From Prosthecobacter sp. (GTDB lineage: Bacteria > Verrucomicrobiota > Verrucomicrobiia > Verrucomicrobiales > Verrucomicrobiaceae): DNA of 59,867 nt. Both the position numbers and the translations under genes were made by a program. The stretch covers positions 1 through 59,867 of the forward strand of contig JAIPJY010000044.1 of assembly GCA_021733925.1 (NCBI GenBank). Direction: 5' to 3'. Position 1 is the first letter of the stretch. The number at the start of each line of letters is the position of its first letter. Of the stretch, positions 1 through 59,867 are shown piece after piece. The notes below the pieces were generated by a model that saw only the letters and a list, made by a program, of their open reading frames with translations, did no database searches and was not told the origin of the DNA.

Positions 1-294
1 CGAGGCTCGGCATCCCTTCGCTATGATACGGAAGGCCGTTGGCCTTCAAGACAGGAGAGCGGCTCCGCAGGTGAAATGATCCCAGTTAGAGCAGCTGATT
101 CGATCCGGGGACAGACCTGTTTTCAATTGATCGTGGTATCAACCCGCAGCAATGTCTGGCCAGAGAAGTTTCTTTGTAAATTAGCTGGAGGTGGGATAAA
201 AGGGTAAAATGAAACTTGGAGGTCTGAACTGCCCGCAGGTTTGGAGTATTAAGCTGGTCTGCGCGCAGGTTTAATAGGATATTGGAAGTTGCTC
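1..294. other. Intergenic, no gene seen
   Basis: No convincing coding frame is visible. A short perfect hairpin (GAAGGCC, loop GTT, GGCCTTC) lies at 31-47 and is not followed by a T run. A GGAAG ribosome-binding site at 284-288 serves the next gene. Confidence 0.5.
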
Positions 295-1344
295 ATGAAC
301 AAATTCATCCAGATCCGCATGATTCCGGCCGCATTTCTGGGGGCGCTGCTGTGTGCTACAGGGTTGTTATGGCCGGAGTCTGAATACAAGAGGCCTCTGA
401 CGGTGGCGGTGAACATCTGGCCCGGTTCAGAGCGTCTGGTGATGGCTTGTGATGCAAGCAATACCAAAGATCTGCGGATCAACTTGGTTGAAATGTCGTG
501 GTCAACAGCGGTCCTGGCGGCTTTTCGCAAACATGTGGTGGATGCTGCGGTGGTGACCTTGGACGAACTGATCCGCCTGGAAGCTGACGGGGCAAAGCCG
601 CGCGCCATATTGATCCTTGGAATCTCCAGGGGATCAGATGCAATCATGGGGCACACTGGCCACCGGTGGCTCTGGAATGGCTATCGCCAGCCCAAGGGAT
701 CGGGTCCAACCATGGAACATGCCCTCCCGCTATCGATGCAGAGCCTTCGCGGCAAACACATCGGTGTTGAACTCAGATCTTCGAGTGAGTATTTGCTGAG
801 ACATGCGCTGGCGGCAAACGGCATGTCGTTTCAGGATGTGGAGGTGGTCCCGATAAATCTGGCGGAAACGGAAACCGCCTTCAAGGAAAGGGGGATTGAC
901 GCAGTGGTCACAGCAGACCCCTGGTGCACTCGGCTGCAGGACAAAGGCGCCACGGTGATTTATGATTCGGGCAAGATGGATCTGGAATTCAGCCGTGTGC
1001 TGGTGGTGAGGGAGGAGGTGCTGCGGGCCTACCCGCGCGAACTTCGTTCCCTCGTTTCCGCTTGTCTGGAAATGAGCCCCCAGGCGGGTTCGCCTGTCAT
1101 CGAAAACGGCATGGACGCAACCTTGCGCCGGGAAGGCTTCACCCCGGAGCAGTGGCAGAAGGCCCTGCAAAAAATGCGACTGCCTGACGCTGCGGAGAAC
1201 AGGCGGTTGTTTGAACAACAAGCGGGCGGGCTGGAGGAGTGCCTGAAAAAAATGAGCGCGGAAATGCTGCAGATGGGCTTGCTGCAGCAGGAGGTCGAGG
1301 TGCGCGGCCTGTTCATCTCGGAGTTCTTGGAGGAGTTGCCGTGA
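295..1344 (+). CDS. SsuA/NMT1-like periplasmic solute-binding protein
   Basis: Predicted exported ligand-binding protein of about 349 residues, of the NMT1/THI5/SsuA type used by ABC importers for sulfonates, nitrate or thiamine precursors. A hydrophobic signal segment lies at about residues 10-26. The mature part opens with a beta strand running into an NIWPG motif. It continues with the family's alternation: a DAAVVTLDE stretch, LRGKHIGVE at the start of the second lobe, and DAVVTADPW. The ATG at 295 has a GGAAG site six bases upstream; a TTG at 289 is also possible. The stop overlaps the GTG of the kinase gene, so the two are co-translated. No permease or ATPase gene adjoins, so I infer that the protein delivers a ligand signal to the kinase instead of feeding a transporter. 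The ligand is unknown. Confidence 0.8.
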   Translation: MNKFIQIRMIPAAFLGALLCATGLLWPESEYKRPLTVAVNIWPGSERLVMACDASNTKDLRINLVEMSWSTAVLAAFRKHVVDAAVVTLDELIRLEADGAKPRAILILGISRGSDAIMGHTGHRWLWNGYRQPKGSGPTMEHALPLSMQSLRGKHIGVELRSSSEYLLRHALAANGMSFQDVEVVPINLAETETAFKERGIDAVVTADPWCTRLQDKGATVIYDSGKMDLEFSRVLVVREEVLRAYPRELRSLVSACLEMSPQAGSPVIENGMDATLRREGFTPEQWQKALQKMRLPDAAENRRLFEQQAGGLEECLKKMSAEMLQMGLLQQEVEVRGLFISEFLEELP

Positions 1345-3092
1345 AGCGTTTTTTCACCCTGCAGTTTCGAGTGTCAGCGATCGTGATGGTCTTTGGCCTG
1401 CTGATGATCATACTGAACATCTCGCGGCAGTATCATCATGATGTGAACAAGCGGTTTCAAGAAATGCGCTTGCAGGCTTATGAGGAGGGCACTCGGTTGT
1501 CGAGTTTTGCACAGCACTTCCTCAGACGGCATCTCTCTCAGTCGGCCGACCTGGCGATCAGTTATGCCTCAGTGAATCCGGATCTTCGTCTGGGTGTGAT
1601 TTCGGACGGGAATGACATCATTTGCAATGCCACAAGGAAACAGTGGCGGGGCGTGTCCATTTGGGACTGTCCGCTGTCGATCAGCCTCAATCTGGTGCGG
1701 AAGGCGCAGGAGTCCAGTGAAGGGATGCTGAATGAAGATCTGGCCAAAGGGCGACTGACGGCAATCTTTCCATTTATTGATGTCAGTGCGGCGTCGAGAA
1801 AGGGATTGGTGGTGCTGGAGTATGACCTGAACTGGTTCATCGCCGCCGCCGTGAGCCATGCCCTGTACGAATCCATGGCGCAGGCCTGCGTGTTGTTTGG
1901 GAGCTGCCTGCTGCTTTGGACGCTGCTGCAATTGTTAATCACTGAACGCGTGGTGGCGATCGTGGAGCAGGTGCGGCGTATCGGGCCGCACGAAGTGGTG
2001 CCTGAATCCATCGGGGGTGGAGATGAACTGGAGACCATTTCCAAGAGCATCGCAGACGCTGCACACCGCCTGCAGGAATCGGAATGGCGCTTCAGCCAGA
2101 TCGCCTCGAACATGCGGGATATTTTCTGGGTGGCCCCCCCGGATCCCAAGGAGCATATTTACGTCAACAAGGCCTATGAGGACATGTTTGGCCGGCCTGC
2201 TGAGGCCCTGACTGTGCGACGGTGGGACTGGCTGCGCACCGTGTTGCGCCAGGACCGTGAGGCTGCTTTAAAAATGCTGCGCGCATTGCGCAGCGCCCCT
2301 GTCGAAGAGGAAATCGAAATACGTGTTCATATCAAGGGCAGGATTGAATGGCTGCGCTGCCGCGGCTTTTCGACCGAGCGTACTCCCAATGAGGCAGGCA
2401 TGCTCCAGGTGGCAGGCATGGCCAGCATCATCACCGCAGAGAAGGAGATGGAGAAGATGCAGATCGAGGCGGCGGAAAATGAGCGAAGGCGCATCGGTCA
2501 GGATTTGCACGATGATGTGTGCCAGCGCCTGGCCGCCGCCCAGTTGAAAAGCGGCGTGCTTGGCGGCAGTCTGAAACGCGATGGGCATCCCCAGTCCGTG
2601 CTGGCGATGGATGTGGCGCGTGAACTGGCTGAGGCTTCCGATCTCGCGCGCAGCTTTGCGCGTGGTCTGGCACCCGTGGCCGTGGGGCCGCAGGAGCTGC
2701 CGGATGCACTGGATGATTTGTGCAAGTTTCTTGAGCGTGCTTTTAGCATCAGTTGCCGTGTTGCGTGCGAAGACTTCTCAGGGGTGCTGAAAACCGAGGA
2801 GGCGGCGATGATTTTCCGCATTACGCAGGAGCTGGCCACCAATGCCGCCAAGCATGGTCGGGCAACCTGGATCGCCATCAGTCTGATTCGGGATCGGAAT
2901 CTTCTGCGCCTCGAAGTGGCCAACGACGGGGTCAGTTTTCAACCGTCTCCGGGGACCAAGGGGAAAGGCATGGGATTGTTCATGCTGCGCCAACGTGCCG
3001 ATGCCCTGGGTGCCGTGCTGTCATTTCAGCCGCGTGATGTGGCGGGAGGCGGGACTCTCGCGGTCTGTGAAATGCCACTTGCATGTCGATGA
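1341..3092 (+). CDS. Membrane PAS-domain sensor histidine kinase, NarL type
   Basis: Two-component sensor kinase of about 583 residues. TM1 lies at about residues 11-27, an extracytoplasmic domain at about 29-178, TM2 at about 180-200 and a short HAMP-like linker after it. A PAS domain spans about 245-365. The HisKA_3 dimerisation region begins with RRRIGQDLHDD, with the phospho-acceptor His at about 390. The ATPase domain shows the N-box ELATNAAKH at about 497-505, the G1 motif ANDG at about 527-530 and GKGMGL at about 541-546. The GTG start overlaps the stop of the binding-protein gene by four bases, which removes the longer upstream frame from consideration. It should phosphorylate the regulator encoded just downstream. 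The stimulus is inferred to be the upstream binding protein, loaded or empty. Confidence 0.9.
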   Translation: MKRFFTLQFRVSAIVMVFGLLMIILNISRQYHHDVNKRFQEMRLQAYEEGTRLSSFAQHFLRRHLSQSADLAISYASVNPDLRLGVISDGNDIICNATRKQWRGVSIWDCPLSISLNLVRKAQESSEGMLNEDLAKGRLTAIFPFIDVSAASRKGLVVLEYDLNWFIAAAVSHALYESMAQACVLFGSCLLLWTLLQLLITERVVAIVEQVRRIGPHEVVPESIGGGDELETISKSIADAAHRLQESEWRFSQIASNMRDIFWVAPPDPKEHIYVNKAYEDMFGRPAEALTVRRWDWLRTVLRQDREAALKMLRALRSAPVEEEIEIRVHIKGRIEWLRCRGFSTERTPNEAGMLQVAGMASIITAEKEMEKMQIEAAENERRRIGQDLHDDVCQRLAAAQLKSGVLGGSLKRDGHPQSVLAMDVARELAEASDLARSFARGLAPVAVGPQELPDALDDLCKFLERAFSISCRVACEDFSGVLKTEEAAMIFRITQELATNAAKHGRATWIAISLIRDRNLLRLEVANDGVSFQPSPGTKGKGMGLFMLRQRADALGAVLSFQPRDVAGGGTLAVCEMPLACR

Positions 3093-3113
3093 GTTCTCGG
3101 GTTTCAAAACTAT

Positions 3114-3815
3114 ATGAGCACAATCACCAACAAACCATCCAACGAAACGCCAATTCCGCGTAAGCGAGTGGCCTTGCTCGATGACCATACCATGATGCGC
3201 GGCGGCGTTAAGGTATTCATCGACAGCCTGCCGGATTTCGAATGCTGCTGGGAGGCAGCGGACTGCAAAACCGCGCTCGAAAAAGTGGAGTCGGACATGC
3301 CGGACATCCTGCTGGTGGACATCACCCTGCCGGACCGCAACGGGCTGGAGTTCATCAAGGATGTGCATTCAGTGCACCCAGATTTGGTGATGATGGTCAT
3401 TTCGATGCATGACGAGGCCTACTATGCCCATCGCGCCCTCAAGGCCGGCGCCAAAGGCTACATGATGAAAAACATGGGCTATGATCTTTACGAAGCCGCC
3501 CTGCGCAAAGTGGCCTCAGGTGGCAGCTGGCTGAGCGATGTGGTCTCTGAGCAGATTCTCAAGGCGTACACCAGCGGCACCAAGCCCCGCATGGAGGGCG
3601 GGCTGGACGCATTGACGGACCGCGAGTTCGAGATTTTCCAGATGATGGGAGATGGCCGCGGCACGCATGAGATTGCCGAATCGTTGCGCATCAGCCCCAA
3701 AACAGTGGACGTGCACCGCATGAACATCCGCACTAAAATGAAGCTTGAGGATGGTGCTGCGGTCACGCGTTTTGCGATTCGCTGGGTGGAGTCGCGCAAG
3801 CTTGGTCAGGCCTAG
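3114..3815 (+). CDS. LuxR/NarL-family response regulator
   Basis: Response regulator of 233 residues. The receiver domain shows the acidic pair in LLDDH (about 23-24), the phospho-acceptor Asp in LLVDITLPD (about residue 69) and the conserved Lys in GYMMKN (about 119). A C-terminal LuxR-type helix-turn-helix occupies about residues 167-215, with LTDREFEIFQ and the recognition segment SPKTVDVHR. It lies 21 bp behind the kinase gene and is its obvious partner. Targets cannot be deduced; the giant surface-protein gene starting at 5352 and the convergent gene at 3822-5078 are the nearest candidates. It ends only six bases from the stop of the convergent gene. Confidence 0.92.
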   Translation: MSTITNKPSNETPIPRKRVALLDDHTMMRGGVKVFIDSLPDFECCWEAADCKTALEKVESDMPDILLVDITLPDRNGLEFIKDVHSVHPDLVMMVISMHDEAYYAHRALKAGAKGYMMKNMGYDLYEAALRKVASGGSWLSDVVSEQILKAYTSGTKPRMEGGLDALTDREFEIFQMMGDGRGTHEIAESLRISPKTVDVHRMNIRTKMKLEDGAAVTRFAIRWVESRKLGQA

Positions 3816-3821
3816 GCGCGG

Positions 3822-5078
3822 CTATTTTTTGTGACGAAAGCCAACGATGCGTGCCTTGCCGGGCTCGACTTCGTAGAGCTTGGCAAGATCCTGAAGCCGC
3901 ATCAGCAGCCATGGGGTCAGCAGGTTGGAGCCGTTCTTGGTAAACAGGAGGTCGTCTGCCAGATAAGTGGCCGAATGCACGGCCCGACCATCTGGGGTGA
4001 TAAACATAAGCACGTCACCGTAGCGATAGGGAGGCTCCACCTTGTCGAAATCCTGCTTCACCAGGCTGGTGGCGAGCCGGGTGTCCAGCAGGAAAGGCTG
4101 GGGGGTGAGATTGAAAAAGTTCAGGCTGGTCCAATGGCAGTCGGGCAGTCGCCCTTCAGTCGTGTAGCTGATGTCGGGATAGGTGTAGAGCAGCTTTCGT
4201 GGCAGCGGCGGCACCAGGTGGAGCATGTCGAGATGCGAGAGGCCCTTGGTATGAACAATGGCCTGCATCAGCGGCTCCAGCTCTTTTTGGCGCAGGCCAA
4301 GACCGGTGGACCAGTAGTTCAGGAGATCGGGGATGGAATCTTCCTTCGACAGCTCCAGCTGGGCCATCAGCGTGCGTACACGTGTCAGTTTGCGCATGAT
4401 GAAACGTGCATCAGCAACGTTTTCAGCCTGGCTGAGCAGCAAGGGTATGTCTGCGAACACCAGCGCGTTGCCCGCCTTGTAAGACAGGCTTGAAATCTTG
4501 CTGACGATTGAGTCTGAAAGTCCGGACTCCCGGGCCCATTCCTCCACCGAATCCGTCAAAAAGAACACGGGTGAGTACTGATACACGTTGGCTGGAATGC
4601 GTGCTAGCTCCGTGTATATAATCGCCCTGTTTTCCGGGGTCAGGCTTTCCAAGTCGGCGGTGGAGGGAAAGACATAGGCATACTGGGTGTCTTTGACCAC
4701 ACGTCGTGGAGACAGAATCTGATCGAGTCTTTCCTGCGGCATTCCGGCGCTCTTGAGCAGGGTTTCGGCGCGGTCGAACTCAGTGAGGCTGAACACCCAT
4801 TTCGTGGTCGTGTTTGGCAGTGGAAACTTCTCCACCACATAGTCCGGTGCTTCCAGATAGAAGTAATAGTAGCTGACCCGTCCCCATGGCCCGCTGGCAC
4901 AGGTGAAAAGTTCATTTTGATGCAGAGCAGGGGCATCCTCCGCACCAGCCCGCACGCTGGCGAAGCTCACCAACAGCAGAATGACAGCAGGAATCCAAGC
5001 GATGAAATGAACGGGGTAGGCGTGATGTTTATTCCGGCTGGGAAGGATGACAAAACTTAGCGAAGAAAATGGATGCAT
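3822..5078 (-). CDS. Exported protein, possible NlpC/P60-like fold
   Basis: About 418 residues from the chosen ATG. That start places a basic segment before a clear hydrophobic signal stretch (about residues 20-40) that ends near SVRAGA; a longer frame upstream adds only an implausible leader. The middle is helical and unrecognised. The last 110 residues contain PDCHWTSLNFF, then YGDVLMFITPDGRAVHSATY and a following LADD. This resembles the Cys...His arrangement and short strands of NlpC/P60 cysteine peptidases. The peptidase call is inference from pattern only; an inactive or unrelated fold is possible. It converges on the response-regulator gene with only six bases between the stops. Confidence 0.6.
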   Translation of the reverse strand: MHPFSSLSFVILPSRNKHHAYPVHFIAWIPAVILLLVSFASVRAGAEDAPALHQNELFTCASGPWGRVSYYYFYLEAPDYVVEKFPLPNTTTKWVFSLTEFDRAETLLKSAGMPQERLDQILSPRRVVKDTQYAYVFPSTADLESLTPENRAIIYTELARIPANVYQYSPVFFLTDSVEEWARESGLSDSIVSKISSLSYKAGNALVFADIPLLLSQAENVADARFIMRKLTRVRTLMAQLELSKEDSIPDLLNYWSTGLGLRQKELEPLMQAIVHTKGLSHLDMLHLVPPLPRKLLYTYPDISYTTEGRLPDCHWTSLNFFNLTPQPFLLDTRLATSLVKQDFDKVEPPYRYGDVLMFITPDGRAVHSATYLADDLLFTKNGSNLLTPWLLMRLQDLAKLYEVEPGKARIVGFRHKK

Positions 5079-5351
5079 GCGGGGGCTGGTGCGGAGGATG
5101 TATTTGATGATTGAAGCCCGAATGTCATTGGCTGACCAACGGAAAAGCTCACTTCCCAACGTCAGGGAACGTTCAATTATTGTCTGAATCACAACGCGAA
5201 AAGTCGGTTTTAAGGTCAAAAACGCCCGGTTTCAGCCAACTAAGCAATACCTTCACTTATAGTCACGGTGAAAGTGTAAATCGAGGCACGACCAAACTGC
5301 ATTGATGTCCAAGCCGCGATCCCAATAGGCAGAAATAATCATTCAGTCAGA
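5079..5351. promoter_or_regulatory. Divergent intergenic region upstream of the giant gene
   Basis: This gap separates the leftward exported-protein gene from the rightward giant gene, so it must hold both promoters. I could not pick convincing -35/-10 boxes for either direction by eye. Confidence 0.35.
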
Positions 5352-8300
5352 ATGAGTGGCAAATATCGGAGCTGTGCCCGGCAGCCCTGTCCAACCTCGT
5401 CCCCACTCATGAAAGCTATGCTAACACAAAATAACCGTTCCCACGGCATTTATTTCCGCTCCGACGCTGGAGTGCAGACACCCCGGGTTGGGCGCTCTCT
5501 GATGGCGTTGGTGGTCGGATTTTTGGTGCTGTCGGTAGTTTCGAATGCTGGTGCTCAGGAGAGCTTAAACGGCATCTGGAATCTTACCAACGCCAACGGC
5601 AATTGGAGCGCCACGGCCAACTGGAACGGCCTTGACAGCGGCACCAACTACGTGAGCGGCGTGGATGCCTTTGCGAACCTCGGCACCATCGACATCAATG
5701 CCAATCGTACGATCACGCTGGATGTGCCGGTGACGCTGGGTGATCTCACCATCGCCGACGCCTCTGGAGGTAACAGCTACACCATCTCGGGTGGCACGCT
5801 GACATTTGAATCCTCCAGCGGGTTTTCGACGCTCACCAAGAATGACGGCGGTGGCAACGACACCATCACCTCCGCCATCGTGCTCAACAATGAGCTCGAC
5901 ATCATCAACTACGACACCTCCAATGCTCAGGGGTTGCTCCTTACCGGTGTCATCTCCGGGGGCACTGCCGGTGCCGTGACCATCAAATTCAGTGATTACT
6001 CGCCGGCTGGTGCGAATGGCTCTTTGAACTTTTTGTATCTCAACAACGGGAGCAATACTTTCCAGGGGCAGCTGGTGATCGATTCCGGCCTGCTGCGTTA
6101 TGAGTCGAACCCGCGCGCAGCCGGCGCACGGGGCGTTGGCAATGAGACCATTGCCACCGGTGAGGGCGGCATCGATTTGCGCGACCAGGATTTCAACTAT
6201 CAGTCCGACGACACGGAAATTTTCATGATTGCCGGTCGTGGCCCCAATGGTCTTGGCGCCTTGCGCAACACGTCAGGCACAGCGTATCTTTCTCATCTTG
6301 TTGTCACCGGTGATGCGGTGCTGGATTCGCAGGGAACAATCGTGCTGGAGCGGCGCCTCAATACAGCGGGCGATGCCGGGATTGCGCCCATTCTGGATTT
6401 CGGCGGCAATGATTTGACCAAGATCGGTAACGCAGATTTCATCATCCGTGGGGTTGATGTGCTCAACGCGAATGGTGCATCGCTGACGATCAACGAAGGC
6501 GAAGTGCGATTCGAATCACGCGGACTGCTCAGCGGGACAGGCGCCTCAACCGGGATCAATCTGGACGGCCTGACGGTAAACCTCGCCTACAACCGGAATC
6601 CTTATGACAACTTTGACCTGGCCAACGGCAGCCGTACCACCTCGGATCTCTTTGGCGTCAACATCTTCCAGACCGCCACTCAGGGCAACGCGGTGATCGA
6701 TGCGCGCTTCAGCGTCGGTTCCTACTGGGGTGCCAGTGTCACGAATACAGGTGCCTTGGCCGAGCAGACGAAGGAGACGCTGACCTTTGACAGCATGACC
6801 TTCAACTTCAACAACGGCGTGTTCCAGCGTGAGGGGAACGGGGAGGTGGGCCGCACGTTTGACCACATCTTCACGAATGTTACGATCAACCTCGTGGGCG
6901 GCGGCATTGGTCGGGATGCAGCGGGGAATGGCAACCTGTTCGACCTCAATGGCGGTTCCGGCAGTTACAACACCACCACCGGCACCTTCGACCACCCGGG
7001 GGTGACGGAATTTAACGGCGTTTTTGACAACACGACCGGTGGCAACGCCGGTACGGGCTTTACGGTCCGTGGTTCCCGCGAGCTGCGTGTCACGGGCAAC
7101 AGCGTCAATTTCAATGGCGATATTCTCATCAAAGACCCGACCTACCGCTGGATCTCCAACACTTTTGACGTCCGGAATGGCGGTCAGGCGCCCTCGATCT
7201 ATTCCAATATGTCGCTGGCGGGTGCCAATGGCAGCTTTAACCAGGCAAATTCGATCACAATCACTCGCTGGGGGTCGCTCGCGCTGCTGAACAATTCCGC
7301 CAATCTGGTGTATGCCAGTGCGAACAACAACGACCGCATCAATGACAGTGGATTCACCAATCTGCGCAACGGCTACCTGCTGCTGGAGACGGACACGACG
7401 GTGGCCAATTCTGAAAACTTCGGCAACGTGGTGTCGGACTTCGGCACCAATATGCTGGTTCTCGACACGCGTGCAGGCGGCCAGTTTGACGGCTCTTTCC
7501 AGACTTTTGTTCGCAACAACAACAGCGTGCTCAAGATTTATGACGCCAACCCGACGCACACCTGGGGCACGGGGGTGGGGGAAGACCGCATCGCGCTCAA
7601 TAGTACCGCAGGGCTGGTCACGGTGGGTGCGGACGCACCCGGGACAGCAACCCAGAACATCGTGCCCGGTTTGTTTGGCGGCGTGATGCCCAATCTGACG
7701 ATACCCACCTTTGCCACAAACACCCGGCCGCTTGAATCTGCCCAGGACAGCCTCATGTACAGCGGTTTCGGGGTGAGCTTGATGACCTATGACAGCAGTG
7801 GCTATCTGCGCCCCCTTGCCGCCAACGAGTATGACACAGGAATCAACCCGACTGCAGGCACGAACTGGCTGGTCAACAGCTACGTCGCCGGGATCACCGG
7901 GGTGGAAAACTATGGGGATGCCAACAATTACGCGTATCGCAATGTCACGGCTGATACTGCGATCAATTCACTCACCATCAGTTTTGATGACACGCTCTCT
8001 CAGGTAGTGGGGACATCCACGAAGGACTACATCATCATCGAACAGGGCAAGACGCTGACGATCAACTCGGGTGTGATCAATTTCTCGAGCTTCGTGCAGG
8101 CCACCAGCGCGAACATGGAAGGCGTGATCCGCGGTGGTTTCCTGGACATGAACGGCGGACCAACGCTGATCAATTCCTCGGCTGGCTGGTACGACACCGA
8201 CCGTGACTCGCAGAACTGGTATGATTTCACGGTGGGCAACAGCTCCTTCATACGCTCGCACATCATCAACACCACGGAGCTGGCGAAAACCGGACGTGAC

Positions 8301-8930
8301 ACGCTGTATCTGGAAACTTGGAACACGATCACGGGAAACATTTACATCAGTGATCAGGGTTCCATGGTCGCGCGTCATCCGGGCGCGCTGGGTGCGGGCG
8401 GCGCTGGTCGTGAGGTGATCGTCGGGGGGAGTTCGGCGATGCTGCTGGAATACGGCACGAACATCAGCGGCATCAACCTGCGCGTGGCCAACACGTATCA
8501 GGGCTCTGCCACGGTGCTGCGCAATGAAGGCACCTCGCAGAGCACCTGGGGCGGGGACATCATCCTGGATGTCGCGGATGCGTCGGGCAGTTCTGATTTC
8601 CAGTACTACACCATCACGGCCCGCAACAACGGCACGCTGTCGCTGTACGGCAACATCTACTCGGATAACAACGCCAACTTCACCGACAGTGATGCGTATG
8701 CGGACCCTATCACCATCACCACCAGCATCGGTGAAACGTACACGCTCAATCTTTACGGCCAGGTCCGCGATGTGGCCACAGGGAATCTGGGCACCGACCC
8801 GGCGAACTCCTTGATCACCTCCATCTACCGCACCGGGGATTCCGACACCCGCCTGGATCCGAACCACTCGGTGCGCTTCCAGATGTCGGGCCATGATGAA
8901 GGCAATGTGAATGTGTTTCAGCAGCGGTAA
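5352..8930 (+). CDS. N-terminal part of a giant PATR/PEP-CTERM surface protein, cut by prophage
   Basis: First 1191 host-encoded codons of a gene interrupted by the Mu-like prophage. The last sense codon (CGG, 8925-8927) and the stop come from prophage DNA. A hydrophobic segment (LMALVVGFLVLSVVS, about residues 50-64) followed by NAGAQES looks like an export signal with an unusually long N-terminal region. An ATG at 5409 would give a shorter one. The rest is Gly/Asn/Thr-rich and beta-helical in character, with autotransporter-associated beta-strand style repeats. The final host residues (VNVFQQ) align with VHLYQQ and VQIGQQ in the downstream part, so the break falls inside a conserved segment. 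The truncated product lacks the C-terminal anchor and, if made, would be released instead of surface-anchored. Confidence 0.85.
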   Translation: MSGKYRSCARQPCPTSSPLMKAMLTQNNRSHGIYFRSDAGVQTPRVGRSLMALVVGFLVLSVVSNAGAQESLNGIWNLTNANGNWSATANWNGLDSGTNYVSGVDAFANLGTIDINANRTITLDVPVTLGDLTIADASGGNSYTISGGTLTFESSSGFSTLTKNDGGGNDTITSAIVLNNELDIINYDTSNAQGLLLTGVISGGTAGAVTIKFSDYSPAGANGSLNFLYLNNGSNTFQGQLVIDSGLLRYESNPRAAGARGVGNETIATGEGGIDLRDQDFNYQSDDTEIFMIAGRGPNGLGALRNTSGTAYLSHLVVTGDAVLDSQGTIVLERRLNTAGDAGIAPILDFGGNDLTKIGNADFIIRGVDVLNANGASLTINEGEVRFESRGLLSGTGASTGINLDGLTVNLAYNRNPYDNFDLANGSRTTSDLFGVNIFQTATQGNAVIDARFSVGSYWGASVTNTGALAEQTKETLTFDSMTFNFNNGVFQREGNGEVGRTFDHIFTNVTINLVGGGIGRDAAGNGNLFDLNGGSGSYNTTTGTFDHPGVTEFNGVFDNTTGGNAGTGFTVRGSRELRVTGNSVNFNGDILIKDPTYRWISNTFDVRNGGQAPSIYSNMSLAGANGSFNQANSITITRWGSLALLNNSANLVYASANNNDRINDSGFTNLRNGYLLLETDTTVANSENFGNVVSDFGTNMLVLDTRAGGQFDGSFQTFVRNNNSVLKIYDANPTHTWGTGVGEDRIALNSTAGLVTVGADAPGTATQNIVPGLFGGVMPNLTIPTFATNTRPLESAQDSLMYSGFGVSLMTYDSSGYLRPLAANEYDTGINPTAGTNWLVNSYVAGITGVENYGDANNYAYRNVTADTAINSLTISFDDTLSQVVGTSTKDYIIIEQGKTLTINSGVINFSSFVQATSANMEGVIRGGFLDMNGGPTLINSSAGWYDTDRDSQNWYDFTVGNSSFIRSHIINTTELAKTGRDTLYLETWNTITGNIYISDQGSMVARHPGALGAGGAGREVIVGGSSAMLLEYGTNISGINLRVANTYQGSATVLRNEGTSQSTWGGDIILDVADASGSSDFQYYTITARNNGTLSLYGNIYSDNNANFTDSDAYADPITITTSIGETYTLNLYGQVRDVATGNLGTDPANSLITSIYRTGDSDTRLDPNHSVRFQMSGHDEGNVNVFQQR
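8921..8924. repeat. Target-site duplication, left copy (GCAG)
   Basis: GCAG immediately precedes the prophage left end and recurs at 44993-44996. Keeping one copy restores the CAG-TGG codons of the giant gene. Mu-family elements usually duplicate 5 bp; here the fifth base differs (A on the left, G on the right). Confidence 0.7.
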
Positions 8931-8939
8931 GCGAAATCA

Positions 8940-8970
8940 GGTTTGAGCACAATTGACAGAGGTTTGAGCA
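8940..8970. promoter_or_regulatory. Left-end transposase-binding sites
   Basis: Two copies of GGTTTGAGCA, at 8940-8949 and 8961-8970, spaced 21 bp apart. The second belongs to an 18-base block, TTGACAGAGGTTTGAGCA (8953-8970), that is repeated inverted near the right end (44843-44860). By analogy with Mu attL they are probable MuA-type binding sites. No third left copy was found. Confidence 0.7.
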
Positions 8971-9015
8971 ATCCGCCACCTGGCCAGCATCCCCTTTGCA
9001 CCCGCCCTGCAAGCC

Positions 9016-9468
9016 TCATGCAGGCCACCTGCCATCCGGGCAGCGTTCGGTTGCCAGCCACCATTTGAGGTGCGTACAGCCGCATCCAGGGTGCTTGCAG
9101 TGCCCCAGGCCCCCACGGGCCGCAGCATCCCAGCGCGGGCACTCAGCACAGGCCGCAGCTCTCTGCTGCCGCGTCGGCTCATCCACCACCGGCAGGCCAG
9201 CCGCAGCCCAGCGGGCAAAGGCCACCATTCCCCGGGCTGCGATCTCCACCGCCGTTGGCATCGCCACCCCGGCCAGCTCCGCAGCCAGCTCAGGCGCTGA
9301 AGTCCGCAGGCCATCGCTCACTGTGCAGCCTGGATGCACTCCATAGCGCGCTGTCCGGCCATCCCACACCGCCCACACGGTCTTCCCGTGCAGATGCCCG
9401 GGCTCAGGCAGCCACTCCCGGCGATACAGCAGGCCGATCTCTTCGTCTGCCACCTCCCGCACTCTCAT
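9016..9468 (-). CDS. Phage protein with C-terminal cysteine cluster
   Basis: Last gene of the late transcript, 150 residues. The N-terminal half carries WAVWDG and RYGVHPGC motifs without a known assignment. The C-terminus has a CAEC...HCKHPGCGC...CPDGRW arrangement, a likely metal-binding knuckle of a kind common in small phage proteins. Its ATG overlaps the stop of the preceding gene in an ATGA arrangement, so it is translationally coupled to the tail genes. Function unknown; its place suggests a tail-tip or late accessory role. Confidence 0.65.
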   Translation of the reverse strand: MRVREVADEEIGLLYRREWLPEPGHLHGKTVWAVWDGRTARYGVHPGCTVSDGLRTSAPELAAELAGVAMPTAVEIAARGMVAFARWAAAGLPVVDEPTRQQRAAACAECPRWDAAARGGLGHCKHPGCGCTHLKWWLATERCPDGRWPA

Positions 9469-9926
9469 GGCGTGTCCACCTCCACAGTCACAGTCGCTGT
9501 GATCTCCCCCAGGTTGGTGGTGGCCGATCTGTCAAAAGTGATGACCAGAGCATCCCCGCAGGCGAACGGCGCAGTCCCATCCGCTGTGCCGATCATTGGA
9601 GCTGTCAGGCACGTGGCGCTCTCATCCCCGCCCCCAGGGCTTGTCAGGCTGATCACTGGTTCAGCCTGCGCACTGGCATAGGCCACCAGAGTCGCCGAGC
9701 CATACGCAAAGGTGTAGCCCGTGGCCACCCCCGTCACACGCAGCCTGCCGCAGCCAGACACCGTCAGGGTGAGCGTGCTGATAAATTCACTGTCACCCAC
9801 CCCGCCCGCACATGTGCCATTCGCTCCGAAGGTACATGTATAGATCCCCGTGTCAGGGTCCCAAGATCCCGGCCCCACCAGGTTCGCACTGAGGTCGCTG
9901 AGTTTGAGGCAGGGGCCAAATTTCAT
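9465..9926 (-). CDS. Hypothetical late protein in tail-tip region
   Basis: About 153 residues, Gly/Thr/Ala-rich with many short beta strands and several Cys residues (GTCAGG, SGCGRL, ATCL, FACGD). The ATG at 9926 was preferred over an in-frame TTG at 9935. It follows the hub-like protein by 19 bases and overlaps the next gene by four. I do not recognise a family. The beta-rich composition fits a small baseplate or fibre accessory protein, but that is inference. Confidence 0.6.
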   Translation of the reverse strand: MKFGPCLKLSDLSANLVGPGSWDPDTGIYTCTFGANGTCAGGVGDSEFISTLTLTVSGCGRLRVTGVATGYTFAYGSATLVAYASAQAEPVISLTSPGGGDESATCLTAPMIGTADGTAPFACGDALVITFDRSATTNLGEITATVTVEVDTP

Positions 9927-9945
9927 ATCGATCAAAGAAACACCA

Positions 9946-12114
9946 TCACACTACCGTCGGCGCGGTCATCAGCACATAGGCCGTGTAGGTCACTCCCCCT
10001 TCACAAAATTCCTGCAGGCGAAACTTCGCCACCGCACTCGCGGGCAGGTCATCCAGATCAATCAGCACCTGCTTGCTCTCCGCACCCACGATCGAGATCA
10101 CCTTCCCGCTGCAGTCCACCGTGATGGTCGTGGTGCCGTCGCTCCACACCTCCTTGCCGCTCACAGTCACACGCTCGATGCTGCCCATGCTGTCCACATC
10201 CTTTTGCTCCAGCACATTGTCAGCCTGCGTGATGCCAAAGCGGACCTGCGTGCTCGGGTGGTGGATGGCTCCATCCCCGCCTCCTCCGCTCGTGGTGTCA
10301 TCCGCACGCGCTGCCAGATCCAGCGCAGGCTTCCAGCGCATCAGCCGCCGCATGATCTCCAGATAATCCTGCGGGGCCAGGTGCTCCGCAGGACCAAAGC
10401 TGATCACCGTCGTGCCCAGGTGGATCTGGTGAGTCACCGTCTGGATCTGCGCGTCCATTGCCGCCCAGGCCTCCTGCTCGGCACCCGTCACATTCAGCAC
10501 CTGCCCAGGCTTGAAGGTCACCGCACAGTCGTCGTCAGTCAGTTGTATCGACCCCTGAAATTGCAGCACACTCTGTGCGGCCAGGATGGCCGCTGCCACA
10601 CCCGCAGGCGGATTCTCGGGGTCGTAGGTGCCACCCTCCACGCGTTCAGCGACCACCGTGTTTTCATACAGATTCGTGCCAAGGTCGGTTGCGGCAAATT
10701 TCAGAATGATGCGCCTTTTCACCTTCCTCTTTCCCTTGGCCTCATCATCAGGATCATTCCAGATGGTGAGATTCAAAAACGCCCCCACTCGGATGTATCT
10801 CAAATGCGCGGTGTCCGACAGCCAGGCAGGAATGCTGCCCTCCACAATACGTTTGTCACAACCACTGACGTCATCAAGATCAGTGCCCGTGATGCCTTCA
10901 TTTTCAGGTGCATCAGGATCAAGCCCGATTTTCGGTGTACCCGTATCAATAGTGATGTCATCTTTGGTTTTAACACCCAGCTCGGCATTCTTGAACCACC
11001 AATCTGTATCATCCTCAATGGTCGGCACCGTCTTGAGCCACTGCGTCTCCACCACCGCAGGCACCACACGCGGCGGCGAGGTCGGCGCATAGAGCTGCAT
11101 TTCCACCTGGATGACTCCCGGGCCGGAGCTGTCCCCCGCAGAGTCAATGCTCGTCGCGGGCGTGCCGTCGGTCAGGAAGCGGTGATAGATGATCCTCACC
11201 CCCGAGACCAGCAGGTCCCGCCGCTCATGGATCTGCTGGCTGATCATCACCTGCTGGTCACCAAAGGCCACGCTCTGCGCCTCCGCAGCCGCCCGCTGGT
11301 AAAAGTCAAACGTCGGCGGGTCCGTCGCATAGTTCAGCACCGGGATCGCATCCGGGGCAAAGCCCAGCGCCGTGCGCATCGCAGTTTCAAAAGTGCCCTG
11401 CACATCCACCGGCTGTGGCAGCAGGCTGAAGGCATCGCCATGGCATGCCCCGAACTGCATCACCCCACCGGCATGATGCACGTCACATGCGGTGATGATG
11501 TCACTCAGCGTCTGCGCGATCGTGCTCCGCACCACACCGCTCCCCAGCCGCAGCCGCGCAAACACCGCATACAGGGTGCTCGGCGTTCCCGTGAGAAATC
11601 TCAGGCTCTGCTCACCGTCCGCCGTCGCGTGCACACTCAGGGTAAATTCACCACTGCCGAGCGCGCTGATCGTCGCATCCAGCGGGATGCCCGTCCCGGC
11701 CACCGTCATGCCCACCACCAGCCCCGTGGTGCTTCCCACCGTCACCGTCGCACTCCCGCTTGTCAGCGTGCCTGTGCGCGCCGCCGCGCTCTGCCCCTTG
11801 TCATAGATGGTCTGTGTCAGCGTCCCTTGAGTGAGGAACCACCACGCATCCACAAACTGGATCGTGATGCCCTCGCTGTTGCCTTCCCCTTCCCGCTCAG
11901 GCTCCAGCGCGATGCCCCGGAAAACAATGTCCTCATTGAGCCTCAGCACCACCTTGCCCTTGTAGGCAAACGGCGTGTCCGCGTCCATCATCCCTGGGAA
12001 GTGCAGTGTCAGAGTGCCCACCGCTTGATTCTGCAAAGACAGCGTCGCACTCTGGTCAGCACCCCATGCCTCCAGGGTCTGCGTTGTGCTGTCATATTCA
12101 AGGGTCCAGTCCAT
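9946..12114 (-). CDS. Baseplate hub-like / central tail protein
   Basis: Large beta-rich protein of about 722 residues at the end of the tail module, where B3/D3112-like phages encode hub and central tail proteins. The N-terminus (MDWTLEYD, then WGADQSATLSLQNQ and an FRGIALEPE strand) resembles the first domain of hub proteins. An inserted segment at about residues 114-176 has the pattern SATVTVGSTTGLVVGMTVAG, then GIPLDATIS. It recurs in the host giant protein. The C-terminal part carries small Ig-like strands. The ATG at 12114 is used; a TTG at 12123 would add three residues. The hub assignment rests mainly on position, size and fold impression. Confidence 0.65.
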   Translation of the reverse strand: MDWTLEYDSTTQTLEAWGADQSATLSLQNQAVGTLTLHFPGMMDADTPFAYKGKVVLRLNEDIVFRGIALEPEREGEGNSEGITIQFVDAWWFLTQGTLTQTIYDKGQSAAARTGTLTSGSATVTVGSTTGLVVGMTVAGTGIPLDATISALGSGEFTLSVHATADGEQSLRFLTGTPSTLYAVFARLRLGSGVVRSTIAQTLSDIITACDVHHAGGVMQFGACHGDAFSLLPQPVDVQGTFETAMRTALGFAPDAIPVLNYATDPPTFDFYQRAAAEAQSVAFGDQQVMISQQIHERRDLLVSGVRIIYHRFLTDGTPATSIDSAGDSSGPGVIQVEMQLYAPTSPPRVVPAVVETQWLKTVPTIEDDTDWWFKNAELGVKTKDDITIDTGTPKIGLDPDAPENEGITGTDLDDVSGCDKRIVEGSIPAWLSDTAHLRYIRVGAFLNLTIWNDPDDEAKGKRKVKRRIILKFAATDLGTNLYENTVVAERVEGGTYDPENPPAGVAAAILAAQSVLQFQGSIQLTDDDCAVTFKPGQVLNVTGAEQEAWAAMDAQIQTVTHQIHLGTTVISFGPAEHLAPQDYLEIMRRLMRWKPALDLAARADDTTSGGGGDGAIHHPSTQVRFGITQADNVLEQKDVDSMGSIERVTVSGKEVWSDGTTTITVDCSGKVISIVGAESKQVLIDLDDLPASAVAKFRLQEFCEGGVTYTAYVLMTAPTVV

Positions 12115-12156
12115 GGAGATCAAGTGGTATCGCGTGAAGAGAGCATCTGACTATGC

Positions 12157-13806
12157 TCATGTCGTTCCTACGGCCATTCCATTAATGTGACTCAGCAGCA
12201 AACCGCCAGTTGTGGGAGTGCCATTGGCTGATGGGATGATTATCAACGCGCCGATGATTGATGCAAAATTCAAGCTGCTACCGCCGAAATCTGCACTTTG
12301 AATGTAGGCACGAAAGGAGGTGAGGCTCCCAGGTGTTGCGGTCTCGCCACCGGCCAGCAAAGACGCGGAGCTGCCGATGTATATATCATCAACGGTGAGG
12401 CTCCCGCCACTGCCGGGGGAGCCGTCTGTCCCGCCATAAAGGCCGGTGTAGGCACCTCCGCCGTTGGTCACTAGTGAATAGAAAATATACAATCTTCCCG
12501 TCACCGATACTTGACCCCCTTGGCCCCCTGAGCCCCCATTTGAGGGATCGAAACCAGTGTCAAAGGCGGGTCCGCCTGCCCCACCACTCAAATAGCAATT
12601 GCCGAGAATCTCAATGTTTGAGCCGGAGAGAAAAGCTCCGGCTCCTCCCATGCCGCCATGTGGACTAAGCGCGTCCACACCACCGAGGCCCGCCTCTCCC
12701 GATGCGGTTACGTCCCCAGAGATTAGAACATTGTGCATCACAAGCGCGCCCGCGCTACCTCCGCCTGAGCCAGCGTAGGAGTATGTTATCGAGCCAATTG
12801 TGGCGGATTTAAATCCCACATCCCTAAGCGAAACAGCTCCGCCAGTGGTTGTGCTAATTGCTGTTATGGTTGTCTTGCCCCGGCCATGCCCGATGTAGGT
12901 CAGATCAATATCGCCTGATTTAGTGATACCCGCGAAGGTGCCCGCTCCGAGGTGCATCATACGAGCACCAGCTGTGTAAGCAGCCAACATGGTCAGGTAG
13001 GGCTTGCCAGGGTCGCCGACTGCCCCCGTGCCGTCATTGCCGGTCGATTCTACCCACGCTCTCAGCGGAAGAGAAATGGATGCTCCGCCTCCAGCAGGCG
13101 CAGCCCACGTTCCGTCAGCGCGCAGGAAATTTGTGGTGCCACCTCCGAGTTTGGGAAGCAGTCCATGCGCGCTCGTGGTCGCATCAAGCGTGGTGACATC
13201 TGTCGGCGCTGCCAGCTCGTCCAGCTTGATGGCATCCGCCCCGCCGCTCTTGTGTTGTGCCGCATGAGTGAGGGCCGCATACAGCAGGCCGAGTGCGGTC
13301 TTAATGTTGACCCACGTGAGTTTCTTCAGCCCCCAGCTCGCTTCGCTGTCAGCCAGCCCGAATTCATCCGCATCCGCAGGTGTCGTCTTGGCCGTGGCCG
13401 CATGGACGGCTGCTGCGCTGGCCGCGCCCAGAGTGCTCCCTTCCTGCTTGGCCGCGAGTGCGGCTGTCACCGTTGCTGCATAGTTCGCATCATCCCCTAG
13501 AGCTGCCGCCAGCTCGTTGAGTGTGTCCAGCGTGCCTGGCGCAGCAGCCACCAGCGCCGCAGCCGCAGCCGCCGCTGAGGCATCCGCATACGCTGTCGTC
13601 GCGATCTTCGTGCTGTTGTCACCCGGGATCTGGGTGGGCGCTGTCGGTGTCCCGGTCAAAGCAGGCGAGGCTGTCCGTGCCCACAAGCTGTCAAGCAGTG
13701 CCGTGAAAGAGGCGGCTGTCAGCTGCCTCACACTGCCTGCGATGTTCACAAACCAGTTCGTTGGCGTGGTCGTGGTCGTGGCCTGATCTTGGAGATTCTT
13801 GCTCAT
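12157..13806 (-). CDS. Tail fibre / host-recognition protein
   Basis: 549 residues. The N-terminus (about 1-60) is Thr-rich. It is followed by the fibre signature LTGTPTAPT...DNSTKIATTAYAD and an Ala-rich helical segment, typical of phage tail-fibre shafts. A short AADGTWAAP-type stretch (about residue 240) leads into a Gly-rich region (about 270-520) with GGGSAGALV and GGAGGAGAFL repeats, suggesting a right-handed beta-helix tip. It lies between a small tail gene and the hub-like gene. No fibre chaperone gene was recognised. It is the best candidate for the receptor-binding determinant. Confidence 0.8.
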   Translation of the reverse strand: MSKNLQDQATTTTTPTNWFVNIAGSVRQLTAASFTALLDSLWARTASPALTGTPTAPTQIPGDNSTKIATTAYADASAAAAAAALVAAAPGTLDTLNELAAALGDDANYAATVTAALAAKQEGSTLGAASAAAVHAATAKTTPADADEFGLADSEASWGLKKLTWVNIKTALGLLYAALTHAAQHKSGGADAIKLDELAAPTDVTTLDATTSAHGLLPKLGGGTTNFLRADGTWAAPAGGGASISLPLRAWVESTGNDGTGAVGDPGKPYLTMLAAYTAGARMMHLGAGTFAGITKSGDIDLTYIGHGRGKTTITAISTTTGGAVSLRDVGFKSATIGSITYSYAGSGGGSAGALVMHNVLISGDVTASGEAGLGGVDALSPHGGMGGAGAFLSGSNIEILGNCYLSGGAGGPAFDTGFDPSNGGSGGQGGQVSVTGRLYIFYSLVTNGGGAYTGLYGGTDGSPGSGGSLTVDDIYIGSSASLLAGGETATPGSLTSFRAYIQSADFGGSSLNFASIIGALIIIPSANGTPTTGGLLLSHINGMAVGTT

Positions 13807-13818
13807 AAAAATGTGGGT

Positions 13819-14283
13819 TCAGTAAGTGAATTCTTCGCCGTCCTCGGCATCGGTGAAAATCTCGCCGTCTGTGCCATCGAGCACCAGCTCCTCAGCGGTG
13901 GGATTCACGGCCTCCAGAGGGAAGAAGAATATGTTCGTCACCCCCAGGCGCTGACTGCGTACCACGCCCTGGATCCAGGCCTGTGCATACGTGATGCGCA
14001 CGCCCGCATGGTATTCAATCAGCACACCGCCTTTAGGGCACTGCACCGGGATCATGCGGCTCTGCATCAGCGCATCCTCCAGGGACTCGCACGGCGGGAA
14101 AGTCACCTTGTAGCTGAGGCTGAAGGATCGTTGTGCCCTCTCAGGAAATCCACGCGCCCACGCCCCGCGAAAAGGGGCGGACTCCTGTGCCTGCTGCTGC
14201 ATGTCCAGCGTCTCTTCAGACACTACCTGCAGCGTCCTGTCATCGCCGTTCGCGATCTCAAAATCATCCAAGGTCACAGTCAT
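13819..14283 (-). CDS. Small tail protein after the tape measure
   Basis: 154 residues, starting in an ATGA overlap with the tape-measure stop. It contains RSFSLSYKVTFPP and RITYAQAWIQGVV stretches of alternating hydrophobics, indicating a beta-sandwich. This position is usually taken by distal-tail or minor-tail proteins in siphophages. The family was not recognised; the role is inferred from place. Confidence 0.65.
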   Translation of the reverse strand: MTVTLDDFEIANGDDRTLQVVSEETLDMQQQAQESAPFRGAWARGFPERAQRSFSLSYKVTFPPCESLEDALMQSRMIPVQCPKGGVLIEYHAGVRITYAQAWIQGVVRSQRLGVTNIFFFPLEAVNPTAEELVLDGTDGEIFTDAEDGEEFTY

Positions 14284-16691
14284 GATCCAGATCCTCCACG
14301 CGAGTTCGCCAGCTGTGATTTCAGTGTTTTCAGGTCGTTGAGGATCTGTGAAAACAGCTTCTCCTGACCGGCAAATTTTTGTTTCAGTGTCGGGGCCAGT
14401 TCCTTGATCTCGGCCGCCACCGCTTCCAGCTCTTTTTCCGTGGCACCATCCTTGAGCTTCTCAGCAGCCTCCTTGAGGTCCTTGCCAGCCTCGCCAAGGT
14501 TCGTCCCCAGATTGCCCGCCTTGCCACCGATGTCCTGCGCTTCTTTCTTCTGTCGGTAGGCCGTGGATTTTTCCACCCCGTCATGGAGACGCGCCGCGTT
14601 CTCCATTTCCAGCTTCCGCTTTTCCTCCGGCGTGGCGTCATCCTTGAGCCGCAGCTTCGCCGCCTCGTTGCGCTTGGCGGCAGCTCCGGCGAAGAGCCCG
14701 CCCTTCTCCATTTCGGCGGCATCGTTCTCCAGCTTGCGGGCCTGCTCTTCTTTCTGCTTTTTGAGGTGCTCTTCATCGGCCTTTTGGTCAGCAGCATTCT
14801 TGTCCGCCACACGCTTGGCCTCGGCTGCATCAGCCTCTGCCTGCTGGGCCACCTGCCGTGCCTTGAGCACCACACCTTGCTTTTCCAGCGCGGCAAGCTC
14901 CAGCTTCAGTTCGATGATCTTCTTGTCCGCCTCCAGAGCTTCTTTACTGGCCGCAACCGCAGCATCCGCATTGTCGTTGAGCTGCCGCTCGGCTGCCGTG
15001 TACTTCGCCTCACTGACATGATCCACCGCCTTATCAGCGTCCTTATCACCACGCGCCTTGGCGGCCTGCTGAGCCGCTTCATTGGCATCCTTTTTCGCCC
15101 CTTCAAAGGTAACCCCTTTGCCCGTTGTGAGTTTTTCGCGGTCGCCATCCTTGGTGATGGCCAGTTCGTCGCGCTTCTTGTAGCTCTCCGAGATGGACTT
15201 TTCCAGGGCGTCAATCTTCGCCTGCTCAGCCTGGAACTCATCCAGCTGCTTCTTGCTCCTCATGGGGGTATCACGCCGCTGCTGCTGGCGTTCCAGCCGC
15301 TGGCGCATCTCATCTTCCTGCGCTTTGATCAGGCCCCCATTTTCGGCGCGCTCGCGCTCACGGCGCGCCTGATCACTCTGCTGACCGATGCCCCCGACGA
15401 TCCCTTGATTGGCCGCGTTTAAATTCCTCGCCGTCTGCTGCGCGGCATCCTTGGACCCTTGGGCATCACCGATGCGTGCCTTGAGGCTGTTCTCACTGAG
15501 CTGCTGAGATTCAACCGCACGCTGCATGGCTTCCTTCTGGCCGCTTTGCGCGATGTCTGCTTTGCGCAGATCATAGTCAGCATTGATCTGCTTGCGCTCC
15601 TCGTCCGACTTCGCCCCCGCCAGTTTGTTCTGTCGCTCAATCTCCAGCTTCGCCTGAGCCGCCGCCTGTTCGGCCTTGGCCAGTTCGTTCTGATAGGCCA
15701 GTGCCTCGCTGATGTGGCCTTTCTGCGTGGCCCACAATTCCGTGGCCTCACGCAGGCCTGCGAGGTACTTGTCAAAGTCAGCCTGAAACATCCGGCTGGC
15801 CGCTTCACTCGCGGCATTGATCGCCGTGGTCAGCTCCTCAGTGCGTTGCTTGGCTTCCTCAGTCTGCTTGGCGGCTTCCTTGGCCCCGCCAAACTTTTCC
15901 CACAGGAAGCTCGCCGCTACTGCCGCCACACTGATGACCCCGGCAAGGCCAGATCCCAGACCCAGCATCAGCGCCAGCTGGGGAATGTTGTTCATGATTC
16001 CGCGCAGTCCATACTGCGCGTCATCCGCAAAATAAGCAAAGGCAAGCGCCGCATCTCCCACGCTGCCCTGATAGCCGCGCATGCCTGCAATATTGCGTGA
16101 AGTCTGCGCATCCACCTGCTTGAGCCGCTCCACATCCTCACGCGGATCATAGGCACCTTTGCCCATCACACCGCGCTCGATGCGCTGCTCCGTGCTCATC
16201 TGCCGCGCCTGCGCCACAGACTTCGCCATCTCACGCTCCTCTTGCAGCGCCGCGATGCGCCGCCTTGCGGCCAGCGCCTCTTGCTCCATGGCCAGCTGGT
16301 CTTCTTCGCGGCGGCGGCGTGTGAGGTTAATGGCATCCTCCGCATCCTGCTTTTCCCGCTGCTGCTCTGCCGCCCGTAGCTTGGCCTGCTCAATGCGTTT
16401 GCCTTCGACTTCTGCAGCGGCCTGCATCTCCGCCACCATCTTCCCTATCTCAGCATTGAATTTCTCAACGCTGCCTTCACCCGCTGTATTGAGCTTGGCA
16501 GTCAGAGCGTCGATGCCATCCACCGCCTGCTGGATGAACTCAGGGGATGCGCCCTGCTCTGAGAGAGCCGCCGCCACACTGGTTTTAAGGTCTGTGATCA
16601 GCCCGTCAAACTCAGACCGCATCTGCTGCACACCGGCGGTGTCAGCCGTGGCCTTGAGCTTCAGTTCAACATTGGCCGTGTCATTCCCCAT
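14280..16691 (-). CDS. Tape measure protein
   Basis: 803 residues, the length ruler of a flexible tail and scaffold for tube assembly. The N-terminus (VELKLKATADTAGVQQMRSE) is the usual start of these proteins. Long coiled coils rich in Glu, Lys, Ala and Gln (about 90-200 and 270-760) surround one hydrophobic region (about residues 230-265, NIPQLALMLGLGSGLAG) that could insert in the membrane during DNA entry. It follows a small chaperone-like gene and precedes small tail genes, the standard order. At about 0.15 nm per residue it would imply a tail near 120 nm, an inference from family behaviour. Confidence 0.9.
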   Translation of the reverse strand: MGNDTANVELKLKATADTAGVQQMRSEFDGLITDLKTSVAAALSEQGASPEFIQQAVDGIDALTAKLNTAGEGSVEKFNAEIGKMVAEMQAAAEVEGKRIEQAKLRAAEQQREKQDAEDAINLTRRRREEDQLAMEQEALAARRRIAALQEEREMAKSVAQARQMSTEQRIERGVMGKGAYDPREDVERLKQVDAQTSRNIAGMRGYQGSVGDAALAFAYFADDAQYGLRGIMNNIPQLALMLGLGSGLAGVISVAAVAASFLWEKFGGAKEAAKQTEEAKQRTEELTTAINAASEAASRMFQADFDKYLAGLREATELWATQKGHISEALAYQNELAKAEQAAAQAKLEIERQNKLAGAKSDEERKQINADYDLRKADIAQSGQKEAMQRAVESQQLSENSLKARIGDAQGSKDAAQQTARNLNAANQGIVGGIGQQSDQARRERERAENGGLIKAQEDEMRQRLERQQQRRDTPMRSKKQLDEFQAEQAKIDALEKSISESYKKRDELAITKDGDREKLTTGKGVTFEGAKKDANEAAQQAAKARGDKDADKAVDHVSEAKYTAAERQLNDNADAAVAASKEALEADKKIIELKLELAALEKQGVVLKARQVAQQAEADAAEAKRVADKNAADQKADEEHLKKQKEEQARKLENDAAEMEKGGLFAGAAAKRNEAAKLRLKDDATPEEKRKLEMENAARLHDGVEKSTAYRQKKEAQDIGGKAGNLGTNLGEAGKDLKEAAEKLKDGATEKELEAVAAEIKELAPTLKQKFAGQEKLFSQILNDLKTLKSQLANSRGGSGS

Positions 16692-16702
16692 GGCGGTAAG
16701 GT

Positions 16703-17128
16703 TCAGACCGCAGTCGCGGCAAGGGCGGATTCAAAAGCCTCCACATCATCAGGAGTCGGACTCATGCCGATGGCGCAGATGAATCCGTTGGCAGCGCCAA
16801 TGAGCGCGGCCTTGTCATTCTTGGGATGATGCACCTTGCGTGTGCTGATCATGCGGCCTGCCAGATCAGCGATGTCCTCCACGCTCATGCCGCTGCGTTC
16901 AGCGCGTTGCAGCAGCCTGGCCCAGCGCTCCGCACCAAAGTGATTGCCCAGCGTTTGCAGGGCCTCTGCATTGCTTTTGCGCAGGGCTTCCAGCCTGGCT
17001 GTCACTTCATCCAGACTGCTCAGCTCGGAAGTCATGACACCCGCCCGAACAGGCAGGGTTCCAGGCGGCGCAATACCCCTGTCAGGTGCTGCGGCGGACA
17101 CAGAAATGGAATCAGGTTTTTTAGCCAT
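16703..17128 (-). CDS. Putative tail assembly chaperone
   Basis: 141 residues between the major tail protein and the tape measure, the position of tail assembly chaperones. The N-terminus is disordered, rich in Ser, Ala and Pro. The remainder is helical: SLDEVTARLEALRKSN, then RWARLLQRAERSGMSVEDIADLAGRMIS, then a DDVEAFESAL tail. No second overlapping frame with a slippery site was identified, so a frameshifted long form is not claimed. The role is inferred from position. Confidence 0.6.
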   Translation of the reverse strand: MAKKPDSISVSAAAPDRGIAPPGTLPVRAGVMTSELSSLDEVTARLEALRKSNAEALQTLGNHFGAERWARLLQRAERSGMSVEDIADLAGRMISTRKVHHPKNDKAALIGAANGFICAIGMSPTPDDVEAFESALAATAV

Positions 17129-17168
17129 AAGAAGAGTGAAATCGTTGAATGAAAAACGCGGGTTCAGG

Positions 17169-18101
17169 CTACACAGGGGCCGCCACATCAATGTAGCCCG
17201 GCGCAATCTGCGCACCGGCGCTGTAGGATTGATTGGCGCGGAACACGAGGCCGTCGATGAAGTCGGACGCAGGCCCAATCTTGAACTGCGCCTCCTTGCA
17301 GCTCGCGGCGCGCAGCTCCACCCAAAATCCGGTGTAGCTCACCGTCAGCAGCGCCGTGGGCAGGATGGAGCCCATCGCCTGGTTGTAACCGCAGGCCGTG
17401 GCGATCTGTGCGAACGTGAGACCGTAGGGCTTGAACTTCGCGGTCAGCTCCTGGCTTTCCAGCGTCCAGTCACGGATGAGCTGGTTCACGCGCACCTCTT
17501 GGGACTTCCACCCCAGGGTGATCTCGATCCCCTCAGATCCCTGCGCATCCGTGAACACGCTGCCATACGTGACCTTGGGGGCCAGTGTGAGGATCTTCGC
17601 AGGATCATAGCTGCTGAAGTCCGGGAACGTGCCACCTGTGGTGTAGGTGAAGAAGGCCCCGCTGTCACCAGGCTCCTTGTCACTCGCGCAGCAGGCCACA
17701 AAGGTGCTGGAGCCCAGCAGCGTCTTGCCCGGCACACTGGTCAGTGTGGGCCGCGTGGTAAAGCCGCCACGCGGAAAGTCCCACTGCCTGCCGCTTTGGG
17801 TGATGAGCCTCCACGCCACATCGGTGGTGCCCAGGATGCTCGCGCCCAGCTGGCCATTCAGCAGCGGAAAGAGCACAGGCAGGTATTCAAACTCACCCAC
17901 AAACGTCGTGTCGATCTGCCAGAACAACGACTTGATGCGCTGCTCAGGCGTGGCGTGGATCGACGCCGGAACATCGAAGTACTCCGGCACCGCCTTGATC
18001 TGAAATTCCTTCTGTGACCAGAAGTAGGAGGGCGTCCCGAGCGGGTCGCGGATCAAAACGGCAGGTTCGCGAACGGCGATGGTGGAGAGGTCGAAGGACA
18101 T
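17169..18101 (-). CDS. Putative major tail tube protein
   Basis: 310 residues, beta-rich, upstream of the chaperone-like and tape-measure genes. It opens with MSFDLSTIAVREPAVL and contains KVTYGSVFTDAQGSEGIEITLGW split over adjacent strands, as expected for a tube protein. It is longer than many tube proteins (about 200 residues), so an added surface domain is possible. It is the first gene behind the repeated element at 18148-18177. I do not match it to a named family; position and composition drive the call. Confidence 0.6.
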   Translation of the reverse strand: MSFDLSTIAVREPAVLIRDPLGTPSYFWSQKEFQIKAVPEYFDVPASIHATPEQRIKSLFWQIDTTFVGEFEYLPVLFPLLNGQLGASILGTTDVAWRLITQSGRQWDFPRGGFTTRPTLTSVPGKTLLGSSTFVACCASDKEPGDSGAFFTYTTGGTFPDFSSYDPAKILTLAPKVTYGSVFTDAQGSEGIEITLGWKSQEVRVNQLIRDWTLESQELTAKFKPYGLTFAQIATACGYNQAMGSILPTALLTVSYTGFWVELRAASCKEAQFKIGPASDFIDGLVFRANQSYSAGAQIAPGYIDVAAPV

Positions 18102-18147
18102 GGCAGAGTGGTGTTAAGCACTCGCACCATGCGGCCCGTCAGAATCT

Positions 18148-18177
18148 CTTCACGTCGCGCATCTGGCGCGTTTGGCC
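18148..18177 (-). promoter_or_regulatory. Repeated late-operon element, copy at tail genes
   Basis: Read on the - strand it contains CCAGATGCGCGACGTGAAG preceded by AAACGCG. Near-identical copies lie at 26702-26729 and 31552-31581. The core GCGC-N5-GCGC is dyad-symmetric. It sits 46 bases upstream of the tail-tube gene. I infer an activator-binding late-promoter element. No consensus -10 box is obvious downstream. Confidence 0.55.
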
Positions 18178-18180
18178 GCG

Positions 18181-18897
18181 TTAAAAGCTCTGGCTCACCA
18201 CATCGCTGGCCATCTTGTCCGCCGCATGGGCCGCCGCACGCAGCATGCCGCTGGGCTGCGCAAAGGGCGCGGTGTAAAGCACCGCCTCCGCGTTGCCCGG
18301 CCCGGGGTAGCTTTCATCGGTGGTGTACCAGATCTCACCGCTGCCGCTCAGGGTCACGTTGCCGCCGCCGCTGGTGATGACAGGCGGCTGGCATTTGTCA
18401 TACGGCCTGGCATGGCTCGTCACCTTGAGCCGCACACGGTATTCGATGCGCTTCTCCATCACGGCCTCAGGCACCGGCGTGATGAGGCTCTTGTCTGCGA
18501 TCAGCTGGCCGAAGGGCGCAAAGTTCATCTGCGGGATCATCTGCGCAATCAGGTAGGCCAGAGACTCCGCAGTGAAGCCCGTGCCATCCGCACCTTCATT
18601 GACTAGGATGTTCTCGATCACCCGCAGCTCAATCATGATATCTCCCTGCACGCCATACATCGCCGGGTTCACATTCGCCAGCATCGGCATGCCTACGATC
18701 ACTGCCGTGCCCCGCTTACCGTTGCGCGCCTCCAGGCCTGCCAGCGTGTTGTTGATCTTCGTCTGGATCTGCGCGGCAGCGCCCGCATTGCGCGGCCTCA
18801 CAGCGGTGATGCTCACCATGTTGATGACGGCGAGGGACAGCAGGCATTGCTCAATGTCGGACTGAAGGCGTTCAAGCGGGGAGGATAAAGCAGGCAT
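18181..18897 (-). CDS. Head-tail connector-region protein with CHB_HEX_C-like domain
   Basis: 238 residues. The N-terminal part (about 1-165) is helical, then beta, with LERLQSDIEQCLL, GTAVIVGMPMLANVNP and IMIELRVIENILVNEG; it looks like a tail-terminator/completion protein. The last 65 residues carry the pattern of the chitobiase/hexosaminidase C-terminal module: VTLSGSGEIWYTTDESYPG, then a YTAPF strand, then LRAAAHAADKMASDVV. That module is a carbohydrate-associated Ig-like fold. It may decorate the tail junction. The domain call is from motif recognition; the connector role is from position. Confidence 0.65.
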   Translation of the reverse strand: MPALSSPLERLQSDIEQCLLSLAVINMVSITAVRPRNAGAAAQIQTKINNTLAGLEARNGKRGTAVIVGMPMLANVNPAMYGVQGDIMIELRVIENILVNEGADGTGFTAESLAYLIAQMIPQMNFAPFGQLIADKSLITPVPEAVMEKRIEYRVRLKVTSHARPYDKCQPPVITSGGGNVTLSGSGEIWYTTDESYPGPGNAEAVLYTAPFAQPSGMLRAAAHAADKMASDVVSQSF

Positions 18898-18915
18898 GGT
18901 CGTGATGGGTTGGGT

Positions 18916-19578
18916 TCAGGAAAGAAAGCTCTTCAGCCAGTCGCGCACGCCCTCTTCAGCGGCGCTCTGCAGCAGCTCATCCGAAGGCAGCAGTGTGCGG
19001 TCCTGCTGCTGATGCACGGATTTGACGAGCCAGTAATAAATCGGCGGGCGCTGCGCAGCCTGCTGCGGCACACGCGTTTCTTTCGCGGCTTTGCTTTCGA
19101 TGCCGTAGCCGCTCGCCCTGCGGTCAGAGACACGGCTTTGATCCGCCTTCACCAGCGCCAGCCTGCCGCCTTTAAAGAAGGCCAGGCGCAGATCATTGAA
19201 GGCCCCGGCGCGCTTGCCATAGGCCTCGGCCGTCGCGGCGATCGTCAGGTACTTCGCATTCACCGGCGTGATCGTGATGTCGCTGAACGCACGCGTGATG
19301 CCCGGAGAGGTGATGCCGACCACCGCCCCCTCGGCATCGCTGCGGCTCGTCACGCTTTCAGCCGCCCGCTCCAGATGCCCCGTGGGTGCGGCCCCCAGGC
19401 TGTCAGCCGTGGCATGCCTGGACTGTGCCAGAGAGGTCAGATAATCCCGCGTCAGGTTCTCAGCTCGTGTCGCGATGTCCTGGTGGATCTCCACCGGGTT
19501 GAGCAGCTCCGCCTCCAGCTGCGAGAGCATGCGCTGCGCATCTCCGCCGATGCTGATGTCCACGGCGAGCAGTCTCAT
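18916..19578 (-). CDS. Head/tail completion protein (Mu gpG-like position)
   Basis: About 220 residues from the ATG that overlaps the upstream stop (ATGA). The N-terminus MRLLAVDISIGGDAQRML and the helical LLNPVEIHQDIATRAENLT resemble virion-morphogenesis proteins such as Mu gpG. The middle has HLERAAESVT and ITITPVNAKYLTIAATAEAYG, with the YLTIAATAEAYGKRAGAF strand typical of that class. It directly follows the F-like gene, as G follows F in Mu. Confidence 0.65.
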   Translation of the reverse strand: MRLLAVDISIGGDAQRMLSQLEAELLNPVEIHQDIATRAENLTRDYLTSLAQSRHATADSLGAAPTGHLERAAESVTSRSDAEGAVVGITSPGITRAFSDITITPVNAKYLTIAATAEAYGKRAGAFNDLRLAFFKGGRLALVKADQSRVSDRRASGYGIESKAAKETRVPQQAAQRPPIYYWLVKSVHQQQDRTLLPSDELLQSAAEEGVRDWLKSFLS

Positions 19579-21245
19579 GCCGCCGCCCTCCTTGCCCTTC
19601 GAAGCTCGGAGAGCGAAGAATGGGTTTCCAGCGCCGCTACAAGGGCCTTGCAACGCGTGCGCAGTGAGGTAGCATTCTTTACATCGTGGAACGTTTCGGA
19701 CGTTTCAGGGGGGGACTCTCTCGCGGGAGGTGCATCCACCGCCACGATCCTTCGATTGCCAATGTGCATCGTGATGGGCACCAAAGATTTGGCCCGCACT
19801 TCCTCAACCAATGTGTGCCGTTTGCCGCCGCGCCTCCACGTGTACTCAATCGTGGGCAGACCATTGATGGAATTTTTGCTGAGCTTGATGTGAGTGGACG
19901 GGTCCGAGTGCAGCTGATGCAGCCGCATGATGACGGCGCGTGTCACAGGGTATTGGCCGCGCTGCTTCTCTTTGGTCTTGCTGCCATGCTGTTTGTGAAT
20001 GTGGCGGATGGATGAATCATCCAGCGCATGGGTGTAACCAGCCACATCCAGCCCCGTGGCTGCACGGATTCTTTGAGCCTCGGCACTGTCCACTTTTTTG
20101 TACTGGATCGGATGGCCGATCTTGCCACGCATGCCGCCCTTGCGCGTATGCACCTTGTCATAGGCTTTGCCCGCCTGCTGCTTGCCCATGCGGCGCGTGA
20201 TCCAGCCCAGCAGCGCACCCACATGCGTGCCGCTGTTCATGATGACGCCATGCAGCCACAGCCGGTTGCGTGCGGCATTGCGCGCCCGGTAAGCCTTGTC
20301 CGCCGCCGCAAGCTCTTGATCGAGCTGCCGTTTGAGCCTCACAGATCCATCTTCCTGCCGTGCCAGGTCGCGCTTCATCGCCTCGATCAAAGCCGGGTCA
20401 AGGCCCGCCGCGCTGGCCTTGCTCCGCACCGCTGGCACCGCAGCCGGCTCTTTTCCCGCCTGCGTATCCGGCTCGCTTTTCTGATCCGTGATGACGCCCA
20501 AAATCAGGCATTCATCCCGCGCCACTTCACGCACACCATACTTGGAACCAAAGGCAAAGGGCGCAAACGGATTGCCCAGCGTGTCCTTGTAGCCATCCGC
20601 GCCATCTCCGAGATTCTGCCACACGTCGGAAGTCTTGGGCGCGATCATGCGCGTGCCCTGGTCAAACAGCTCACCACCCGCAGCCACAAACCGCGCCTGC
20701 CAGTCATCACCAGGCACCGGCTCCAAAGCTCCGCCTTTGCGGCGTTTGAATCCACGCGGCGTGCGCACACGGCCAATGCGCACCAGCTCCCACGCAGGCC
20801 ATTGGTACAGGCGGCGCTCTTCCATGCCTTTCGCGGCAAACGCTTGATTGGCCGCGATGCGGTAGTTCGTCGTGATCGTCAGCGTCATGCGCTTGTCACT
20901 GGCCAGATCCCGCAGCGTGCCTTTGCGCGCCGGTGGCACCGTGCCTGCCTTGTCCTGGGGAAAGCCGCCCGCCTCCGCATCGTAGCCCAGGGCGCGATAC
21001 ATGTCCGTGAGCTTCAGCTTGGCCGTGGCCAGGTTGTCCCTGCCCTCCAGCATGCCCGTCAGCCCATCATGCAGCGCTTGCAGCACACGCAGTTGTGTCA
21101 TGCGTGCGGAGAACAGCGCCTGCCTTCGGATGCTCGCATCCAGCTCACGCAGCTGCTCCGTGTCCAGCTCCGTGGGCACCAGCCGCTTTTGCGCCAGCTC
21201 CCGGAGCGCGGCAAAAAATCGCAGTGGCTGAAGGATAAAGTTCAT
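19575..21245 (-). CDS. Head morphogenesis (Mu F-like) protein fused to a PBECR-type nuclease domain
   Basis: About 556 residues. Residues about 110-260 look like a phage minor-head F-like domain, with ITTNYRIAANQAFAAKG, an RTPRGFKRR loop and GNPFAPFAFGSKYGV before an ARDECLILG end. A charged helical linker follows. Residues about 395-500 contain HALDDSSIRHIHKQHG, an EKQRGQYPVT strand and THIKLSKNSINGLPTIEY, then KRHTLVEEVRAK. This matches my recollection of the phage Barnase-EndoU-ColicinE5/D-RelE-like (PBECR) nuclease domains often carried by head-morphogenesis proteins. The His cluster HIHKQH is the probable active-site region. It may be an RNase delivered with the DNA or a toxin against rivals (inference). 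The ATG at 21245 is used; a TTG lies nine bases earlier. Confidence 0.7.
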   Translation of the reverse strand: MNFILQPLRFFAALRELAQKRLVPTELDTEQLRELDASIRRQALFSARMTQLRVLQALHDGLTGMLEGRDNLATAKLKLTDMYRALGYDAEAGGFPQDKAGTVPPARKGTLRDLASDKRMTLTITTNYRIAANQAFAAKGMEERRLYQWPAWELVRIGRVRTPRGFKRRKGGALEPVPGDDWQARFVAAGGELFDQGTRMIAPKTSDVWQNLGDGADGYKDTLGNPFAPFAFGSKYGVREVARDECLILGVITDQKSEPDTQAGKEPAAVPAVRSKASAAGLDPALIEAMKRDLARQEDGSVRLKRQLDQELAAADKAYRARNAARNRLWLHGVIMNSGTHVGALLGWITRRMGKQQAGKAYDKVHTRKGGMRGKIGHPIQYKKVDSAEAQRIRAATGLDVAGYTHALDDSSIRHIHKQHGSKTKEKQRGQYPVTRAVIMRLHQLHSDPSTHIKLSKNSINGLPTIEYTWRRGGKRHTLVEEVRAKSLVPITMHIGNRRIVAVDAPPARESPPETSETFHDVKNATSLRTRCKALVAALETHSSLSELRRARRAAA

Positions 21246-21257
21246 GGCTTGCAATCG

Positions 21258-21710
21258 CTAAGCACCGTCCTGCTGATCACAGCCAAACCGTTTGCGGCGT
21301 GCCTTGATCGTCGGGCCGGGCTGCGTGCTCTGCACGGTCGGCTCCTCGCTGTCATCGCTGATCTCCACCGGCATGCTGCAGTTCGCGATCGCGTCCAGCT
21401 CACGATCATCCTTGTCCCACTGCTTGCGCTCATCTTCCGTGAGCGCGTACTCCAGCCGGTCCTTGGCTGCACGCACCACCATGCGGCAGGCGATCTCTTT
21501 GAGCGACTCAGGAATCTTCGTGGCATCCGCATCCACGCGGTTGGTGCGGCAGGCCGCGACCTTGCGGCGGATGTGATTGCAGGCCGTGGTGATGTAGCCC
21601 GGCAGCGGATCAGCCTGCCCCTCAGCCAGCGCGGCGGTGCTGAGGGCAGACATCAGCGGTGCCAGCTTGGTGTCGTTAAGATCGTCAGAGGTGATAGATA
21701 TCCAAGACAT
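21258..21710 (-). CDS. Head-tail connector / gp36-like protein
   Basis: 150 residues. The N-terminus (SWISITSDDLND) and helices around LPGYITTACNHIRRKVAACR and LKEIACRMVVRAAKDRLEYAL resemble head-completion proteins of the Mu gp36 kind, which start with a membrane-free helical bundle. The C-terminus is acidic, then basic (ARRKRFG). It lies between capsid genes and the F-like gene. Assignment is by pattern and position. Confidence 0.6.
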   Translation of the reverse strand: MSWISITSDDLNDTKLAPLMSALSTAALAEGQADPLPGYITTACNHIRRKVAACRTNRVDADATKIPESLKEIACRMVVRAAKDRLEYALTEDERKQWDKDDRELDAIANCSMPVEISDDSEEPTVQSTQPGPTIKARRKRFGCDQQDGA

Positions 21711-21722
21711 GAGGTTGAAAGG

Positions 21723-21908
21723 TTATTCGATTTCGATATCTCCAGGTCGCTTGAAATCGACAGTCACAAACCCGTAGCCCTTGCACTCTTCCAAGTGCTC
21801 ATCACAGGCGTGGTAAGTTTGCTTTTCGGGCGTGATGTATCTTCCCGCTGCCAGCACAACTTCACCGTCGGACAAGCAGAGATCACAAAGGCAGACAGTT
21901 CGTTTCAT
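21723..21908 (-). CDS. Small cysteine-containing protein
   Basis: 61 residues with a CLCDLC pair and a HACDEH pair, a probable zinc-binding knuckle. It lies 12 bases upstream of the connector gene in the late transcript. No family recognised. Confidence 0.5.
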   Translation of the reverse strand: MKRTVCLCDLCLSDGEVVLAAGRYITPEKQTYHACDEHLEECKGYGFVTVDFKRPGDIEIE

Positions 21909-21922
21909 AAGGGAAAATAAAT

Positions 21923-22075
21923 TCAGGCTGATTTCTGACCGATCCGCCCGAGCCTGGCCCGCGTCTCACGGCCCATGCGTCCCAGGCACACGATCTGCGG
22001 AAACAGCACCGGCATGCGCCCTGCAAGCCCGATGCACAGCGCCTGCTGCAGCGCGATTCGGCGGAGGAGTTTCAT
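21923..22075 (-). CDS. Small basic protein, hypothetical
   Basis: A 50-residue frame starting MKLLRRIALQQALCIG and ending RIGQKSA. Its ATG overlaps the stop of the upstream gene (ATGA), which supports translation. It is Arg-rich with one weak hydrophobic stretch. Function unknown. Confidence 0.45.
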   Translation of the reverse strand: MKLLRRIALQQALCIGLAGRMPVLFPQIVCLGRMGRETRARLGRIGQKSA

Positions 22076-22305
22076 TGTTTGGCAAACCAGGCATCCAGTT
22101 CACGGCGTGTCTTGCACGCCAGCAGTTCAGTCACGGTCGCACGAACATCCATGCGCAATTCCTTGAGCCATCGAGCCAGCCTCAACAGGGCGCTCTTTTG
22201 CGGTGGCCTGACTGCCGTACGGCGTCCACCTGGCCCAATGACATAACTGCCGCGCCAGTCGAGCACTGCGTTGCGGAGTTTGCCGAGTTTGAGATTCCTG
22301 CTCAT
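22072..22305 (-). CDS. Small hypothetical late protein
   Basis: 77 residues from the chosen ATG (MSRNLKLGKLRNAVLDW); the longer frame upstream runs into the space after the capsid gene. Basic, helical C-terminus LLACKTRRELDAWFAK. It lies between the major capsid and connector genes and is linked to the next frame by an ATGA overlap. Family not recognised. Confidence 0.5.
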   Translation of the reverse strand: MSRNLKLGKLRNAVLDWRGSYVIGPGGRRTAVRPPQKSALLRLARWLKELRMDVRATVTELLACKTRRELDAWFAKQ

Positions 22306-22408
22306 GAGTTGATCCAAAAGGAAGGGCTTGGAAGGTGGCAGCCTCCAAGCCCGGTTGTGTTGCGCGCCCTGCCAGGTTGCCGCGCTTGTGGCCTTGAGGG
22401 CGATTCGA

Positions 22409-23326
22409 TTAACCGATGGTGAAGAGCTTTCCAGCCTCGGTATTGGTGGCCTTGACGTCTGCACTCCAGTCAAGCTTGACGACTTCGCCGCGTCCATCCT
22501 GGCGCGGATACACGCCCGGAACCATCCAGCGATTGCGCGGGCGGAACGTCTTCATGAACGAAGGATCACGCCGCGTCGGGTTGGGATTGCGGGCAAACAC
22601 CAGCAGTTTGGCTTTGAGGAGGAAGTCCAGGGCTGTCGTCTTGCCGCGTGCGGTCGTGTCCGCAGCGAGCCAGGAGATCTTGTGCTTCACGTTGCCCATC
22701 AGGAGCTTCATGATGTTGTCGAAGGTCGGGGCGATTTCATCCTTGCCAGGGAAATAGCCTTTTGTCTTCGCATTGGCAAAGAAGGCGCGCACGGCATCCG
22801 CAGACCACACCATGCCGACCTCGATCATGTCACTGCCACCTGCGGCGAGAATGACGGAAGCGACGGCCTCATTCAATTCTTTGACGGGATCATTGCTGTC
22901 ACTGCTCCAGGTGCCACCGGAGGCCGCACCAGCGGACGAAACCGCCGTGTCGATGACCAGCTTCTCATGAGCCAGACCGCCAAGGAAAGCAGCGTCATCC
23001 GCCGCTTCTTTGAGGACATCCATGCCCTCGGCTTCTTCGATCTCGATGTTGTCGAGCGGCGTGTCCAGGGCGTTGGGTTTGCACTCGAAGCTTTGGGAGC
23101 TGCGGTCAAAGATCAGCTGTGTGGCCTGACCACCCAGACCACGCAGGGTGTCGGGGATCTTGAAGCGGCTTTCTTTGTCATAACTGGTGTATTTGCCCGT
23201 GTGCCTGGAGGTGTTGACCGTTGGGGCGATGAAGTCGGCAACCTGCGACGTGGCAGATTGCGCGGCTCCCTGTGCGTATTCTTTGATCAGCGGCTGACCG
23301 CTGAGGGTGGCGAGTGAGGTGCTCAT
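22409..23326 (-). CDS. Major capsid protein
   Basis: 305 residues. The position after the protease/scaffold and a small decoration-like protein is that of the Mu gpT/major-head gene. The N-terminus is short and helical (IKEYAQGAAQSATSQVADF). It is followed by an extended strand with YDKESRFKIPDTLRG, a helix-rich P-domain (EGMDVLKEAADDAAFLGG) and an A-domain with DMIEVGMVWSADAVRAFF. The C-terminal strand VVKLDWSADVKATNTEAGK closes the fold. The overall plan fits an HK97-type shell protein. It is probably not proteolytically trimmed at a long delta domain, as none is seen. Confidence 0.8.
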   Translation of the reverse strand: MSTSLATLSGQPLIKEYAQGAAQSATSQVADFIAPTVNTSRHTGKYTSYDKESRFKIPDTLRGLGGQATQLIFDRSSQSFECKPNALDTPLDNIEIEEAEGMDVLKEAADDAAFLGGLAHEKLVIDTAVSSAGAASGGTWSSDSNDPVKELNEAVASVILAAGGSDMIEVGMVWSADAVRAFFANAKTKGYFPGKDEIAPTFDNIMKLLMGNVKHKISWLAADTTARGKTTALDFLLKAKLLVFARNPNPTRRDPSFMKTFRPRNRWMVPGVYPRQDGRGEVVKLDWSADVKATNTEAGKLFTIG

Positions 23327-23391
23327 AATGGCTTGTGTGGAGTTCGGGCATCAGCCCGTGATGAATGAATGAGTGAGGAGTTGAGGGTTGT

Positions 23392-23970
23392 TTATGCCGT
23401 GGCCTTCCAGCCTTGGGCGACCATGAAGGCGCGCATGTCCCGCACGTTGGCGAGGATGGCGTCGGCCTGTGCCTGGCTGAATCCGTAGGGCGTGGAGTTG
23501 GTGGCTGCAGTCGCTGCCGGTGTGGCGGCGCTGAACGTGCTGCCCACGTTGATCATGCGCGGATGCGGGCGGATGCGGACGAGCTGCTCGTCCACGAAGT
23601 CTTCAAGCGCGACCCCGGGAGAGTAGTAAGCCCCCTCCGTGGTGCCGAGTGCTTCCACCTTGCCTGCATTGACGCCGGAAGATGCGGCAGGGTCACAAAG
23701 CACCAGGGCGTTGCCTGCAGAGCCGGTGCCGTTGGCACGGATGCGGACTTCTTTCTCCCCGGCGATGGCGAGCACGTCGCAGTTGGAATCTTCCACGGCT
23801 TCGCGGACCAGGATGAACGGGCAGATGTCCGTCACAGCGGCTGGCACGACGACTTCGGGAATCGAACCGCCATCGGCGATTTTAACAAGACGGCCTTCAA
23901 GGCCGGTGAGATCGGCACCGGCATTGATCTTGCGCGGCCCGCCTGGGTGGGTGTCTGTCTGGGTGGTCAT
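23392..23970 (-). CDS. Capsid decoration-like protein
   Basis: 192 residues between the protease/scaffold gene and the major capsid gene. Residues 15-135 show a beta-barrel pattern: LEGRLVKIADGGSIPEVVVP, then CDVLAIAGEKEVRIR and ALVLCDPAA. This is like capsid cement proteins (DUF2190 type). The C-terminal helix SQAQADAILANVRDMRAF could be a trimerisation or capsid-contact segment. A capsid role is supported by location; the family is inferred. Confidence 0.6.
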   Translation of the reverse strand: MTTQTDTHPGGPRKINAGADLTGLEGRLVKIADGGSIPEVVVPAAVTDICPFILVREAVEDSNCDVLAIAGEKEVRIRANGTGSAGNALVLCDPAASSGVNAGKVEALGTTEGAYYSPGVALEDFVDEQLVRIRPHPRMINVGSTFSAATPAATAATNSTPYGFSQAQADAILANVRDMRAFMVAQGWKATA

Positions 23971-24005
23971 ATCGAATGGATATTGAAGGGTGATGAGTTG
24001 ATGGG

Positions 24006-24497
24006 TTACTTGACGAACTGCTGCGCGTACTCGCCCTCAGCCTGCGCGAAGCATTCTTGATGACGGCGGTTGGTGTTGGACTGCTTCAGCTCGTTGGTGC
24101 GGTTGCCGATCCATGCCGCCTTCTTGGCCTCGGCTTCCTTGGCGGTATCATCGCCCTGGTTGAGCTGCTCTCCCGTCTTCGGCAGCGGTGCGCCCTGGCG
24201 GTTGTGCAGCGGCTGGCGCGGCTCAGTGGTCGCAGGCTTGCTCTTGGCGAGGATGGCGAGCGCAGCGGGGCGCGTGGCCTTGTTGGTCAGAGACGGCGTG
24301 AGCAGCGTGCGCTGATCAGCGTCCGTGATGCCGTGTTCATCCAGATCACGGCTGGCGAGCATGTCTTGCAGCTCGGTGATGCGATTGGTGGTCGCGGTGT
24401 CGGTTGCGCCTTTGGAGCTGCACGCGGCGGAGATCTGGTCATCAGTCGCCTCCGGTGGCAAGCCCAAGGCCTTTAGCAGCATGGCTTTGTAGTCCAT
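24006..24497 (-). CDS. Nested in-frame scaffold protein (Mu gpZ-like), possible
   Basis: An internal ATG (MDYKAMLLKALG) begins exactly where the protease domain ends and would yield 163 residues of scaffold. Mu makes gpZ from such an internal start in I. No strong ribosome-binding site is seen before it, so separate translation is uncertain. Confidence 0.4.
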   Translation of the reverse strand: MDYKAMLLKALGLPPEATDDQISAACSSKGATDTATTNRITELQDMLASRDLDEHGITDADQRTLLTPSLTNKATRPAALAILAKSKPATTEPRQPLHNRQGAPLPKTGEQLNQGDDTAKEAEAKKAAWIGNRTNELKQSNTNRRHQECFAQAEGEYAQQFVK

Positions 24498-25019
24498 TGT
24501 TTTGGGTGTGTTGGTGTTTGGGTTTGCCGACTCCGAGCGGCGGTTCGTGAGGGGTTTCTGCCCCCTCAAATTCGGATCATTCGTCAGGGCGATCACTCCC
24601 AGCTGCGTGACGCGCATGCGCCCGTTGCCAAGATCCACCAGGCCATCACGCGGGAAGCAGGGGCTGGTGAACTGATAGACTTTGCCATTGACCAGCGGCA
24701 GGCCATGCGTGGTGAGATCAATGCGCACCCACAGGCCATCATCACGGATCTGCGTCTCTTTACCCCAGCCGCTGGCTTCAGTCGTATTTTGCACGTCCAT
24801 GGATTTGTGATCCACATCCACCCGGCTGGCAGGCGTGCCGATGGGGTAGGTTCTCGCCATGTTTTCCACCGCCGCCTGGTCAATGACCTGGACGATGGTT
24901 TCCTTGCCATCCGCAGAGACCCAGGGATGTTCGCCAAACGGGCACACATGCGCCCAGCAGGAACGGCTGGCGTCAAAGGGAGTGCTGGCTTGATTGAGCA
25001 GGCAGAGGTCAGTTTTCAA
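24006..25019 (-). CDS. Prohead protease with C-terminal scaffold (Mu gpI-like)
   Basis: 337 residues. The N-terminal half is a Mu-like prohead protease: IGTPASRVDVDHKSMDVQ has the probable catalytic His, KVYQFTSPCF the probable nucleophile Ser, and LGVIALTNDPNLRG the closing strand. A low-complexity linker (SANPNTNTPKT) leads to an acidic, coiled C-terminal half (MDYKAMLLKALGLPPEA onward) that fits the scaffold. The start is TTG at 25019; an in-frame stop lies two codons before it. An AAGGA lies about ten bases upstream. As in Mu, the scaffold portion may also be made separately (see 24006-24497). Confidence 0.8.
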   Translation of the reverse strand: MKTDLCLLNQASTPFDASRSCWAHVCPFGEHPWVSADGKETIVQVIDQAAVENMARTYPIGTPASRVDVDHKSMDVQNTTEASGWGKETQIRDDGLWVRIDLTTHGLPLVNGKVYQFTSPCFPRDGLVDLGNGRMRVTQLGVIALTNDPNLRGQKPLTNRRSESANPNTNTPKTMDYKAMLLKALGLPPEATDDQISAACSSKGATDTATTNRITELQDMLASRDLDEHGITDADQRTLLTPSLTNKATRPAALAILAKSKPATTEPRQPLHNRQGAPLPKTGEQLNQGDDTAKEAEAKKAAWIGNRTNELKQSNTNRRHQECFAQAEGEYAQQFVK

Positions 25020-25050
25020 TGTTCAATGTTCCTTGTTGAATGTTCAATGT

Positions 25051-26670
25051 TCACACCGCCACGGCTTCGTTGGCGGCGGCAGCGCCGAGGATTTTCTGCC
25101 AGCTTGTCACGGTGGCGTCAGAGGCCCCGACTTCGGCGGCGAGCTTGGGCAGGTCTTCCATGAGCAGCTTCACACCGGCCTGCAGGTCCTCTTCACTCTG
25201 CGCATCCGTGAGCAGCTCCTGCAGGCGCTCTGCCACGGGCTTGAAGTCGGCCTGCATGCCTGAGAGCATTTCATCCAGGGACGCGGCCAGCATGTCCTCG
25301 GTGATGTCTTGCGGCTCACGCTCAGCATCACCGCCATCCGCAGTCGTCGCACGGTTCGGCAGCGGCGGCGGAATGCCCTTGCCCGGAGTCTGCACAGGAG
25401 ACCGGGTCACCTTGTAGGACGTGCGTTCCTCGACCTGCGAAGGGTCCACATCAAAGCCCGCATCCTTGAGCCCGGCCACATCCTTGATGATCTCACCGGT
25501 GTCCACTTCCTCATTGGCCAGTATTTCAAAGTAAGCCAGGGCAGGCTGTCCCGGGAACTGCGCCGCCAGGATCTTCTTGTCAAACTGCGCCTGCAAAGCT
25601 GCCGTGATGCGCCGCGCCAGGGCACGCGCCACACGCATGAAGGTTTCCGAATGCGCACCGCCCGCCAGAGTCCCGCTGCCGCTCTCGGCCAGCATCGTGA
25701 GGGCACCGCTCGTGATCGCCATCACAATCTCTTTCTCCAGCGCCTCCTGGTAGCTGCGGAAAGGTGCCACGCCACGCGCCCCGGCATCCACCGTCTTGAT
25801 GTCGCTGCCATACGGCAAAGCGCCGCGTGAATTGCTGATGACTTCCTCTGCCAGGTCCTGATAAGCCGTCTCCTGCCCCGCTGGTACATTCTGCGGCATC
25901 ACGGCAAAGATGGAAGGCACGCCAAAGCTCTCAATGAAGCCGTCCTCATCCTTGCGGCCCATCTGGAGCCGCACAAACGCAATCAAGGCGATCTCATTGA
26001 TCGGATCATCAATCTCACGCACGATGAACCGGGACATGTCCACCGGCTCCCCCTTGACGCTGCCACTGCGTGCCCCGCTGTTGTAGGCCCAGGCACCATT
26101 GAGGCCGTCGCGACACCAGTACCACTGCTGCACTGGGCGCAGCTCCACAATGCCGGGCTTGCCGTCCAGCCATGCGGGCACATTGCCCTCGATCATCTCC
26201 AGATGCGCAAATCCCCGAAACTCAGCCAGGCCCAGGAACTCAATGGCCTCGGTCAGATTGCTGATGGCATCATACGCGCTGCGCAGTGCCGTGGCCTGCG
26301 CTTCAGCCTGGGCCTGGGTGTAGCCCTTGGGCAGGCGCTTCTCTTCCACCGTCTTGATCTCCCAGTCCATCTCAGAGACGGCGGAGAGCAGCGACCGCTT
26401 GCCACCACGCAGCGTGGCATTGCGCTTTTCAATGAAGCGGTAGAGCCATTGCAGGTCGGCATACGCCCCGCGCTCTCCTTCCTCCAGATAGTTCACCGCC
26501 CGGGACATCGTCAGGCCGCGCAGCGGGTTGAACAGATCCCGCCATTTGTTGGCATTGCTGATCTGGATCGCCATCGTCAAAGACCGCACCTGCACCGTGA
26601 CGGCATTGCGCAGCGCAGCGGCAGGGCGGGAGACGAGGCGGTTCCAGAGTTGTGGCAGCGGGTTCTTCAA
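25051..26670 (-). CDS. Portal protein (Mu gp29-like, DUF935)
   Basis: 539 residues. The dodecameric head vertex protein through which DNA enters and leaves. It carries the DUF935 signature: WRDLFNPLRGLTMSRAVNYL, EEGERGAYADLQWLYRFIEK, RGGKRSLLSAVSEMDWEIK, and later TSGALTMLAESGSGTLAGG and a GGAHSETF turn. The C-terminus is acidic. The start is TTG at 26670; an ATG 32 codons in (MAIQISNANKW) is an alternative. It is the first gene behind the repeated element at 26702-26729. Confidence 0.9.
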   Translation of the reverse strand: MKNPLPQLWNRLVSRPAAALRNAVTVQVRSLTMAIQISNANKWRDLFNPLRGLTMSRAVNYLEEGERGAYADLQWLYRFIEKRNATLRGGKRSLLSAVSEMDWEIKTVEEKRLPKGYTQAQAEAQATALRSAYDAISNLTEAIEFLGLAEFRGFAHLEMIEGNVPAWLDGKPGIVELRPVQQWYWCRDGLNGAWAYNSGARSGSVKGEPVDMSRFIVREIDDPINEIALIAFVRLQMGRKDEDGFIESFGVPSIFAVMPQNVPAGQETAYQDLAEEVISNSRGALPYGSDIKTVDAGARGVAPFRSYQEALEKEIVMAITSGALTMLAESGSGTLAGGAHSETFMRVARALARRITAALQAQFDKKILAAQFPGQPALAYFEILANEEVDTGEIIKDVAGLKDAGFDVDPSQVEERTSYKVTRSPVQTPGKGIPPPLPNRATTADGGDAEREPQDITEDMLAASLDEMLSGMQADFKPVAERLQELLTDAQSEEDLQAGVKLLMEDLPKLAAEVGASDATVTSWQKILGAAAANEAVAV

Positions 26671-26969
26671 AGCGGGGTCATTTCACCACAGCCCCGCCCC
26701 CCTTCACGTCGCGCATCTGGCACGTTTGGTGGCTGTTTTCAGCCCTCGCCAGATCCGGGCACCCCACCCCCAAAAACTGCCCCCGGCCCGTTTTCCGGCT
26801 CGTGAGTTCGGCTGTCAGGCCCTTTGCAACGCGTTTGCAACGCCTCAGTGGCCTTTGGAGCGGGCCAAGTGCTGCCGTGACACGACCCCACCCCCTTCAA
26901 ACGCGTTAAAACCCGGTTTCTGCGCATTCCGGCTTTCCGCGCCCTCCGAAGCCTTGGGCGAAGGATGGG
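26671..26969. other. Intergenic region between terminase and portal
   Basis: 299 bases with no convincing gene; short frames here have poor composition. It contains the second copy of the late-operon element at 26702-26729. Confidence 0.55.
26702..26729 (-). promoter_or_regulatory. Repeated late-operon element, copy at portal
   Basis: Same core (CCAGATGCGCGACGTGAAG on the - strand) as at 18148-18177 and 31552-31581, with one change in the upstream arm (CGTGCC in place of CGCGCC). It lies 32 bases upstream of the portal start, in front of the head operon. Confidence 0.55.
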
Positions 26970-28562
26970 TCACCCCAAAACCTCCCGAACTCGGCGGGCG
27001 GCTGAGGCGATAGCTGACCGGGTGCGGCCAAAGGGCTTGGGGGGGGTGCATGGGCTCAGCTCATGCTTAGCCGCCTCACTGCTCAAGCCGCCTGCCCACG
27101 CGATGTCACAGTGAGAGGCAGGGTTAAAGTTGTTTGGGCCTTCACTATAGATCCAGCGACCGCCTTGGTAGAGCTTTCGCAGGGCAAAGAAATCCTGCGC
27201 AATGTCGCGGTGCTCGTTTTCCTTGTTGGACACCAGGTCATGCGTCTTGGGCCACTGCTTCTCCGCCACAGCCATCTGGTTCATGAGGGCAAAGCCCATG
27301 TCATGCTTGCTGCGGCTGAAGTTGATGGGGTGGAACTGCCCCGGAAAATTCTGCGCGAGGTTCCAGCAGATTTGACGGCCCAGACCCGTTTCATCACCAC
27401 AAGCTGTGAGACTGGCCGTACGCTTCATGAACCAGCTCGCCGCCGTTTCAAGGAAATGCCAGTCATCGGTGCGGCATGTCAGGAGAGAGCGCAGCTTGAA
27501 GTTGGCACCGTTTTTCTCATCACAATAGAGGCAGGCAAGATCCCCCTGACCGGATGCCGCCACGTCAAAGCCCAGCGTATGCCGTGCCACACGTGCCCGA
27601 TGCTCGGGATAGACGCTGTCGAGGAATGACTCGATGCGGCCCTCCCGTGCTGACTTGTCAAACTTGCTGAAGGGTTGAAACAAAGTCGGGATTTGTTCTG
27701 CCTCAAAATGCATGCGCTCGATGTCATAGAGCTGCGTGCATTGCTCAATGCTGGACCAGGGCACTGCCGACGAGCTGCTGCCGCGTGGGTTGCAGTTGTA
27801 CGCCTGCTCATAGATTTCAGGCAGTCGTGCACGCGTCTTGCAGTCGGCGATGAAGGCTTCCCGCGTCCACTGCTTGTCTGTGCGCCGCTTGATCATGTCG
27901 AGGTAGCCATTTTCAATGGCATCCTCCATCGTGACTCGGTAGTAAGACCAACCGCCAAGGCCTTCCCGCGCCTCTTGGGCAAACTCATAGAACAACGTGT
28001 CTGTGCCGTTGTGAGCACTCCACACGCCGATGTCATAGCCCATTGTAATACGGCCTTGAGCTGTCTCCCACAGGGCATCCTGCTGCGGATGAAATGCAAA
28101 CTCATCCAACCCAACATCTCCACCATGCACACGCATGGCCTGGGGATTGCTGCTAAAAGCCATGATTCGGCTGCCGTTGTCGAATTTGATGTAGCAGAAT
28201 TTGACCTCATCTGTGAAGCCGGTTTCTTTCCCGCGTGAATCCATGCGCGGTACGTTCATGGTGTCCTCACCATGGCTGAGGATGCTTTTCGTGAGATCGT
28301 AAATCTCACAGAACTTCATGCAGGTCTGCACATACTCGGCGGCGCTCGGCTGGTCGCGTGTGGCAAAAAGATAGTCGCGGTCGGCATGATGCAGGCGCTT
28401 GCGCACATTCTTGAAGGCATCGGCATACGTCCAACCGATGCGCACGCTCTTCTCTGCCAGCCGCATGCGTGAGTCATCTTTGATCCATGCGAGTTGATAG
28501 GTCAGGAACTTCGCATCTGCGCGTTGGCTGTCGATGTTGATCGCTGGCAGGATGGCAGCCAT
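26970..28562 (-). CDS. Terminase large subunit (Mu gp28-like)
   Basis: About 530 residues. The DNA-packaging ATPase and nuclease. The ATPase centre shows the deviant Walker A AEKSVRIGWTYA (about 36-47), typical of Mu gp28 relatives, and Walker B VGLDEFAFH (about 150-158) with catalytic Glu. The nuclease domain has LGFDVAASGQGDLACLY with a metal-binding Asp, and TACGDETGLGRQICW further on. The ATG at 28562 was chosen because it lies five bases from the small-subunit stop; the longer frame overlaps that gene. Confidence 0.93.
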   Translation of the reverse strand: MAAILPAINIDSQRADAKFLTYQLAWIKDDSRMRLAEKSVRIGWTYADAFKNVRKRLHHADRDYLFATRDQPSAAEYVQTCMKFCEIYDLTKSILSHGEDTMNVPRMDSRGKETGFTDEVKFCYIKFDNGSRIMAFSSNPQAMRVHGGDVGLDEFAFHPQQDALWETAQGRITMGYDIGVWSAHNGTDTLFYEFAQEAREGLGGWSYYRVTMEDAIENGYLDMIKRRTDKQWTREAFIADCKTRARLPEIYEQAYNCNPRGSSSSAVPWSSIEQCTQLYDIERMHFEAEQIPTLFQPFSKFDKSAREGRIESFLDSVYPEHRARVARHTLGFDVAASGQGDLACLYCDEKNGANFKLRSLLTCRTDDWHFLETAASWFMKRTASLTACGDETGLGRQICWNLAQNFPGQFHPINFSRSKHDMGFALMNQMAVAEKQWPKTHDLVSNKENEHRDIAQDFFALRKLYQGGRWIYSEGPNNFNPASHCDIAWAGGLSSEAAKHELSPCTPPKPFGRTRSAIASAARRVREVLG

Positions 28563-28566
28563 AAAG

Positions 28567-29157
28567 TTAGAATTTAATCCCCATCGCCTCGTCAACCTCT
28601 TTGAGGATGCGGCTGCGCAGCTCGTCATTCATCGGCGCATCTTTGATGAGATTCTTGGCACGGTCATTGGCCTGCCGTGTGGCTTCAGCCTGATCCTCCA
28701 GAGCCTTCACCTTCCTCTCCGCCTGCTCCAGCTTTTGCTGTGCCTGGTCAAGACTGCGCTCCGCCTGTTTGATCTTCACCTCAGTCTGCTGAGCCGTGAT
28801 GAGCTTGATCTCCTGATCCCGCAGTTTGAGAAGTTCCTTGGCGCTGATCTCAGATGAGGACGCAAGTTCAAAGGCTTTCTGCGCGACCACCTTGCGCTGG
28901 GCCGCGTCCATCTCTTCCGGCAGCAGGCCCTGGGTTTCGATGGCAAACCGCTTGGCGCGCTCAATCGTCCAGTTGGACCTCTCCGCATGGTAGAACCGAT
29001 GCACCGCGCTCTTGGATGTCTCCACCTTCCACGTTTGCACCAGGGCAAGCCCGCCATCCAGGCCGCAGCGCTGATCCACCAGCGCGATGAGCAGCTCATC
29101 CCGCTGCTCGGCGGTGAGCTTGCTCCAGAGGCTGGCATTGTCGCGTGCGGTGCTCAT
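28567..29157 (-). CDS. Terminase small subunit (Mu gp27-like, DUF3486)
   Basis: 196 residues. The N-terminal domain (LTAEQRDELLIALVDQRCG, TWKVETSKSAVHRFYH) is the DNA-recognition part of gp27-like small terminases. The C-terminal half is a long charged coiled coil (QQTEVKIKQAERSLDQAQQK) suited to oligomerisation. It directly precedes the large subunit. Confidence 0.8.
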   Translation of the reverse strand: MSTARDNASLWSKLTAEQRDELLIALVDQRCGLDGGLALVQTWKVETSKSAVHRFYHAERSNWTIERAKRFAIETQGLLPEEMDAAQRKVVAQKAFELASSSEISAKELLKLRDQEIKLITAQQTEVKIKQAERSLDQAQQKLEQAERKVKALEDQAEATRQANDRAKNLIKDAPMNDELRSRILKEVDEAMGIKF

Positions 29158-29161
29158 GGCG

Positions 29162-29437
29162 TTATTTCTGCCGCAGCATCACGCGGCCTGATTCCGTGAT
29201 GAACCAGCGCGCCTCATCATCGCCCATCTGACCAGGCGGCAGCTTGTCGATCGCATCCAGCGGGCTGTCGTCTTTGCCGCTGAGTTCATCCAGCGCGGCA
29301 TTGAACTCCATGGTTCGGGGTTTGGGCTTGAGGCGGTCGCAGACATGATCCAGCAGAGTGCTTTGAGGCAGGGCATTTCCCCCGCAGTTCTCCAGCACTT
29401 CAAGAATGGCAAGGCAGATGGCTTTGTGTCGGTTCAT
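29162..29437 (-). CDS. Small hypothetical protein, winged-helix-like
   Basis: 91 residues, helical N-terminus (AICLAILEVLENCGGNALPQ), then LDHVCDRLKPKPRTMEF and a short hairpin ARWFITESGRVMLRQ. This resembles a small winged-helix domain. It lies between the spanin-like and terminase genes, where Mu has small genes of uncertain function. Not assigned. Confidence 0.6.
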   Translation of the reverse strand: MNRHKAICLAILEVLENCGGNALPQSTLLDHVCDRLKPKPRTMEFNAALDELSGKDDSPLDAIDKLPPGQMGDDEARWFITESGRVMLRQK

Positions 29438-29443
29438 GGCGGA

Positions 29444-29890
29444 TTATTGGCTTAAAATATCAAGGCGGGTTTCGGCTGAGGCGATGCGCTCACGCATGTC
29501 TGTCAGGGCCTCGTTCATGGAGTCTTTGACGGTGGTCACCTCACGCATGACGACACCGACTTCCTTGCGCAGAGCCTCCTTGATGGAGGCCTCACGTTCG
29601 GCACCACTCAGGAGCAAGGTGGTGTTGTTGGTGTTGACCGTCTGGGTAAGTGAGGTCACAGCCGTGCTCAGCTTGTCCATGTCGGACTGGTCGGCATGCG
29701 TCACATGCTTTTTCACGCTCAACGGTTGCGCGATGCTGAACGGCTCTTCCTTCGTGCCGCTCCTCATCATCTTCTTGTGGGCCTGCGTCTCCACCCACTT
29801 GGCATAAATCGAATACAGCGCCCAGGCGGAGACCAGAAATTTCCAGAAGTCCATGGCTTCAGGCGTGGGGAGGGCGGCGAGCGGGATCAT
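29444..29890 (-). CDS. Membrane-anchored coiled-coil protein, possible i-spanin
   Basis: 148 residues. One transmembrane segment (about 12-30, MDFWKFLVSAWALYSIYAKW), then a long predicted coiled coil to the C-terminus (SIKEALRKEVGVVMREVTTV). The topology matches inner-membrane spanin subunits and some gp23/gp24-type lysis proteins. It sits in the lysis cassette next to the holin-like and cell-wall genes. The spanin role is inferred. Confidence 0.55.
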   Translation of the reverse strand: MIPLAALPTPEAMDFWKFLVSAWALYSIYAKWVETQAHKKMMRSGTKEEPFSIAQPLSVKKHVTHADQSDMDKLSTAVTSLTQTVNTNNTTLLLSGAEREASIKEALRKEVGVVMREVTTVKDSMNEALTDMRERIASAETRLDILSQ

Positions 29891-29915
29891 GATGAGAGCG
29901 CGGAAAGGATGAGAT

Positions 29916-30494
29916 TCAGAGCCAGCGCCACTTGGCGTCTATCTTGAGCGGGGCTTGTTTGTTAATGAGGAGCAGACAAGCGGGATTGAGATCAATGCGG
30001 CCTTGGGCGCTGATGCGATCGCCTACTTGCGCGATGAACTGCCGGCCGTTTGCCACTACTTCCACCTTGCGCAGCCAGGCTGCATGCCTGCTGCCCCAGC
30101 GGGACAAGAGGAAGCGGTCGTGAATCGCCACATAGGGCGTGTGCTCCTGTGCCGTGATGACGCCGGATTCACCCACGCCGTTGTCGCCCACCGCGAAACA
30201 TTTCAGGTCACTCTTGCCGGTGGCCTTGCATTTCTTGAAGGAGCGCAGATCCGCAGGATCAGCAAAGCTGGAGGCCTCGCAGACGATCCACTCGCCGCTG
30301 GCTTCGAATGCCAGGCCATTCAATGCACCCTGGGACTTTGGTCCCCACCGCCCATCCACCAGCACGCCCAATCCTTGCTGGATGCGTTTCTTGATGGCCG
30401 CGCTGGCCTTGAGCAGCGCAGCCTGGTCAGTTGGACTCCACGTACCATCAGCGGGCACCTTGAGCAGCGTTTGGATTTCAGTGATCGTGGTCAT
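29916..30494 (-). CDS. Putative phage lysis protein with DPBB-like (RlpA-type) domain
   Basis: 192 residues. The N-terminal 60 residues (ITEIQTLLKVPADGTWSPTD, then GLGVLVDGRWGPKSQGALN) look like a degenerate peptidoglycan-binding repeat. The C-terminal part has CFAVGDNGVGESGV, IHDRFLLSRWG, and RQFIAQVGDRISAQGRIDLN followed by PACL. This is the strand order and conserved Asp pattern of RlpA/3D-type double-psi barrels, several of which are lytic transglycosylases. No lysozyme or amidase is otherwise present in the prophage, so this is the best endolysin candidate. No clear export signal is visible; it would need the holin. Confidence 0.6.
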   Translation of the reverse strand: MTTITEIQTLLKVPADGTWSPTDQAALLKASAAIKKRIQQGLGVLVDGRWGPKSQGALNGLAFEASGEWIVCEASSFADPADLRSFKKCKATGKSDLKCFAVGDNGVGESGVITAQEHTPYVAIHDRFLLSRWGSRHAAWLRKVEVVANGRQFIAQVGDRISAQGRIDLNPACLLLINKQAPLKIDAKWRWL

Positions 30495-30504
30495 GGCGGC
30501 GCTG

Positions 30505-31005
30505 TCAATTGCGGACGTTGACGGTGCTCAAGGCGAAGGCCACACGGGTGCCATAGAGCGGGATGCGATCAGCGAGCTGCATGCAGCCCGGGCCTTCTTC
30601 GTACTGTAGTTCCGGCTTCAGCCGGTTCTGGCGGCGCTGCGTGTGAGACGCGGTGACAGTCACCGCTGGCTGCACGTTGATTGGATTCTTCGGCAACGTG
30701 AAGCGCCCACCCGTGAGCTGCTGGTACTTGGCCTGGGCGGCTTCGATGACGTCGGTAAACGCAGTGATCTGCGATCCGCGCAGAATCTCTTTCACAGGAT
30801 CTGCATGGATGCCTTCCGCTTTGAGCGCCGCCACTTTGGCGGAGGCCTGAAGAATGATCTGCTCCAGCCCGACCTTCTGAGTGGTCTCAATGACCGCTTT
30901 GCCAAGCTGATCAGCAGTGGCCATGAGAGCGCGGCCAAAAGGGGAAGCGATCAGCGCCGAGCTTGTGGCACATGAACTCAGCGCCAGCACACACCCGCAC
31001 AGCAT
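30505..31005 (-). CDS. Nested in-frame lipoprotein, possible
   Basis: An internal ATG (residue 129 of the holin-like frame) is preceded by GAAGG at a spacing of five bases. It opens MLCGCVLALSSC, a very short lipoprotein signal. The product would be a 166-residue lipoprotein precursor with a charged helical body. This would separate lipoprotein from holin without a frameshift. Confidence 0.45.
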   Translation of the reverse strand: MLCGCVLALSSCATSSALIASPFGRALMATADQLGKAVIETTQKVGLEQIILQASAKVAALKAEGIHADPVKEILRGSQITAFTDVIEAAQAKYQQLTGGRFTLPKNPINVQPAVTVTASHTQRRQNRLKPELQYEEGPGCMQLADRIPLYGTRVAFALSTVNVRN

Positions 31006-31389
31006 GAGCACCTTCACCACCGTGACAGATCCAGCCAGGGCCAGCTTCTGATGCAGCCCCGCCTTGCTCAGCCCGGCGTTGATCACGGCCACGCCGAGCA
31101 GCTCCGGGTTGTTGGCATCCACCGCAAAATACGCACTCAGGGCCGTGATGCCCTGGGACACCAGGGAGCCCAGCGCCACGCGCAGCATCTGGCTGCCGCT
31201 GATGTCCTCCACCAGCTTGTCATCCAGGTGCAGCCATTTGGCGATCACGGACCAGACGACGGGGATGCCGACCACGGCGACTCCGACCACGATGCTTGTC
31301 GTGCTGTCTCCGGTGATGTGATGCGCAGCGAACCAACCGCCACACAGCGCAAGCAGATGGCGGACAATGAGTTGAATGATGGATGACAT
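30505..31389 (-). CDS. Holin-like membrane protein with in-frame lipoprotein extension
   Basis: 294 residues from the ATG at 31389; the longer upstream frame is discarded. Residues 1-115 have two to three hydrophobic segments (IIQLIVRHLLALCGGWFAAH and SIVVGVAVVGIPVVWSVIA) like Pam3 gp28-type holins. Residues 122-145 form a second signal-like stretch, VKVLMLCGCVLALSSCATS, with a lipobox whose Cys is residue 140. The remainder is helical and soluble. It is either a fusion or two products from nested starts (see 30505-31005). It is the first gene of the late lysis operon, 163 bases behind the element at 31552-31581. Confidence 0.65.
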   Translation of the reverse strand: MSSIIQLIVRHLLALCGGWFAAHHITGDSTTSIVVGVAVVGIPVVWSVIAKWLHLDDKLVEDISGSQMLRVALGSLVSQGITALSAYFAVDANNPELLGVAVINAGLSKAGLHQKLALAGSVTVVKVLMLCGCVLALSSCATSSALIASPFGRALMATADQLGKAVIETTQKVGLEQIILQASAKVAALKAEGIHADPVKEILRGSQITAFTDVIEAAQAKYQQLTGGRFTLPKNPINVQPAVTVTASHTQRRQNRLKPELQYEEGPGCMQLADRIPLYGTRVAFALSTVNVRN

Positions 31390-31551
31390 GGCGTGGGATG
31401 GATCTGGGTTGAAGTTTCCCGCCGCCATCACCTCCCCGGCCTGGTCGCTGCACCCCGGTCCTTCTTTCCCAAGGCAGACCGGCATGCAGCGTTTATAGAC
31501 CATGTGAAGCACTGGCTAAGCGCACCGCCACCCTGACACCTGCCAACCCCT

Positions 31552-31581
31552 CTTCACGTCGCGCATCTGGCGCGTCTGGCC
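31552..31581 (-). promoter_or_regulatory. Repeated late-operon element, copy at lysis genes
   Basis: Third copy of the CCAGATGCGCGACGTGAAG core on the - strand; the match to 18148-18177 is 29 of 30 bases. It lies upstream of the holin-like gene and downstream of a terminator, exactly where Mu places its lysis promoter. Confidence 0.6.
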
Positions 31582-31600
31582 ATCCAGCCAGGGCACAAAA

Positions 31601-31624
31601 AAGCCGCGCATCTCTGCGCGGCTT
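31601..31624 (-). terminator. Rho-independent terminator behind the repressor transcript
   Basis: Perfect 10-bp stem (AAGCCGCGCA, loop TCTC, TGCGCGGCTT) followed on the - strand by a run of Ts. It lies 24 bases past the last gene of the leftward repressor transcript and insulates the late lysis operon. Confidence 0.85.
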
Positions 31625-31647
31625 GGGGAAATAGCAATGAAGAGGTC

Positions 31648-31992
31648 TTATTGCATCCGCGATGCATAGACGGCGAAGAAGTTTTCCGCCTCAGCTTTAA
31701 ATGCTTTAGCCGCAGTTTCCTCATGTGCCTGCCTGAAGGTGAAGGCCAATCCCCGCGCCCTTTTGATGAAAACCGGATTCTTCAGCTCAATCAACAACTT
31801 GTCCAAATCCTGGCAAGCCAAGTAGGTTGAAGCACTCGCGCCATAATGCCCCTCAGCAGCCACCTGTGCATGATAGTAAACGATCTTGTCATAGAACTTC
31901 CGCTCTGCGTCCCCGAATTCAGGTTTCATAAAAAACCATGTTCCAAGAATACCGATGAGCAGAGAAGCGATGCAAGTCAGTGCAATTTTCAT
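31648..31992 (-). CDS. Membrane-anchored cargo protein, hypothetical
   Basis: 114 residues from the ATG that gives a clean start (MKIALTCIASLLIGILGTWF); an N-terminal hydrophobic anchor or signal (about 2-20) precedes a soluble helical domain (DAERKFYDKIVYYHAQVAAE, then AFTFRQAHEETAAKAFKAE). No family recognised. It is the last gene of the repressor transcript, before the terminator at 31601-31624, so it is probably expressed in the lysogen. A surface or periplasmic exclusion role would fit but is speculation. Confidence 0.6.
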   Translation of the reverse strand: MKIALTCIASLLIGILGTWFFMKPEFGDAERKFYDKIVYYHAQVAAEGHYGASASTYLACQDLDKLLIELKNPVFIKRARGLAFTFRQAHEETAAKAFKAEAENFFAVYASRMQ

Positions 31993-32035
31993 GTTCCGAA
32001 TCAGGTTTATTTTTTGATATGAGCAAGCTCGATTT

Positions 32036-32689
32036 TCATGCCTCAAACCTCACTTCATGAGTCCTCTGATCGTCATAAAACGCAAAGCCCAAGCCGTCAG
32101 CATCAAACCGCAGGAAGCGCAGAAACTTCAAAGGCCGTGTCCAGTGATGGAAGACATTACCCTCTAGGTCCGCGAAAACGAAAGTCACCTCGTCACCGCC
32201 ACTAAAATCCTTCACGCAGAGTAGGCCACCGTCTGCCACCCAGCCCGCAACGATGCGGGCGCTTGGCTCCAGCCATGCGCGTAACTCTCCGCCGCATGAG
32301 ACAGCAACACGGTATTGATCATTGCCACACTTGCCCCAGGCAATGTGCCAGCGCCTATCGGGAGAGTAGCGGCCATGACCATGGAACGGCACCCAGCGAA
32401 TGACATGATCCGGTTCAAACTCCTCAGGTGGTCTTAAATCAACTCTGGGAGTCCCATGCTTCGCAGTGTAGGCAGCGTTAGCTGTTGCAAGCTCTCCCTC
32501 CCTAAGCCTCTTCATGCGCTCATCACCTGTACCATGAACGCATTCATAATCCGCAAGCTGCTTACGCAGCTCAGCGAGCAAGCCCGGCCGCTTTAGCTCC
32601 ATTAGCGCATGCCGAGCGCGCCTATCCTCCTTCTGAACCGCCTGCAAGTCAGACAGTTCACTCAATGGCCTTGGTGTGAGAGTGATCAT
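32036..32689 (-). CDS. Unrecognised cargo protein behind the repressor
   Basis: About 217 residues from the internal ATG (MITLTPRPLSEL); a GTG 24 bases upstream overlaps the repressor stop and is an alternative. The N-terminal 75 residues are helical and charged (ALMELKRPGLLAELRKQLAD). The rest is beta-rich with repeating aromatic strands: VIRWVPFHGHGRYS, RWHIAWGKCGNDQYRV, VTFVFADLEGNVFHHW and FDADGLGFAFYDDQ. This suggests a small beta-propeller or beta-sandwich. No known family matched. It is ten bases downstream of the repressor and so probably expressed in the lysogen. Confidence 0.6.
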   Translation of the reverse strand: MITLTPRPLSELSDLQAVQKEDRRARHALMELKRPGLLAELRKQLADYECVHGTGDERMKRLREGELATANAAYTAKHGTPRVDLRPPEEFEPDHVIRWVPFHGHGRYSPDRRWHIAWGKCGNDQYRVAVSCGGELRAWLEPSARIVAGWVADGGLLCVKDFSGGDEVTFVFADLEGNVFHHWTRPLKFLRFLRFDADGLGFAFYDDQRTHEVRFEA

Positions 32690-32699
32690 GACTTTTGCA

Positions 32700-33368
32700 T
32701 CACAAGAGTTCACGCCGGAAAGACGAATGAACCGGATAGATCCAATGGAATTCCTTCAGCGAATATTCAACAGACGGATAAATCTGGTTGTACGGGATGA
32801 GCTTGATGCGTTCACTCTCCAACCGGGTAAATCTGCGTAGGACCACGCCGTCATTCTTTAGTTTTGCGACGACCAAGCATCCATTTCGCAACTCTTCGTC
32901 AGGATCAACGATCACAACATCATTAGGTTCACACTTCGGCTCCATGCTGTCCCCCTCGACAATGAGGCCGAATGCTCGCTTTCCCCTGCACAATGTTGGA
33001 ATGCGCTCCTGCCAATGAGCCGGTAGCTCCTCGTAACTGGTGGCGGATCCAGCGTGCGCCCAAGAAACTACTGGAACTGTCCCGGCGAAAATTTCGTCAA
33101 CGGGTCCAAGTATTCGGGCGTTGCTGAATGACTCGCGTTTAATTGAGTTCATCTGACCTTCGCCGGTCTCTAACCAATTTGCGTTTATCCCCAAACGCGA
33201 AGCGAGTTCATCAATATTTTTGCGTCTGGGCTTCGACCCTGAGCGCCATCGGTAAATGGAACTAAGAGCGATCCCGGCCTCTGCAGCGAGATCAGGCAAC
33301 GCCTTTGACTTCTGCTCGCAAGCAGACTGCAAACGCGAAAATATTTCTTCGGAAACGCTAATATTCAT
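32700..33368 (-). CDS. S24-type phage repressor (CI-like)
   Basis: 222 residues. The N-terminal helix-turn-helix (about 15-65) has PDLAAEAGIALSSIYRWRSG and the closing IDELASRLGINANWLETGEG, typical of HTH_3 repressors. The C-terminal S24/LexA-like domain has FAGTVPVVSWAHAGSA (cleavage-type AG site), then LIVEGDSMEPKCEPNDVVIV with the catalytic Ser in GDSM, and CLVVAKLKNDG with the catalytic Lys. It should maintain lysogeny and respond to RecA by self-cleavage. This differs from Mu c, which lacks the S24 domain. It is divergent from the Ner-like gene across a 51-bp operator region. Confidence 0.92.
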   Translation of the reverse strand: MNISVSEEIFSRLQSACEQKSKALPDLAAEAGIALSSIYRWRSGSKPRRKNIDELASRLGINANWLETGEGQMNSIKRESFSNARILGPVDEIFAGTVPVVSWAHAGSATSYEELPAHWQERIPTLCRGKRAFGLIVEGDSMEPKCEPNDVVIVDPDEELRNGCLVVAKLKNDGVVLRRFTRLESERIKLIPYNQIYPSVEYSLKEFHWIYPVHSSFRRELL

Positions 33369-33419
33369 TTGCGCAAATTCGCGTTCTCGCTTAAAACGCG
33401 AATACCAACGCAACAAAAG
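33369..33419. promoter_or_regulatory. Divergent operator region between repressor and Ner-like genes
   Basis: Contains a perfect inverted repeat, ATTCGCGTT (33377-33385) and AACGCGAAT (33395-33403), with a 9-bp spacer. Further AAACGCGA copies, in either orientation, occur within the repressor gene at 33133-33140, 33193-33200 and 33331-33338. These are candidate repressor and Ner binding sites. Confidence 0.65.
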
Positions 33420-33611
33420 ATGCCACAACATAAACAAACGCACAAACGCAAAGCTCGCGGAGACACTAAATTCCCCGGTATCTGCCGCCACGCCAAAGAG
33501 CTTGGAGTGAATCGCTGCACTCTCTATCGCGTCCTCACAGGTGAATGGGTGCTGCCTAAATTGGCTTTGCGTTATAACACGCTCATCAAAAATGAAGGGA
33601 GGGCCGCGTGA
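33420..33611 (+). CDS. Ner/Cro-like regulator, short HTH
   Basis: 63 residues starting MPQHKQTHKRKARGDTKF, with a helix-turn-helix candidate ICRHAKELGVNRCTLYRVLT followed by GEWVLPKLALRYN. The start with an AAAAGA site upstream replaces a longer frame whose leader lies in the operator. It is the first gene of the rightward early transcript and divergent from the repressor, the Ner position in Mu. The stop overlaps the next ATG. Confidence 0.75.
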   Translation: MPQHKQTHKRKARGDTKFPGICRHAKELGVNRCTLYRVLTGEWVLPKLALRYNTLIKNEGRAA

Positions 33612-33883
33612 TGACCTCTCTCACATGGTGTGAGCAACATGAGCTGGAGCGCTGGAGGCAGCACTACTTCACCGCCGCTTTCGCCGCCCAGGTCGATGAC
33701 GCGTTCATGGCTGACAACTTTCAGCTGCCGCTCTGGCTGGCGACGAAATGGCGGACGGCAAACGAGACCCTCACGCCACGTGAGCAGCGTCACATCCTCC
33801 AAGGCTGCCGCAACTGGCGTCCACGCATCCTCACGGAGAACTGGCAGCCATACATCACCACCACCTCAAGAAAGGCCGCATAA
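33611..33883 (+). CDS. Hypothetical early protein
   Basis: 90 residues, Trp-rich (WCEQHELERWRQHYF, LATKWRTANE, NWRPRILTENW). It starts in an overlap with the Ner-like stop. Family not recognised. Confidence 0.6.
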   Translation: MTSLTWCEQHELERWRQHYFTAAFAAQVDDAFMADNFQLPLWLATKWRTANETLTPREQRHILQGCRNWRPRILTENWQPYITTTSRKAA

Positions 33884-33884
33884 T

Positions 33885-34748
33885 ATGAACACCCGCTACC
33901 CACCCGTGCCGCAGATCGTCGGCGAACGTCCTCAGTTCAAATACTCCGCCCCGTGGGCGGACTGCCGCATCATCCATGAGCATGACTGCATGGGCACACG
34001 CCTGCTCATCGTCGGAGATCCTGACTGCGGCGGTTATGAGTGGGTCATCCTCACCAGCGGCAAGGTGCAGTCTCATTCCAATGACGGCTACGGCATCAGT
34101 GAAGTGGCTCTGCGTGATGGCCTCATTGAAGCCTTCAAAGACTGCTTCACCGCCAAGCCCAATCCTGCCCACAAAGAGGCGCTGGAGAAAATGCATGAGC
34201 TGCTGACCGCCGCCTTGCAGCACGTTAAGCAGCAGGAGGCGGAGCTGCTCAAACCCCTCAGAGATCACTACACTGAGATGGCGAAGAAGATCCTGAAGGA
34301 AGAAGAGGAAAGGATTGCGCAAGCTCAGCCAGAAGAGGAGGAAGTTCCGCACGCCACCACTGATTCCACAGCGGATAAATCCGACGATCTTTGGGGAGGC
34401 CCACGGTCACAGCCCAGGCGAGGAAAGCACGCAGATACCAGCCATGCCGCCACGCCTGAGGAGGCCATAAACCCTCCAACACCCGCTCTTCCAGGAGATC
34501 CTGAATCGTCTGCTTCTGCCGCCCCGCCCGCTTGCCAATGCGATCAAGCACCTCATGACGCGGCCAGTTCTCTGAGCGCTCCCACGTCCACACACGCGGC
34601 GCATGGCCTCCCTGCGGACAATCCCTCAGCATGCGGTGAAGCAATGAATTCATCCGCCAAGCCTAGCGCCTCCGCAGCCGCTGGCAAGCAGACCGCAGAG
34701 GACTCCTGCGGGGACATCAACGGCGACGGCCTCTGCCATCTCCGCTGA
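33885..34748 (+). CDS. Hypothetical early protein with acidic/low-complexity C-terminus
   Basis: 287 residues. The N-terminal 100 residues look folded (CRIIHEHDCMGTRLLIVGD, GYEWVILTSGKVQSHSND). A coiled coil follows (about 85-150, ALEKMHELLTAALQHVKQQE). The last 130 residues are Ala/Pro/Ser/Thr-rich, with several Cys, and look disordered. Two codons separate it from the preceding stop. Not assigned. Confidence 0.6.
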   Translation: MNTRYPPVPQIVGERPQFKYSAPWADCRIIHEHDCMGTRLLIVGDPDCGGYEWVILTSGKVQSHSNDGYGISEVALRDGLIEAFKDCFTAKPNPAHKEALEKMHELLTAALQHVKQQEAELLKPLRDHYTEMAKKILKEEEERIAQAQPEEEEVPHATTDSTADKSDDLWGGPRSQPRRGKHADTSHAATPEEAINPPTPALPGDPESSASAAPPACQCDQAPHDAASSLSAPTSTHAAHGLPADNPSACGEAMNSSAKPSASAAAGKQTAEDSCGDINGDGLCHLR

Positions 34749-34773
34749 TCACCGCCCATACCGCCACACCGCC

Positions 34774-35169
34774 ATGTCATCCACCCCCAGCCTTCACGCG
34801 ACGCTCGAAGCGATCATCCGCTTTCCGCATGATCCTCTCTCTGCCGATGAAGCAGGGCTGGTGCTGATCCGCGATGGCGCAACGATCAGCGCCGCCTGCA
34901 AGAGCAGGCAGATCACCACCACCGCCGCCAACTTCCGGGGGCGCTGCAATCAGAAGAGCTACCGCATCACCAAGAGCAACCTCATCGCCTGGCTGTGGAA
35001 AAACGAGCAGGGAGACAAGGCCATCCTGCGCGCCGCCATGCTGGAACTCTGCCCCAGAATCCTGCGCGCCCTGGAGCCGCATGCCGCCCCCGTGAAGCGC
35101 CCCGGCAACGTGCTGGACTTCGAGCACCCCGACCTTTTCGCCGCCCCTGCTCAAAAGCAGACGGCCTGA
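34774..35169 (+). CDS. Hypothetical early protein, HTH-like
   Basis: 131 residues. The segment LSADEAGLVLIRDGATISAA, followed by a YRITKSNLIAWLW strand, resembles excisionase/MerR-like small DNA-binding proteins. The C-terminus is Pro/Ala-rich. Assignment tentative. Confidence 0.55.
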   Translation: MSSTPSLHATLEAIIRFPHDPLSADEAGLVLIRDGATISAACKSRQITTTAANFRGRCNQKSYRITKSNLIAWLWKNEQGDKAILRAAMLELCPRILRALEPHAAPVKRPGNVLDFEHPDLFAAPAQKQTA

Positions 35170-35200
35170 ACCCGCAAGACAACAACAGCAACAGCAGACC

Positions 35201-35797
35201 ATGCACCCCACCCAGCACAGCACCATCCGCCGCCGCGCCTCCGCGCCGGTGGTCTCCCACACCATCGGCATCGAATGCACCCATGAGGACATCCTTGCCA
35301 CCATCGCCCAGATCGCCGCACAGCAGAGCACCTGCTTTGTCATGATCGCCACCGTGGCCGTCTCCCTCGGCCTCACGGATGATGACCGCCCCTGGCTCCT
35401 CACCGCCCTGCATGAGCTGGACCTGCAAGGCCGCATCTGCCTCAATGCCCTGGAGAAGCCACAGAACCTCGTGATGTGCCAGTTGCACTGGTTCGTGCGC
35501 AACACCAGCGGCGTGCCCTGTCACGAAGTCTGCATCGCCCCGGACTCCCACCGCCTCAAGCCCCTGCTGCAGCATCATGCGCCCGCGCTGCCCGTCTATC
35601 CCCGCGCCCGCGAAGTCGTCACCTCCAATCCCGTCCTGCGCAGCCGCCGCATGAGCCAGCTGGTGGAGGAATCCGCCAGGACCCTCTTTGGCAAAGGCAG
35701 CAGACCGCAAACGCTGCTGCGCGTGCTCCACGTGGAACAGCCCGTAGCGCAACCGTCCCGGTTGCCCTCTTCAACCTCAACCCGGGAGGCCGCATAA
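35201..35797 (+). CDS. Hypothetical early protein
   Basis: 198 residues. Helical middle (HEDILATIAQIAAQQSTCFV, then LGLTDDDRPWLLTALHELDL and GRICLNALEKP) suggests a winged-helix-like domain at about residues 28-90. The tail is basic and disordered. No family recognised. Confidence 0.55.
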   Translation: MHPTQHSTIRRRASAPVVSHTIGIECTHEDILATIAQIAAQQSTCFVMIATVAVSLGLTDDDRPWLLTALHELDLQGRICLNALEKPQNLVMCQLHWFVRNTSGVPCHEVCIAPDSHRLKPLLQHHAPALPVYPRAREVVTSNPVLRSRRMSQLVEESARTLFGKGSRPQTLLRVLHVEQPVAQPSRLPSSTSTREAA

Positions 35798-35799
35798 TC

Positions 35800-36093
35800 A
35801 TGAGCACCTACATCCCATCCGTCCTCGAAACCGTCATTGGCATGATCGGCTTGATCGTCTGCATTTGCTTGCTGGCCCACCTCAAGAAGCCACGCCCTAC
35901 CAGCTACGATGATCAGCTCCAGCGCCGCCATCGGCGCATCCGGGAGCAGCAGCTCGGGGAAGCCTACCGCGACGGCTACACCCTGCCGCAGATGCTCTAC
36001 GCCATGGCCTCCTTGGGCGGTGCGCTGCTCTTCATCCCCGCCGCCTACTTCATCGTCATTGCTGTCATGGGTGCCTCAGAGCCCCGCTGGTAA
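35800..36093 (+). CDS. Small two-TM membrane protein
   Basis: 97 residues with two transmembrane segments: about 7-26 (VLETVIGMIGLIVCICLLAH) and about 68-88 (LGGALLFIPAAYFIVIAVMG). A basic, Arg-rich loop lies between (QLQRRHRRIREQQ). Its stop overlaps the next start (TAATG). Function unknown. Confidence 0.6.
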   Translation: MSTYIPSVLETVIGMIGLIVCICLLAHLKKPRPTSYDDQLQRRHRRIREQQLGEAYRDGYTLPQMLYAMASLGGALLFIPAAYFIVIAVMGASEPRW

Positions 36094-36707
36094 TGCACCA
36101 CAACAACCACATCCCACCGCCCATCATGCAAACACAGCCCACACCCACCACCGATCCCCGCACCGAAGCCTCGCGCCTGGTCAACCTCTACGCGGCCAAG
36201 TCTGCCACGCTCAACGCCGCCACGGCGGACGTGCGCGCCGAACTCGCCGCACTCACCGCCTCGCTCAACAAGATCGAAGCACCGCACCGCGCTGAACTCG
36301 ACAAGATCGAAGCCGAGGCCAAGGCCCTGGCCTTGCAGCACGGTGAAGAAATCTTTGGCGATAAAAAGAGCCTCACTGAAAACGGCTACTGCCTCGCCAT
36401 CCGCCCCACCGATGTGGTGCAGTGTGAGGATGAAGACGCCACCCTGGCCGCGCTGATGCGGGAGTCCATCAAAGGAGCCACCGATGCCGACAAGATCGCC
36501 GCCAGCGCCTGCGTGCGCCTCAACCCGGAGCTGAACAAGCAGTACATCCTCAGCCAGTTCGATGCCGCGCCAGAGTGGTTTGCCCTGTTCAGTATCAGCG
36601 TGAACGAACGCCTCAGCGCCAGCCTCAAGCAGGCCCCCAAGCCACGCGCCAAAAAGGCCACCAAGCTCAAGACCACCGAAGCCACTCAAGAGGAGGCCGC
36701 AGCGTGA
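36093..36707 (+). CDS. gam: Gam-like host-nuclease inhibitor / DNA-end-binding protein
   Basis: 204 residues. The central part (about 25-130) matches the Mu Gam plan: a long N-terminal helix (LAALTASLNKIEAPHRAELD), a second helix with EAEAKALALQHGEEIF, then a beta portion with NGYCLAIRPTDVVQ. Mu Gam binds DNA ends as a Ku-like dimer and protects them from exonucleases. The C-terminal tail is Lys/Ala-rich. In Mu it lies downstream of A and B; here it is upstream of both. An ATG at 36126 would shorten the leader. Confidence 0.65.
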   Translation: MHHNNHIPPPIMQTQPTPTTDPRTEASRLVNLYAAKSATLNAATADVRAELAALTASLNKIEAPHRAELDKIEAEAKALALQHGEEIFGDKKSLTENGYCLAIRPTDVVQCEDEDATLAALMRESIKGATDADKIAASACVRLNPELNKQYILSQFDAAPEWFALFSISVNERLSASLKQAPKPRAKKATKLKTTEATQEEAAA

Positions 36708-36955
36708 GAAAAGGAGGCACAGAAACCTGCCCAGTGTGCCGCAGCCGCATGTTCCCAGGTGACGTAGTATGCCTGCGCTGCCAGGACCGCGTGCGCGCCG
36801 TGATGACGCAGCTTCTGCGTGACTACGCCAACCCAGACTTCAAGGCCCACGACATCGTTGCCACCCGCGACCTCCAACGTGAACAGATCACCCTCTGCGC
36901 CATCCAACAACTGCCGAAGGTCGGCAGGCCACCGAAAGGAGTCCCCGCAGCATGA
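36704..36955 (+). CDS. Small zinc-ribbon-like protein
   Basis: 83 residues with GTG start overlapping the Gam-like stop. A CPVC...CLRC pair, with 12 residues between the pairs, should bind zinc. A helical segment follows (VRAVMTQLLRDYANPD) and the C-terminus is GRPPKG-like, an AT-hook-type minor-groove motif. It may bind DNA. Family not recognised. Confidence 0.6.
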   Translation: MRKGGTETCPVCRSRMFPGDVVCLRCQDRVRAVMTQLLRDYANPDFKAHDIVATRDLQREQITLCAIQQLPKVGRPPKGVPAA

Positions 36956-37332
36956 GCACCGAAGTCGACAAACTCCGCGCCGAGATCGCCACAGCAGACC
37001 AGCGCATCGCCGCTCTGGAAAAGCGCCCGGGCCTGACATCCACCGTCAAGCATCAGATCGCCAAGGCCAAAGACAGCGTACGGGACATGCGCATCCAGCT
37101 CGCAGGCATGGCAGACCTGCGTGACAACCCATGCCCCCACTGCGGCACCCTCAAGACACATTCATTCCTCGTGTGCATGCCCTGCTGGCGTGACGTGCCC
37201 TTCAAGCTCTGGGCCTTCTTCAAAGGTGCCCAGGGACTCCACCACAACGGCAAGGTCCCAGCCTCCTACCTCAAAGCCGCCCGGGATCAAATTTTCAGCC
37301 ACCTCCAACAACACAGCACCGCCATTGTATGA
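36952..37332 (+). CDS. Coiled-coil/zinc-finger small protein
   Basis: 126 residues. An N-terminal coiled coil (LRAEIATADQRIAALEK, about 8-50) precedes a CPHC...CMPC cluster (about 61-80) and a Trp-containing helix. It starts in an ATGA overlap with the preceding zinc-ribbon gene. Function unknown. Confidence 0.6.
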   Translation: MSTEVDKLRAEIATADQRIAALEKRPGLTSTVKHQIAKAKDSVRDMRIQLAGMADLRDNPCPHCGTLKTHSFLVCMPCWRDVPFKLWAFFKGAQGLHHNGKVPASYLKAARDQIFSHLQQHSTAIV

Positions 37333-37556
37333 GTGATTCAAATTCAGATTTAATCATGCTCTATGCCGGACCTCTTGACGGTCTGGTGATCGACGCATCA
37401 AAAACCACAGCCAGGAGCTTCATCCTGCCTGTCAAAGAGCAGCCAGACACGCTCTACCATGAAAGCAAAGAGTGGAGCGACCACTTCAAACGCCGCGTGG
37501 CCACGCATGAAAACTTCCCCGGCCTGCCACCTAAACGCGAACTCCAGGAGGCTTGA
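37329..37556 (+). CDS. Small hypothetical early protein
   Basis: 75 residues; it opens with a strand-rich segment (LIMLYAGPLDGLVIDASK). It is coupled by an ATGA overlap to the previous gene. Not recognised. Confidence 0.55.
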   Translation: MSDSNSDLIMLYAGPLDGLVIDASKTTARSFILPVKEQPDTLYHESKEWSDHFKRRVATHENFPGLPPKRELQEA

Positions 37557-37558
37557 AT

Positions 37559-38296
37559 ATGAGCACCCCAAAGAAAGCACCCAAGAAGAAAGCAGCCGCC
37601 TTGCAGGTCATCAAAAGCGAAGACCAGGACGTGATCAAAGGCCAGCAGCTCACCGCGCAGTATGAGCGTGCCTCGGGTGCCATGCGTGAGATCATCATCT
37701 GTGGGGCCATGATGATGCAACTGCGTGAGGATCATCCCGAATTGGCTAAACGCGGAGGCGATAAGAAATCAAAGTCCACGGTGGACATTGATCCTGCAAA
37801 GGAGCCTCTGACGCTGCAAAAGTGGCTCGACAAATACGCCCCGAAGGTCAAGCGCACGACAGCAATCCGCTTCCTCAACGTCGCGGAATCCGTCTGCTCA
37901 GATTACGCCAAGATCGTCGGCCCCCAGGTCGCCAAACAGTTCAGCCTGCAGGCGCTCGTCACCACCCCGGCAGACAAGCTCCCCGCCAACGCCAAGGCCA
38001 AGCAGCTCACCCTCTTTGAATTTGTCAGCGGCACCAGCCAGCGCTCCTGGCTCGATCGCTTCGCCCCTGAATCCCCGCAGCAGCGCGGACGTGACAACCG
38101 CAACGCGGATGAAAAACCCCGGGCCAAGACAGCGACGGAACTCAAGCAGGATGCCGAGAACGAAATGAACGGCCTGCTCACCTCTCTCGATGCCTGGTTC
38201 CTCGCCGGACATCACACCCGCATTGAAGCGGATCTGCGCACCACCGCCGACGCCACCCTGGAAGAGGCGCGGAAGAAAATCAAAGCCGTGAAGTAA
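37559..38296 (+). CDS. Hypothetical protein upstream of the transposase
   Basis: 245 residues. Lys-rich N-terminus, then a helical region with SGAMREIIICGAMMMQLRED and APKVKRTTAIRFLNVAESVC, reminiscent of DUF3102-type phage/plasmid proteins. The C-terminus is helical (LKQDAENEMNGLLTSLDAWF). It lies three bases before the transposase gene. The family call is weak. Confidence 0.55.
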   Translation: MSTPKKAPKKKAAALQVIKSEDQDVIKGQQLTAQYERASGAMREIIICGAMMMQLREDHPELAKRGGDKKSKSTVDIDPAKEPLTLQKWLDKYAPKVKRTTAIRFLNVAESVCSDYAKIVGPQVAKQFSLQALVTTPADKLPANAKAKQLTLFEFVSGTSQRSWLDRFAPESPQQRGRDNRNADEKPRAKTATELKQDAENEMNGLLTSLDAWFLAGHHTRIEADLRTTADATLEEARKKIKAVK

Positions 38297-38299
38297 TCC

Positions 38300-40318
38300 A
38301 TGACACTCGCCCTCCAACAACCGGACAACGACGCCATCAGCGGCCTGCCACCCAAATGGCGCACTGAGTTCAACTCGCGCTTTCTGACCATGCAGCAGTT
38401 TGGCAACGGCCAGCTCACCAAGCTGGAGGCCATGGAGCGTATGCATGTCAGCCGTGCCACGTTTGACCGCCTGGTCACGAAGGTGAAAGAGATGGGCTGG
38501 GCCGGACTGGTGCCACAGTACAAAGGCGTGGGAGCACCCGCCGCCGATGGCCTGCCTGCTGAGTTCATCAGCTTCTGGAAAGTGCTGGTGGAAGGCAACC
38601 AGCGCAAGACCGCCCCGGCCTATCGCCTGCTCATCCGCCTCTGGCGCACACGCCAGCCCTTCGAGTTCCAGGAGGTGAAGTACAAGAGCATTCCTGGCTT
38701 TGAAGGCTGGCCAGGCTGGCCCAATATCCCCAGCGGCTGGGGCGGCAAAGGACGCAACCTGTACCGCCATCAGCCCAAGAAGCTCGCTCTCACCGCCCTG
38801 CGTCAGGGCCTTGGCCGCGCCCGGGATCTCTACGGCCCCAAATCCATCAGCACCCGCGTCGGACTCTGGCACATGAGCCACGTGCAGTTTGATGACGTGT
38901 GGCTGGATCTGAAAGCGCACCTCCTCGACAGCAAGAAGCTCGTCAGGCCGCAGCAGCTCGGCGCATTGGAGCTGCTCAGCGGTTCCCGCTTTGCCTACGG
39001 CATGAAGCCCCAGCTCTGGCGTGCCGATGGCACCCGCGAAAGCCTCAACGAAGGCGACATGCGCTTTCTCTTTGCCAGCGTGCTCCTGCAGCACGGCATC
39101 AGCGCACGCGGCACCACGTTCATTGTGGAGCACGGCACCGCCGCCATTCGCAGGGACGTGCGCGAGATCATGCAGCGTGCCTTTGGTGACCTGGTCAAGT
39201 TTGAGGACAGCGGCATGCTCGGAGATCTGCAGGCCATCACCGGCATGGGCGATGGTCGCGGAGGCAAAGGCAACCCCATGCACAAGGCCCACCTCGAAAG
39301 CCTGCACAATCTCATTCATAACGAGATGGCCTTTCTCCCCGGCCAGACCGGGCACGATCGCGATGCCCCCGAGTTCCTCGGCGTGATCGAGCGTCACGAT
39401 GAAAAACTCCTCAGCCTCGCCAAGCGCCTGCCGCTCGATGTGATGAAGCTCTTCCGCTTCCGTACCTTTGAATGGCACACCCAGCTCGTGCCACTCGTCG
39501 CGGGCGTGCTCGACATGATCAACAAGCGGGACGATCACGACCTGGAAGGCTGGGCCGCGCTCGGCTTTCTCACCCGTCAATACCGCCTCATGCCTGAGAG
39601 CAATGAATGGGTCAATGAAGATCGCCTGCTGGCCCTGCCAGCTCCCACCCGCAACGCCTTCCTCGCCATGGCCGATGAAGATCAGCGCTGCTGGCAACCG
39701 CGCCGCCTCAGCCCGCATGATGTCTTCACTCGCGGCGCTGCCACCAGCGAGATGATCAAGGTGCCTGAGTCTGTCATTGCCGAGATCCTCTATCAGGATC
39801 TCGCCAAGCCCCGCAAGCTCGGACACGATGGCGTGTTCAGCTTTGAAGACCGCGAGATCGGGGCAGGTGAGCACACCTTTGACGGCCTGGTCACATGCCC
39901 CGATGGCCGCGAGATGCGCCTCCAGGATGGCGAGACGTACGAAACCGTTCTCAATCCCTTCGACCCCAAAAAGCTCTGGGTCTATTCCGGCACACGCCAG
40001 CGCGGCGCATTCCTTGGCCTTGCAAGCCCCGTGCAGCGCCACTGCCGCGCCGATGCAGACGCCAGCAAGGACGCCTTCAAACGCAGCGCCAAGGCCCTCG
40101 CTGAACGCCTGGCACCCACCCGCCGCCGCAACGCCCACCTCACCACCAACGAGACGGCCCGCAACAAGCACAACACCCGCGTGCTCACCGATCACGAACA
40201 GGCCAAGGCCGATTTCACACGCCGCGCCACATCACTTCTCAACGCATCCACCGCAGACCATGCAAACAACACCACAGCAAACACAGACCATGAAAACACC
40301 AACGAGCCCGACTGGTAA
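38300..40318 (+). CDS. MuA-like transposase, DDE/RNase H fold
   Basis: 672 residues, the recombinase for integration and replicative transposition. The N-terminal HTH (about 38-60, KLEAMERMHVSRATFDRLVT) is for end binding. The catalytic core has an Asp at about 198-199 (HVQFDDVWLD), a Glu at 277 (TTFIVEHGTAAI) where MuA has Asp336, and a Glu at 333 (HKAHLESLHN). The spacing of 56 residues between the last two equals that between D336 and E392 in MuA. A beta-barrel-like region (about 500-590) and a basic C-terminal tail (about 590-672) follow. It overlaps the MuB-like start. The Asp-to-Glu change at the middle position is unusual (see findings). Confidence 0.88.
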   Translation: MTLALQQPDNDAISGLPPKWRTEFNSRFLTMQQFGNGQLTKLEAMERMHVSRATFDRLVTKVKEMGWAGLVPQYKGVGAPAADGLPAEFISFWKVLVEGNQRKTAPAYRLLIRLWRTRQPFEFQEVKYKSIPGFEGWPGWPNIPSGWGGKGRNLYRHQPKKLALTALRQGLGRARDLYGPKSISTRVGLWHMSHVQFDDVWLDLKAHLLDSKKLVRPQQLGALELLSGSRFAYGMKPQLWRADGTRESLNEGDMRFLFASVLLQHGISARGTTFIVEHGTAAIRRDVREIMQRAFGDLVKFEDSGMLGDLQAITGMGDGRGGKGNPMHKAHLESLHNLIHNEMAFLPGQTGHDRDAPEFLGVIERHDEKLLSLAKRLPLDVMKLFRFRTFEWHTQLVPLVAGVLDMINKRDDHDLEGWAALGFLTRQYRLMPESNEWVNEDRLLALPAPTRNAFLAMADEDQRCWQPRRLSPHDVFTRGAATSEMIKVPESVIAEILYQDLAKPRKLGHDGVFSFEDREIGAGEHTFDGLVTCPDGREMRLQDGETYETVLNPFDPKKLWVYSGTRQRGAFLGLASPVQRHCRADADASKDAFKRSAKALAERLAPTRRRNAHLTTNETARNKHNTRVLTDHEQAKADFTRRATSLLNASTADHANNTTANTDHENTNEPDW

Positions 40319-41309
40319 AGCCGCCGCCGCCAATGATGCGGACGCCGCCTCGATCGACGCCGCAGCCTCACGCAATGATTCACTCGCCGAGCGTCTCTTT
40401 GCCTTCCAGAAACGCCACCAGCTCAGTGACGAAAAACTAGGCCGCAAGCTCGGCAAAGAAGCCACCTACGTGTCACGCTACCGTGCCTTCAATGAGGGCA
40501 AATGGCGCGGCAACCTCGCCAACTTTGAGGACGCCATCGCCAGGCTCCTCATGAAGGAGGAACTCATGCAGGGGGATGACATTCAGCTTTCGGAAGAAGG
40601 CTTCTGCGTGAAGAGCGTTTTCGAGTTCCTCGACCTCATTCATCAGGACCGCCACATCGGTGTGGGCTATGGTCCTGCAGGCCCGGGCAAGACCTGCGCA
40701 GGCAAGCTCTACGCTGCGAAAAACCCCGGCTGTGTGTACCTGCATATCTGGGACTGGACCACAGGCCGCGACAAGCTCATCCATGAGCTGACCCGGGCCG
40801 CCCTGGTGCGCTGCGGAAAAAATGAAAGCAAGGCCGAGGCGCTCGTACGCACCTTCCGTGATTCAGACCGCCTCATCATCATCGACAACGCGCAGATCCT
40901 CACCACGCGCAGTCGCAAGTTCCTCATGGACTTCTTTGATGCCACGCGCACGCCGATCGCGATGCTGGGCAATCAGGAGATCGTGAAGAAATTCGAGACC
41001 AATGACCAGCACGCCTCCCGCCTGGGCCGTTGTATTGATGTCACCGATGCCGGAGGCGAGCACCGCAGCAGCGTGGACAAGGCCAGCGTCATCACCCTGC
41101 TTAAAGCTTACATGCCCACCGCCGCTGATGACAAGGCCGCACAGTCGCAGGCTCTGGAGATCCTGCGCACCAAAGACGGCGGAGCCGCCCGCGCCGTCAA
41201 GATGACCCTCAAGCTCGCGCAGCGCATCACCGGCACCGCACCTTCCATCACCCCGCTTGATGCCATCAAGCTCGCCAAAACCCAGCTCATTCACCAGGAG
41301 GCCGCTTAA
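40290..41309 (+). CDS. MuB-like AAA+ ATPase, target-DNA activator
   Basis: 339 residues. Residues about 32-72 form an HTH (LAERLFAFQKRHQLSDEKLG, then a TYVSRYRAF strand). The ATPase has Walker A GPAGPGKT (128-135), Walker B LIIIDNA (195-201) and a sensor-like MLGNQE (225-230). MuB delivers target DNA, stimulates MuA and gives target immunity. The start overlaps the transposase stop; an ATG at 40260 would add ten residues. Longer upstream frame is a shadow of the transposase gene. Confidence 0.88.
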   Translation: MKTPTSPTGKAAAANDADAASIDAAASRNDSLAERLFAFQKRHQLSDEKLGRKLGKEATYVSRYRAFNEGKWRGNLANFEDAIARLLMKEELMQGDDIQLSEEGFCVKSVFEFLDLIHQDRHIGVGYGPAGPGKTCAGKLYAAKNPGCVYLHIWDWTTGRDKLIHELTRAALVRCGKNESKAEALVRTFRDSDRLIIIDNAQILTTRSRKFLMDFFDATRTPIAMLGNQEIVKKFETNDQHASRLGRCIDVTDAGGEHRSSVDKASVITLLKAYMPTAADDKAAQSQALEILRTKDGGAARAVKMTLKLAQRITGTAPSITPLDAIKLAKTQLIHQEAA

Positions 41310-41313
41310 CATC

Positions 41314-41682
41314 ATGCAATTCGCAGGCACACAAATTACGGACGAGCAGTACACACAGCTGGAACAACTCGCGGCGAAGAAAAACATCCCGATTGAGGAT
41401 CTCTGCCGCAGCATCTTCGAAGCTGGCGTCGCAGAGGCAGAAAAAGAGCCCTGCTGCTGCTGGAAAAAAGTGAATGAGAAGCTCAAGAGCATGGGGGTGA
41501 AGCTTTCGGAAAAGCTTCGCACTTTCAGCCCCACTGCTGAGCTGGATCTCAAGCTTGTTCACCAGCTTCCCACCGAGCCACTCGGAGCCGGAAAGTTTAA
41601 AGCCAGTATGCCCCGCTATATCGTCTTTCCGCGCTGCCCTTTCTGCGGCCAGGCATACGAAACACAACAGGAGGCCGCGTGA
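41314..41682 (+). CDS. Small hypothetical early protein with C-terminal CxxC
   Basis: 122 residues. The N-terminus (ITDEQYTQLEQLAAKKNIPI) resembles a ribbon-helix-helix-like segment. A CCCW cluster and a C-terminal CPFC pair are present. It follows MuB by four bases. Not assigned. Confidence 0.55.
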   Translation: MQFAGTQITDEQYTQLEQLAAKKNIPIEDLCRSIFEAGVAEAEKEPCCCWKKVNEKLKSMGVKLSEKLRTFSPTAELDLKLVHQLPTEPLGAGKFKASMPRYIVFPRCPFCGQAYETQQEAA

Positions 41683-41744
41683 TCCATGAGCACTCGTACT
41701 CCAGTCACTAATCCTGCGGGGTTTTTTCGTCCTTGCCTTCATGG

Positions 41745-42308
41745 ATGCAGCACAAGTACTCCATCTACGATTGGCAGACGTTCAAAAAGAATGAGCCAGC
41801 CGAAGTTCTAGCTGCCAGCGTAGCAGCCGCCTTGCGAGCAGAGGCCATGTATGAAAATGAGCGGCTAATCGGTGCATTCACAAAGCCTGACCTGCTCATC
41901 ATTTCCTTGAATGACATGCACTACAGTCTGGGTGCCAAGCATTATTATGCCTCGATTGATCTCCCTCGTTTCAACTGGGCCTTTGAGAGCAATCCGCTGC
42001 GCTCGCTCATGTCTGGGGACTACTGCACGCCACCCAGTTGCGTGAAGATCACCGCCCCATTGTCAGCCAAAGAAATCAGGAGCGATCCAAACCGCTACAA
42101 ATGCTACAAGGCGGGCGATCCCTACCATGGGTTTCTGACTGTTCGTGAAGCTTTTCTTGCGGCTCAAAAGTGGCTTCAAATAACCACGGTTGGATTCAAA
42201 ATTGCCCTCGACGATCACGACTACGACCTCGGTGATCTGGCAAACGTTTTCCCGCTGAGGTCTGAACTCTACGTGCAAAATTTCAGCATGGAGGATGATG
42301 AAGAGTGA
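41745..42308 (+). CDS. Hypothetical early protein
   Basis: 187 residues from the ATG used; TTG at 41733 is an alternative. Aromatic-rich (YSIYDWQTFKKNE, LGAKHYYASIDLPRFNW). No known motif. It is separated from the previous gene by a 62-base gap without recognisable signal. Confidence 0.5.
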   Translation: MQHKYSIYDWQTFKKNEPAEVLAASVAAALRAEAMYENERLIGAFTKPDLLIISLNDMHYSLGAKHYYASIDLPRFNWAFESNPLRSLMSGDYCTPPSCVKITAPLSAKEIRSDPNRYKCYKAGDPYHGFLTVREAFLAAQKWLQITTVGFKIALDDHDYDLGDLANVFPLRSELYVQNFSMEDDEE

Positions 42309-42514
42309 GTGAGGTCAACATCGCTGAGATCACCAAGGAGCGTGATCACTTCAAGAAGCGCACGGAGCAATACCGTGAACTGGTTCGCCGACTGGCCACA
42401 GCCAGGAACAAGAATGAGGCATGGTACATCTCCAAGGCTTGGTGTCCCTTCTGGCGCGAACTCGCCTTCGACCTGCCCAGCGAAGCCGAACAAAAAGCCT
42501 TCCTCTTCGACTAG
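42305..42514 (+). CDS. Small coiled-coil protein
   Basis: 69 residues, GTG start overlapping the preceding stop. Helical N-terminus (EITKERDHFKKRTEQYRELV), then a Trp-rich C-terminal half. Function unknown. Confidence 0.5.
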   Translation: MSEVNIAEITKERDHFKKRTEQYRELVRRLATARNKNEAWYISKAWCPFWRELAFDLPSEAEQKAFLFD

Positions 42515-42516
42515 CC

Positions 42517-42747
42517 ATGAGCCAGCCCAACTCATCTCACTTTCACGCAGGCAAAGCCGCCCGCCTGGCTGGCAGGCCGTGCAGGATCACCGATGGCCGC
42601 ATATCCGGCAATTCACGCCTCGAATGGCATGAAGGCTGGAACGTTCAAGACGCCTACATGCGCGGCAAACCCACTGCGGAGGTAGTGACCCAAAACGAAA
42701 ACTTCTTCGCAGATCTCCGCGCCGAATTGAGAGGAGCCAGGCCATGA
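42517..42747 (+). CDS. RMF/CrpP-like small protein, possible
   Basis: 76 residues. The pattern GKAARLAGRPC, then RLEWHEGWNVQDAYMRG resembles the ribosome-modulation-factor-like family that also includes phage and plasmid CrpP proteins (G..A...G.P...W..GW). If so it may bind ribosomes or modify translation. Short length makes the match weak. Confidence 0.45.
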   Translation: MSQPNSSHFHAGKAARLAGRPCRITDGRISGNSRLEWHEGWNVQDAYMRGKPTAEVVTQNENFFADLRAELRGARP

Positions 42748-43151
42748 AGGGCGCAGATGCTCAGATGGAATTGGCGCTGCCACCTCCGCTGACCAGCCTA
42801 GAGGCCTGGATGAAAAGCCACAACCCGCGCAAGGAGGCACTGCGCAGGCATGACAAGGATGAAGATCCCTACAATCCCAGGACGCTGCGCAAGTGGCTGC
42901 TGACCTACCTCACGACAACAGAATGGAAAGGCTTCATTGATCTGGCCGATGAGTGCGGGCAGTCCAGTGATGCCGCGTCACGCGTGCTGGACCTTCTCGA
43001 AGGCCTCGGGCGCATCGAAAAGACGCCCCTTTATTTTTACCCATGGTCAGACCTGGTCCAGGCTGACCGCACCATTCATCCTGGCTACGGCAAGCAGTAT
43101 CAAGGGTTTGAATTCGGCTATCGCCTCAATGAGAAAGGCCTCAAGCCATGA
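42744..43151 (+). CDS. Winged-helix-like early protein
   Basis: 135 residues; ATGA overlap with the previous gene. Residues about 55-100 (GFIDLADECGQSSDAASRVL, then LEGLGRIEKTPLYFYPW) read as a winged-helix DNA-binding domain: helix-turn-helix followed by a hairpin. It is one of few candidates for the missing late-gene activator, but shows no Mor/C similarity that I can recognise. Confidence 0.5.
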   Translation: MKGADAQMELALPPPLTSLEAWMKSHNPRKEALRRHDKDEDPYNPRTLRKWLLTYLTTTEWKGFIDLADECGQSSDAASRVLDLLEGLGRIEKTPLYFYPWSDLVQADRTIHPGYGKQYQGFEFGYRLNEKGLKP

Positions 43152-43459
43152 ACCCGAAACCAGCGTGGTGGGATGCAGCAGATGAAGACGCGATCACACG
43201 TTGGAGAGAACTGCACGCGACTCATTTTCTTCCCGAAGTTGAGGTGGACGCTGAGGCATGGTCACAACGCCCTGATGTGATCGCAGGGGAGCAGCGCCTT
43301 GGCTCTTTTCTTGATGCGCACGGCCTCAAATGGAGATGCCGCAGGTGCCTTTATTGGTTCACTTTTGACGGCTTGCACGGCGACTGCACAGGGCCAGAGC
43401 TCGCCTGCGGTTCAACCACTGCTCTGGACACTTGCGAACAATTCGAGCCATTACCATGA
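43148..43459 (+). CDS. Hypothetical early protein with cysteine pairs
   Basis: 103 residues; ATGA overlaps on both sides. CRRC at about 60-63, then C..C-like spaced Cys (GDCTGPELAC and DTC), suggest a metal-binding C-terminus. Not recognised. Confidence 0.5.
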   Translation: MNPKPAWWDAADEDAITRWRELHATHFLPEVEVDAEAWSQRPDVIAGEQRLGSFLDAHGLKWRCRRCLYWFTFDGLHGDCTGPELACGSTTALDTCEQFEPLP

Positions 43460-43947
43460 CGACTTCACAACGCCGCACCTACTTCGCCCGCCTGTGGCCT
43501 GATGCCTGCAAAGCCCAGGGCTGGAACCCCAAGGATGAAGAGCGCCGCCGTGATGTCACTCATGCAGCCACAGGCCAGGAGAGCACCAGCAAGCTCAACC
43601 AGAAACAGATCACCCTCCTGTTCAACAAGCTCGCCTGGCTGGCAGATCCGAACAACTTCGAGAAAGCCTTTGCCGATGCCAACCCCGAGATCGCCCTGGC
43701 CGATCACCAGCGCGGCCAAGTCATCTGGCGCATTGAGAAAACCGCCGCCGAAAAGGACTTCAACAGCGTGTACCTCGACAAAGCCGCAGAGCACAAATGC
43801 CGCGTCCACAACGCCCGTACCTGGCGCGAGCTGCCCCTCCAGGAGCTGATCAACTTCAGCAAGACCATTGCCTCCCGGCAGGGCAATAAAAAGCCCGTGC
43901 AGGAAGCCTGCACGGGCGTGGTGGCTGACGACGATATCGTCTTCTAG
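43456..43947 (+). CDS. Mu gp16/GemA-like protein
   Basis: 163 residues. The N-terminal part (RRTYFARLWPDACKAQGWNP, DVTHAATGQE, LNQKQITLLFNKLAWLAD) matches the GemA/gp16 family, DUF1018, which in Mu affects host gene expression. The C-terminal part is helical (LPLQELINFSKTIASRQG). It is last in the rightward early operon and its 3' end carries a hairpin used as a terminator for the opposite strand. Confidence 0.75.
   Translation: MTTSQRRTYFARLWPDACKAQGWNPKDEERRRDVTHAATGQESTSKLNQKQITLLFNKLAWLADPNNFEKAFADANPEIALADHQRGQVIWRIEKTAAEKDFNSVYLDKAAEHKCRVHNARTWRELPLQELINFSKTIASRQGNKKPVQEACTGVVADDDIVF
43886..43917 (-). terminator. Terminator of the dam gene, inside the gp16-like coding end
   Basis: Perfect 11-bp stem (GCCCGTGCAGG, loop AAG, CCTGCACGGGC at 43893-43917). 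On the - strand it is followed by TTTTTATTG, giving a rho-independent terminator about 33 bases past the methyltransferase stop. On the + strand no T run follows. Confidence 0.8.
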
Positions 43948-43949
43948 CC

Positions 43950-44747
43950 CTATGCTGCCAAAGGCAGCGCCTGGGCAGCTGATGTGCGCTTCCATCGCCG
44001 CCGAATGATCAGCTCGCCAAACGTCGCACCAGGCCGCGTGCGCCGGTTCACGGCCCCCGAACGAGTCACGATGGGCTGGATCTGATGCCCCTTGAACAAG
44101 GCCCGGTTTTCCGGGGTATCGTTCACGGTGACAATCCAGTCGCCCTGCAGGCCCGCCACAGCAGCGGCAAAGCCCGCCATGCGCTCCTGATCCCAGGCGG
44201 CATACGTGTTCACTTCACCCACCGTGTAAGGCGGATCACAGAACCACAGCGTGCCCGGGGAGTCGTAATTCTTGAACAGCCGCTCGTACGGCAGGTTTTC
44301 CACGGCCACCTTGTCCAGGCGCGTATTCAAGGCCCGCAGCTTCTCCAGCACGGCACTGCGGCTCGGCTGGGCCTGCTTGGCGACCGCAAAGGAGCTGCCG
44401 CCGCCGCCAAAGCTCAGCCGGTTCCTCAGCAGGTACCTTGCGGCCTGTTGCAAGCCCGTGAAGCCTGGCTGCTCAATCAAAGCCTCCAGATCCAGACGGC
44501 TGTTGAGCGTGAACTCCACCTCGGCAACCAGGGCGTCGATGTGGAATTGTGCGTGCCGGTAGAGGTTCACCAGCTCGCCGTTGATGTCGTTGATCACCTC
44601 GACCTTGGACGGCTCCTTGGCGAGGGTGAGAGCAGCTCCGCCCGCGAAAGCCTCCACGAAGATCGTATGAGGTCGTATCAGGGGTAGCAGCTCGGTGAGA
44701 AGCCTGGTTTTTCCGCCAGGCCAGCGGAGGAGTGGTTTGGTTGTCAT
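43950..44747 (-). CDS. Dam-type DNA adenine methyltransferase (D12 class)
   Basis: 265 residues. N-terminal LLRWPGGKTRLL and the AdoMet motif IFVEAFAGGAALTL (about 29-42), with NDINGELVNLYR after it, are typical of D12 class enzymes. The catalytic DPPY is at about 171-174 and is preceded by LWFC. The target probably is adenine in GATC (family knowledge; not shown). It is at the right end and opposite to the early genes, in the place of Mu mom, suggesting DNA protection from restriction. The ATG that starts MTTKPLLRW is used. Confidence 0.9.
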   Translation of the reverse strand: MTTKPLLRWPGGKTRLLTELLPLIRPHTIFVEAFAGGAALTLAKEPSKVEVINDINGELVNLYRHAQFHIDALVAEVEFTLNSRLDLEALIEQPGFTGLQQAARYLLRNRLSFGGGGSSFAVAKQAQPSRSAVLEKLRALNTRLDKVAVENLPYERLFKNYDSPGTLWFCDPPYTVGEVNTYAAWDQERMAGFAAAVAGLQGDWIVTVNDTPENRALFKGHQIQPIVTRSGAVNRRTRPGATFGELIIRRRWKRTSAAQALPLAA

Positions 44748-44992
44748 GGCATAGCCACCGACACGGCAAACTTGCCATCGTTCAAAGCCCGTGCAGAGTA
44801 ATTGCACCCCGCCCGCAAGGGCCTTGCCGGAAGCCCTCAAGATGCTCAAACCTCTGTCAAAACCCCAGTTTCAGCCCCAGATCTGCTCAAACCAGCCCTG
44901 GGACGGTGTAATGCCCTGGAACCCTTGATTTCCGGCCTATCCCGCCGATTCCCGCCTTTTCCCGGCCTGCCCAAACCCCCTGTCAGGTTGCG
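44748..44992. promoter_or_regulatory. Prophage right end with transposase-binding sites
   Basis: Non-coding. On the - strand, GGTTTGAGCA lies at 44843-44852 (within TTGACAGAGGTTTGAGCA at 44843-44860) and at 44884-44893, and GGTTTGGGCA at 44968-44977. The last is 15 bases from the end, as on the left. Promoter of the methyltransferase must also be here but was not located. Confidence 0.7.
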
Positions 44993-44996
44993 GCAG
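44993..44996. repeat. Target-site duplication, right copy (GCAG)
   Basis: Second copy of GCAG flanking the prophage; the host frame continues with TGG at 44997. Confidence 0.7.
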
Positions 44997-47900
44997 TGGG
45001 ATGCGACGGGACGAATCGACATGCGCCAGGGTTACTTCCGTGTCATGTACGATCCCACCACAGCCTCAGGTTCAGGTGGGTTCTATACCGACGAAGCCCG
45101 AGCGCTGATTACGGCGAACGAGTATTGGACGCGTGCAGTGCTTGGCCAGGATGGCACCAACACTTCCAACGCTTACAACAGCCACCTGATGCTCACGCGT
45201 GCGGACCAGGTCTTCAACGCGCCGTATCTCTACGTCTACAATGACAATCGCAACGGCACCCTCACGATCGGCGGGGAGAACACCTCGGGGTCTGTGTATT
45301 ACGGCAGCAGAGACAATTCGGTCAACTTCAGCATGCAGATCACCAATCAGACTTCCGAGCGTGATGTGCGCTTCCTTCAGGTGCGCGGTGGCACCTTGGT
45401 CTGGAACGGTCGGCTTGCGGATGAAAACGGCACCCCTGAGAACTTCAACTCCTCGATTTCCATCGTCGGGCCGGGCACGGTGATCTTCAACCGTAACGCC
45501 CTCGGCAACTCCACCGTTGACCGCTGGAATTTCATGGCGGGTGAGGCTCATTGGAGCTCGATGACGGGAAACGATCAGTTTGCCAGCAATTCGACGAATG
45601 CACTTGTGGGGCAGTCCACTTGGGGAGGCGGTCGTCTGGTGCTTGACGATCCGGGGACCGCGCGCAGTCAGCAGCTCAACAGTCACATTTGGCTGCTCAA
45701 TGGCGCGAGCTCCATCAACACGCAGAACAACACCACGTTCATCCTCGGCAACGCCGCCGCCAATTTGACCCGCAGATCCGGCTCATCGCTGGCTTTCCTT
45801 GAAGATGGCAGCGGTACTATTCAGATCAGCGCCGTGGGCCTGAGCACCACGGATGGCGATTTCCTGGGCTCCTGGGCTGTTTATGGCAGCTCCACAGGTA
45901 TCACGGACTGGGCGGCACGGGCGGGCACCGCTGATGTGCAGGCTTTCACAGCTTATACCGATGACACCGTAGGTGCGGGTGTTCACACGAATCTGACCGG
46001 CGATCTGGCACTGGGTGGAAGCGCCAACACCGCCACTGTTCGTTTTGCGACCGGGGCGAATTTGGACCTCGGTGGCGGCGCGTTGACGGTGGTTGAAGGC
46101 GGCATTCTCATCCCCTCGGCGGTGACAGGTGCCGTAAACATCTCCAATGGTACACTTACCAGCGGCTGGAGCAGTGGCAGCGGCGATCTGATGCTCTACA
46201 ACTATGGCACCGGTACCACCACCATCTCCGCCGTGATCACGGACAACGCCGGCAAGGTCAATCTGGTCAACGCCGGCAGCGGCACCACGGTGCTTCAGGG
46301 TGCCAATACCTACACCGGCAACACCTACCTCAACAATGGTGTGCTACAGATCTCCAGCGAGGGGCAGCTTGGTGCCATCGACGGCAGCATTGACCGTTTG
46401 GCGCGCGTTTACGTCGGCTACAACAATGGTGCGTCCAAGACGAATTCTGCGCTCTACTTCATCGGCGGTGGAGGCGGTTCAGGAGCGGCTGGTGTCTATA
46501 CCACCAACGGCGGCCAAAACGTGACGGCGACGACGCTGACCAATGGCGGCTCTGGCTACACCAGCGGCGTGTATGTCAACACACTCTCGGATACTACCGG
46601 CAACGCTGGCATCTGGGCCCTCATGAACAGCGGCAGTCTGCATTTCGATGGCGGCACGCTGGCCGTGACCAATGACATCACCCTCGACGGTGCCCGCACG
46701 CTCTATCTGGGGGGCAATGGCGGCACGCTTGACGTGGCAGCCGGCAGCAATCTCACGATCAACGGCTATATCACCAGTGAGTTCAACCAGGTGACCACTG
46801 CGAACGGCTACAACTACTCCGACCAGATCGGCGGCAGCGACCAGCCTGCCAGCGATCGCAATCCCGACATCGGGGATCTGATCATTCAAGGCGGCGGCAC
46901 CGTGCTGATCATGGGGGCACCGGACAACACCGTCCGCTCATACATGTACAACAGCTATGGCGGCATCACCTGGATCAACGAAGGCACGATCAAGATCGCA
47001 GGTGCTGGCACTTCCGCCTATGGAGCGCTGGGCACCAACCGTTCGGCGAGCGACGGCACCATCATCGGTGCGAATGGCTCGCTGGAATTCGCCACCACGT
47101 CTGATCCCTCGATCTACGAGTGGCTCACTCTGGGCGGGACCGGCTATGAAGGCCGAGGCGCGGTGCTGACCACGGGCACCGGGCGTGTCGTGCGGCTCAA
47201 CGGCCAGATGCAGTTTGACAGCCCCACGCTCTTCAACCTTGCCAGCAACAGCTATGGCTATATCCGGCTGGGTGAGCAGGGCGGGGCGCTGTACGGCAGC
47301 GGAGACATTCTTCGCACCGGCGGCAATGAATTCGGCTTTTATGTCAATGCGCCTGACTGGACGGGGCGCTTCCTCGGCGGCAGCGGTACGAACCGCGTCA
47401 GCGGGACGGCGAATCTTCAGGGCATGCTGGAGATGGAACTGGACCGCAATTCGATCCTTTATTACAGCGCGGGCAGTAACGGCATTGATGAATTCCGTGA
47501 TCGTTTGAATGACAATTTGGTGACCACGATCAACGGTTACGCCAAAATACGCATCGAAAACTATTCCGGTGCGTTCTCGGGTGAGGAAAAAATCGGTGTC
47601 GTCAATGTGAACAGCGGTGTGTTTGGAATCGAATTCGCCCTAGGCGGAGATGTGATCAATGGCGCGGTGCGCCTGCAAGGCGACTATGCTGCGTGGCACT
47701 TCACCGACATTGTGCGCACTCCTGGCTCGGTCGTCATGGTGCGCAACTTCGATCCTGGCATGGACATTTCCTCCGGTGTTACCGACCTGACCAACCGCGC
47801 GCTGGTGCTGGTGGACAACGCCCCGACCATGGTGGGCGCCGGGGACGGCACCAACGGGAACACGGCGATCATCGCGGGTTTCTTCGGTGGCACTCGCCCG

Positions 47901-50900
47901 ACGCTGCTCAACACGACCACCGGCATCGCATGGGATGAAGATCGCACCTCGCGCTACCTGATGACCTCGGTGCTGAGCACGGATCCAATCACGGGTGCGC
48001 CGGTTTACTACCTGCGGCCGCTCTCGGACGCGCCCGGCTCCACGGATTACAAGATCATCAGTGATACCGGCACCGTGAGCGCAAGCGCCGGACCGCTGGA
48101 TCTCGCGACGGCGGGCATCAGCGCGGATCAAAACGTGCGCTTTGTGGGGATCACGGATGATGCGATCGGGAACGGTTTCACCTCCCGCGTCAATACGATC
48201 ATGACGCTGGATTCCGTGGTGGAGGCCAATTCGGTTTCCTTTGGGTCCGACACGACTAGCACCAACGTCAACGGTGCAGGCAATCAGGTGAACTTGGTGA
48301 TGACGCTCAACGGGGGACTGAAGATTGACTCCGGGGTCCTGATGTTTGCCAACATCGGCACCATGGACCGGCTGGGTAACGGTTCAAACACGGGCATCAA
48401 TCTCGACATGAACAACTACATCCTCGGCGGGAGTCTCGATTTTAATGGCAAAGAGGCGATCATCTACGCAGGCAGTGAGTGGGCGCAGTACAACGTCTCG
48501 GGCAACACCGCCTACAACAATGCGGATGGAGACAACACCACCGCCATCATTCGCAGCAGCATCTACAACACGGGCGGCAATGGCCTGACAAAGACGGGTG
48601 GTTCCAGTGTGACACTGGAAGCTGCCAACTACTACACCGGTGACACCACCGTGAACTATGGCAACCTCTATGCCCGCCATGACCTGGCTCTGGGGCAGAG
48701 CACCCAGCTCAACGTCACCGGTGGCGGCAACTTCATTATTGGCTACAACAGCCGCATCATGGGGGTGGATCTCCACATCGGCCAGATTTACGGCAACAAT
48801 CTTGGCCTCTACGCCGAGGGTGATGGCACCGAGTGGGGTGGGAATGTGATCATCGACAATGTGGACTCGACGGGCAGTGCCGGCGGCTTCTCCCGCAACT
48901 TTGTGCCGCGAATTGACGCTGCTTCCTCCAATACCGTCATGCGTATTAGTGGCAACGTTTATGGAGGCGACACAGTGGTGTCGCCTGGTGCGCAGGCAAC
49001 CTCCCGCATCTTCACCACCCTGACCGGAGCCTCTTACACCACGCTGGATTTCATGGGGCAGATCCGTGACAAGTCCACCGGGGCGGTTGACCTCAGTGGG
49101 GGGGACACCCTCAATGATGTGCTGCGCATGGAAGTGGCCGCCAATAATGACACTGCCAATGTTCACCTTTACCAGCAGTATGACTCCGCCGGACGCATCA
49201 TCCTCGTGCGCGGAATGCTGCGCTACATGGGCACCGGTAATTTCTACTCCGACGCGGCTGCGCTGGCGATGGATCCAAACAGCGACCTCTCGGGCTTCCA
49301 GATGGGTGGGCGTTCGGTGATTTCAGGAGATGGCACAGGTGCTTCTGACGTCGGCTTCTATCTCCACAATGAGGGCTCCACCTTCAACCTTTCCAGCTGG
49401 TATGTGGGGGTGGACATCACCGACCCGAACAACAGCCTCGGCAACAGCAACTACGGCTTCGGCAACACCACGGGCAACTCCAGCCTCGGTGGTGAAAACA
49501 TCACCGGCACCATCACCTTCGGCACTGGCACCGGCAGCATCCGCTTCACCCAGGCCACCACGCTGTATAACCGCAATCTGAACATCTACGCCGCACGCGG
49601 CGGCACCGTGGACATGAAGGTGAACTTCCTCGATGGCGGCGACTTCGTGAACTCCTCCATCACCAAGGTGGGCGCAGGCACGGTGAGACTTCTCGGCTCC
49701 ACGGCTGGCGACAGCACGGTGGAAGCCCTCAAGATGCTCGGCGGCACGCTGGAACTGACCGGCTACGATGTGAACGCCAGCCGCCGAGTCGGCAATGGTG
49801 CGGCGCTCACGCTCAGCGGCGGCTATCTCATCGTGGATGCCACGGCAGGGACGGCGCAGGAAGACTTCAGCGATCTCACGCTGAATTCCGGCGGCTCACG
49901 CCTTGCCGTGCGCGGCAATGCCACGGTGAACATCAATTCCTCCATCACGCTGAATCCGGAATCGGGAGTGACCATGGCGTTCGTGGAAAACGGCGGCGGC
50001 GTCATCAACATCTCTGCTACCGGCATGACCACCACGGACGGTGATCGCCTCGGCTACTGGGCGGTGTATGGCAATGTGCTCGGCCAGATCACCGACTGGG
50101 CCGCACGCGAAGGCACCACCGGCGTGCAGGCCTTCACGGCCTATGACGTGAACTCCTTTGTCAGCGGCAACAACACCGAGGTGACCACCGGAGCGAACTT
50201 TGTCTCCGACACCACCACGAATTCGATCAAGTTTGCCACGGCGGCAAATCTTGATCTCGGCGGCAACACCCTGACCGTGGAAAACGGCGGCATGCTCGTC
50301 AGCTACGCAGCCGGGGGCGCAGTGAACATCACCAACGGCACGCTCACCCGCAGCGGGGCAGGGGACATCCTGCTGCACAACTACGGCACCGACATCACCA
50401 CCATCTCGGCGAATATCACCAATGACGGGGCCAATGCGGTGAACCTGGTGACCGGCGGAGTCGGCACGACGGTGCTGAGCGGTAACAACAGCTACACTGG
50501 AGACACCTACATCAATGGTGGCACGTTGCAGATTTCCAGCGAGTCGCAGCTTGGCAACATCGACGGCAGCATTGCGCGCTTGGTGCGTGAGTACAACGGC
50601 TTCAACAACGGTGGCAGCAAGACAAATTCAGCCCTCTTCTTCCTCGGCGGTGGTGGCGGATCAGGAGCGGCGGGTGTCTATAGCACCAATAGCGCTCAGA
50701 ACGTGACAACGACGACGCTCAACAACGGTGGCAGCGGCTACACCAGCGGCATCTACGTCAACACCCTCTCGGGCGGCACCGGCAATGCCGGCATCTGGGC
50801 CATCCTCGACAGCGGCAATCTCCACATCGACGGCGGCACGCTGGCGACCACGGAGGACATCACCCTGAATGGTGCGCGCACGATCTTCCTCGGCGCGAGC

Positions 50901-53900
50901 GGAGCCACGTTTGATGTGGCCGCCGGCAAGACGCTGACCATCAACGGCTACATCACCAGCGATGTGACCGACCTGATCCCCGGAGATGACAATCCGATCG
51001 AACTCACGCGTCCTTTTGTCGGCGGCCTGGCGGTTGAAGGCGGCGGCACCCTGGTGCTCACCGGCGCGCCGGACAACACCTCCCGTGACTACATGTACAA
51101 CGGCTACAACGCCCTGACCTCGATCAACAACGGCACCATCAAGATCGCTGGTCTGGCCTCTACTTCGATTAATGCCCTGGGCACCTACAGCGGCTGGGTG
51201 GACAGCACCTACATCGGACAGAACGGCACCCTGATGATGAGCGTGACCAACGGGGACAGCTACATCTATGACTGGCTCACGCTGGACGGCCAGGGCTACC
51301 AGGGCGGCGGAACGATCCAGTTTGTTTCAGGCACCGGCACCGTGCGTTCGACCTACATTCGCGGCCAGATCAACGTGCTCAGTGATGCGGTGTTCAACGC
51401 GCGCAACGGCAGCAACATCTACCTCCAGAACGGCGGCGGCGAAGTGATCGGCTCCGGTGACATCATCAAGATTGGCCAGGGTGACTTCCGCTTCTACGGG
51501 AACAGCCCGCATTGGACCGGCAGTTTTTACCTGGCCTCCGGCTCCAGCCGAATGTATGACGGCTCTGCAGAGAAGGGCATGGTCAGCATGACCTTGCAGC
51601 GCAACGGCTACTTCGCCATCAATGCCGACAGCACTTCATCGGACGAGCTGACCGACCGCCTCGGTGACGACCTCATCGTGAATACGGACGGCTACATCCG
51701 CATGCGCATCGAAGCCTATAGCAACGTCTTTTCGGGCATTGAAAAGATTGGCACCGCCAATGTGCTCTCCGGCCAGCTGGGCCTGGAGTTCGATCTGGGG
51801 TCAACCCTTGCTGGCGGTGCGCCGGTGCTGGGTGGTGACTATGCAGGCTGGCATTTCACAGAAATCGTGAGGAGTTTAGGTGCCACCGTGCAATTGCGTG
51901 GCCTCGATGCGGGCACCTCGTTTGCTGACAGCAGCTTCAACGCCAATGCGCCTTCCAACGCTAATGCAAACGTCCAGGTGGTCCAGGTGGACATTCTGCC
52001 GACGCTGATCGGCTCCGGTGACGGCAGCAACGGCAATGCCGCCATCGCCCCCGGCTTCTATGGCGGCGTCCGCCCGGACTGGATCAATGCGGCTGGTACC
52101 GGCAATATTTACAATGAAGACTACATCGCAGGCCGTCTGGTGACGGTGGATACAAACACTGCCGGCGACCACTTCCTGCGTCCGCTGCTGGACTCGGAAT
52201 ACAAGGTTGTTGGAAATCCTGACACCGCGCAGACGACTTCCATCAGGCTCGAGGATCAGGGCATCAGCGCCGATCAGAACCTCAAGATCGTCGGTGTGAC
52301 CAGTGACAGTCTCGGTGTCAATGAATTCACCAATCGCCAAAACTCCTTCCTCACACTGGGCTCGATTGCGGCCGACTGCACGATGCCAACCGGCATCAAC
52401 ATGGTCATCAACTCCCTGAGTTTTTCGTCTGAATCCTTCGGCAGCGGAATCAATGGCAACGGCAACTGGACCTCCCTGATGATCGCAGACGGTGCCACCC
52501 TCAGAATCAATTCCGGCGTCATTCAGGAGTACAACACCGGCCTGCAGAATATGCACGGTGCCGCCTACAATGGGAACCTCAACTTGGACATTCGCAGCTC
52601 CCTCAACGGCGGCATGACGGACTTCAACAGCATGGAGGCCAATTTCTACATCGGCGGCCTCTGGGCGCATTACAACACCTCGGACGCCATCAATGCCTAC
52701 AGGGCCACCGACGGTGACAACAACTACTTCTACATGAACTCGAGCATCGTGAACGCCATCGGGCTCACGAAAACGGGCAGTGCGTCGTTGTTCCTCGGCG
52801 CGGTGAATTATTACACCGGGCTGACCAGTGTGAATCAGGGCGCTCTCTACGCCCGGCACGACAAGGCGCTCGGCGCCAGCACGCAGGTGAACGTGACCGG
52901 TGCCGGCACTTTCGTGATAGGACTGGGAGCACGCATCGCCGGAGTCGATCTCTACGTGGGCGCGCTCAACGGCATCAACACTGCGCTCCAGATCGAAAAC
53001 AATTCCGTCTGGGCTGGCAATGTGATCATCGACAATGTGGACGCCGGCGGTGCCACGGCCTACGCACGCAGTTTCCTCCCGCGTATTTTCAGCAACACCA
53101 CCGGCCTCGCCACCATCGAAGGGAACATCTTTGGTGGTGACACTGCCATCGGCTCCGGCGCACGTACGGACTCCCGCATCTTCAGCACCTACACCGGTGC
53201 CTGGGGCCTGCTCTATCTCAACGGCGTGGTGCAGGACAATTCGCTTGGTGCTCTCACCGGCCCGGTCGACATCTACACCCAGTCGCAGGTGCTGCGCATG
53301 GAAGTCACCGCCACCAACGATGAATCAGCGGTGCAGATCGGCCAGCAATACAATGCGGCGGGCCGCATCAACATTGATCGTGGTTCGCTCTACTACTCTG
53401 GCAATGGAGATTTCTACACGGCGGCTGCGGCTGCCACGGTCAACTCAAACCCCCTGAATCCGATGATCGGCTTGCAGATGGGCGGCCGGTCGCTGACATC
53501 GGACAACGGTCTTGGAACGGCAAACCTAGGCTTCTTCCTGCTCAATGCCGGCGCGAACTTCAATTTGAAGTCATGGCAGGTTGGAGGCGATATGAATGAT
53601 CCCGAGAACCTTGCCGGGAACTACACCTATGGTCTGAGTAATTCAGTGGGCAACAGCACCATTGGTGGTGTGAACTTGTCGGGAACTGTGAACTTTGGCA
53701 CAGGCGACGGGGCGGTGATGTTCAATGCGAATCGCGGATTTATCTCCGGCACGACCACTACGATCAATACAACCAACGGCTCTACTGCGGCTACCGTCAG
53801 CACCAAGACCGATATTTATGTGGGCATGTCTATCTCCGGAGCGAACATCGCGCCGGGCACTTACATTTCAGCCATTAATCCCAGCAACAATAATGTGACG

Positions 53901-56900
53901 CTGAGCCAAAGTGCTCTTGGTACAGGATCAAATCAACCGCTGACCTATGCTGGCAATGATCGTGATCTCGGGCTCTTCGCTGCAAGTGGCGGTGAAGTGA
54001 ACTTCAGGACCAACTTTGTGGATGGTGGTGCATTGGTGAACTCCTCCATCACCAAACAGGGCGGCGGTCAGGTCAATCTGCTCGGCTCCACTGCCGGAGA
54101 CAGCACGGTGGAGGGCGTGAACGTCATGGGCGGTTTTCTCGTCCTGGCCGGTTATGACACGAACTTGAACCGTCGCGTGGGCAGCGGTGCCTACCTCACC
54201 CTCGCGGGCGGCACACTCGCCATGGACGGCAGCGGTGCCTCCTTCACCGAAAACTTCGGCAGTCTGAAGATCAACCAGGGAGGCAACGGCATCGCCGCTG
54301 CTGGCAATGGCGTCAGCAGCTTTGGCACCATCAGCATCGCAGGTTCATCCATCACACGTGCAGCGGCCGGCACGATTCAGTTCCAGTCCATCGCCGGTGG
54401 CGTCATCAACTTCTCCAATGCCGGCATGAAAAATGTGGGGCGCATCGGCTCCTACGCGACCTATGGTGCCAATACGGCCTTCGAGGCCTATGCCACCGAC
54501 TGGGCCGCCACGGATGCCGCTGGCAATGTCATCGCCTACACCGGCTACTCCGACGACAGCTTCGGCGCCGGTTTGCAGACGAACATCGTGGTCGCCGGCC
54601 AAACCGCTGCGGCCACAAACTCGATCCGCTTCAACGTCGATGCTGGCACGATCACGGGCGGCACGCTCACTCTGAATGACGGCGGCCTGCTCATCACCAG
54701 CCTCTACACCGGCGGAACCCCCATCGCCGCAGGCGTGGGAGTCACCACGAGCGGCAGCGGAGTTGATTTGCTGATCCACAACTACGCCACTGGCGTCGTC
54801 AATTTTGACGGCAGCATCACCGGCGGGCAGAACGTCGTGTTCACCGGCACCGGCGAGCTCGCCTTCACCTCGCCGAGCAGCGTCAGCAGTTCCGTGGTCG
54901 CCAGCACCACAGTCAACAATTCCTACACCGTCACCGTGGGTGATACCTCCGGACTGACGGTGGGCATGGACGTGAGCGGGGCGAGCATCGCCGCAGGCAC
55001 GAAAATCCTCAGCATCACCAATGGCACGACGCTTGTGCTCACGAAATTGGTGACCGCCCCCGGCACCAACGATCTGACCTATTCCTCCACATCCTACACA
55101 CCCGCAAACACCTACGCAGGGGCCACCCACGTCACCGGTTCGGCGGTCGTTTCGTTCAATGATGTCGGGGCCTTTGGTTCGACCTCCGGCTTCTACCTCA
55201 ACGGGGGCACGCTGAACTACTCGGAGGTCGGCGCCACCAGCGCCGCGCTCACGCAGAACATCATCCTCGGCGGCAACAACGGCATCCTGAGTGTCACTAA
55301 TCCAGACAGTGTCTTGATCATTCGTGGCGGCGCAGCGAATCAGTTCTCTTCTGAGACCAGCAACATCATCGCCGCCTACGGCACCAACAATCCCAACGCC
55401 GGCGGTCTGCAGATCGTGGGCTCAGGCACAGTGCAGTTCGGCGACCGCAGCGGATTCTCCAACAACACCACGGAAGATCTGCTGGGCGTGGTGAACAACT
55501 ACACCGGGCTGACGATCCTCGGTGACGGTGTCAACGCCCTGCGGGTGGACATCCAGGGCAAGGGCAACAACAATGCCCAGTATACTCTGTTCGGCACCAC
55601 CCAGTCCTGGGCGGATGGCACCATCATCAAGGACAAAGTGACCGTCGAGTTCTCCATGGTTCGCGATTCGGCACGCACCGGACAGCTTCGCTTCCGTGAG
55701 TGGTTCCAGATCGGTGAGAAAGCGGGTGATCAAATCACCTTCGACGGCAGCACCCAGCGCCAGCCCACCTTCGACGGCATTCTCAACATCATCGGCGATC
55801 TGACCTTCCAGACTCAGGGCAACCGCTATGGCGATGCCGGCAGCACCGGCAACTCCGAATACCTCATCAATCCCAATGAAGGCGGCGTCATGGGCAGCGG
55901 CGACATCTACAAGCTCGGCGACGGCAACCTGCGCTTCTACACGCAGCTGAATCAGTGGACGGGAGATCTGTACCTCGAGGACGGCTTCACCTCCATGAAC
56001 ATGAACAACGGTGCCATGTTCAATCCGATCGGCAAGATTTACATCGGTGATCCGACCGGAGTACAGACCTCACTGGTGCGTTTACGCATTGAAAACCGCT
56101 GGTATGGCAACAACACCGTTGGCATCGAATCCCCGGCCGGGGATATGACGGTCAACCGTGACATCATCATTCAGGACAACATCAAGCAGGAAGTTCGCAT
56201 CGAAGCTGGTTATCTGCCACAAAGCGCGATGATTCACTTCACCAATAACATTAACATGGGCTCGGGCTCCAGCAGTTTTGTGCGCTTCTACTACGAGGAT
56301 AATGTGAATCTCGACCCCAGCCTTGTGGGACATAATGAACAGACTGTTTTCGACATCACGGGCAACCTGAGCGGCAGCAACGCCATGTATGTTGACGCAA
56401 ATAATTATGCTGCAATCTACAACAATCCATTGTTCGTGGTCTGGCTTCGTGGCGACAACTCGGGGTACAGCGGTCTGATCACCATTGGCGCGGACAACGG
56501 CACCTCCTACAACCCGAAGCGTAATGCGGTGGTTCGGGTCGGCAGCGCCGCGGCGCTGGGAACCAACGGCGCGGTTGCCTTCCGCAACGGCGGCACGCTG
56601 CAGCTTGGGGGCAACAGCATAACGTACACCGGAAACTTCCTCTTCACCGGGGGCGTCGGCAATGCGACGACGGCGGGCATTGAAAACGCCTCTGGCACTG
56701 CCGCGACGATCACCTTTGATTCCGGCACGCAGACGGGGGTGTCCTATCAGGACATTGATATCGGACTGCGCAATGGTGTGGCTGCCGGAGTTTTCGGCGG
56801 CGGTGCTGCCGAGCTCTCGGTGGTGAAAATCGGCACGGGAGACACCGTGTTTGGAGCCAGCACGGGCGGCGGCAGCGTGGTATTCTCTTTCAGCAACTAC

Positions 56901-59381
56901 ACCGGCAATACGCTGGTTCAGGAAGGCACCTTGTATGCCGGAACAAACAACTCCTTCTCGCCTAACTCTCGTTTCATTGTCAGCAGCGGAGCGACTCTCA
57001 GTCCTTACTGGGGAGAAGCTGGCACGGGCTTCCAGGTCACCATCGGCTCACTCGCAGGCGTGGACGGTGCCTTGGTGAACATTGACAGCTCCACGCTCAG
57101 TGTCGGTTATGACGGCACCAATGATGCGGATTTTGCCGGTGTCATCAGCGGCTTTGGCAATCTCAGCAAGATCGGCGGTGGTACCCAAACCCTCTCGGGA
57201 GTGAACACCTTCACAGGCAACTTGGGAGTGGCTCAGGGCACGCTCATTGGCAGCAATAACAGCGCCTTTGGGGATGCCTTCAATACCATCGGTCTCGGGG
57301 GGGTCATATTTATCGATACTGCTCCGCTGGATGCCAAAGTGGAGCTGCTGCTTGCCGGCACCGCTTCGGACGTGACGAACTCCGTCAGCATGAATTATTA
57401 CAGCGGCAATGACGAAGGCATCACGGTGATCGGCACCCGTGAGACCAGCGGCTCCTATGGCTTTGGCACGGGGGGCACGGTGGCCCTTTATCAGGATGTC
57501 TCGACCAATGTGTTCTTTGAGGCGGATGGAAGCTCCACCTTCAAGTTTGGGGACGCTGTGACCGATGCGGGTAGCAATGCTATGACCAATGTGGTGAAAA
57601 TCGGTGCCGGCACGGTGGAGCTGCGCGTGGCAAACACCTACGGCCGCTTCGATTCCTTCGACCCCTTCACCCCCCTCAGCGGCGGTGCTGCGATCGACGG
57701 TGGTACCGTGATCCGCCATGGCACCATCAGCATCTTCAACAATGATGCACTCGCCACCACTGCGGTGGAGCTTGGAGACACTCGGTATGACCTGGCCAGC
57801 GCCTATCTGGCCACGACGGGATCGCTCATCACCAAAGCCAACGGCAGCTACGATGTCAGCAGCGACGGGGCTGGGGGTGTCGGCAATGGCGCCTTCCTCA
57901 ATGTCAATGCCTTGGTGGACGGGGTGGCAATCACCGCCGCTGACTATGGCAAACGCATCCTGGTGAAAGACGAAAGCGCCAATCCAGAGTACAACGGCGT
58001 GTATGAAGTCGTCAGCGTGGACGCCAGCTGCGGCCAGATGAACCTGGTCCGTGTGTCCGACTTTGATGACACGACTGAAATGCTCTATGGCAGCAGCATT
58101 GCTGTCACCAGCGGCACCACTCAGGCGGGGCTGCAGTTCTTCCAGGCCTCCTCGGATGTGACCAGCGTGAACACCGCCACCACCGATCCGGTGCACTGGC
58201 TGCAGGACATTCCCAACGCCGACGTGGCCCTGCTGGCAGCCAACGGCGGCATGACGATCCTCAATAACATCGACATCAACGACACCAACGGCAGCGGCCG
58301 CACGATCCTCGGCGGCAGCTTCACCAGCGACACCACTTACTTCAGCGGCAACGTGACGCTGCAGCATTCCACCCTGCCCGGCGTGGACAACATTCGCGAG
58401 CTGAGCCTCTTCTCCGCCTCGAATGATGATCTGGCAGTGACTGGTGAAAAGGGCGTGGTGTTCTCCGGAGTGATCTCCGAGGCTCAGGTCGGCGACACGC
58501 TGAGTGTGAACAAGCAGGACACCGGCACGGTGACATTCACCAATGACAACACCTACACTGGCAAGACCACCGTCACCGAAGGCACCTTGGCCCTGGCGGG
58601 AGCGGGTAACGTCTCTGGCACCAGCTGGATCGAAGTCAACGATGGGGCCACCTTTGATTTCTCCAACAGCACTGCAGCAGCGGGTGACTTTACCTATGAT
58701 CACACCTTCAGCGGCTCCGGTACGGTGGAGGCTGGATCTGGCACACTCTATGTCGGCACCGATGGAGGCGTCGGAGTCCTGAGTCCCGGCATGTCTTCGG
58801 ATCCCACCAACAGCGGCACCGCCGGTGACGGCATCGGCGTGCTGACGGTGAACGGCAATGTGGTCCTTGCGGGAGACACCACAGGAGTGGATCGCCTGAC
58901 CCTCCAGATGGGCGCCACCAATGGCGCGGACTACAATGACGCCGCGAATATCACTGCGCATTCGGGCATAGGGGATTTAGGTGCCTATCTCAATTCACAG
59001 GGTGCCTTTTATGACACTCAGACCGGCGGCAGTCATGACCGGCTCGTGGTCAACGGAGACCTCACTCTGAACAGTGGCGGGCAGGTCTCGTTTAACAGCA
59101 CCGTCAACGATTACCAGCCCGTCGTCGGGGATGTGTTCAATCTGATCGACTGGACTTCCGTTACCGCGACTGGTTTCGATGTTGGCAATGGTGGCGCTTA
59201 CCGCGGAGGCGGTTTGCTGGGAGATCTGGCACTGCCGGATCTGAGTCTTTCGGGCTTGGTTTATGACACGAGCTTGTTCACCACTTATGGCATCGTGGTG
59301 GTGGTTCCTGAGCCTGGGCGCATGATGCTGCTGCTGTTCGGCCTGACCACCTTGTTCTTGGGGCGCCGCCGTCGTCGTTGA
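44997..59381 (+). CDS. C-terminal part of the giant PATR/PEP-CTERM surface protein
   Basis: 4794 host codons after the prophage; first internal ATG at 45021, no own signal peptide, so probably not exported alone. Gly/Asn/Thr-rich, beta-helix-like throughout, with autotransporter-associated beta-strand motifs such as TTVLQGANTYTGNTYLNNG, TTVLSGNNSYTGDTYINGG and FTNDNTYTGKTTVTEG. Large repeats recur at about 1390-residue spacing. Two insert domains (about 53748-53952 and 54897-55089) share a VGM...SGA..I..GT pattern with the phage hub protein. The last about 25 residues (VVPEPGRMMLLLFGLTTLFL, then RRRRR) form a PEP-CTERM tail: PEP motif, transmembrane stretch, basic end, which an exosortase/archaeosortase-type system would process. 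Confidence 0.88.
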   Translation, partial: WDATGRIDMRQGYFRVMYDPTTASGSGGFYTDEARALITANEYWTRAVLGQDGTNTSNAYNSHLMLTRADQVFNAPYLYVYNDNRNGTLTIGGENTSGSVYYGSRDNSVNFSMQITNQTSERDVRFLQVRGGTLVWNGRLADENGTPENFNSSISIVGPGTVIFNRNALGNSTVDRWNFMAGEAHWSSMTGNDQFASNSTNALVGQSTWGGGRLVLDDPGTARSQQLNSHIWLLNGASSINTQNNTTFILGNAAANLTRRSGSSLAFLEDGSGTIQISAVGLSTTDGDFLGSWAVYGSSTGITDWAARAGTADVQAFTAYTDDTVGAGVHTNLTGDLALGGSANTATVRFATGANLDLGGGALTVVEGGILIPSAVTGAVNISNGTLTSGWSSGSGDLMLYNYGTGTTTISAVITDNAGKVNLVNAGSGTTVLQGANTYTGNTYLNNGVLQISSEGQLGAIDGSIDRLARVYVGYNNGASKTNSALYFIGGGGGSGAAGVYTTNGGQNVTATTLTNGGSGYTSGVYVNTLSDTTGNAGIWALMNSGSLHFDGGTLAVTNDITLDGARTLYLGGNGGTLDVAAGSNLTINGYITSEFNQVTTANGYNYSDQIGGSDQPASDRNPDIGDLIIQGGGTVLIMGAPDNTVRSYMYNSYGGITWINEGTIKIAGAGTSAYGALGTNRSASDGTIIGANGSLEFATTSDPSIYEWLTLGGTGYEGRGAVLTTGTGRVVRLNGQMQFDSPTLFNLASNSYGYIRLGEQGGALYGSGDILRTGGNEFGFYVNAPDWTGRFLGGSGTNRVSGTANLQGMLEMELDRNSILYYSAGSNGIDEFRDRLNDNLVTTINGYAKIRIENYSGAFSGEEKIGVVNVNSGVFGIEFALGGDVINGAVRLQGDYAAWHFTDIVRTPGSVVMVRNFDPGMDISSGVTDLTNRALVLVDNAPTMVGAGDGTNGNTAIIAGFFGGTRPTLLNTTTGIAWDEDRTSRYLMTSVLSTDPITGAPVYYLRPLSDAPGSTDYKIISDTGTVSASAGPLDLATAGISADQNVRFVGITDDAIGNGFTSRVNTIMTLDSVVEANSVSFGSDTTSTNVNGAGNQVNLVMTLNGGLKIDSGVLMFANIGTMDRLGNGSNTGINLDMNNYILGGSLDFNGKEAIIYAGSEWAQYNVSGNTAYNNADGDNTTAIIRSSIYNTGGNGLTKTGGSSVTLEAANYYTGDTTVNYGNLYARHDLALGQSTQLNVTGGGNFIIGYNSRIMGVDLHIGQIYGNNLGLYAEGDGTEWGGNVIIDNVDSTGSAGGFSRNFVPRIDAASSNTVMRISGNVYGGDTVVSPGAQATSRIFTTLTGASYTTLDFMGQIRDKSTGAVDLSGGDTLNDVLRMEVAANNDTANVHLYQQYDSAGRIILVRGMLRYMGTGNFYSDAAALAMDPNSDLSGFQMGGRSVISGDGTGASDVGFYLHNEGSTFNLSSWYVGVDITDPNNSLGNSNYGFGNTTGNSSLGGENITGTITFGTGTGSIRFTQATTLYNRNLNIYAARGGTVDMKVNFLDGGDFVNSSITKVGAGTVRLLGSTAGDSTVEALKMLGGTLELTGYDVNASRRVGNGAALTLSGGYLIVDATAGTAQEDFSDLTLNSGGSRLAVRGNATVNINSSITLNPESGVTMAFVENGGGVINISATGMTTTDGDRLGYWAVYGNVLGQITDWAAREGTTGVQAFTAYDVNSFVSGNNTEVTTGANFVSDTTTNSIKFATAANLDLGGNTLTVENGGMLVSYAAGGAVNITNGTLTRSGAGDILLHNYGTDITTISANITNDGANAVNLVTGGVGTTVLSGNNSYTGDTYINGGTLQISSESQLGNIDGSIARLVREYNGFNNGGSKTNSALFFLGGGGGSGAAGVYSTNSAQNVTTTTLNNGGSGYTSGIYVNTLSGGTGNAGIWAILDSGNLHIDGGTLATTEDITLNGARTIFLGASGATFDVAAGKTLTINGYITSDVTDLIPGDDNPIELTRPFVGGLAVEGGGTLVLTGAPDNTSRDYMYNGYNALTSINNGTIKIAGLASTSINALGTYSGWVDSTYIGQNGTLMMSVTNGDSYIYDWLTLDGQGYQGGGTIQFVSGTGTVRSTYIRGQINVLSDAVFNARNGSNIYLQNGGGEVIGSGDIIKIGQGDFRFYGNSPHWTGSFYLASGSSRMYDGSAEKGMVSMTLQRNGYFAINADSTSSDELTDRLGDDLIVNTDGYIRMRIEAYSNVFSGIEKIGTANVLSGQLGLEFDLGSTLAGGAPVLGGDYAGWHFTEIVRSLGATVQLRGLDAGTSFADSSFNANAPSNANANVQVVQVDILPTLIGSGDGSNGNAAIAPGFYGGVRPDWINAAGTGNIYNEDYIAGRLVTVDTNTAGDHFLRPLLDSEYKVVGNPDTAQTTSIRLEDQGISADQNLKIVGVTSDSLGVNEFTNRQNSFLTLGSIAADCTMPTGINMVINSLSFSSESFGSGINGNGNWTSLMIADGATLRINSGVIQEYNTGLQNMHGAAYNGNLNLDIRSSLNGGMTDFNSMEANFYIGGLWAHYNTSDAINAYRATDGDNNYFYMNSSIVNAIGLTKTGSASLFLGAVNYYTGLTSVNQGALYARHDKALGASTQVNVTGAGTFVIGLGARIAGVDLYVGALNGINTALQIENNSVWAGNVIIDNVDAGGATAYARSFLPRIFSNTTGLATIEGNIFGGDTAIGSGARTDSRIFSTYTGAWGLLYLNGVVQDNSLGALTGPVDIYTQSQVLRMEVTATNDESAVQIGQQYNAAGRINIDRGSLYYSGNGDFYTAAAAATVNSNPLNPMIGLQMGGRSLTSDNGLGTANLGFFLLNAGANFNLKSWQVGGDMNDPENLAGNYTYGLSNSVGNSTIGGVNLSGTVNFGTGDGAVMFNANRGFISGTTTTINTTNGSTAATVSTKTDIYVGMSISGANIAPGTYISAINPSNNNVTLSQSALGTGSNQPLTYAGNDRDLGLFAASGGEVNFRTNFVDGGALVNSSITKQGGGQVNLLGSTAGDSTVEGVNVMGGFLVLAGYDTNLNRRVGSGAYLTLAGGTLAMDGSGASFTENFGSLKINQGGNGIAAAGNGVSSFGTISIAGSSITRAAAGTIQFQSIAGGVINFSNAGMKNVGRIGSYATYGANTAFEAYATDWAATDAAGNVIAYTGYSDDSFGAGLQTNIVVAGQTAAATNSIRFNVDAGTITGGTLTLNDGGLLITSLYTGGTPIAAGVGVTTSGSGVDLLIHNYATGVVNFDGSITGGQNVVFTGTGELAFTSPSSVSSSVVASTTVNNSYTVTVGDTSGLTVGMDVSGASIAAGTKILSITNGTTLVLTKLVTAPGTNDLTYSSTSYTPANTYAGATHVTGSAVVSFNDVGAFGSTSGFYLNGGTLNYSEVGATSAALTQNIILGGNNGILSVTNPDSVLIIRGGAANQFSSETSNIIAAYGTNNPNAGGLQIVGSGTVQFGDRSGFSNNTTEDLLGVVNNYTGLTILGDGVNALRVDIQGKGNNNAQYTLFGTTQSWADGTIIKDKVTVEFSMVRDSARTGQLRFREWFQIGEKAGDQITFDGSTQRQPTFDGILNIIGDLTFQTQGNRYGDAGSTGNSEYLINPNEGGVMGSGDIYKLGDGNLRFYTQLNQWTGDLYLEDGFTSMNMNNGAMFNPIGKIYIGDPTGVQTSLVRLRIENRWYGNNTVGIESPAGDMTVNRDIIIQDNIKQEVRIEAGYLPQSAMIHFTNNINMGSGSSSFVRFYYEDNVNLDPSLVGHNEQTVFDITGNLSGSNAMYVDANNYAAIYNNPLFVVWLRGDNSGYSGLITIGADNGTSYNPKRNAVVRVGSAAALGTNGAVAFRNGGTLQLGGNSITYTGNFLFTGGVGNATTAGIENASGTAATITFDSGTQTGVSYQDIDIGLRNGVAAGVFGGGAAELSVVKIGTGDTVFGASTGGGSVVFSFSNYTGNTLVQEGTLYAGTNNSFSPNSRFIVSSGATLSPYWGEAGTGFQVTIGSLAGVDGALVNIDSSTLSVGYDGTNDADFAGVISGFGNLSKIGGGTQTLSGVNTFTGNLGVAQGTLIGSNNSAFGDAFNTIGLGGVIFIDTAPLDAKVELLLAGTASDVTNSVSMNYYSGNDEGITVIGTRETSGSYGFGTGGTVALYQDVSTNVFFEADGSSTFKFGDAVTDAGSNAMTNVVKIGAGTVELRVANTYGRFDSFDPFTPLSGGAAIDGGTVIRHGTISIFNNDALATTAVELGDTRYDLASAYLATTGSLITKANGSYDVSSDGAGGVGNGAFLNVNALVDGVAITAADYGKRILVKDESANPEYNGVYEVVSVDASCGQMNLVRVSDFDDTTEMLYGSSIAVTSGTTQAGLQFFQASSDVTSVNTATTDPVHWLQDIPNADVALLAANGGMTILNNIDINDTNGSGRTILGGSFTSDTTYFSGNVTLQHSTLPGVDNIRELSLFSASNDDLAVTGEKGVVFSGVISEAQVGDTLSVNKQDTGTVTFTNDNTYTGKTTVTEGTLALAGAGNVSGTSWIEVNDGATFDFSNSTAAAGDFTYDHTFSGSGTVEAGSGTLYVGTDGGVGVLSPGMSSDPTNSGTAGDGIGVLTVNGNVVLAGDTTGVDRLTLQMGATNGADYNDAANITAHSGIGDLGAYLNSQGAFYDTQTGGSHDRLVVNGDLTLNSGGQVSFNSTVNDYQPVVGDVFNLIDWTSVTATGFDVGNGGAYRGGGLLGDLALPDLSLSGLVYDTSLFTTYGIVVVVPEPGRMMLLLFGLTTLFLGRRRRR

Positions 59382-59430
59382 GCTTTGGTTAGAGGTTGCA
59401 GACTGGTTGTTAAACAAAACGTTGGATGAT

Positions 59431-59470
59431 CCTGCGGGCGCATGATGAACCATGCGCCCGCAGGCTTTTT
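59431..59470 (+). terminator. Strong rho-independent terminator of the giant gene
   Basis: Perfect 14-bp stem (CCTGCGGGCGCATG, 6-base loop, CATGCGCCCGCAGG at 59431-59464) followed by CTTTTT. It lies about 50 bases past the stop. Confidence 0.92.
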
Positions 59471-59867
59471 CTGCTCCATGCAGCCGTGACATTTTGGAGC
59501 ACGAGAGCATGCAATGTTATTACTTTGTAAAAGCGGAAAGACCTCGTTTAGGCTGACAAAATTTTCGGCATGGCGTGAGCCTCCTGCTCAGTGCGTTCTG
59601 AAAGACATGGGCACCCAGATTTGGGCAGGTGCAGCGAAATCAATGCGTACGAAGGTAAAATCATCTCTCAGGACGCGCCAAGTCACTGAAATAAGCAAAA
59701 CCTGTATTTTAAATTAAAACGAAGCTTTGTCGTTAGTCGCGCTGGCGGCGCAGCCATGGTTTGAACTGGAACATGGGTGACACTTGTACCGGGGACATAG
59801 GTTACACTGCCTGCTCCGTATTTTGAGGGTGTTCACAGCCAGGCAGCGAGCGGAGCGAGTTGCATGG
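59471..59867. other. Right edge, no gene supported
   Basis: A 67-codon frame (59514-59717) has poor composition and no context. GGTGACACT (59776-59784) and GGTTACACT (59800-59808) form an imperfect direct repeat around GGGGACATAG, similar to sequences near some insertion elements; an element end is only a possibility. Confidence 0.4.

Follow-up and report, generated by a model that had tools for sequence, protein, structure and literature searches.

The window, by which we mean the whole analysed stretch of 59,867 nucleotides from Prosthecobacter sp., carries a prophage that by gene content is Mu-like, with matches to MuA, MuB and a gp28-type terminase and weaker ones to Gam and GemA, the last two below their Pfam cut-offs (Table 1). 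Many of its early ORFs have no family match above cut-off.

Table 1 Features of the prophage region, in window coordinates.
Feature	Position	Strand	Context	Basis
Element copy 1	18146..18177	-	79-bp gap before tail-region gene 17169-18101	exact 19-mer
Element copy 2	26700..26729	-	before portal gene 25051-26670	exact 19-mer
Element copy 3	31550..31581	-	before putative lysis/terminase operon headed by 30505-31512	exact 19-mer
-10-like hexamer CATGGT	18126..18131	-	+20..+25 from the element's GTG	consensus match
-10-like hexamer TGAAAT	26680..26685	-		positional signal over 7 phages
-10-like hexamer CAGGGT, poor match	31530..31535	-		positional signal over 7 phages
Terminator-like hairpin	31601..31624	-	ends ~20 bp before copy 3	10 pairs, T tail
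Major head protein	22409..23326	-		phrog_1005
Portal	25051..26670	-		phrog_113 2e-18
Terminase large subunit, Mu gp28-like	26970..28628	-		phrog_2; Mup28/gp28-annotated phage records among matches
S24-type (CI/LexA-like) repressor	32700..33491	-		Pfam Peptidase_S24 3.1e-18; phrog_4
Candidate late activator, HTH_17/BldC/excisionase-like	34774..35169	+	131 aa, C-terminal HPDLF	profile, model
MuA-like transposase	38300..40318	+		phrog_310 1.9e-11
MuB-like transposition protein	40308..41309	+		phrog_296 2.9e-29

A 19-mer, CCAGATGCGCGACGTGAAG, occurs exactly three times on the minus strand, at 18148-18166, 26702-26720 and 31552-31570, within a longer element that reads CCARACGYGCCAGATGCGCGACGTGAAGRG. 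The first-pass annotation had described three near-identical elements heading the tail, head and lysis genes; the three copies of a single tag were confirmed, and each lies in a gap between minus-strand late genes (18102-18180, 26671-26969 and 31513-31647). The tail copy, however, sits inside its block, after gene 18181-18897, rather than at the head, and the lysis label for 30505-31512 reflects a holin match below the Pfam cut-off (19.8 versus 27 bits). With up to 3 mismatches allowed, the 19-mer gave four matches in the window versus 0.02 expected, a count reached in 0 of 100 shuffles; the fourth, at 22685, has 3 mismatches and falls within the major head gene. The same search of the host assembly (7.3 Mb, 93% complete) returned 11 places, namely the three exact copies and eight at 3 mismatches, 22685 among them, while the 19-mer read backwards as a control returned 5. 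No further place at up to 2 mismatches was present in the assembly, in agreement with the earlier remark that similar sites do not occur elsewhere. With a 24-mer at up to 3 mismatches, only the prophage's three places were found in the assembly, which is also the outcome of the check proposed against a generic host repeat, and no match was found in 46 other genomes drawn from the same genus. Exact scans of a viral contig collection with the 19-mer and of a genome contig collection with a 22-mer absent from copy 2 found nothing in collections that possibly leave out this or very near records; the portal query found no relative in the viral collection, and no Rfam family reached its gathering score within 17900-34000.

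The proposed pattern search of related prophages revealed six relatives (c97, g01, g28, g35, g47 and g386) that each carry a near-identical element of their own in two or three copies (two in g35), at comparable late-gene positions and with a sequence that differs from phage to phage. The best 28-nt matches between gaps were 26-28 in the window prophage (win), c97, g01 and g35, where shuffles gave at most 20-21; one g28 pair reached 26, with 21 as its shuffled maximum. In g47 a low-complexity filter had masked the element in the first scan; we re-examined this phage because it encodes a protein of the 34774-35169 type (family f1), upon which the element appeared, and 173 locus-strand scans were rerun with a looser filter. 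The scans covered loci of at least 9 kb, which in one set were 64 of 80; the f1-like loci L251, L257, L258, L261 and L264 fell outside them. Among 35 loci with terminases 49-62% identical (L039-L050 and L149-L171, many incomplete), f1 was detected in two, L170 and weakly L044, and comparable repeated gap elements in L044 and, less clearly, L041 only. In the more distant L170, G265 and G346, each with a protein of f1-like or HTH_17 type, a clear element of the sort was not seen. Gap repeats of g67, in which f1 was not detected, matched each other as well as true elements did and were rejected as a host-wide hairpin word, found with no more than 1 mismatch at 14 places in that genome, of which the prophage holds 3; host-wide spread was examined for this word and the window element only. 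Phage-specific tags at matching places suggest that each virus may encode its own master switch.

The elements had been annotated as a GCGC-N5-GCGC dyad. Since GCGC is self-complementary, this dyad and a 9-bp direct repeat are one and the same fact, and the short dyads of the window prophage, g386 and g35 are likewise 9-bp direct repeats of self-complementary words. In g47 the words are non-palindromic and the 9-bp spacing is kept without a dyad; inspection by eye found no dyad with that spacing in g47 or c97, and the dyad reading was therefore set aside. Over the three window copies the 9-bp period scored 0.58, the best among offsets 4-15, and composition shuffles gave P = 0.0002 on five phages and P = 5e-5 on the two that were added later. 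Offset 9 was best in four of the seven phages, and offset 14 was higher in c97, g01 and g28. Beyond the genus, with offsets 5-13 tried, the best was 9 in L105 and L174, 8 in L044, 10 in L041, 13 in L103, and 12 in L090 and L172. A direct repeat with 9-bp spacing, whose period is significant when all seven phages are taken together, fits the letters of the dyad better.

Across the seven phages, a weak -10-like hexamer forms a positional signal about 20 bp downstream of the element, at +20/+21 (P = 0.02 for the first 17 copies, 0.01 for all 20, and 0.0013 without the three g28 copies); in g28 the hexamer is about 10 bp closer. A hexamer at this distance would place the element roughly between -60 and -33 relative to a degenerate promoter. 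A sigma-70 pattern scan stayed at chance level (2 found, 2.4 expected). Terminator-like sites in the region numbered 7 versus 7.3 in shuffles, and the longest stem among them is the hairpin at 31601..31624, which lies between copy 3 and the repressor side and separates the two. Two other readings were tried and rejected. Leaderless mRNAs with start codons at +31..+35, suggestive on inspection, were not distinguished by their NTG counts (12 of 17 copies for the 5-position span that opens at +31, 17 of 17 for the one that opens at +23), and a nut-like or RNA-hairpin reading found no consistent stem by eye, the hairpin itself lying upstream of copy 3.

Among the early proteins, 34774-35169 is the best candidate for the activator. 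Family f1 was detected by profile in six of the seven phages and recognised by eye in the seventh, g28, whose member scored E = 3.4 against a profile built without it; comparing ORF families of at least 55 aa, f1 was the one early putative regulator detected by profile in six of seven. Element similarity tracked f1 similarity modestly over the seven phages (Spearman 0.46, Mantel p 0.035), and tracked neither MuA (0.10) nor terminase (-0.13). Several members match a related domain in Pfam and PHROGs, and the window member resembles it in the fold of its model. Against HTH_17 (PF12728, cut-off 27 bits) the g01 relative scored 29.1 bits (1.2e-6) and the L044 protein 36.3; g35 and c97 fell below, the window protein reached E = 0.22, with an unrelated family ahead of it at 0.14, and the g28 protein had no HTH_17 match. 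The AF2 model of the window protein, of moderate confidence (pLDDT 72.6), aligned over 61 columns with BldC-DNA chains (TMt 0.72, E 0.07, rank 8) in a structure search that placed a MerR protein first and gave no PDB match at E 0.001 or better. By sequence profile, BldC came up at no better than E 0.36, ranked after a 'CAP REPEAT' match without a passing stretch.

Most f1 members also have a DLF-type motif at their end that is similar to the beta-clamp motif, which we looked for as QL(S/D)LF at a terminus. The full motif, QLDLF, is present in c97 and g28; HPDLF, CGDLF and IGDLF occur in win, g01 and g35, QPDFF occurs in L250, and g47 has no more than EFDF. Using a pattern chosen after the motif was seen, DLF, DFF or EFDF occurred in the last 20 residues of 5 of 99 called genes (80-220 aa, five phages), all of them f1 members; a non-f1 protein of 76 aa in c97 (52916-53146) also has DFF there. 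HTH_17-like proteins with a clamp-like motif at either end were found at seven other loci, L170 (QLHLPF), L242 (QMMLF), L044 (QMTLMI), L272 (QLSLSL), L273 (QLTLVW), and L274 and L275 (QLTLPL), the last two near-identical, and none was seen by eye at L251, L257, L258, L261, L276, L277 or L279. Going by the motif, f1 might be tethered to the host replication clamp and late transcription thereby coupled to replicative transposition, an idea that we hold to be doubtful.

We propose, with slightly better than even confidence and from sequence features, that the three elements are binding sites of a phage-encoded late activator, most likely 34774-35169. Each element would hold about three 9-bp words onto which the protein would load head to tail, upstream of a late promoter with a weak -35 (gTGnnn) and a -10 of about CATGAT; after loss of the repressor, host RNA polymerase would be recruited or remodelled at all three late operons together. 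Protein and site would have diverged together in sister phages, and each phage would therefore have a private late regulon. The analysis itself shows the sites, their recurrence in phage-specific form, a 9-bp period in the average over phages, the hexamer's positional signal and that the protein is there; activator binding, activation, the start sites and the head-to-tail mode are what we infer. The late regulon proposed in the first-pass annotation gains support from the relatives' elements and the hexamer at a roughly fixed distance, and its activator, left unnamed there, now has a putative identity.

The sites may instead be as described and serve a different protein of the phage, such as the product of an early ORF that lacks known relatives, which we consider unlikely while giving it real weight. 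Such ORFs are many, co-occurrence of f1 with the elements is no proof of binding, and the comparison was limited to ORFs of at least 55 aa; yet no other early putative regulator reached six of the seven phages (a Gam-like family reached five by profile), and the f1-element correlation points to f1. It is improbable that at these promoters the protein is no classical activator but an antiterminator of the Q/AlpA/GafZ type that loads on RNA polymerase. According to the portions of PMC9371919, PMC7969949 and PMC11150451 available, AlpA and GafZ sites do lie in promoters of the genes that they antiterminate, cell-lysis genes for AlpA and the gene transfer agent cluster for GafZ, but between -35 and -10, whereas the element here lies upstream of the predicted -35. 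Copy 3 is moreover downstream of the hairpin and therefore outside the repressor transcript, if that terminates there, and the AF2 model matches MerR/BldC-type chains, AlpA not being directly compared. Operators of a repressor silencing late genes in the lysogen would suit the promoter-like placement and the S24-type repressor; this is very improbable, as the region around the divergent early promoter (33401-33760) has no copy (best score 0.7 versus 44-45) and the S24 family was not found in g01 or g28, both of which have elements. That the elements are a generic repeat of the host, an RNA element or an end site for the transposase is scarcely credible: short repeats are common in these genomes, g67 being a case, but this one has three copies only in the assembly, all in late gaps, the sequences are phage-specific, and 17900-34000 holds no Rfam family at gathering score.

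The late activator that we favour would resemble Mu C at its late promoters (Plys, PI, PP and Pmom), where one phage activator likewise serves several late operons. The Mu C/Mor activator site is an inverted repeat. The sites here are better described as 9-bp direct repeats, with sequences that change from one sister phage to the next. No member of the Mor family (PF08765) exceeded its cut-off of 24.9 bits in the phage's own genome (93% complete), the sole match (E 0.23, 14.1 bits, contig C27) lying outside the window, and the window ORFs scanned against Pfam gave no Mor match. The suggested analogy with Mu C therefore holds in its logic and fails as family membership. As in Mu, in the available part of PMC4461284, a shared site lies just upstream of a weak -35, here at three sites with a hexamer at roughly fixed distance from which the promoter is predicted. 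BldC of Streptomyces, RdfS and lambda Xis are head-to-tail oligomerising winged helices of the HTH_17/excisionase type, to which the f1 domain appears related. One BldC target also has 9-bp direct repeats, in the excerpts available of PMC5859096 and PMC11963761, and at another, again in excerpt, protomers are reported one DNA turn apart; the BldC words given there are AT-rich, AATTXXXX(C), unlike the mostly GC-rich words here, and the surveyed literature, part of it in excerpt, yielded no late-activator role of BldC, RdfS or Xis for transposable phages. EUO of Chlamydiae, from the same PVC superphylum, is an excisionase-like winged helix directed at genes under developmental regulation (PMC4989314, available part); it differs in being a cellular regulator and, per titles in that paper's reference list, a late-gene repressor in Chlamydia.

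T4 late transcription (gp33/gp55, clamp gp45) likewise uses a transcription factor whose C-terminus carries a short clamp-type motif, the motif for comparison being LDFL (PMC9690074, in excerpt). Unlike in T4, neither a sigma nor a co-activator relative was seen, and clamp binding is predicted from the motif only; a winged-helix activator, site-specific and with a clamp-binding motif at one terminus, would use the host's own clamp through parts unrelated to T4. Should the clamp motif be real, late transcription would here be coupled to replication in a second manner, next to that of T4. What is new here is the set of phage-specific elements at comparable late positions in the relatives, which would give the transposable phages of Verrucomicrobiota a testable late regulon with a named activator candidate. 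With protein and site varying by phage and operon positions largely kept, these phages may offer a natural series on how excisionase/BldC-type proteins choose their DNA.

The three near-identical sites of the window prophage lie on the minus strand in gaps between late genes, and a pattern search of the window and the host assembly supported both that they are real and that they are rare. The 19-mer matched exactly at each of the three late-region copies claimed by the first-pass annotation, where chance would give the whole window 0.02 matches if 3 mismatches are allowed; its further remark that no similar site was found elsewhere held in the host assembly, where a 24-mer at up to 3 mismatches gave the three window places and no more. 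The same 24-mer search returned no match among 46 other genomes drawn from the genus, and neither did exact scans of IMG/VR with the 19-mer or of GTDB contigs with a 22-mer. The window comprises one entire contig. The late genes are minus-strand reading frames from about 31.5 to 9.5 kb that include the terminase, portal, maturation protease, major head protein and a tail-fibre match, and the plus-strand early operon encodes Gam-, MuA-, MuB- and GemA-like proteins (for Gam and GemA the Pfam matches do not reach the cut-off). The terminase is similar, at 26% identity, to the gp28 type of Mu seen in Pseudomonas phages, and the named contigs with the best terminase matches are mostly from Verrucomicrobiota.

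Portal and terminase searches found c97, a second prophage of the same genome, and the prophages g01, g28, g35, g47 and g67 of genomes G001, G028, G035, G047 and G067, while MuA led to g386, the IMG/VR phage L250 (record G386). In six of these seven relatives, gaps of the late region contain a repeated element of the phage's own, on the strand of the late genes. The gap words of g67 are also repeated, but they occur throughout the host genome (14 places) and were rejected as a phage element. Counting the window, a copy precedes the homologue of the putative lysis gene in all seven element-bearing phages and the portal gene in five, with the second copy of g28 and g35 standing before another head-region gene; six of the seven have a tail-region copy, although the gene behind it is not always the same.

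Repeated elements and other features of the window prophage and compared loci
Feature	Position	Strand	Sequence or remark
Window element, exact 19-mer	18148, 26702, 31552	minus	
c97 element			GCTGACATCTGGTCGTCCTGGTCAGGTGC, three copies
g01 element			ATGCACGACGGGCACTTCGGGTCAGGTGC, three copies
g35 element			CATCCACGTCATGCACGTCATGCAGCGT, two copies
g28 element			ATGCGGCTTGAGCGGTTTTAGTTAGGCG, three copies, up to 4 mismatches
g47 element			GTGCGGTAAAGGCGGGTAAGGCGGGGTG, three copies
g386 element			TCATATGCGCCATGTGCGCCGTGAG, three copies
g28, second repeated element	L013 (G028) 9732, 16047		ATAGGTCTGATGGGACCGATACGACCGA, two gaps, 5 mismatches between copies
Repeats in L103	7316, 14683		
Repeats in L104	7217, 14435		
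Repeats in L172 (also L176)	2733, 5025, 7764		three, GACAGAATCATGGGGGGTGGAATCAT-like
Putative lysis gene	30505-31512		
Repressor	32700-33491	minus	faces the early operon
f1 protein	34774-35169	plus	
Protein shared with c97	41733-42308		
Early protein	42744-43151		weak MarR-like match; QMELALP at N-terminus
D12-class adenine methyltransferase	43950-44849	minus	right end of early region; relative at same place in C97; a relative of the C97 one at the g47 stretch's end
Single reading frame, 4859 aa	44802-59381		internal repeats; right of phage early region

Beyond these phages, two exact repeats of 20-24 nt flank a related terminase in each of the Paracoccus/Roseobacter loci L103 and L104, possibly as late sites of alphaproteobacterial relatives, and the repeats of L172 surround its terminase, with GAATCAT seen by eye to recur at a distance of 15 bp. 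The window protein shared with c97 has likely been exchanged recently, because it is 93% identical over 191 aa, beside 36% for MuB and 74% for the next gene.

The element sequences are unlike one another between phages, and a 9-bp period is common to them on average. In five phages, offset 9 gave a mean autocorrelation of 0.435 (P = 0.0002 across offsets 4-15); the value was 0.69 in the two added later (P = 5e-5) and 0.51 in all seven. Offset 9 was best in four, and offset 14 was higher in c97, g01 and g28. With copies anchored on the element-ending GTG (GGC in g28), a CATGAT/CTGAAT-like hexamer occurs at +20/+21, the P value being 0.02 with the first 17 copies, 0.01 with 20 and 0.0013 with the 17 that remain when g28 is left out; a one-base shift of the window and g386 copies, picked after looking, sharpened the signal further. 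By eye, g28 carries TATCAT, TTGAAT and CATTAT about 10 bp nearer the element. If the promoter is read as gTGnnn-17-nnnnAT, the element would lie at about -60 to -33. A terminator-like hairpin and then about 20 bp precede copy 3, and similar hairpins were seen by eye in g01, g35 and g47.

In an all-against-all comparison of the seven phages (reading frames of at least 55 aa), the early families found by profile in at least six were MuA and f1, the small protein family of the candidate late activator, followed by the Gam-like family in five. The g28 member was picked out by eye and gains weak support from a profile built without g28 (E 3.4); g47 was re-examined on account of f1, and its element was then found. 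Matches to f1 occurred in 12 of 386 genomes of the order, five of the same genus, which host six element-bearing prophages, and seven of other genera; these six prophages are part of the profile, and the informative point is the absence of further same-genus matches alone. Among the other-genus genomes, G208 is the L044 locus, and scans of G265 and G346 gave no clear element, nor was one clear in L170 despite its f1 relative (5e-10 with f1 alone). G007 has a terminase match on a 6.8-kb fragment. Pairwise element similarity tracks f1 identity (0.46, Mantel p 0.035) and does not track MuA or terminase.

Some f1 relatives match HTH_17, and excisionase families are matched weakly; a transposable phage would presumably need no excisionase. 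For the window protein, an AF2 model from 8 sequences reached a pLDDT of 72.6. None of its PDB matches attained E 0.001: HiNmlR, of the MerR type, ranked first (E 0.013), with BldC-DNA chains behind it (6ama_H, rank 8, TMt 0.72, E 0.07). For the clamp motif of bacteria, passages of PMC9690074 and PMC4549789 give the form QL(S/D)LF, located at the C-terminus. The f1 members end in QLDLF (c97, g28), HPDLF (window), CGDLF (g01), IGDLF (g35), QPDFF (L250) and EFDF (g47). Among the called genes of five phages, 99 encode proteins of 80-220 aa; five of these carry DLF, DFF or EFDF within the last 20 residues, and each of the five is f1. DFF also stands there in a c97 protein of 76 aa, outside that length range. 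At motif level, this ending may be a clamp motif. Transposases also use the clamp motif, and the f1 motif could therefore serve transposition instead. Small HTH_17-like proteins with clamp-like motifs at either terminus (QLSLSL, QLTLVW, QLTLPL, QLHLPF, QMMLF, QMTLMI) were seen in L272, L273, L274, L275, L170, L242 and L044.

Search listings of the open-licence literature contained neither an excisionase/BldC-type late activator of transposable phages nor phage-private 9-bp repeat sites. The control of several late operons by one activator is itself already known from Mu, through C, and P2 likewise places several late operons under Ogr.
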